From positions 1 to 21,974 of the IMG/VR virus record IMGVR_UViG_3300033571_007200: a DNA stretch of 21,974 nucleotides, one strand, 5' to 3'. The notes under the pieces were generated by a model that ran no database searches, had not been told where the DNA came from, and saw only the letters and a list, made by a program, of their open reading frames with translations. Position numbers and translations under genes: made by a program. This document shows positions 1-21,974 of the stretch, one piece after another. Numbering within the stretch: the first letter of the stretch is position 1; each line of letters begins with the position of its first letter. Origin of the DNA: a virus.

Positions 1-47
1 CATAAACTCTTCCTTGGGAGTTCTAATGGTGAGTCACAAGGAATTAG

Positions 48-80
48 AGCCTCAGCCTTCGGGTTGGGGTTCTTTTTTTT
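48..80 (+). terminator. Intrinsic terminator
   Basis: The arm AGCCTCAGCC (48-57) pairs over all 10 positions, including wobble pairs, with GGTTGGGGTT (62-71). The loop is a stable TTCG tetraloop (58-61), and an eight-T run follows (73-80). The T-run is on the plus strand only, so it should stop a rightward transcript coming from left of the window. Confidence 0.8.
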
Positions 81-145
81 GTTTTTTTGCGTACAGCGAG
101 GGCCCCGTCTTCGTCTTCTTGCGTCTAAACAGTCATCCCAAAATT

Positions 146-163
146 GCTTTCCGCCACCGTCAA
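146..163 (+). repeat. 18-bp repeat, copy 1 of regulatory cassette
   Basis: GCTTTCCGCCACCGTCAA is identical to 2687-2704. Each copy lies 130-150 bp upstream of a promoter-like element (275 and 2834), and a short GC hairpin follows each copy. The function is unknown. It is part of a larger duplicated intergenic cassette. Confidence 0.7.
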
Positions 164-248
164 AGGATTAGAAACACATGGTTTGCCCTTCGGGGCTCCA
201 GACACATTTTGGCTTTCTTCGTTTCTTGTTCGTTTTGTTTCGCAACCC

Positions 249-257
249 TGTGGATAA
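249..257 (-). promoter_or_regulatory. DnaA box
   Basis: TGTGGATAA is the exact reverse complement of the DnaA box TTATCCACA. The surrounding 14 bp (CCTGTGGATAACTT, 247-260) recur at 21668-21681 inside the DnaA-box cluster near the right end. This single box lies 18 bp upstream of the first promoter element. Confidence 0.5.
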
Positions 258-274
258 CTTTTCTTCCCCTGAGG

Positions 275-303
275 TTGTTTTCTGTCCGAACTACCGATAA
301 AGT
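275..303 (+). promoter_or_regulatory. Conserved promoter element R1
   Basis: TTGTTT (275-280), a 17-bp spacer and TAAAGT (298-303) form a sigma70-like promoter. The spacer carries the block GTCCGAACTACCGA, which is shared with the elements at 2504, 2834, 4995 (minus strand) and 6653. The predicted leader is short and contains a perfect AGGAGGTG ribosome-binding site before the gene at 332. The conserved spacer suggests a bound regulator, since a plain promoter would not need it. Confidence 0.7.
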
Positions 304-331
304 GAAAGGGTGAGTGGGAGGAGGTGAAAAA

Positions 332-484
332 ATGAAAAACGATTTTCTTACGAAAGTGCTGGAGAGCCTAGCCAAAGTGGAAGACCAGCAAGCCAGCGGT
401 CACATCACCGAGGAGGAGGCAGAAGCACAAGAAGCGGAAATCTTGCAGGGTCTCCAAGAAGAAGTCTTGCGAAGCCACCGCTAG
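332..484 (+). CDS. Small acidic hypothetical protein (50 aa)
   Basis: The 50-residue ORF starts at ATG 332 and has an almost ideal Shine-Dalgarno sequence, GGAGGAGGTG (318-327), a few bases upstream. The protein is MKNDFLTKVLESL followed by a Glu/Gln-rich stretch, and it is predicted to be largely helical. It has no cysteines, membrane segment or recognisable domain. It forms a monocistronic unit, with promoter R1 before it and a strong terminator just after its stop. This promoter / small ORF / terminator layout recurs at 2834-3098, so it is probably a small early-expressed protein. The function is unknown. It is short but well supported by its expression signals. Confidence 0.75.
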   Translation: MKNDFLTKVLESLAKVEDQQASGHITEEEAEAQEAEILQGLQEEVLRSHR

Positions 485-498
485 GAACCCCCACGCAG

Positions 499-532
499 AG
501 ACCCACCTGTGCCCTCCGCAGGTGGGTCTTTT
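499..532 (+). terminator. Intrinsic terminator
   Basis: AGACCCACCTG (499-509) pairs perfectly with CAGGTGGGTCT (519-529) around a 9-base loop, and a TTTT tail follows. It ends the small transcript from 332. A diverged copy lies at 3063-3098, after the other small ORF. Confidence 0.9.
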
Positions 533-570
533 GCTGTCCCCCAACCCGAACGGAACGGCAAACGCTGGGC

Positions 571-582
571 TATGATGCATGC
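571..582 (+). promoter_or_regulatory. -10 box for leaderless helicase mRNA
   Basis: TATGAT (571-576) is followed by 6 bp and then GTG 583. Transcription starting about 7 bp after the -10 hexamer would begin at the start codon itself. No Shine-Dalgarno sequence is visible. Leaderless mRNAs are common in Actinobacteria, so this start is credible. The preceding 12 bp, AACGCTGGGCTA, recur at 3126-3137. Confidence 0.6.
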
Positions 583-2502
583 GTGAAACAACTCAAACTT
601 GACGACGACCACCTAGTTCTTGACTTTCCCTACGACCCAGCCGAGGTTGTGGAGGTAAAGAAGATAAAAGGTGCGAAGTGGGACAAAATCGCCCGTGTGT
701 GGCGAGCCCCGATGTCAAGTCTCGCGGAAGTCAGGCAGTTCGCACAGGAACATGGCTTTGATGTAGACGCAGAGGTACTGCTGTTTACATTGCCTCAACA
801 CAAGAACTCAGAACGGGGCATCCGCACGGACGGGAAGTGGCTAATAATGTCTTTTCCATACGAACGAGTCATGGTTCAGTCAGTCAAACAGGTTCCTGGA
901 GTTACATGGGACAAGAAGACTCTGGCGTGGCGAGCCCCGATGACCAGCATCGCCGAGGTCGTGAAGTGGGGAGACACTTTCAAGCAAACAGTTCCTGACG
1001 AAATCCGTGAGATGTTGGAAAAAATCAACAATTCGCTGTCGGAACTCAAAGACGCATCACGAATGACTGACGCTGACATTGAGGTCAAAGGGCTAAACGG
1101 GACTCTGCTCCCGTATCAGCGAGCAGGAGTTTCTTATGCAAGCAATGCACGAAGGACTTTCATCGCAGATGAGATGGGCTTGGGTAAAACGCTACAAGCC
1201 ATTGCGACATTGGAGTATGTCTACGATTCGTATCCAGCCGTCGTCGTGTGCCCCGCCACGCTCGTACTCAACTGGAAAGCAGAATACAACAGGTGGCTCC
1301 CACACAGGAAGGTCGCAGTAGTAAAAGACCGCAAAGAGTTTCCCTCTGACTATGATGTAGTCGTTATTGGTTATTCTAACATCAGTAAGTGGGAAAAACA
1401 ACTTCTGAACCACAAATCTTATGTGTTTGACGAAAGCCATTACTGCAAGACTCCAACAGCACAGCGAACCAAGAGTGCGGTGAAAATCGCCCGCTCAGCC
1501 CCGAAGAGCGGACTAGTTTTGTGCCTGACAGGAACTCCAGTTACGAACCGACCTGCTGAATACGCAAGCCAACTAAACATTCTTGGGCAACTTGACAAGT
1601 TTGGTGGGGAGTGGGGTTTCTACCGACGCTACTGCGGGGCCTTCAAGGACAAATGGGGGCAGTGGCATTTAGACGGACACAGCAATCTTGATGAACTCAA
1701 TGAGCGACTGCGCTCCACTTGCTACATCAGGCGTACAAAAGACCAAGTCCTTTCCGAACTGCCACCTGTCATTCACAACCCAGTTCTGGTTGACGGGACT
1801 GCCGCGGGCCTAAAGGAATACAAAAAAGCCGAAATTGACATCGTTGAGTACCTCGTTCAGCGAGCAAAGGAAATCGCTCAAGAACTTGGACTCAATCCAA
1901 ATTCTGAAGCGGTAAAAGCAAAGATACGAGCCGAGTCCAACCAACACCTTGTTCGCTTGTCTGTACTGCGCCGTCTATCAGCCAAAGCAAAAATGCCAGC
2001 AATCAAGGAGTGGGTGGAGTCCCGTGTGGCGGACGGCAAGAAAGTCGTCATTGCTGCACACCACAGAGATGTAGTGGACGAACTCGCACTTGCATTTGGC
2101 GACCTGCGTATTCAAGGTGGCATGGACATTGCTGACATTGAAGAACAGAAGCGCAAGTTTATTGAACTTCCATGTGAAGAAGCCCCAGTCATTGTTCTCT
2201 CAATCCAAGCGGCGAAAACGGGGCACAACCTGCAAGTTGCACAAGATGTTCTGTTCGTGGAACTTCCGTGGACGCCCGCTGATGTAGACCAAACTTATAG
2301 TCGCTGTCATAGGCTGGGGCAAAAGTCTTCCGTCACCGCTACTTATTTGTTATGTGACGGCACCATAGATGAGGACATCTACTCACTCATTGAGCGTAAG
2401 CGTGGTGTGGTGAATCAGGCTGTTGACGGCGGGGCCGCCGACGACGAGACGCATGGCGCACAGGAACTGCTGTTCAAGTATTTAGAAAAAAATATTCACT
2501 AG
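583..2502 (+). CDS. SNF2-family DNA helicase/annealing helicase with two HARP-like repeats
   Basis: The protein (639 aa) is a superfamily 2 ATPase. Seen motifs are PYQR (177-180), Walker A GLGKT (199-203), DEAH-type box DESH (283-286), a TGTPxxNRPxEY motif III, and motif VI QTYSRCHRLGQ (570-580), which is typical of SNF2/SMARCAL1 enzymes. The N-terminus carries two copies of a roughly 30-residue unit (about 14-43 and 89-119) of the form FPY...VK.i.G..WDK....WRAPM. This resembles the HARP domain of SMARCAL1, which anneals RPA-coated single strands. A role in remodelling or reannealing phage replication and recombination forks is inferred. GTG 583 is chosen because a -10 box lies 6 bp upstream (leaderless). 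Its stop is immediately followed by element R2. Confidence 0.88.
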   Translation: MKQLKLDDDHLVLDFPYDPAEVVEVKKIKGAKWDKIARVWRAPMSSLAEVRQFAQEHGFDVDAEVLLFTLPQHKNSERGIRTDGKWLIMSFPYERVMVQSVKQVPGVTWDKKTLAWRAPMTSIAEVVKWGDTFKQTVPDEIREMLEKINNSLSELKDASRMTDADIEVKGLNGTLLPYQRAGVSYASNARRTFIADEMGLGKTLQAIATLEYVYDSYPAVVVCPATLVLNWKAEYNRWLPHRKVAVVKDRKEFPSDYDVVVIGYSNISKWEKQLLNHKSYVFDESHYCKTPTAQRTKSAVKIARSAPKSGLVLCLTGTPVTNRPAEYASQLNILGQLDKFGGEWGFYRRYCGAFKDKWGQWHLDGHSNLDELNERLRSTCYIRRTKDQVLSELPPVIHNPVLVDGTAAGLKEYKKAEIDIVEYLVQRAKEIAQELGLNPNSEAVKAKIRAESNQHLVRLSVLRRLSAKAKMPAIKEWVESRVADGKKVVIAAHHRDVVDELALAFGDLRIQGGMDIADIEEQKRKFIELPCEEAPVIVLSIQAAKTGHNLQVAQDVLFVELPWTPADVDQTYSRCHRLGQKSSVTATYLLCDGTIDEDIYSLIERKRGVVNQAVDGGAADDETHGAQELLFKYLEKNIH

Positions 2503-2503
2503 G

Positions 2504-2532
2504 TTGTTATTTGTCTGAACCACCGATAAGGT
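2504..2532 (+). promoter_or_regulatory. Conserved promoter element R2
   Basis: TTGTTA (2504-2509), a 17-bp spacer containing GTCTGAACCACCGA, and TAAGGT (2527-2532). It begins one base after the helicase stop codon and leads, through a 27-base leader, to the small membrane-protein gene at 2560. Confidence 0.65.
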
Positions 2533-2559
2533 GATAACAAGACAAAGAAAGAGGGAAAC

Positions 2560-2682
2560 ATGGATTTGTCAATCAACATTCACCCAGCACTCGTAGTGGT
2601 GCTTGTAACTGCGTTTATCGCACTGCGTATCATGCGATTTGAGGTAAACAGCAAGCGTTTCAAGAAAAAACCGAAGGTCTGA
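2560..2682 (+). CDS. Small single-pass membrane protein (40 aa)
   Basis: The 40-residue ORF starts at ATG 2560, with GAGGGAAAC as a plausible ribosome-binding site just upstream. It has a short polar N-terminus, one hydrophobic segment (about residues 8-26, PALVVVLVTAFIALRIM) and a strongly basic tail ending KRFKKKPKV. The charge distribution suggests the tail faces the cytoplasm. It could be a holin-like, antiholin-like or superinfection-exclusion protein, but nothing in the sequence decides between these. It lies behind its own R2 promoter, between the helicase and the second regulatory cassette. Confidence 0.6.
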   Translation: MDLSINIHPALVVVLVTAFIALRIMRFEVNSKRFKKKPKV

Positions 2683-2686
2683 GAGG

Positions 2687-2704
2687 GCTTTCCGCCACCG
2701 TCAA
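2687..2704 (+). repeat. 18-bp repeat, copy 2 of regulatory cassette
   Basis: This copy is identical to 146-163. It starts four bases after the stop codon of the small membrane protein and opens the second cassette. Confidence 0.7.
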
Positions 2705-2725
2705 TAGATTTTAGCGCTATATGAC

Positions 2726-2756
2726 GGGCTGGTAGCCCAGCGTTTGTTTTTGCTTT
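2726..2756 (+). terminator. Possible weak terminator
   Basis: GGGCT (2726-2730) and AGCCC (2734-2738) form a short stem with a 3-base loop, followed by the T-rich stretch GCGTTTGTTTTTGCTTTTC. The stem is short, so termination may be partial. It would end the transcript carrying the small membrane protein. The rest of 2683-2833 shows nothing recognisable. Confidence 0.35.
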
Positions 2757-2833
2757 TCTAATGGGTTTCGTCTTGCTACTTAGTTAGTTTTTATACGCTA
2801 CTGACTAGTGTGACAAAGGACACATTTAGCAGG

Positions 2834-2862
2834 TTGTTTTTAGTCCTAACTACCGATACATT
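2834..2862 (+). promoter_or_regulatory. Conserved promoter element R3
   Basis: TTGTTT (2834-2839), a 17-bp spacer with GTCCTAACTACCGA, and TACATT (2857-2862). It is followed by a leader with GGAGGTGA before ATG 2896. An in-frame ATG at 2869 sits exactly 6 bp after the -10, so a leaderless longer form of the next protein is possible. Confidence 0.7.
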
Positions 2863-2895
2863 GAAGGTATGAGAGGGAACGGAGGTGAAAACAAG

Positions 2896-3042
2896 ATGAG
2901 CCCAAGATGGAACGATGATTCCTCTGACGATGGGTATGACGCCATGAAAGACGCATACCACGAAGGCTGGGGTCGCCCATACAACGACCGCACACGCCAA
3001 GAGTTAGAGGACGAGATTGAAGCGGAGCGAGACCGCTGGTAA
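2896..3042 (+). CDS. Small charged hypothetical protein (48 aa)
   Basis: The 48-residue ORF starts at ATG 2896 after a strong GGAGGTGA Shine-Dalgarno sequence. The protein begins MSPRWNDDSSDDGYDAMKDA and ends in an acidic/basic helix, RQELEDEIEAERDRW. It is rich in Asp, Arg, Tyr and Trp, with no Cys and no membrane segment. A leaderless in-frame start at 2869 would add nine residues (MRGNGGENK). Like the gene at 332 it is flanked by an R promoter and a strong terminator, so the two are positional counterparts, although their sequences are not visibly homologous. The function is unknown. Confidence 0.65.
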   Translation: MSPRWNDDSSDDGYDAMKDAYHEGWGRPYNDRTRQELEDEIEAERDRW

Positions 3043-3062
3043 CAGTCCCCCACACAACAGAG

Positions 3063-3098
3063 ACCCACCTGCTCCCCCCACTCAGGCAGGTGGGTTTT
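3063..3098 (+). terminator. Intrinsic terminator
   Basis: ACCCACCTGC (3063-3072) pairs perfectly with GCAGGTGGGT (3086-3095), and a TTTT tail follows. It is a diverged copy of the terminator at 499-532, including the flanking CAGAGACCCACCTG and GCTGTC sequences. Confidence 0.85.
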
Positions 3099-3155
3099 CT
3101 GCTGTCTGCCCCCAACGCAAAGCGAAACGCTGGGCTAATAAATCTGCTGGCGAAG

Positions 3156-3184
3156 TTGCTTATTCGGGTATTCCGTAGTATCCT
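3156..3184 (+). promoter_or_regulatory. Promoter of DUF932 gene
   Basis: TTGCTT (3156-3161), a 17-bp spacer and TATCCT (3179-3184). The leader ends with ribosome-binding site GGAAGG (3201-3206), seven bases before ATG 3214. The spacer lacks the conserved R block, so this looks like a different promoter class. Confidence 0.5.
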
Positions 3185-3213
3185 TTCTGATAAATCTAAC
3201 GGAAGGTTTAGAA

Positions 3214-4239
3214 ATGGCACACCAACTAGAACGAGACGCAATGGGCAGGGCGAAGATGGCTTACGCCGACAGGGAAATCCCGTGGCACAGACTCGGACAG
3301 CCAATGGCTGGGCTCCAGACAGCAGAAGCAATGCTTGTGGCGGCTCAAGCCGACTTTGATGTTGCACTCACGAAGGTAATCGCCGTTGATGACGACCTGA
3401 ACCCCCTCCGTAATCCCGACGGGAGCCCAGTCTTTATTGATGACAGCCGAGCCACAGTTCGCCTAAATCCAGACGGAACCATTGACGGTCTCTCAACGGT
3501 GGGAACACGCTTTGTCGTCCAACAGAACCGAGACTGCCTTGACCGTGCGTTGGCGATTGTCGGGGCCTCCTCGGGCGACGCAATCGTGGATACTTGTGGT
3601 GTGCTGAACGATGGTCGTGAGTTCTTTGCTTGCCTTGACTTGGGTGCGCTCATTATTGACCCGAACGGCATCAACGACAAAATTCAACGCTACCTGCTTG
3701 TGCGTAACGGACACGATGGTAAGACAGCCATTACCTATGCGAATACATCAATCCGAGCCGTCTGCAAGAACACGGTTGTTGCTGGGCTCAAGAGCGCAAA
3801 CGCAGTCTTCACAGCACGACACACACGCAACGCTGAAAGTGCTATTGAGGACGCAACCGAGGTGTTGAAACTCTCAACTGTTTGGGCAACCAACTTCAAC
3901 ATCGTTGCGACTCAACTTCTGTCAGTCCCGATTCTTGCAGGTTCTTCGCAACTTGACAAAGTCGTCAACACCGTCTTTCCTCACAGAAAAGATGAAACAG
4001 ATAGACAAAAGAAAAACATTGACGACATTCATTTGATGGTGCGTGGTTTGTATGTAAACGACAAGAACGCAGGTGGTTACGGTTTCAATGGTTGGTCTGC
4101 TTACAACGCAATCGGCGAATACTTAGACCATTATCGGGACGCCAAGCCGTACGAACGAGCAGTCGCATCAATGGACATCAACTCATGGGTAACACGCAAA
4201 AAGATAGAGGCACAGCAAACTATTCTTGCGTTGGCTTGA
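3214..4239 (+). CDS. DUF932 / TIGR03299 phage-plasmid protein
   Basis: The protein (341 aa) matches the pattern of the DUF932 family of phage and plasmid proteins. It has an N-terminal WHRLGQPM segment, a central GREFFACLDLG segment and the characteristic GHDGKTAITYANTSIRAVCKN stretch (split here: GHDGKTAITY then ANTSIRAVCKN), followed by a long helical C-terminal half. The length is normal for the family. Its biochemical role is not established. It usually sits among early replication and recombination genes, as here near a helicase, so a role in DNA metabolism is inferred. The start is supported by GGAAGG and the upstream promoter. The following gene begins 43 bp after its stop. Confidence 0.85.
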   Translation: MAHQLERDAMGRAKMAYADREIPWHRLGQPMAGLQTAEAMLVAAQADFDVALTKVIAVDDDLNPLRNPDGSPVFIDDSRATVRLNPDGTIDGLSTVGTRFVVQQNRDCLDRALAIVGASSGDAIVDTCGVLNDGREFFACLDLGALIIDPNGINDKIQRYLLVRNGHDGKTAITYANTSIRAVCKNTVVAGLKSANAVFTARHTRNAESAIEDATEVLKLSTVWATNFNIVATQLLSVPILAGSSQLDKVVNTVFPHRKDETDRQKKNIDDIHLMVRGLYVNDKNAGGYGFNGWSAYNAIGEYLDHYRDAKPYERAVASMDINSWVTRKKIEAQQTILALA

Positions 4240-4282
4240 CACCCCAAAGTGGGACAATGGTGATGACTACAATGGGGGTCGT

Positions 4283-4681
4283 ATGAGCGAGCCGTTTGAA
4301 GAACCAGAAGACCCGAAAGAAATGATGGCTGAGTTTCTCAGTCAATTCATGTCTTCAAGTTCGTCTGAATATTTGTATCGCAGACATTATTGCGATATAG
4401 TAGCCCACAAGGTCTACAACGAGTTCGGTATTGACGGAATGTGCGAACTCATGATGGCAATGGACAAGAGAGCCGACTGGATTTCTGACATCATCATTGA
4501 GGCACCTGACCTTGACAACATCGCTTTCAAGAAGTACGGGACTTTTGACCCAGAGTTGGCTACGAAGGCACGCCACACAAAGGCACTCCAAGAACTAAAC
4601 GAGAAACTGTGGCGGCTCAGGCGCAAGTACGCACGACTCATTGTTGATGAAATCATGAGCCCTGAGGAAGAAGAAGTCTAA
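4283..4681 (+). CDS. Hypothetical acidic helical protein
   Basis: I chose ATG 4283, which gives 132 aa starting MSEPFEEPEDPKEM, over an upstream in-frame TTG at 4226. The longer N-terminus looks non-native and would overlap the DUF932 gene without a ribosome-binding site. A TACAAT hexamer (4268-4273) lies 9 bp before the ATG, and a GGGGG run may act as a weak ribosome-binding site. The protein is mostly helical and ends in an acidic tail (SPEEEEV). It has no recognised domain; the sequence YRRHYCDIVAHKVYNEFGID might be a small helical core. It lies three bases upstream of the next gene and is probably co-transcribed with it. The function is unknown. Confidence 0.75.
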   Translation: MSEPFEEPEDPKEMMAEFLSQFMSSSSSEYLYRRHYCDIVAHKVYNEFGIDGMCELMMAMDKRADWISDIIIEAPDLDNIAFKKYGTFDPELATKARHTKALQELNEKLWRLRRKYARLIVDEIMSPEEEEV

Positions 4682-4684
4682 AAA

Positions 4685-4990
4685 GTGACAATTCCCTACA
4701 TTCTGCGCTCTGGTGATGTAGCCCCGTTTCCAGGAACAGGCGAAGAAGCCGATGAAAACCTTTTGACGCACAGGTGGGAGCAAATTCCAGAGGATTTTCA
4801 GCCGTCAATCCCAAAGGCGTGGGCAGAAGCAACTGGAATCACATCTTTTCCCAAGAACACACTCAAATGCACGGTGTGTGGTGCTAAGTGGTTTAGCCAG
4901 CAGAGTTATTATCCGTGTGGCAAAGAGGTTCGTCTGACTGAACGACTTGAACTTCCTCATATGCCAGGAAAGCCAAAGTATTCCTCATAA
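4685..4990 (+). CDS. Hypothetical protein with zinc-ribbon-like Cys pairs
   Basis: GTG 4685 lies three bases after the preceding stop, so translational coupling is likely. The protein has 101 aa. The N-terminal half is Pro/Glu-rich and unlike any family I recognise. The C-terminal half has CTVCGAKW and a single later PCG (Cys-x2-Cys followed by one Cys), which could be an incomplete zinc knuckle or ribbon. It is the last rightward gene before a convergent minus-strand block, and its stop lies five bases from element R4. The function is unknown. Confidence 0.7.
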   Translation: MTIPYILRSGDVAPFPGTGEEADENLLTHRWEQIPEDFQPSIPKAWAEATGITSFPKNTLKCTVCGAKWFSQQSYYPCGKEVRLTERLELPHMPGKPKYSS

Positions 4991-4994
4991 GTTC

Positions 4995-5023
4995 AATGTA
5001 TCGGTAGTTGATACAAAAAACAA
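4995..5023 (-). promoter_or_regulatory. Conserved element R4, in convergent gap
   Basis: Read on the minus strand: TTGTTT (5023-5018), a 17-bp spacer containing ATCAACTACCGA, and TACATT (5000-4995). It fills almost the whole gap between two convergent genes, starting one base after the stop of the zinc-ribbon gene. It therefore points into the 3' end of the plus-strand gene with no evident gene to drive. It may make an antisense RNA, or act as a repressor-binding 'stoperator' like those of mycobacteriophage L5. Confidence 0.55.
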
Positions 5024-5024
5024 C

Positions 5025-5219
5025 TTATCTCGGATATTTTTCTCTGATACTTTCCCAATTATCGCCGAAAAGAACTTCAACTTTTTCGTGGCAGACGGGG
5101 CAACGAGGAACTCGTCCGTCCATAAAGTGCGATGGAACATCACCACATTCACATCTGTAAATTACTTCCAGACCCCACTCACGCTTCAGGCTTTCACGAG
5201 ATGTCTTACTTGCTTCCAC
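5025..5219 (-). CDS. Small zinc-ribbon protein
   Basis: The protein has 64 aa with two CxC/CxxC pairs, CECG and CPVCHEK, separated by about 15 residues. This is a classical rubredoxin-like zinc ribbon that probably binds one zinc ion. GTG 5219 is preferred because GGAAGG lies six bases upstream. A longer frame opens at ATG 5255 (76 aa) but lacks a ribosome-binding site. Either way the gene overlaps the end of the lysin gene (by 14 or 50 bp), indicating co-transcription and translational coupling. Small zinc ribbons of this kind are frequent in phage genomes and have no specific known job. A DNA or protein contact role is possible. Confidence 0.7.
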   Translation of the reverse strand: MEASKTSRESLKREWGLEVIYRCECGDVPSHFMDGRVPRCPVCHEKVEVLFGDNWESIREKYPR

Positions 5220-6189
5220 TGGTTCCCTTCCAATGTCCAATGCCACCATTGTCATAGAGGTACTTCGCCACCATCAAGTTGCATGACGGGGCAGTCAGCG
5301 ATTTGATTAGTTGGCGATAAGGGCGATTACACACCTGAGCAGTCACCGTTTTCCAACCACTGTTGATTTGCAACAAACCAGTGTCATAAGAGCGCACGGC
5401 AGAGCAGTATCTGTAAGTTTCAGCAGGAGAAAGTCGGCAATCACGATGCGACTTGCCCCGCTTGTAATTCCAGCCGATTGCCTTTGGGATACAACGGCTT
5501 TCACGCCACATGATGTAAGAGAACTCTTTGACAGGAAGTCCATATTTCTTCAGCAGACCTTCGTACTGTGGACACGACTTGTCTGTACTTAGCGATTGAG
5601 ACGAAACTCGCCCAGATGAATTGCGAGATTCTTTCCACTCAGCCATTCCTTTTTCCGTGTATCTCGTTCTAGACGGTTTGCGTGTTTTCCAATTGACACA
5701 ACCCTTGCCCCAGTTCTGCATACTTCTCCAACCAACTGCTGGTCGGAAGTACGGCTTGTCATCAATCTTGTCCTGCAGAGTCCCGTAGATATTCTTCGTT
5801 TGGAAACCGAAAAAAGCGGCACGGTTCGCAATGATGATTTGTTCATGCTTAGTTGCTTTTGATGGGCGAGGAGCAAATTGACGACCACCGTAGTTACGCC
5901 ACACCGACTGCGCTATGCCAAGACCACCCGAGTAGTAGCCACCGTCATTCCACTTATGATTGGTCTCACACCAAGAGACTGCTTCCCAAAAGGCAATAGA
6001 ACCGCCCTTTTTTGACCTAAGTTGATACACCAACTCTGGATGCATTCCCGTGAGCGACATTGTCTTCACTTCGGGACTCGTGGGCGCTGTAGTGGTCGGA
6101 GGTGAATCCGTAGCCTCGGCTTTCGTCGTCATTCCTAAAAAGGAAACAATAGATAGAGAGATAGCCAAAAGGCGTACGGGGTGTTTCAA
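5206..6189 (-). CDS. Secreted two-domain peptidoglycan glycosidase (Rpf-like + SLT-like lysin)
   Basis: The protein has 327 aa. Residues 1-26 form a signal peptide (KHPVRLLAISLSIVSFLGM, then an AEA cleavage-like site), followed by a Thr/Pro-rich linker. Domain 1 (about 65-165) resembles the resuscitation-promoting-factor transglycosylase fold: WEAVSWCETNHKW, with E75 as likely catalytic acid, then YYSGGLGIAQSVW. Domain 2 (about 204-320) resembles lysozyme/soluble lytic transglycosylase: MWRESRC with E230, and GLLQINSGW at 271-279. Many cysteines suggest disulfides and extracytoplasmic action. It probably cleaves host cell-wall glycan during lysis. The start is TTG 6189 with AGGAG eight bases upstream. 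Among phage early genes this reverse-strand position is unusual. Confidence 0.88.
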   Translation of the reverse strand: MKHPVRLLAISLSIVSFLGMTTKAEATDSPPTTTAPTSPEVKTMSLTGMHPELVYQLRSKKGGSIAFWEAVSWCETNHKWNDGGYYSGGLGIAQSVWRNYGGRQFAPRPSKATKHEQIIIANRAAFFGFQTKNIYGTLQDKIDDKPYFRPAVGWRSMQNWGKGCVNWKTRKPSRTRYTEKGMAEWKESRNSSGRVSSQSLSTDKSCPQYEGLLKKYGLPVKEFSYIMWRESRCIPKAIGWNYKRGKSHRDCRLSPAETYRYCSAVRSYDTGLLQINSGWKTVTAQVCNRPYRQLIKSLTAPSCNLMVAKYLYDNGGIGHWKGTSGSK

Positions 6190-6310
6190 GAGTTTCTCCT
6201 GTGGTCGGCGGATAGGTCAACAAGCAAATAACATGCGCTTGCCTATGTCGTCGTCAGTCTCTAACTGAACACTTCTATTTTACAACTTTGAGCGACGGTC
6301 ACAACCATCA

Positions 6311-6373
6311 GGAAACCCTTGCTACATAAGGGTTTTAGAAGGCGACCCTCGGAAACCCTTGCTACATAAGGGT
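6311..6373. repeat. Twin 23-bp hairpin repeats
   Basis: Two exact 23-bp copies (6311-6333 and 6351-6373, 40-bp period) each contain the inverted repeat ACCCTTGCTACATAAGGGT, a 6-bp stem with a 7-base loop. In copy 1 the stem extends to AAACCCTT/AAGGGTTT and ends in TTTT, so it could terminate either strand. They lie between the stop of the acidic gene and the lysin start. Tandem terminators or a paired operator are both possible. Confidence 0.7.
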
Positions 6374-6377
6374 CAAA

Positions 6378-6647
6378 TCAGGGGTTCGCTTCCAAAAAAT
6401 CTGTAATGTATTTTTCTGGGTCAATAAGTGCGAAATCAGCAGTAAAAGTGACCCCATTTTCGCTATTTGAGGGCTTGAAACCCATTGAATCCAGAAGATG
6501 CCCCGCGATTTCGGCGAAATCCTCAAGCATTTCCTCTTCTTCTTCCTTGGAGACCTCGTCAATATCAAGGTCAGCCATCTCAAGAAGCATCTTCGCCATG
6601 TGGTCAATAACAACAAGGCGTATTTCAAATTCGTTTTTCTGTGTCAT
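6378..6647 (-). CDS. Small acidic hypothetical protein
   Basis: The protein has 89 aa and is strongly acidic, with a run SKEEEEEMLEDFAEIAGHLL in the middle. It is predicted to be mostly helical, with no cysteines or membrane segment. No family is recognised. A TACAAT -10 lies 9 bp before ATG 6647, with TTGAAC 17 bp further upstream, so it has one of the best promoters in the window and a very short leader without a Shine-Dalgarno sequence. That promoter is superimposed on the rightward ssb promoter. Acidic phage proteins of this size are sometimes DNA mimics or inhibitors, but nothing here proves that. Confidence 0.7.
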   Translation of the reverse strand: MTQKNEFEIRLVVIDHMAKMLLEMADLDIDEVSKEEEEEMLEDFAEIAGHLLDSMGFKPSNSENGVTFTADFALIDPEKYITDFLEANP

Positions 6648-6652
6648 AGGAG

Positions 6653-6681
6653 TTGCATTGTATCCGAACCACTGATAAAGT
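6653..6681 (+). promoter_or_regulatory. Conserved promoter element R5 (ssb)
   Basis: TTGCAT (6653-6658), a 17-bp spacer with ATCCGAACCACTGA, and TAAAGT (6676-6681). It gives a 40-base leader to ssb with GGAGA as ribosome-binding site. Confidence 0.65.
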
Positions 6682-6685
6682 TCAA
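6657..6685 (-). promoter_or_regulatory. Divergent promoter over R5
   Basis: On the minus strand, TTGAAC (6685-6680), a 17-bp spacer and TACAAT (6662-6657) form a near-consensus promoter for the acidic gene at 6647. It overlaps R5 almost completely, so one bound protein in the shared spacer would affect both directions. Confidence 0.65.
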
Positions 6686-6721
6686 CTTAGTCGGAACAAA
6701 CACGACAAATTGGAGATAAAC

Positions 6722-7153
6722 ATGGCAATTACCCCGACATCAATTGTGGGAAACCTCACATCAGACCCCGAGTTGAAGTACACAACCAATCAGAAGGCTC
6801 AGTTGAAGTTTTCTATTGCAGTGAATGACAACTACACAGACGCATCAGGCGAGAAGGTTGAAAAGACTTCTTACTTCAATGTTGTGGCTTGGGGATACCT
6901 CGCTGAGAACTCAGCAAATGTCCTTGAAAAGGGAATGGGCGTAGTAGTGGTCGGGACTCTTGACCAGCGCTCTTGGGAAGACAAAGACAGTGGACAGAAG
7001 CGTTCAACTGTTGAAATCAAGGCAATGGAAATCGGCATTCGCACAGGCTCACTTGAGTCAGTAGAGCGTCGCCGTGCAAACGGTGGAGATTCTTCCTCAA
7101 AGCCAACACCCCCACGCACAAAGCAAACAGTTCCAGCAGACGAACCTTTCTAG
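6722..7153 (+). CDS. ssb: Single-stranded DNA-binding protein
   Basis: The protein has 143 aa. An OB-fold SSB (about 1-112) is shown by IVGNLTSDPELKY, KFSIAVNDNY, TSYFNVVAWGYLAENSANVL, KGMGVVVVGTLDQRSW and RSTVEIKAMEIG. A flexible Ser/Pro-rich tail follows and ends DEPF, a short version of the acidic tip by which SSB recruits replication and repair partners. ATG 6722 is chosen over the upstream frame start at 6653 because it has GGAGA upstream and the normal SSB N-terminus. It coats single-stranded phage DNA during replication. It has its own promoter (R5) and terminator, so it is a monocistronic unit ahead of the primase-helicase operon. Confidence 0.95.
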   Translation: MAITPTSIVGNLTSDPELKYTTNQKAQLKFSIAVNDNYTDASGEKVEKTSYFNVVAWGYLAENSANVLEKGMGVVVVGTLDQRSWEDKDSGQKRSTVEIKAMEIGIRTGSLESVERRRANGGDSSSKPTPPRTKQTVPADEPF

Positions 7154-7186
7154 TTAAATCGCACCCGTGAGTGCGAACTAAGCGAC

Positions 7187-7217
7187 AGCCCCACTTGGAC
7201 GCTCAGGTGGGGCTTTT
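7187..7217 (+). terminator. Intrinsic terminator after ssb
   Basis: AGCCCCACTTG (7187-7197) pairs with CAGGTGGGGCT (7204-7214) with one wobble and a 6-base loop, followed by TTTT. A smaller hairpin TCGCAC/GTGCGA lies at 7159-7176. The T tail runs directly into the next promoter. Confidence 0.88.
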
Positions 7218-7231
7218 GCTATTGTGGGGCA
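7217..7231 (+). promoter_or_regulatory. Extended -10 promoter, leaderless start
   Basis: TGC followed by TATTGT (7220-7225) is an extended -10 element. Six bases separate it from ATG 7232, predicting a leaderless mRNA for the operon that runs to 10976. It overlaps the tail of the ssb terminator. Confidence 0.6.
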
Positions 7232-7642
7232 ATGACGACAGAACATCGCAAGGCACCACGCAGAGATGTCGTAGAGATAAGACGAGTTGGTGGTTGGGGT
7301 TCAGTTAGTTACCACCACATTCTTTCGTGTGGTCACATTGAGAAAAGACCCAGAGCAACAAAAGCCCCGAAACTTGCGTGTGTGTTTTGTTTGCGTGCAA
7401 GCGAAGTAGTAAAGACGATGTCAGCACTCGGTGCTCCAACAAAAGCAGAAGTTCTTGATGATGAAGAGTACGCATCATTTGAAACAAAAGTGCAGATGAT
7501 GAAAGCATCACTCGCATCGCAACTAAATGTTCCGATTGATGCAATTGATGTTGCAATAGTTGATGAGTCAGGTATCCTTCGTGTTCGTTACGCAACAATC
7601 TTTCTCACAGAAAAAGATTTGCGTCGCATCACGGGACTTTAG
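7232..7642 (+). CDS. Hypothetical protein with CGH...CxxC zinc site
   Basis: The protein has 136 aa. The N-terminal part contains SCGHIEKRPR and, about 15 residues on, LACVFCL. Cys/His and Cys/Cys at this spacing make a likely zinc ribbon. The C-terminal half is a mixed alpha/beta region (IDVAIVDESGILRVRYATIFL) without a recognised fold. It is the first gene of the operon, with a leaderless start, and its stop codon overlaps the AGGAGG ribosome-binding site of the WhiB gene, so the two are co-transcribed. A regulatory or DNA-binding role is possible but is not shown. Confidence 0.8.
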   Translation: MTTEHRKAPRRDVVEIRRVGGWGSVSYHHILSCGHIEKRPRATKAPKLACVFCLRASEVVKTMSALGAPTKAEVLDDEEYASFETKVQMMKASLASQLNVPIDAIDVAIVDESGILRVRYATIFLTEKDLRRITGL

Positions 7643-7650
7643 GAGGCAAT

Positions 7651-8013
7651 GTGGAGCAAGGCGATTTCTCACCAGAGAATGGCAACTGCAAGGGGTATCC
7701 AACAGAGTGGTGGTATCCGTTACAAAAGACTGGTAAACGAGAAGAAGTCGTTGAACTCCGAAAAAACACAGCGCAAGCAAAAACGATTTGCGCTACTTGC
7801 CCAGACAAAGTAGAGTGTCTTGAATACTCACTGAAGTGGGAACCGTGGGGTATTTGGGGTGGTAAAGATGAACAAGAGCGAGCACAACTTCGCTGGTCAA
7901 AACAAGTTCATCTTGGTCGTGAAGGTCGCATTGTTTTCAAAGGAATTGGACTGCGTGACGCCAATGGTGGAGAATTCCTAAAGAAAACCGTCTACGACAA
8001 TGACTTCGTCTAA
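7651..8013 (+). CDS. WhiB-family iron-sulfur transcription factor
   Basis: The protein has 120 aa. Four cysteines C13, C47, C50 and C56 (C-x33-C-x2-C-x5-C) are the ligands of the WhiB [4Fe-4S] cluster. The following GIWGG (67-71) is the family turn that contacts the primary sigma factor. Basic residues after it (RWSKQ, GREGR) may bind DNA. WhiB-like proteins are confined to Actinobacteria and their phages. The phage member WhiBTM4 of mycobacteriophage TM4 represses host whiB2, so a role in reprogramming the host is a fair inference. The start is GTG 7651 after AGGAGG. Its end overlaps the primase-helicase start by 14 bp. Confidence 0.93.
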   Translation: MEQGDFSPENGNCKGYPTEWWYPLQKTGKREEVVELRKNTAQAKTICATCPDKVECLEYSLKWEPWGIWGGKDEQERAQLRWSKQVHLGREGRIVFKGIGLRDANGGEFLKKTVYDNDFV

Positions 8014-9715
8014 GCACACAGAAGAGTTCCTATCTCGCCTAAAAGGTGTTACCGAAACAGGTAACGGCTGGGAAGCACGCTGTCCGTGTCGCAATGATGA
8101 TGAGAACCCATCTCTTTCTATCTCTGAAGACGACAGGAATGGGAACATTCTCGTTACTTGCCATCGGGGCTCACCATGTTCTTCAAAAGAGATTTGCGAA
8201 TCAATGGGATTGACACAAGCCGCATTGTTTCCTCCACAAAAACGCACCAAAGAAAAACTTGAACTCGTCAAGACATATGACTATACTGATGAGCAAGGAG
8301 AACTTCTTTTTCAGAAACTTCGTTATGTAGACGGAAGTGGAAAGAAGACATTTCGCCAACGCAAACCCGATGGTCATGGTGGTTGGGAATACTCGCTCGG
8401 TGATACACCAAAGGTTCTTTACAATCTTCCAGCAGTTCGCAAGGCTGTCACAGATGGATACCCGATTTGGGTAGTTGAGGGAGAGAAAGACGCAGACACC
8501 CTCATGAAGATGGGGATTATTGCGACAACAATGCCAGGTGGTGCAGGTAAGTGGTTGCAAATCCACACGAACGCACTCGCAGGTGGAACAGTTGTTGTAG
8601 TCGCAGACAACGATGAACCAGGAATGGCTCACGCAAAAGTTGTCGTAGAAGAACTATCCAAAGCAGGGTGTGATGTATCTGCTTGGCGTACACCGCAGTG
8701 CAAAGATGTAACAGATTTCCTCGCTGTTGATGGAGACCTTGATGACTTGTTGCTGATTGAAGACTACGCCACACCTGCCCCGCAGGTGGCGGAAGAGCAA
8801 CCAACAGAAAGTCCGTTTGACGAAGCGAGGCAGAAACTTGAGCAGTTGCTATTACGCAATGACCTCAGTCCACAGCAGATTGTTACAAAAGCACACGACA
8901 TTGCACTCGCAGTTGGTCGTGAGAAGCCACTTGACTTCGGCAGATTGGTTACATGGCAGGAGTTCGTCAAGGAAAGTACCGATGACTCATACGACTGGGT
9001 TATTGACGGCTTGATTGAACGCACTGAACGAGTAATCGTTGTGGCGGCTGAAGGTGTTGGTAAGACCATGTTGGCTAGACAGATTGCCATTCTCTCAGGA
9101 TGTGGAGTACACCCGTTCACATATCAGCGCATGAAGCAAATCCGTACACTCACAGTGGACCTTGAGAACCCAGAACGCATCATTCGTCGTACTTCACGCA
9201 ACATCTACGAGACTGCTGTAGCACGGGGCTACACGAACTCGCCGACAGCAGAACTTCTGACCAAGCCATCAGGATTTGACTTGATGAAGCCAGAGGATAG
9301 ACAAGCGCTGGAACAGGCGATTGAAGACTCAAAACCCGAACTGCTTGTGATGGGTCCTTTGTATAAAGCATTCGTAGACCCAGGTGGTCGCACGGCAGAA
9401 GCAGTTGCCATTGAAGTTGCCAAGTATCTTGACTATGTACGAGACACATACAAGTGCGCACTGTGGTTAGAACATCACGCTCCATTGGGAGAGAGTATGA
9501 CTAATCGTCAGTTGCGTCCGTTCGGCTCCGCCGTGTGGTCCCGTTGGCCAGAGTTCGGCATCTCGCTCACACCAGACATTTCTGCTGGAGTTGCATACTG
9601 TTACGATGTCAAGCATTTCCGAGGTGCTCGTGACGATAGGCCTTGGCCTACTAGAATTAGGAGAGGGAAACTATTCCCCTTTGAGGTCATTGAGTACGCT
9701 AAGGTAAATAAATGA
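8000..9715 (+). CDS. Bifunctional DNA primase-helicase
   Basis: The protein has 571 aa. The N-terminal zinc-binding part has C28, C30, C54 and C60 in a CHC2-like arrangement. A Toprim domain follows, with the catalytic glutamate in VVEGEKDA (E160) and the DxD pair in VADNDEPG (D203, D205). The C-terminal half is a RecA-like (AAA_25/RepA-type) ATPase with Walker A EGVGKT (351-356), VDLEN (386-390) and a Walker B-like LLVMGPLY (448-455). This combines primer synthesis with helicase loading or unwinding, as in T7 gp4-type and phage RepA-like proteins. ATG 8000 overlaps the WhiB gene, and the stop overlaps the next start as ATGA, indicating coupling within one operon. Confidence 0.9.
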   Translation: MTSSKHTEEFLSRLKGVTETGNGWEARCPCRNDDENPSLSISEDDRNGNILVTCHRGSPCSSKEICESMGLTQAALFPPQKRTKEKLELVKTYDYTDEQGELLFQKLRYVDGSGKKTFRQRKPDGHGGWEYSLGDTPKVLYNLPAVRKAVTDGYPIWVVEGEKDADTLMKMGIIATTMPGGAGKWLQIHTNALAGGTVVVVADNDEPGMAHAKVVVEELSKAGCDVSAWRTPQCKDVTDFLAVDGDLDDLLLIEDYATPAPQVAEEQPTESPFDEARQKLEQLLLRNDLSPQQIVTKAHDIALAVGREKPLDFGRLVTWQEFVKESTDDSYDWVIDGLIERTERVIVVAAEGVGKTMLARQIAILSGCGVHPFTYQRMKQIRTLTVDLENPERIIRRTSRNIYETAVARGYTNSPTAELLTKPSGFDLMKPEDRQALEQAIEDSKPELLVMGPLYKAFVDPGGRTAEAVAIEVAKYLDYVRDTYKCALWLEHHAPLGESMTNRQLRPFGSAVWSRWPEFGISLTPDISAGVAYCYDVKHFRGARDDRPWPTRIRRGKLFPFEVIEYAKVNK

Positions 9716-10317
9716 GCGAACAACGCAACAACAAGGTGATGACTAAGGAATACCTTGCTGAAAGAGACTTGCGCATTTTCAAGATGCGTCAGGCTGGCGT
9801 TGCCGTAGCAGAGATTGCGAGAAGATTTGACATTTCTTCTGCCTCTGTTAACAGAGCAGTACAAAGACAGTTGGAGAAACTGAACAGGGAAGCACTAATG
9901 GCTTACCCAGAAGTCCTCCGCATGGAACTGGAACGCTTGGACAATCTACAAGCAGCCATTTGGCCTCTGACACAGCATCGCAAGGTCAAGATGGACGACG
10001 GGACTGAGGTGGCCGTTGAACCCGACCTCAAGGCGATTCAGCAGGTTCTGTCAATCATGGACAGGCGCACCAAGTTGCTTGGCATGGAAGCAACGAACAT
10101 CAATGTGCAGATGGATGTGCGTGGTAGCGAGACAGTCAAGTCAAGCCTCGCTGGAGAGACCAATCAGGCAGCGGCTATTGACGCATTTGACCCAGAGACA
10201 GAAGCGAGAAAACTACTGGAACTCATGGGCGCATCTGGAGTCTTGCCTCCATCTACTGTTGCTGGTATTCTTGGCGAAGCACCGATACAAGACGCAGAGA
10301 TAGTTGAAAATGAGTGA
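9712..10317 (+). CDS. Terminase small subunit-like HTH protein
   Basis: The protein has 201 aa. Residues about 20-57 form a helix-turn-helix (MRQAGVAVAEIARRFDISSA). A long helical region follows, whose LKAIQQVLSIMDRRTKLLGM resembles the IMxRRxKLLG segment of many phage small terminase subunits. The C-terminal tail is acidic. The family role is recognition of phage DNA for packaging; a plain DNA-binding regulator is the alternative. No large terminase was found in the window, which leaves the call open. It starts inside the primase stop (ATGA) and overlaps the next gene by 8 bp. Confidence 0.6.
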   Translation: MSEQRNNKVMTKEYLAERDLRIFKMRQAGVAVAEIARRFDISSASVNRAVQRQLEKLNREALMAYPEVLRMELERLDNLQAAIWPLTQHRKVKMDDGTEVAVEPDLKAIQQVLSIMDRRTKLLGMEATNINVQMDVRGSETVKSSLAGETNQAAAIDAFDPETEARKLLELMGASGVLPPSTVAGILGEAPIQDAEIVENE

Positions 10318-10627
10318 CGAACAAGAACTAGACAATCTAGTTTCAGCAATAGCAAGAGAAGCCGAGTCTAAGGATAAGGCTGTTTCCAACGAGATTTCAC
10401 CCGAAGATGGTCCCGCTGACAAGAACATCCTCATCCGTCTGACAGAAAAAGATAGAGAGAGATGGAAGGAAGCCGCAGAGAAGATGGGCTTGACCGTTTC
10501 TCAGATGATTAGAGACACTGTGAATGCCAAGGTCACCGATGTCATTGACTGTTCGCATCCAATCAATCAACGCAGATACTACCCGTGGTCGGAGTTCTGC
10601 CTTGCTTGTGGAACGAGACTCCGTTGA
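10310..10627 (+). CDS. Ribbon-helix-helix protein with C-terminal zinc knuckle
   Basis: The protein has 105 aa from ATG 10310 (a TTG at 10304 is less likely). The N-terminal 40 residues are acidic and disordered. Residues about 40-75 (NILIRLTEKDRERWKEAAEK then MGLTVSQMIRDTVNAKV) are a typical CopG/Arc-like ribbon-helix-helix DNA-binding domain. A short C-terminal zinc site follows: C81, H83, C97, C100 (CSH ... CLAC). RHH proteins usually dimerise and bind operator DNA, so this is a candidate regulator of the phage operons. The RHH plus zinc knuckle fusion is uncommon. It overlaps both neighbouring genes. Confidence 0.75.
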   Translation: MSDEQELDNLVSAIAREAESKDKAVSNEISPEDGPADKNILIRLTEKDRERWKEAAEKMGLTVSQMIRDTVNAKVTDVIDCSHPINQRRYYPWSEFCLACGTRLR

Positions 10628-10791
10628 ACGCACCCGTGCAGGTTGCAGTTGAGGTGGCGGCTCGGAGATATGCAATCTGTAAGCAATGTCCTCATATGAG
10701 GAAGTGGCGCAAGACATGCAAGGTGTGCGGTTGCTTGCTACTTACAAAGGTGAAGTTTGAGCAGGAGTCCTGCCCGATTGGAAAGTGGTAG
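10624..10791 (+). CDS. Small Cys-rich zinc protein ending CPxGKW
   Basis: The protein has 55 aa if TTG 10624 is used, which overlaps the preceding stop (TTGA). A longer frame opens at GTG 10585. Six cysteines (C19, C22, C32, C35, C37, C50) form CKQCP ... CKVCGC ... CPIGKW. This pattern is seen in many small phage and plasmid proteins of unknown function. It probably binds one or two zinc ions. No catalytic residues are visible. It belongs to the same operon. The start codon is uncertain because neither candidate has a good ribosome-binding site. Confidence 0.7.
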   Translation: MNAPVQVAVEVAARRYAICKQCPHMRKWRKTCKVCGCLLLTKVKFEQESCPIGKW

Positions 10792-10793
10792 TT

Positions 10794-10976
10794 ATGGTAG
10801 CCGTATTCTTCGTGGGAATATTCCTATGGATGTCAGTTATGACTTACTTCCTCTTGAGACTATCTAGCGACAGCAAGGCACACGAACGGTCTTTGTCCGA
10901 CATAACTACCAAGATTCGTGGCTTGAAACTTGCTGTCAAAGTTCTCGGGGCTCGGTTGTATTCGGACCCCGATTAG
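10794..10976 (+). CDS. Small single-pass membrane protein (60 aa)
   Basis: ATG 10794 gives 60 aa; an in-frame GTG at 10785 overlaps the previous gene. Residues about 2-23 (VAVFFVGIFLWMSVMTYFLL) form one membrane helix. A polar, probably coiled helix follows (DSKAHERSLSDITTKIRGLK). The layout resembles small phage membrane proteins, including some class III holin-like or inner-membrane accessory proteins, but no family is identified. It is the last gene of the rightward operon, and its stop overlaps by 4 bp the stop of the convergent minus-strand gene, with no terminator between. Confidence 0.65.
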   Translation: MVAVFFVGIFLWMSVMTYFLLRLSSDSKAHERSLSDITTKIRGLKLAVKVLGARLYSDPD

Positions 10977-11638
10977 TCTCTGGCTCGGCGCGAAGCATTC
11001 TCTGCACTTCGTGTATTTGCAACAAACTGATTGCCCGCCCGACTTCCAATGATTTTCTTACGATTTGTCGCTGCCCTCTGCGATGGCGTAAGTTTGCTCC
11101 AAGCACTAGCAGGCAAGTAGCGGCGAGTGCCACCTTTACGAATCGCTGGTTTACCATCCGATGTAGTCCACTTCTCTCGTGTCCACTTCTTCAGTGAACG
11201 CTGTGTCTTGCGCAAGCCACCTCTGTACCCGCCTCCAGCCTTACGGTACTCCATTGCGAGCAACTGTGCTTTACGAGCGGACCACTGACCTGGTCTGCCA
11301 CCCTTGCTACCAGCCATAATTCTGTTCTTGATGCGCTCACGCAACTCAGGCTTTGTGTAGTTCAGAGACTTGATGTCAAATGACGGGGCGTCATTGATGA
11401 ACGACTTTGTTGACAATTCCACCCAAGCGACTGTTTTGCCACGCACTTCCCTGTCCTGCTTTGGTGCTTCTTCCCAATAGCCACGAGATAGGACCGCATC
11501 AATGTCAACTTCCAACTTGATGTCTGAATCACCCTTGGAGATGTAGCCCATTCGTGTAACAATGCCAGGCACAGGGCTGATGTCATGGGTGTAGAAAAGG
11601 CGGTCATTGCCACGAACTGCTATCAACTCTTCTCTCAT
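10973..11638 (-). CDS. DUF5872-like basic protein, coupled to giant gene
   Basis: The protein has 221 aa and a very basic C-terminal half. Residues about 97-140 contain IMAGSKGGRPGQWSARKAQL and EYRKAGGGY, a block I associate with actinobacterial and phage proteins. Residues about 150-205 (KKWTREKWTT ... RRYLPASAWSKLTPSQRAA) match the DUF5872 pattern seen in viruses. The acidic/beta-rich N-terminus (1-95) is unassigned. Its charge suggests DNA or RNA binding, possibly a virion or packaged protein. ATG 11638 overlaps the TGA of the giant gene (ATGA), so it is translated from the same mRNA. Confidence 0.75.
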   Translation of the reverse strand: MREELIAVRGNDRLFYTHDISPVPGIVTRMGYISKGDSDIKLEVDIDAVLSRGYWEEAPKQDREVRGKTVAWVELSTKSFINDAPSFDIKSLNYTKPELRERIKNRIMAGSKGGRPGQWSARKAQLLAMEYRKAGGGYRGGLRKTQRSLKKWTREKWTTSDGKPAIRKGGTRRYLPASAWSKLTPSQRAATNRKKIIGSRAGNQFVANTRSAENASRRARD

Positions 11639-14600
11639 GCGACCACCTTAACTGGTTCCTGTGACTGCGCCACAACTTCTACTGGCGGTTCTGGGATTGC
11701 CTGCCCACCGTTCCATGTGTCAGCAATCTCGCCGTCTCTCACTGGGACTACCCGTATGCCAACATTTGCGAGCATTCCACTGATTGATTCAAATTCCTCT
11801 TGTGAAATCTTGTTGTTTCGCCAATCATTTATGTCTGGTTCACCGACATTGACAACTACATAGTCAACATCCGAAAGGCTGAGCCCACCGTGTATTTGTG
11901 CTTCTGCGTACATTGTTTCCCCGACCTTACCAGAAGCGTCCTTGCTCGGAACCCCCATAGGCGCAGGGGTGAGACCAGAAGACAGGCTGTCATGGGTTGT
12001 GTATGTAGAACGTGAATGCGAATCTCTTTTAAGAATAAACTGGAGTTCACCATACTGCTTAATGCTTCCAAGCATGTTTCTGTCAATGGTCCCACCAGAT
12101 GTTAGATACCCATAAACGGGGCGCATCTCTGGAGCAGTGTCTGGGTGGTACCCAAACTGTGCAATATCACCAGTTATTCTTCCTTCTGGATGTAGTGCGC
12201 CACGAGAAGTTTTTGTCTCAAACTGCGTCTTAAACCGCCCATCTTCTATCAATTTCGCAAGAAGGTCTTTAGGGAAAGCGACTGCGATATCTGCTTTATC
12301 AAGAGCATCTACTGAGTGTTGAAGCCTCGCTTCGTCTCCTAATGTGCTTTCTTGGCTGTATTGACCACTGATGAAATATGAAATATAAACGGAAAGATGG
12401 TCTGATATTGCTCTTCTAATTCTTGTTTCAGTTTCATCATCAAATCCAAGTTCTTTTAACTCATCTCGCATAATTCTGTTGAGGGGGGTTAAATCAACAA
12501 ACTGAAAGAGAAGTTCATTGCGTATTTTATTTGACGCTTGTATTGCGTCTTTTTCTTCATCAGAATAAGGTGGTGTCGGGTCTCTATCCCAGATTTCCTG
12601 ATAGCGCTTTCTCAATTCCTTCGCTTCCTCAAGGTTTCTCATCTGCTGTTCTAAGACTGCATCATATTCTGCTTGCGTCTTAGGCGGGAGTGTTCCTGGA
12701 CGGAACATGTTCACTGGGCGACCAGTTCTCTTTGCTTCCTCAATGTCGTCAGTAGGAGTAAGTTGCGTACTAGCAAGACCACTACGGCTCTTCTTGTCTG
12801 TCGCTTCTTTTCTCAATTCACTGAGTTCAGCGTCAATCATTGCGAGTGTTTCTCTTTTTGCTTGTTCAACCAAACTGGCTACATCTTCTGGTTTTGCTTC
12901 CAGAAGTCTTTTTTCAAGTTCTGGAGAAAAAGATGTCTGAAACTTACCGTTTTGTACATCTATTCTTCTTTGCATAAGCAGTGCCTCCATAGGCGTAGCA
13001 CCTGCTCTCAAATCTGCTGGTCCGACATCTGGGAAGGCTTTCGGGTTAACCTCAGTTATGTATGTTGCAGTCATTGCTGGGTTAAACATCTCAACCCTGT
13101 CAACAGAGAAGTTTGAGCCAGAATTAAGGTCAGCGACTACTAGGTCAACATCATTATCTGCTTTTAATTTTCTGCGCATTTTGCTTGCTTCAACTAGCGC
13201 TCTAGCGTCAGAATCAAATGGCTCTCCATTATAAGCGCCAACAACAATGCTTCCGTCCCCTCTAACTACAAGACCAACTTGTCTGTCTTTTGGCAAAAAT
13301 GAGTTTGGATTAGTGACTATTGCCTGAACTTCATCAAGCGTAAAAGAGCCAGCGACAAGCGCTTCATTGTAGAAGAGACCATCAGCCCTTGATGGACTCA
13401 TCATTGACTGACCAGAGTCAACGGTGTCGTTCCAAAGCATCTGTGGCATACCACCAACACCCTTGCCGTAACTCAAACCATTTGCATCTCTTCCAAGCAT
13501 TTCTGATGTAATAATTGCTTTTGGATTTCCAGATGCGCTATCGGCATTCGTGAACAATGAGCGTTCAGCAAGTTCTGCCCTAAGAATAATAGAACTCCTG
13601 CCATAACTATTCTCTCTATCAAGAGTCCAAGAATCATCAACTGGTTGACCGATTGTGTAAGGGTGGATAACTTCAACATCGTCACCATAGATTCCCTGTA
13701 ACCCAGACTCTCTTTGTCTGCCAAGTGATTCGTTTTGGATTAAGCCAGAGGCAGGGCGAAGGTCTTTGTATGGGTCTTCGGGGCTTCCACTCTGTATGTT
13801 CGGGATTCCGAAATTCTCTTCAACATTTCTTCTGAGTTGTCTTACATCTGCTCTCGCTACACCACCAGCATCGGCAACGCCCATTCTCTCGTCATAGTCG
13901 TGTTGCGTAAGGTATCTTCCGTTTTCTATTAGACCAAGAGGGTTATTCATCATAACCTTTACTCTTCTGTCCATAGAGTTACCAAAATTATTGCTCGCAT
14001 CAACGACTGCTTGTGCGTACTCTTCTGGTGTTGCGTTATTGATAAAGTCTATGTAATCGTCAATTCTTGCGACTTTTTCTGTATCTCCAGAGGCTATTGC
14101 TAGTTCTCTTTCAATCTTAATTGGCGCAGACCAATCGGAACCAGTGTAAAAGACTGTTCCATCAGACTCTTTAAGGTCTTTAGGATTTATGCCAAACAGT
14201 GTTGAAATAAGTGGTCTATTATTTCTAACGCTATTCACTCCATTTTTAGAGACAGCATCAGACAATGATTGTCTAGCATTACTGTCTAGGTCTTTAATTG
14301 AAGAAACTTGCTCTTTTAATACCGAAAGTTCACGACCAGCATTATCTCTAACTATCTTCTCAGAACCAGTATCTTTTGCTGAATCAAACCACCCAGTAGA
14401 CTCTTTTAGTCTAGCAACTATGCTTTGATTTCTTTCTGATGTTGAAGCAAGACCTCTACGACTTGCTTTGTCTGCCTCAACCACCTCTGCAAGCCAACCC
14501 TGCCATGTGCTCTGTGCCGAACCTGGCTGATGACCCCTGTTTTGATGTGTTTCTACAGACAATGATGCGACTGGAGTGTGCTGTCCGATGATATGTACTT

Positions 14601-17600
14601 CATCGGGACCACCCGTGTCTCGTGTTGCGTCTTCGCCAATGCGTACTCGGAACACATGGATACCAGTTCTTGTCGCCTTGGGTGCGTCGTTCTTCCAAGA
14701 ATCACCCTCTTCGCCGTACCTGCCTCCGTACCCGTTGGCTGTCTGCAGTTTTTCTGCTGGATATGTGCTTGAGTACTGATAGTCGTCCTCAATTAGTTTG
14801 TCGGCGACTTTGTCAAGCCTTGCAAGCGTCTGCTCTGAGCCGTTTCTGCTTCTCTCAAGAATTGTGGCAATGTTTTCCTTCATTTCAGGAGTTAATTCAT
14901 CAATTCCCATCTCATTCAGGTCATCCTTATCAGGGAATGGTCTGTACGCCCTATCGCCGTGATAGTTGGCGTTTCTGTCCTTGCCTCGTGAGATGAGAGA
15001 GCCAATCAATCTCTCAACACCAAATGGATTTTCTGCTGAACTGAGGTTCACCATGCCAGTTTCTTCAAATTCTTGCTGAATCTTTGTCAAATCAGAGAGT
15101 TTTTGTTTTTGGTCGTCTCTGTTTGCGACTAACTGCATAGCAGTCACCTTGTTGATTCTTCTGGTGTTTCCTACCGTTGATGCGCTCGTCTCGTCACCTC
15201 GCGAGCGTGCTGGGTCAAGAACGCCACCCTCAAGAACATCTGCACCCCAATGGACTACATACTCGTACTCACCGTCTCTGAACAACTCACTACGCTCTGG
15301 GCGGGACATGGCAGATACTTCTTCTGCACGCTTCTCTATGCGTGCAAGAACATCTGGGTCATCAAGGATTGCTTCTATCGGTGTCGTGCTAGAGCCTTGC
15401 TTATCAAGGCGTGAGCGAGACGCTTCCATATCGCTTAGTTCAAGACCAAGTTCGTTTATGCGACTCTGTACTGCACCAGAGAAGTTGTCAGGATTGTAGT
15501 TGACCTCAAGCATGTCCTCTCTGGTCATGTTTCTTGGTGGTCTACCTGGAGTTATCACGACCCCATAGTCTTCGCCCTTCCATACGCCCGTCTCGTTCCA
15601 TTCGTCAAGCGCATCCTCAAGGCGTGAGAGATAATCAGACGCATCGGCAATGTTTCTATCAAGAGACTCCGTGTATCTGCTCTTTGTGTCTGAAAAATTG
15701 TTACTACTAGTAGACGCAAGACCAGCGGGTTTTGTTGGTCCAATCATTGTTCTGTCTGCTATGGAATCTTGAATAGCCTTGAGTGCTTCTTCTTCTGTGT
15801 CGTAGTCGCCTAAGTAGTCGCTACCTCTGTGCGCAAGCCAAACACGCTCAGTACCTACATTGTCTAGCGTAATAGTGTGTTCTTCGTTACCAGATACTTT
15901 GAATCTGATGTTATTCAGTGTCATACGGATAGAGAACGACTCTGAAAATGTTTCTGGCGTGTAGTAAATTTTTGAGTCACTTATTGCGCTTAAAACTAGA
16001 TACATACCAACGGCATCTTCGTGACTTATTTTCTGGTTGCTCTTTAGACCGTCTACTAAATCTCTTACCCAAGCGCCATCAATTGTGCGCCCGTAGTATC
16101 CGTCATAAATAGGGTCCTTATCAAATAAATTAGCGTTATCTCTCATCAAGCGAGTAGCGTTTCCAACAATCTCTCTTGATGTGCTGATGTCTTTAATGCC
16201 AGAGCGTGCGCTGGCAAGACCAGTACGAATTCCATCTGTCGTTGTAGCGTACGGAATTGATGGGTCGGGCATCTCGCCAAACTCTTTGACGCCCTTCTCT
16301 CTACGCTTCTCGTCAATCTTTTTGATGAGTCTTTGGTTACGAACCCGCGAGGCTTCTGCGAGCACAGCAAAGCGTGGACCGAGCACTTCGTCGTCTGCGA
16401 ACGCTTCTGCCAACCACGAAGCGTGACCGAATGCGATTGGGTACTTACCCGTAGACATTTCTTCAACATCAACCCAATTGAACTTGCCAGCGTCGTCGCC
16501 AGCCTTTACCACCGATGATTGCTCTTCGCTAAGGTCAAAACGAATACCAGCGATGCGACCACCCTCAACAAAGCGTGGGTCCCAGTCCTTTACATCAACT
16601 TGCCCGAGTATGCGTCTATCCATAGCGTCAGTCGGAGATACATTGACTTCTTCAAGCATCTCACGCTCTGCTGTGTCGTACAGGTCTTCGCCCTCGTCCT
16701 GTAGACCACCTGGTAGCGAAAGCGCACCACGGAAAGGACCGCTCTTGCGCTCAATCGTAAGGATTTCTTTCTTGCCGTCATTGCGTGTGCGTACTACAAC
16801 GACATCACCAGCACGGACCTGACCCGTTTTACCAAATGACCAGTCGTTCGTAGACCATTCAATGTCATCAGCGTCGTATCCCTCGTCATTGAACGCTTCA
16901 AGAGACACCCCGTGGCGGCTTGCTCTATCTTCTAGTGATGAAGCAGATGCAAGACCACCAACTGTGCGTGGTGTGTCTAACTTGTCAAAGTCGTCGTTTT
17001 GCGTACGCAGAGCCCGTGTGATTGCTCCGTATCGCTTTGACTCAAACGCAATGTCGTCGTCAATCTTGTTTCTCTCGTCGTCTGTGGCGGCATCTTCTCT
17101 AGCCTGAACCTTTTCTCTAATCTTTTCAAGAGACTTGGTCATGTCTTGGTTGAGTTTGATACGACGCTTATTGGTTTCTACCTTCTTACGACCGTCAGTA
17201 GCCCGTGAGCCACGCAGTGGGTCAATAACCCGTGACTGCTCTATCTCAATAACATCAACGCCGTTTACATTGGTCTTGTTCTTGACGATGAACTCGCCAG
17301 CGGTAATGCCCTCAATAGGCATGTTCACTTCTCTGCCGTCTGTATCTGGTGTCGGCTTTGTTGTTGGAGAATAGACAATGTTCGTACCTTCACGGAGTTT
17401 TACGATTACATTGCTTCTTTCTCTAATAGCGTCTGCGAGCGTAGTTTGGTCGTCATCCTTTGAGAACCCGAGAACGCTTGCGTAGTCAGGGCTGAAAGAT
17501 GTGAGTGGCATTGACAGTGTTTCGCCAACATTGAGTCGTGCGATAGCGTCGTTTTCCGTAACATTGCTGATTGAACGATAGAGCGGTGCGTCCGTAGCGT

Positions 17601-20600
17601 ATGGGCTATCTGCTATCTCTTTCATCATAGAAAGAGCCATCATTGCTGAACGCTGGATTTCTTCTTTTGTGCTTGAAGACGCTTCGTTGATTGTGCCGTT
17701 CTTGAGATGGTTGTTAGCGATTGACTGCCATCTTCTTGTGTCTGTCTGTGATGACAGAGCGCCGAGACCCATAATCTCTGATGAGATGTAACGCATTCTC
17801 CAGTTTTCTTGCCAATCGTTCCATGCTTCGTATGCTTCATTAAACTCTGGAAGTTCTCCCATGATTGAGAACTTGTACCCGTTGATAGAAACATCGGTCA
17901 TCCCGCCCGACTGTCTTACTGCGTCTGGTCTTCTATGTGCTTCACCAGCCTGTACAAACAGTTCCTTACCCGTATGTACTCTTTCGTTGAGGCTACTAAT
18001 AGAGCGCTCGTTTCTCATAGATACTGAAGCAAGACCGCTTCTCCGTTCCCACGGCTTGTCATAGTCACCAGGAGACGGGTCTGACTTCAATCCAAGAATG
18101 TATGCGTAAATAGACTCTAACTCTGGTGGCAAATAGACTGAACGCTGTCTTGTATCTGGTGTTACGAATAAAGCGCCACCTTCTGCGAACTGCTCTTGAC
18201 GAGTTACTGTTCCGTATCTGACATTGATTAGCGGTGCGAGGTCTTCTACCAAGTACGGGTATCTCGCCTGTATCTCATCTAGCGTCTCTTGCGATGTCTC
18301 TGGTATCCATAGTTCTGGAATAAATGTACGGCTATCGTGCGTACTCATAATCAAATTGAAATCTGCTGGGTCATCGCCATTGGCAGATATCTTCTGTAAC
18401 GCTCTGTCAATTATTTTTGGAGTTTCTGACGATTGGTGAGCGTATGGTATGAAGTTGTACCTATCAAACATGTCCTTGACAAGCAATCCGATATCGTCTG
18501 CTTGAGGATTTCCTGGATAAAGATAATCTCTTCTGTCTCCTCTTTCCCCTGGAACACCCGTGAGTTTGCCCATTACTCTTTCGTAATTAGAGTGCCAGCC
18601 TGTAATTCTTCCAAAGAACGAGTGGAACCATTCATGATAGAGGGTTCCTTCCATAGAGCCATCAACATTCACCAAAAACTCTTCAGCATTGCCATTTTCC
18701 CCAGCAGCGGTTGTGAATCTCTTTCTTTGACCTATTGGCAGTTCTCTTCTTCCGTATTTGGAAGAAGTATTAAGGAGTATCCCGTACATACCCGTGGACC
18801 AACCCATAATCCCTTTGTTGGCAACATCCCGTGACACATCCTGAGGCCTAATGGCCATCAACATGTCAATCTCGTCTGGGTCTACTGAAACGATAGGCAC
18901 TGAGCCAAAGTTGCGAACAATCCAAGCGAATGTTGGCGAAGCATCTAGCGCAGACTGGATAATTCTCCGTGTTCTATCAATTCCTTGTGGAGTGAAATCT
19001 ATTCCTAATTCACCACCACCTTCGGCAACGCTTCTGCCCTGATTGAAGAAGTTGTAGGCGATTACGCCTCGTATTGTTTGTTCAAGTTGTGGCGAAAGGT
19101 TTTTTATGTCAGCACCAAACATCATGTTCATGAGTGTTAGGTTGATGAAGTCTTCCTCACTACGGACAGCAATAGCGTCCGCTATCTCGTCATTTGTTGC
19201 GTCTTTTAGCCAATCTCTACCGCCGAGTGGTGTGCTCTTGACTTCTGGTAGCGACATATCTCTAGGCACATATATTGTTCCGAAAATATCCCGTGGCATA
19301 GACAACGAAGCCAAACCAGCAGTGCGCTCGCTAATGCCACCCGCGATGTCTCTCTGATAAGACTCTGGCTTACCAATGATGTCAAAGATGTCGTCTCTTA
19401 GCGCAGGGCTTACAAGACCCCGTGACGACTCGTCACCAACAAGTATTGCGCTAACGCCTTCAGCAAACGCTTCTGCTGGCATGGTCTGTCCATATTGGCT
19501 AAGTACATGTGGGTAACCCGTCCACTTCTCGGATTTCTTGTTCTTTACCTTTTCAGCAAATCGTCTAGCACCAATAATTCTTTGACTTGCTTTGTCGTTC
19601 CCAACATTGACGCCCAACTTATCTAGAACCTTCCACGGACCAGTGAGTCCTGCGTCATGGTCCCATGTGTCTGAGAACCAGAATGTAGCAAGCGCTCTTA
19701 TGTCTTCGTCTGGATGACTTGAGGCTGCGAGTCTGTTGATGTAGTGACCCCACTCGTGCGCAATCATTGCGTTCTCTGTTGGTGATACGAGGAAGGTATC
19801 GGTACCCTCTAGCATTCCCTCTTCTTCGTACACACCATTAGGTGCGCCACCAGCGAGAATGATTTGATTACGAGAGTCTCTATTGACAATGATTGATGGG
19901 AAGCCCTCTATCATTGAGATTGCGTATGTACCGTCTCCGTCTACCCACTCTGCGCCACGCTTTGTCGCAAGCACTGGAGGGAACCCGTGACGCTCTGCAA
20001 CCTCTCTGAACATTCTGTTTTCTGCTAGCGCCTTAGTGATGACTTGACGCATTTCTGTCACTGCTTCTGGTGAGAAGTCAATGTCATTCATGCCTCTAGG
20101 TATTGCGACCTTGAGCGCCTCTGTGTTTACATCTTCACCATCAATCGCCATCATTCTTTGATGGTCCGCTATGGATAGGAGTGCTTCTTCTGGTGTAGAT
20201 GGAACAATGCGCTCTGCCATCTCTGCTGGTGTAAGACCACGCATGGAGTTACCCGTGGTCGTTCTGCGACCACTGCTAGTTGAGGCGAGACCACCTCTGA
20301 TACCTAAGAATGTTTTCTCTACTAGTTCTACGCCTGCGTCATTGAGCAACTCTCTTGTCTTTTTGTCAGGTGAGAAGTATGCGCTGATTGCTTCTGCCAC
20401 AAACTCGCCAGGCTTTGTTGTGCCATAGTTTGAAGAAACGAAAGGCAGTGAGTCATCTGGTAAATCTATTCTCTCTCCTGAGAACGGTGGTGCTTGATTG
20501 AAGTAATCAAAGAGTCTCTTTATCGTTGGGTGTCTATCTAGGTATTGGGATTGGTATCCAGCATCTGACCACCAATACATATCAAGCAATGTGGCGGCTT

Positions 20601-21426
20601 CTCTTATGTTCGCATCAGGATGAAGCCTGCTTGTGAGTTGATGTAGGTAATGTCCCCACTCATGGGTGAGAGTATCCCTTGCGTCTGTGCTGACGAATAC
20701 TCTCTTCACTCCTTTTATTCTTGGCGCTCCACTCACTCCTGAGAAAAGGTTTGCGATTCGTGCGTTACTCATAGCACTTCTTATTGGCTTAGCCTTCAGT
20801 GAGTCATCATCCATAAGGATTGAGTCACTCAAGAACACGCCTGCGTAATTATTCTTACCTTCAGATATTCCTATGGGTGGTACACCAAACCTGTCCCATG
20901 CCACCCGTAAGGCAGGGCGCTCATCTAGTGTGCGCTCTACGAGGTTGCGCAGTTGCTCAATGCCTTCAGGGTCAAAGGATACCTTCTCTAGGTCTTCCTG
21001 TATGAGAGGGTTATTGTTAGGGAGACCTTGTATCGCCTGCTGTTGTAGGCGCATCTCTAGGAACTGTAGTGGGTTGTCAGGTACTGCGTACTCTGCTACC
21101 TCTCTATTGGTCATGCCTACTGTTGGCGACTTACCATTAGTGAAGTAGGTTTGATAACCCGTGGCACTTGCGAGTCCTTGCCTTACTGTGTCGGCAATGT
21201 TTGATAGGGCTGCTGGTCTCTCGTATGGTGTGTTGTCCTGTACGAGACCGTCACCATCACCGTCCTCTGCGTTCGGGTCAAAGGCGACTGCACCTCTTGC
21301 GAGTTGACCTAGGTTCGCACCTAGTGCTTTGTACTCTATGCGCTCACTGTTCTCTGTCTCTATGCGTTGTGACCGACGACGAATACGACTTGAGTCGTTA
21401 GGGTTGATGTCATAGGAGAAGGGCAT
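11635..21426 (-). CDS. Giant modular polyvalent-like protein (3263 aa)
   Basis: After a basic N-terminus comes a calcium-loop-like motif, DPNAEDGDGDGLVQD (50-64), found in several actinophage structural and maturation proteins. Nine GLAS(T/A)S-like motifs start at residues 84, 379, 704, 1131, 1491, 1736, 1902, 2325 and 2883 and delimit modules. The first three are homologous zinc metallopeptidase-like domains: HEWGH 255-259, HEWGH 557-561 and HEWFH 931-935, each with a downstream YG...ExxAE (E341/E345, E652/E656, E1078/E1082). Next is an ADP-ribosyltransferase-like module (LYRS with R1284; TSFS 1309-1312). A Nudix module follows (box 1574-1596, Gly replaced by Asn). Modules 1736-1902 and 1902-2325 are unassigned. 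The last two are DUF3626-like (around 2550-2720 and 3065-3200). A role as an injected or virion-carried multi-enzyme against host defences is inferred. ATG 21426 has a -10 box 6 bp upstream. Confidence 0.85.
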   Translation of the reverse strand: MPFSYDINPNDSSRIRRRSQRIETENSERIEYKALGANLGQLARGAVAFDPNAEDGDGDGLVQDNTPYERPAALSNIADTVRQGLASATGYQTYFTNGKSPTVGMTNREVAEYAVPDNPLQFLEMRLQQQAIQGLPNNNPLIQEDLEKVSFDPEGIEQLRNLVERTLDERPALRVAWDRFGVPPIGISEGKNNYAGVFLSDSILMDDDSLKAKPIRSAMSNARIANLFSGVSGAPRIKGVKRVFVSTDARDTLTHEWGHYLHQLTSRLHPDANIREAATLLDMYWWSDAGYQSQYLDRHPTIKRLFDYFNQAPPFSGERIDLPDDSLPFVSSNYGTTKPGEFVAEAISAYFSPDKKTRELLNDAGVELVEKTFLGIRGGLASTSSGRRTTTGNSMRGLTPAEMAERIVPSTPEEALLSIADHQRMMAIDGEDVNTEALKVAIPRGMNDIDFSPEAVTEMRQVITKALAENRMFREVAERHGFPPVLATKRGAEWVDGDGTYAISMIEGFPSIIVNRDSRNQIILAGGAPNGVYEEEGMLEGTDTFLVSPTENAMIAHEWGHYINRLAASSHPDEDIRALATFWFSDTWDHDAGLTGPWKVLDKLGVNVGNDKASQRIIGARRFAEKVKNKKSEKWTGYPHVLSQYGQTMPAEAFAEGVSAILVGDESSRGLVSPALRDDIFDIIGKPESYQRDIAGGISERTAGLASLSMPRDIFGTIYVPRDMSLPEVKSTPLGGRDWLKDATNDEIADAIAVRSEEDFINLTLMNMMFGADIKNLSPQLEQTIRGVIAYNFFNQGRSVAEGGGELGIDFTPQGIDRTRRIIQSALDASPTFAWIVRNFGSVPIVSVDPDEIDMLMAIRPQDVSRDVANKGIMGWSTGMYGILLNTSSKYGRRELPIGQRKRFTTAAGENGNAEEFLVNVDGSMEGTLYHEWFHSFFGRITGWHSNYERVMGKLTGVPGERGDRRDYLYPGNPQADDIGLLVKDMFDRYNFIPYAHQSSETPKIIDRALQKISANGDDPADFNLIMSTHDSRTFIPELWIPETSQETLDEIQARYPYLVEDLAPLINVRYGTVTRQEQFAEGGALFVTPDTRQRSVYLPPELESIYAYILGLKSDPSPGDYDKPWERRSGLASVSMRNERSISSLNERVHTGKELFVQAGEAHRRPDAVRQSGGMTDVSINGYKFSIMGELPEFNEAYEAWNDWQENWRMRYISSEIMGLGALSSQTDTRRWQSIANNHLKNGTINEASSSTKEEIQRSAMMALSMMKEIADSPYATDAPLYRSISNVTENDAIARLNVGETLSMPLTSFSPDYASVLGFSKDDDQTTLADAIRERSNVIVKLREGTNIVYSPTTKPTPDTDGREVNMPIEGITAGEFIVKNKTNVNGVDVIEIEQSRVIDPLRGSRATDGRKKVETNKRRIKLNQDMTKSLEKIREKVQAREDAATDDERNKIDDDIAFESKRYGAITRALRTQNDDFDKLDTPRTVGGLASASSLEDRASRHGVSLEAFNDEGYDADDIEWSTNDWSFGKTGQVRAGDVVVVRTRNDGKKEILTIERKSGPFRGALSLPGGLQDEGEDLYDTAEREMLEEVNVSPTDAMDRRILGQVDVKDWDPRFVEGGRIAGIRFDLSEEQSSVVKAGDDAGKFNWVDVEEMSTGKYPIAFGHASWLAEAFADDEVLGPRFAVLAEASRVRNQRLIKKIDEKRREKGVKEFGEMPDPSIPYATTTDGIRTGLASARSGIKDISTSREIVGNATRLMRDNANLFDKDPIYDGYYGRTIDGAWVRDLVDGLKSNQKISHEDAVGMYLVLSAISDSKIYYTPETFSESFSIRMTLNNIRFKVSGNEEHTITLDNVGTERVWLAHRGSDYLGDYDTEEEALKAIQDSIADRTMIGPTKPAGLASTSSNNFSDTKSRYTESLDRNIADASDYLSRLEDALDEWNETGVWKGEDYGVVITPGRPPRNMTREDMLEVNYNPDNFSGAVQSRINELGLELSDMEASRSRLDKQGSSTTPIEAILDDPDVLARIEKRAEEVSAMSRPERSELFRDGEYEYVVHWGADVLEGGVLDPARSRGDETSASTVGNTRRINKVTAMQLVANRDDQKQKLSDLTKIQQEFEETGMVNLSSAENPFGVERLIGSLISRGKDRNANYHGDRAYRPFPDKDDLNEMGIDELTPEMKENIATILERSRNGSEQTLARLDKVADKLIEDDYQYSSTYPAEKLQTANGYGGRYGEEGDSWKNDAPKATRTGIHVFRVRIGEDATRDTGGPDEVHIIGQHTPVASLSVETHQNRGHQPGSAQSTWQGWLAEVVEADKASRRGLASTSERNQSIVARLKESTGWFDSAKDTGSEKIVRDNAGRELSVLKEQVSSIKDLDSNARQSLSDAVSKNGVNSVRNNRPLISTLFGINPKDLKESDGTVFYTGSDWSAPIKIERELAIASGDTEKVARIDDYIDFINNATPEEYAQAVVDASNNFGNSMDRRVKVMMNNPLGLIENGRYLTQHDYDERMGVADAGGVARADVRQLRRNVEENFGIPNIQSGSPEDPYKDLRPASGLIQNESLGRQRESGLQGIYGDDVEVIHPYTIGQPVDDSWTLDRENSYGRSSIILRAELAERSLFTNADSASGNPKAIITSEMLGRDANGLSYGKGVGGMPQMLWNDTVDSGQSMMSPSRADGLFYNEALVAGSFTLDEVQAIVTNPNSFLPKDRQVGLVVRGDGSIVVGAYNGEPFDSDARALVEASKMRRKLKADNDVDLVVADLNSGSNFSVDRVEMFNPAMTATYITEVNPKAFPDVGPADLRAGATPMEALLMQRRIDVQNGKFQTSFSPELEKRLLEAKPEDVASLVEQAKRETLAMIDAELSELRKEATDKKSRSGLASTQLTPTDDIEEAKRTGRPVNMFRPGTLPPKTQAEYDAVLEQQMRNLEEAKELRKRYQEIWDRDPTPPYSDEEKDAIQASNKIRNELLFQFVDLTPLNRIMRDELKELGFDDETETRIRRAISDHLSVYISYFISGQYSQESTLGDEARLQHSVDALDKADIAVAFPKDLLAKLIEDGRFKTQFETKTSRGALHPEGRITGDIAQFGYHPDTAPEMRPVYGYLTSGGTIDRNMLGSIKQYGELQFILKRDSHSRSTYTTHDSLSSGLTPAPMGVPSKDASGKVGETMYAEAQIHGGLSLSDVDYVVVNVGEPDINDWRNNKISQEEFESISGMLANVGIRVVPVRDGEIADTWNGGQAIPEPPVEVVAQSQEPVKVVA

Positions 21427-21438
21427 TTACTCATTGTA
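21427..21438 (-). promoter_or_regulatory. -10 box for leaderless giant-gene mRNA
   Basis: On the minus strand TACAAT (21438-21433) is followed by GAGTAA and then ATG 21426. The 6-bp gap matches those before the helicase (583) and the operon start (7232). No clear -35 or Shine-Dalgarno sequence is seen. Confidence 0.55.
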
Positions 21439-21488
21439 GAACAACTGTCACAATCATGTATGAAGGTGTTGTAAATGGTTGCGATTTG

Positions 21489-21519
21489 TGTGTGATGTGT
21501 GCGCTCTGTGTGATGTGTG
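21489..21519 (+). repeat. Iteron-like direct repeats
   Basis: TGTGTGATGTGTG occurs twice with an 18-bp period, separated by CGCTC. A related tandem pair, GGTGCGTGT, lies at 21568-21585. Short phased repeats like these may bind an initiator or regulator, but two copies are few for a true iteron array. Confidence 0.5.
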
Positions 21520-21645
21520 ACTACCTCATAGGACATCACGACATGGTGTTACCTAATGCGCCTAGCAGGTGCGTGTGGTGCGTGTCAAATGATGTGACAT
21601 ATTACCATCATGGCATACCATAGCGAGTATCGTTACGCTATCCAG

Positions 21646-21659
21646 TACCCCTAGGGGTA
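21646..21659. promoter_or_regulatory. Perfect 14-bp palindrome
   Basis: TACCCCTAGGGGTA is self-complementary along its whole length and lies 10 bp before the DnaA-box cluster. Such a site could bind a dimeric repressor or initiator. Confidence 0.45.
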
Positions 21660-21669
21660 GGGTAAAGCC

Positions 21670-21712
21670 TGTGGATAACTTATGCACACCCCTATCCACA
21701 GCCTGTGGACAA
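21670..21712. promoter_or_regulatory. DnaA-box cluster, candidate origin
   Basis: Four sites lie within 43 bp. TGTGGATAA (21670-21678) is the reverse complement of TTATCCACA. TTATGCACA (21680-21688) fits TTATNCACA. CTATCCACA (21692-21700) has one mismatch. TGTGGACAA (21704-21712) is the reverse complement of TTGTCCACA, the preferred actinobacterial form. This density is well above expectation and suggests that host DnaA binds here. Confidence 0.6.
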
Positions 21713-21786
21713 TCACTGAGGGTGGTCGGGTTTGCGCACGCCGTCGTGGGGTTCTCGGGGCTTTTTCTCGGTCAATCGGGCGCGCG

Positions 21787-21821
21787 TGGGGGGACAGGAG
21801 ATACTATTTGGAATCCCCCCA
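21787..21821 (-). terminator. GC-rich hairpin after right-edge gene
   Basis: TGGGGGGA (21787-21794) and TCCCCCCA (21814-21821) pair perfectly over 8 bp with a 19-base loop, three bases after the stop of the minus-strand gene at 21825. No T-run follows on the minus strand, so it is at best a Rho-assisted or mRNA-stabilising structure. Confidence 0.4.
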
Positions 21822-21824
21822 TCA

Positions 21825-21974
21825 TCAGAAAGATTTATCCAAAACCCTCAAAGAAGTCAGATTGTCACGGTTCAGAATCCTCGTCGTTTCTGGTGCGTAG
21901 TGCGCTGGTTCTCCCAGTTCCCACGCTTGGTCGTAGTGAATCCATCCCCACACATCTACTTGCATGAACTCAGG
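21825..21974 (-). CDS. C-terminal end of unknown protein (partial)
   Basis: An open minus-strand frame enters from the right edge and ends at TGA 21827-21825. Its 49 residues read PEFMQVDVWGWIHYDQAW, then ELGEPAHYAPETTRILN, then RDNLTSLRVLDKSF. The composition is rich in Trp, His, Asp and Tyr and looks like real protein, and no competing frame does. A hairpin follows the stop. It is probably the gene upstream of the giant gene on the same strand, separated from it by about 400 bp of origin-like DNA. The family cannot be told from this fragment. Confidence 0.6.
   Translation of the reverse strand, partial: PEFMQVDVWGWIHYDQAWELGEPAHYAPETTRILNRDNLTSLRVLDKSF

Follow-up and report, generated by a model that had tools for sequence, protein, structure and literature searches.

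Arrays of predicted promoters with a lineage-specific spacer block in uncultured, probably actinobacterial phages

Five promoter-like elements in a viral contig form the last part of a long array of predicted viral promoters that are nearly identical to one another. The 3' 11 bp of their spacer are common to one genome and differ between lineages, also at orthologous promoters. The reading that we favor, with a probability of roughly 60%, is that these are host sigma-A-type promoters whose spacer is also the operator of one phage-wide factor, most likely a repressing one.

The window, that is, the whole stretch of DNA analyzed, comprises the 21,974 bases of a single virus record in IMG/VR (IMGVR_UViG_3300033571_007200, positions 1 to 21,974). 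A sequence-only reading had described five elements in it, each with TTGnnn, 17 bp, and TAnnnT, and a conserved block within the spacer. All five are present at the positions and on the strands described, and TCCGAACTACCGATA with at most 3 mismatches matches exactly these five places, compared with 0.32 matches expected (0 of 100 shuffles reach 5). Since the loose TTG..TAnnnT pattern alone occurs at 22 places, only about twice the expectation of ~10, it is the spacer that defines the set. A matrix built from the five sites scores 41.8 to 54.4 on these, its own training sites; apart from these, its top match in the window is site 5 read in reverse complement, at 12.7, followed by one at 2.5, and no score in 20 shuffles exceeds 13.7. 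All strong spacer matches in the window sit with a -35 and a -10. The elements and the genes around them are as follows.

275..303, plus strand, predicted array promoter 1: TTGTTT-17-TAAAGT; spacer core 287-297 CGAACTACCGA
332..484, plus strand, small gene behind promoter 1; 50 aa, beginning MKNDFLTKVLESL
583..2502, plus strand, SNF2-type helicase gene, used for finding relatives
2504..2532, plus strand, predicted array promoter 2, directly after the helicase gene: TTGTTA-17-TAAGGT; spacer core 2516-2526 TGAACCACCGA
2560..2682, plus strand, small gene behind promoter 2, preceded by a leader and an SD; its 40-aa product is predicted to be hydrophobic
2834..2862, plus strand, predicted array promoter 3: TTGTTT-17-TACATT; spacer core 2846-2856 CTAACTACCGA
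2869..3042, plus strand, small gene (57 aa), predicted leaderless; its ATG is placed exactly 6 nt past the promoter 3 -10, with a second in-frame ATG at 2896
4995..5023, minus strand, predicted array promoter 4: TTGTTT-17-TACATT; leftward, antisense to gene 4685-4990
6653..6681, plus strand, predicted array promoter 5, in front of the SSB gene 6722-7153: TTGCAT-17-TAAAGT; spacer core CGAACCACTGA
6657..6685, minus strand, inverted promoter-like twin, overlapping promoter 5 and facing the minus-strand gene 6378-6647: TTGAAC-17-TACAAT

At promoter 1, a GTG lies exactly 6 nt after the -10 and opens a 5-codon frame that ends at the SD region of gene 332-484, and at promoter 4, a 31-codon frame begins 6 nt after the -10. 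Leaders are present at promoters 2 and 5. The counterpart of promoter 2 in relatives lies at the same place and has another spacer, and the place of promoter 4 holds a site of the same orientation in three related loci (L009, L012, and L026). Promoter 5 is the weakest of the five sites. Twins similar to that at 6657-6685 occur in L008, L009, L024, L026, and L066, and the SSB gene and gene 6378-6647 may share a bidirectional promoter made up of promoter 5 and its overlapping twin. Elsewhere in the window, the minus strand holds a 3263-codon gene (11635-21426) with a NUDIX domain and a DUF3626 match.

To place the elements in a wider setting, relatives were collected via the SNF2 helicase; the array genomes are uncultured IMG/VR records that may be incomplete. 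A 31.9-kb contig (G001, locus L008) that is near-identical to the window, with a 100% identical helicase, extends past the left end of the window and carries 23 elements; the five in the window are the last of these. Between 16 and 38 elements per genome are found in 15 contigs, some of them near-duplicates, representing about a dozen relatives beside the near-identical contig. The arrays run through the small-gene early region with a median element spacing of ~475 to 690 bp in four contigs, and in long contigs they run outwards both ways from a divergent center (near 100.6 kb in G014 and near 30.3 kb in G013). In the helicase-relative loci, which come partly from overlapping or near-duplicate records and thus do not represent independent events, GGTTG-N20-TAnnnTG occurs 197 times, compared with 0 to 12 times at 13 other spacings. 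Sought with this anchor, no array was found in G015 (119 kb, with a helicase ~67% identical to that of G014) or in more distant, mostly GC-richer relatives. Three genomes (G006, G008, and G009) have the same -35 and spacing with CATAAT as the -10, and look arrayless if a TAnnnT-type -10 is required. A helicase search of reference genomes returned no relative, hence no host or prophage; the probable hosts are actinobacteria. Most array phages also keep a trio of right-arm genes (L073, 3673-6439) that encode a winged-helix protein, a MoxR-like AAA ATPase, and a 485-aa protein; the winged-helix protein has no match in G015.

The elements (GGTTGT, 17 bp, TAnnnT or CATAAT) look like host sigma-A-type promoters, and would be recognized by host sigma-A. 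The distance between -35 and -10 at which the matches are concentrated, ~17 bp, is that of sigma-A (sigma-70) promoters. The -35, TTGTnn, is an imperfect match to TTGACA, the CATAAT of some lineages departs from the sigma-A consensus, and AGG is conserved just upstream of the -35. At 185 of 258 sites in ten contigs, an ATG or GTG follows the -10 at exactly 6 nt; the next commonest start-codon offset within 20 nt accounts for 24 sites. Frames that begin at start codons 5 to 7 nt after the -10 have a median length of 74 codons. Because the start codon sits where transcription from a sigma-A promoter would start (6 to 8 nt downstream of the -10), this positional evidence suggests that most array promoters would make leaderless mRNAs, which are common in actinobacteria. 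Behind one array promoter, a leader, TATCGGTAAAGGACACCGAG(G)TGGAAACCAAAGACTGAG, is strongly conserved (~22040-22080 in G001, L085-L086, and also in G014, G013, G011, and G007) and is possibly an RNA element. A second repeat family, CTTTCCGCCACCGT, often followed by GATTAGAAACAC, lies in the window at 148-160 and 2689-2701; it usually has 3 to 7 copies in larger related contigs, many of them shortly upstream of array promoters, and an Rfam search with it returned no match.

Within each genome, the 11-bp spacer core holds ~13 to 15 bits of information, compared with ~5 to 8 in the -35 and ~5 to 9 in the -10. Each lineage has ~14 bits in this core and its own consensus, as listed here.

Lineage A (window type): ACTACCGA
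Lineage B: CCTACTACCGA
Lineage C: CTTACTACCCA
Lineage D: CTAATAAGCC
Lineage E: CTAATAGCC
Lineage F: CTAATAACGGA
Lineage G: TTATAACCGA
Lineage H: CTTACAAGG
Lineage I: CTTACAAGCC

Lineages H, I, and J have CATAAT as the -10. The same core module, CTTAC-N5-ATA, is displaced by 2 bp away from the -35 in lineages with a CATAAT -10, H and I among them, as would be expected if the module were a site of its own. By eye, the spacer consensus shows no consistent dyad. Relatives without spacer conservation at the same sites would have counted against the proposal that a regulator binds here; instead, the relatives carry a different spacer that is conserved across their own genome, which strengthens the proposal.

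Orthologous promoters allow similarity within a genome to be set against similarity by descent. Genome-specific matrices favor within-genome similarity; indeed, sites selected with them give a core identity of 0.75 within genomes and 0.45 between orthologues, a contrast inflated by the selection. Site choice was therefore based on three features outside the spacer: the -35, the start codon, and the final T of the -10. With one genome per lineage, cores at these sites have an identity of 0.61 if they come from the same genome, compared with 0.51 for orthologous promoters and 0.38 for unrelated ones. The core is closer to its own genome in 51 of 68 orthologous pairs, a consistent but moderate contrast in which the pairs share genomes and so are not independent trials. 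Downstream, the relation is reversed: the leader has an identity of 0.50 within genomes and 0.64 between orthologues (own genome closer in 19 of 68 pairs), and the coding sequence has 0.31 and 0.51 (11 of 68). Across 12 genomes, spacer-free sites give a core identity of 0.62 within genomes and 0.46 between orthologues of different lineages. At one promoter shared by G001, G014, G013, and G011, a closely similar downstream leader follows four different spacers. These comparisons indicate that the spacer block alone evolves in concert within a genome. Recent duplication or gene conversion of promoter cassettes, with no binding factor involved, would also produce similarity within a genome. However, copying would carry the flanks along, and similarity beyond the element was looked for within genomes and is absent, the far upstream flank (0.31) and the coding sequence (0.31) being at background where the core reaches 0.61; we regard this explanation as extremely improbable. 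Since the core is alike within a genome while leader and coding sequence show the reverse, the pattern points to a trans-acting factor with shifting specificity as the simplest account.

We infer such a factor, its encoding by the phage, and the sign of its action, and propose the following scheme. The array promoters would be of the host sigma-A type and mostly leaderless, and would drive small early genes and several replication genes singly. The 11 bp just upstream of the -10 would also be the operator for one trans-acting factor, most likely phage encoded, which would control the whole promoter set at once. It would most likely block RNA polymerase, so that early genes are shut off later in infection, and in each lineage its specificity and all its sites would have shifted together. 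Repression is favored over activation because the promoters, with their optimal 17-bp spacing, look competent and bound polymerase would cover the block. Early-gene shut-off is our leading guess, and would be a natural role in phages in which no lysogeny genes were found. In 16 records, which may be incomplete, there is no tyrosine integrase, and an HTH_3 (CI-like) repressor is absent family-wide and present only in G016/G017. A ParB_N domain protein is encoded in G014.

The spacer might instead match a factor, or an extended -10 preference, of the actinobacterial host of each lineage, with no phage regulator at all. The lineages may differ in host, and the core adjoins the -10, so part of it could indeed be an extended -10 preference. 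To our knowledge, however, ~14 bits over 11 bp, in a core whose distance from the -35 differs by 2 bp between groups of lineages, exceeds known extended -10 preferences. Further, orthologous promoters match each other in the -35 at least as well as promoters of one genome do, but less well in the core. Host adaptation is quite unlikely. Recognition of the array by a phage-encoded sigma factor would fit the very uniform -35, and Microbacterium phages of clusters EC and EI that encode a sigma factor have repeated intergenic motifs (PMC7302621). A sigma-70 region 2 (Sigma70_r2) match is nevertheless lacking in all 16 records, including contigs of 118, 119, and 132 kb, although these records may be incomplete, and we consider this reading very improbable. 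The main alternative, although unlikely, is a phage activator bound at the spacer, perhaps together with a phage WhiB protein acting on region 4 of sigma-A at the -35. The promoters would then be weak alone and need that activator, which the imperfect -35 (TTGTnn), the CATAAT -10 of lineages H, I, and J, and the conserved AGG would also fit. A search of 30 phage records found WhiB genes in 29, and every array genome has one. They are also found in G015, however, where no array was found; the spacing is an ordinary 17 bp, and the WhiB-like gene of the mosaic phage described below does not track the spacer.

Returning to the favored reading of a repressing, phage-wide factor, we examined which protein might read the spacer. 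Conservation of the spacer beyond promoter function (~14 bits per 11 bp, compared with ~7 bits in the -35) makes it a probable regulator site, as the sequence-only reading had proposed, but the two candidates that it named, an RHH and a WhiB protein, are not supported. The proteins concerned are these.

7651..8013, plus strand, WhiB-like protein, earlier candidate, unsupported as specificity factor
9712..10317, plus strand, protein with a sigma-4/NarL-like HTH; probably a small terminase, and a weak candidate for reading the spacer
10310..10627, plus strand, RHH protein, earlier candidate, unsupported as specificity factor

Locus L021 is a mosaic with an H-like helicase, I-like WhiB, primase, and RHH genes, and H-like spacers. 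Its RHH and WhiB genes thus follow one lineage and its spacers another: both genes are of the type found with GCC-spacer phages and its own spacers are of the GGC type, an argument that rests on one base difference in one phage. The beta-strand contacts of the window's RHH protein, as inferred by alignment to Arc, are also constant within the superclasses A-C, D-G, and H-J, in which the spacers change. Three other proteins were rejected as well. A second RHH protein of the right arm (L073:11248-11589) has the same inferred contacts in C and F and in B and H, where spacers differ; the recognition helix of the winged-helix protein (L073:3673-4194) is nearly invariant across lineages; and the helix of a MarR-like protein (L073:14415-14882) is nearly conserved. 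A scan of gene-family distance against spacer distance was exploratory (38 families, uncorrected) and was not used as proof.

The HTH protein at 9712-10317 is an unlikely reader of the spacer, with evidence on both sides. In its conserved region, variability peaks in the recognition helix (residues 42-48), at 3.1 distinct residues per column, compared with 1.4 to 1.8 in helix 1 and residues 49-126, and its helix types mostly match the spacer types over ~40 loci. Within residues 10-65, the L021 protein departs from the I type at one position, 33, and the spacer of that phage has GGC in place of GCC. The correlation of helix and spacer is confounded by phylogeny, however, and lineages D and G have the same contact residues and different spacers. 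In Gordonia phage Jace, the gene for a homologue is followed directly by that for the large terminase, and in a fold search small terminase ranks first, albeit weakly (model pLDDT 70, pTM 0.37; none below E 0.001). If the protein is a small terminase, varying packaging sites would explain the variable recognition helix.

The array resembles known phage-wide systems but belongs to none of the families compared. The nearest are the repressor sites of L5-clade mycobacteriophages and the C1 operators of phage P1, with which it shares many oriented, mostly asymmetric copies and a genome-wide, lineage-specific consensus. Many P1 C1 operators overlap sigma-70 promoters, and we know of no fixed spacer position for them in a promoter array. 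P1, a temperate phage of Enterobacteria with a known repressor, has 22 dispersed, asymmetric 17-bp C1 operators with the consensus ATTGCTCTAATAAATTT (PMC8546580). L5-clade (cluster A) phages have 20 to 30 asymmetric operators or stoperators per genome, oriented with transcription, and their consensus is common within a genome and varies between phages along with the repressor (PMC6550527, PMC9283540). Stoperators lie mostly outside promoters and stop elongation, whereas every array site lies inside a -35/-10 pair at fixed spacing, although this difference in location depends on array sites having been defined with a -35 and a -10. The L5-clade phages are also temperate with a known repressor, in contrast to the array phages, in whose 16 records neither a tyrosine integrase nor a family-wide repressor was found.

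Motifs of mycobacteriophage clusters K and O and of Microbacterium phage clusters EC and EI are looser analogues (PMC3203893, PMC4351075, PMC7302621). The SAS/ESAS of cluster K are repeated, oriented motifs before many small genes, with an ESAS consensus that differs between subclusters (PMC3203893), and cluster EC phages have an 18-bp asymmetric motif at 12 copies per genome (PMC7302621). SAS are located at ribosome binding sites, and ESAS form inverted repeats, whereas the array motif spans the -35 to the -10 of a mostly leaderless start; the passages cited describe no promoter geometry or leaderless start for SAS/ESAS or the cluster EC motif. Cluster O mycobacteriophages have predicted leaderless SigA promoters and more than 30 repeat copies per genome, but their repeat is a 17-bp palindrome that lies mostly apart from the 8-9 promoters and is identical in all five phages (PMC4351075).

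If a phage regulator acts at many matched sites, a new specificity requires joint change of the protein and all those sites, and how this happens is a question studied mainly in the temperate cluster A mycobacteriophages. The arrays may, tentatively, extend it to a virulent phage family in which one phage factor would read the spacers of nearly every early gene and would have changed its specificity repeatedly, together with its 16 to 38 sites. Each lineage would thereby possess a private control channel that co-infecting relatives could neither use nor silence. With at least nine lineages, spacer swaps at orthologous promoters, and mosaics such as L021, the family is a data set for locating the factor by comparison. 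A further use of the arrays is in annotation, since they mark early genes and the exact codons at which these begin; in uncultured phages such as these, probably of actinobacteria, gene starts are difficult to call by other means.

Follow-up and report, generated by a model that had tools for sequence, protein, structure and literature searches.

Why would a single phage protein of 3263 residues carry the same four-residue peptide nine times, and what, if anything, reads the copies? The question was raised by the window (here the whole 21,974-base IMG/VR virus record that was analysed), for which an initial annotation had described a giant protein punctuated by GLAS motifs, suggested to be recurrent processing sites or docking signals. 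Comparison with related phage records suggested that this protein is rather probably one of several polyproteins of a phage family, in which GLAS would be the phage-specific joint peptide.

Nine copies of GLAS in a 3263-residue protein

The nine copies were found at exactly the residues first reported (Table 1), with 0.12 copies expected from composition, and no GLA or LAS occurred in the protein outside them. An unbiased search of the protein with all gapped four-residue words returned GLAS as the top-scoring word (Poisson P ~1e-14, before correction). As the initial annotation had stated, the codons differed when compared copy by copy, so that DNA identity is not the thing conserved; no tandem repeats were found at the DNA level, and with these two observations DNA-level repeats were rejected as the source of GLAS. 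Several copies had been said to follow a basic residue within three positions, and this was the case for 8 of the 9, the exception being the copy at residue 1491.

The motifs had also been placed at domain edges, and the two domains with significant family matches, NUDIX and DUF3626, each lay wholly inside an inter-motif segment. The first three segments (residues 84-1130) were mutually paralogous, with one HEWxH site apiece. When the first 1975 residues were compared with annotated phages the NUDIX module alone gave a match, and PDB sequence searches with two of the modules gave none.

Table 1. Features of the giant gene and its downstream neighbour in the window.
Feature	Position	Strand	Remarks
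3263-aa polyprotein-like ORF, nine GLAS motifs	11635..21426	minus	ATG start; read from 21426 down to 11635
221-aa downstream gene	10973..11638	minus	4-nt overlap with the giant gene; fused to it in the 78% homologue
Leader, residues 1-83, KALGANLGQLAR...FDPNAEDGDGDGLVQDNTPYERPA	21178..21426	minus	phrog_7924
GLAS motif 1 (residue 84)	21166..21177	minus	sequence match
GLAS motif 2 (residue 379)	20281..20292	minus	aligns with GFAS of the 38% homologue
GLAS motif 3 (residue 704)	19306..19317	minus	AlphaFold block pLDDT 25
GLAS motif 4 (residue 1131)	18025..18036	minus	AlphaFold block pLDDT 22
GLAS motif 5 (residue 1491)	16945..16956	minus	left edge of the NUDIX module missing from G003
GLAS motif 6 (residue 1736)	16210..16221	minus	right edge of the NUDIX module; AlphaFold block pLDDT 25
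GLAS motif 7 (residue 1902)	15712..15723	minus	AlphaFold block pLDDT 23
GLAS motif 8 (residue 2325)	14443..14454	minus	homology ends at 2329 (G007) and 2323 (78% homologue)
GLAS motif 9 (residue 2883)	12769..12780	minus	G007 homology resumes at exactly 2883
Module 84-378, zincin-like, HEWGH at 255	20293..21177	minus	no significant Pfam match
Module 379-703, zincin-like paralogue, HEWGH at 557	19318..20292	minus	E 1e-20 against module 84-378
Module 704-1130, zincin-like paralogue, HEWFH at 931	18037..19317	minus	E 0.001 against the first two; no match in Pfam search
Module 1131-1490, ADP-ribosyltransferase-like by eye only	16957..18036	minus	reading of the sequence; neither Pfam nor PDB match
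Module 1491-1735, NUDIX hydrolase	16222..16956	minus	PF00293 E 4.5e-12, residues 1541-1672
Module 1736-1901	15724..16221	minus	no family assigned; whole-protein family scans without match
Module 1902-2324	14455..15723	minus	relative in G011 bounded by G011's own motifs
Module 2325-2882	12781..14454	minus	relatives in G003, G005 and G011
Module 2883-3263, DUF3626	11638..12780	minus	PF12294 E 4.8e-10, residues 3058-3149

Related phages and probable hosts

Homologues of the 3263-residue protein retrieved from IMG/VR comprised an identical copy (L001), a 78% homologue (L002), a 48% homologue in the 132-kb record G007, a 38% homologue (L004) on the 118-kb contig of record G003 and a distant homologue of 4250 residues (L007) on the 158.7-kb contig of record G005. 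Nine long records (G003, G005, G007, G008, G009, G010, G011, G012 and G015) were tied to the window by homologues of the giant protein together with neighbour proteins. Neighbours of the giant gene include a primase/helicase and a transglycosylase, and sister motif proteins in the relatives are placed between the portal and major capsid protein genes. Record G003 has genes for a portal, an S78 prohead protease, an HK97-type capsid protein and a tail sheath, which points to a myovirus group; the protein is thus phage-encoded, the window being a virus record and its relatives carrying portal, S78, capsid and sheath genes.

The G003 capsid protein shares ~46-48% identity with its counterparts in Gordonia and Brevibacterium phages, which makes actinobacterial hosts likely, and by this sequence comparison the family probably consists of tailed phages of such hosts. 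The earlier label of actinophage is therefore likely through the relatives (major capsid protein ~47% identical), but a host search by scanning genome contigs with the capsid alignment found no relative. The phage family is mostly uncultured.

Each phage has its own form of the motif

The GLAS-type peptide was confined neither to the 3263-residue protein nor to the letters GLAS. Across the nine records the phage-specific variants were GLAS, G[LF][AS]S, GMASR, GLRSS, DGFASRG, GLxSST, RLSSG and ISGRM, recurring within a phage in several large proteins: the S78 fusion, other head-module giants, homologues of the 3263-residue protein and the tape measure protein. The form G[LF][AS]S was retained at most aligned joints in the 78, 48 and 38% homologues. 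It is the form of G003, whose motif proteins are the homologous giant, a 2290-residue S78 fusion (the protease being its first 170 residues), the portal-to-capsid chains and the tape measure protein, while the joints of G005 are mostly (R/K)LSSG in its giant, S78 fusion, CPPG-type chain and tape measure. Record G007 is of the GLAS type. Profile scans with capsid and protease alignments yielded 160 loci, and a de novo word search locus by locus returned words of the GFAS, GLAS, GMASR, GLRSS, GLSSG, LRSSG, LSSG, ISGRM, STRS and TASM types, with no clear motif at several of the loci.

Counts of a phage's own motif in its proteins of at least 900 residues were 22 (G003), 20 (G005), 26 (G007), 16 (G008), 8 (G009), 21 (G010), 18 (G011), 16 (G012) and 20 (G015), with few own-motif matches in the remaining ORFs of these records, and dissimilar motif types scored near 0 in one another's phages. 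As judged from these sequences, the motif copies of one phage vary in concert. Because the core patterns had been picked after inspection of the pooled proteins, a partly independent test was made, in which weight matrices built without the tape measure proteins were scored on the tape measures. The phage's own matrix ranked first on its own tape measure in six of the nine phages, and gave z values of 3.4-5.3 in seven (G012 failed and G010 was weak). The tape measure has a recurrent site near residue 575-670. On an S78-domain tree, itself from a short search and with several weak branches, at least 11 changes of motif class were needed for the nine classes (minimum possible 8), each spanning many sites; the GF, GLRS and GM types each required more than one change.

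A search for the motif in other actinophage giant proteins, proposed earlier as a check, had a divided outcome. The nine related records carry their own variants, but no repeated motif was found in the proteins tested from the cultured relatives Brevibacterium phage Cantare, Gordonia phages Gray and GMA6 and Streptomyces phage Gilgamesh (including its 4624-residue gp48), or in phage DSL-LC01.

The motif lies in predicted linkers and follows a shared leader

Structure prediction of the motif positions had likewise been proposed. AlphaFold was run on residues 370-1500 and 1480-2360 with four-row alignments and used for linker position only, as both models were weak overall (mean pLDDT 46 and 49). 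The four interior motifs lay in the blocks of lowest confidence (pLDDT 22-25, the mean being 47; P 5e-5). Across 182 motif copies the flanks contained fewer hydrophobic residues (z -11) and were mostly basic on the upstream side, with acidic flanks in G010 and neutral ones in G012. Together these results predict that the motifs lie in exposed, hydrophilic linkers.

The leader of the 3263-residue protein recurs in the same position, before the first motif, in many further motif proteins, several of them unrelated chains, the tape measure being excepted. Its consensus is K-x-[LI]-G...R...FDPNAxDGDGDGxVQDGTPFxRPA, and it too has phage-specific forms (G011, G005). By analogy with the capsid targeting sequences of T4, the leader may be a targeting element.

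Modules are exchanged at the motif

Homology of the 3263-residue protein to that of G007 covers residues 1-2329 and resumes at 2883, the positions of motifs 8 and 9, and the stretch between is a different one in G007. The module between motifs 5 and 6 is the one that G003 lacks. Modules were also found to move between gene families. An RNase_T exonuclease module (E 2.5e-11) occurs in two polyprotein families, one being the giants (G005 and G015) and the other a separate gene family (G011 and G012), and at both of its ends stands RLSSG in G005, LSSG in G015, GLASS/GLASR, also GLASST, in G011 and ISGRM in G012. Similarly, the motif before a C-terminal zincin module is GFSSRS in G003 and RLSSG in G005, where the module belongs to the giant, and GLASSS in G007, where it belongs to a different chain. 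On this sequence evidence, one and the same module can belong to separate polyproteins in separate phages and be bordered by the motif of whichever phage carries it, the RNase_T exonuclease being the clearest case.

Among homology blocks between gene families, 40% of ends lay no more than 40 residues from a motif, compared with 18% for randomly slid blocks, and among all blocks 25% lay within 25 residues against 12% by chance, percentages that are indicative because pairs of related phages are not independent. The motif is missing at some joints, such as that of the fusion in the 78% homologue, and a common sequence stands at most of them, as the recognition sequence does in viral polyproteins. 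The initial annotation's idea of a punctuated polyprotein was supported by the predicted linkers, by the edges of exchanged modules and by the concerted changes, but the annotation had missed the motif's other spellings and the other proteins that carry it.

A proposed mechanism and its candidate protease

Linker position, module edges and concerted variation taken together fit a shared recogniser much better than chance or DNA repeats. In the mechanism that we propose, GLAS would be the local form of a recognition peptide between independently folding modules, and one phage-encoded recogniser, most likely a protease, would read the copies in the giants, the prohead-protease fusion and the tape measure. 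The copies would drift together because a single recogniser reads all of them, and a protease is preferred because the sites stand at both edges of exchangeable modules. The N-terminal leader would carry the chain into the prohead; the chain would then be cut at or beside the motif (between A and S, for example). Leader and single modules would thereby be freed within the virion, ready to be delivered to the host, the modules being predicted to be packaged or ejected effectors. From the sequence patterns we lean towards processing of the motif sites by some phage protease. The full proposal, a tailed dsDNA lineage with a true polyprotein strategy, in which one phage protease with a fast-drifting cleavage code would have ejected proteins as substrates, from head-packaged chains to the tape measure, and exchanged cassettes would adopt the resident code, seems to us just short of evenly balanced.

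The S78 prohead protease would be the first candidate cutter. It was present in all nine related records (PF04586 E 3e-11 in G003; the window record is too short to show it), and in eight of the nine phages a chain laced with motifs has it as N-terminal domain; in G012, ISGRM is missing from the S78 protein. Related enzymes cut before Ser, namely herpesvirus assemblin (A/S) and that of HK97 (K/S). In phage SPN3US, gp245 cleaves a large number of head proteins after AXE, with Ser frequent at P1' (PMC10052503). Two counts stand against S78. The major capsid proteins of the nine records, although such proteins are the standard substrate of prohead proteases, lack the phage's own motif, and membership among the prohead-protease substrates is for this reason not claimed. 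The tape measure, which carries the motif, is a tail protein, where an enzyme restricted to the prohead would not be expected to require any sites. A look-alike, QLSSREIKSIG, seen in the capsid proteins of LSSG-type phages only, is no more than suggestive, and co-variation of the capsid junction with the motif (capsid proteins among 80 loci) was not convincing. By sequence, a proteasome-like Ntn hydrolase gene (PF00227 E 1e-7) and the CPPG-type chain with its HExxH site (HERAH in G003) are conserved as fully as S78, each being found in 9/9 phages, and the assignment of S78 itself as the processing protease is tentative and, in our estimate, somewhat less likely than not.

This conservation would also suit cutting by a protease other than S78, either an embedded HExxH zincin, as in the autoprocessing proposed for polyvalent proteins, or the Ntn hydrolase. 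Such cutting, cytoplasmic or following ejection, would account for the sites in the tape measure. We regard it as unlikely: no repeated motif accompanies the Ntn gene and the 3289-residue giant of phage DSL-LC01, and a bare HExxH match is weak, the zincin-like modules of the window being without a significant Pfam match. A docking or packaging signal, with each copy binding a phage component (the capsid interior, scaffold, portal or tail tube) and so tethering or ordering the modules uncut, has in its favour that concerted drift requires a common binder only, that the tape measure, an unusual protease substrate, also carries the motif, and that bound linear motifs likewise favour disordered linkers. 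It would not need a signal at both edges of every exchangeable module, though, and a conserved leader that resembles a targeting element, distinct from the motif, is already present in each chain, so we consider docking improbable.

Readings with no recogniser fare worse. That the motif is a favoured inter-domain linker or recombination joint agrees with the shuffling of modules at these points and with how common hydrophilic, G/S-rich linkers are, but the differing codons mean that DNA identity is not kept, and neither the same specific tetra- or pentapeptide change across several proteins of a phage nor a moved module gaining the resident motif at both ends would be expected; this reading is strongly disfavoured and very unlikely. 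Chance or composition, for which low complexity near the joints speaks and nothing else, is vanishingly improbable, being refuted by the P value of ~1e-14 in the 3263-residue protein and by the motif's recurrence, spelled differently, across nine phage records.

Should the joints prove to be processing sites, sequence would suffice to place the exact module boundaries in hundreds of uncharacterised phage effectors, and the code of each phage would serve as a tag listing its predicted processed proteins. Polyprotein processing would then extend to tailed phages, which would offer natural matched pairs of protease and substrate with changing specificity (GLAS, GMASR, GLRSS, LSSG, ISGRM), in which the co-evolution between a protease and dozens of its sites could be tested directly. 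The question is also raised of why one code should serve head-module chains and a tail protein.

Comparison with known systems

The motif proteins resemble the substrates of SPN3US gp245 (PMC10052503, PMC7411985) and T4 gp21 in that one short consensus occurs in many head and ejected proteins, with a leader or propeptide before the site and Ser often at P1'. Those substrates, the capsid protein included, mostly lose a terminal propeptide, whereas here up to about ten modules per chain would be separated at the sites, and the motif is absent from the capsid protein. The DdrB and DarA proteins of phage P1 are, in the passages of PMC5512222 and PMC12810830 on them, large internal proteins with a link to defence that are ejected, and their processing precedes or accompanies head assembly. 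DdrB has a C-terminal metallopeptidase; as described there each is cut once and has no series of sites, unlike the present chains.

Polyvalent proteins of phages and conjugative elements, as presented in passages of Iyer et al. (2017, PMC5512222), combine 2-15 disparate domains, and those authors propose release of the domains by embedded peptidases and liken them to RNA-virus polyproteins. The 3263-residue protein is similarly a very large multidomain protein of a mobile element, such elements often being phages in the polyvalent case too, with disparate enzyme modules: its nine inter-motif segments include NUDIX, DUF3626 and the three HEWxH paralogues, and the HEWGH and HEWFH sites, which lack a significant Pfam match, are where embedded peptidases might be sought. 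It differs in the shared leader and in a phage-specific joint peptide common to several proteins and the tape measure; the passages of PMC5512222 on linkers and peptide motifs describe no recurrent punctuation peptide. Among the open-licence papers searched, we found none on such a motif in phage polyproteins.

In the polyproteins of eukaryotic RNA viruses, a chain of modules is divided at short joint sites by a virus-encoded protease. The phages described here are tailed and have dsDNA genomes with several separate polyproteins, and no homology to those systems is claimed. What the two have in common is the chain of modules with short sites at the joints, cleavage being predicted for the phages, and on the sequence patterns reported here the phage system would appear to work like a polyprotein with a protease code.

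Phage-specific motif in tape measure proteins and a possible related site in capsid proteins

The tape measure proteins of eight related phages (G003, G005, G007-G011 and G015) carry the phage-specific motif again near residue 575-670, with an additional copy near residue 21-55 in several of them. Among the capsid proteins of loci L041-L120, those of LSSG-type phages contain QL[ST]SREIK[ST]IG in their N-terminal region, which is possibly a site related to the phage motif; those of the other phages have GYSxK(S/G)LG at that position. The first motif is preceded, in the giant protein and in many related chains, by a DxDGDG calcium-loop-like element.

Gene fusions and accompanying genes

In L002, which encodes a 78% homologue of the giant protein, a homologue of the 221-aa downstream gene is joined in frame to a shortened giant at the expected place of motif 8 (residue 2325), and GLAS is absent at this junction. 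G007 and G009 have an independent gene for the C-terminal portion of the CPPG-type chain, another motif-carrying chain; in G003 and G008 this portion is fused to the rest of the chain. An Ntn hydrolase resembling the proteasome (PF00227, E 1e-7) is encoded by all nine long related records; phage DSL-LC01 also has one, annotated as HslV. The window's transglycosylase-like gene sits amid replication genes.

Coordinates of the features
Feature	Location	Strand	Remarks
Transglycosylase-like protein	window 5206-6189	-	phrog_29757, E 6e-12
221-aa gene	window 10973-11638	-	downstream of giant, 4-nt overlap
DxDGDG element	window 21214-21294		residues 45-71; phrog_7924
Fused giant	L002 746-8248		
Ntn hydrolase	G003:112009-112629	-	
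CPPG-type C-terminal part	G007:58649-60496	-	
Gilgamesh gp48	L040 1979-15853		4624 aa; unannotated; between portal and capsid genes

No repeated motif was found in gp48 of Streptomyces phage Gilgamesh, which provides a useful contrast to the motif-carrying giants.
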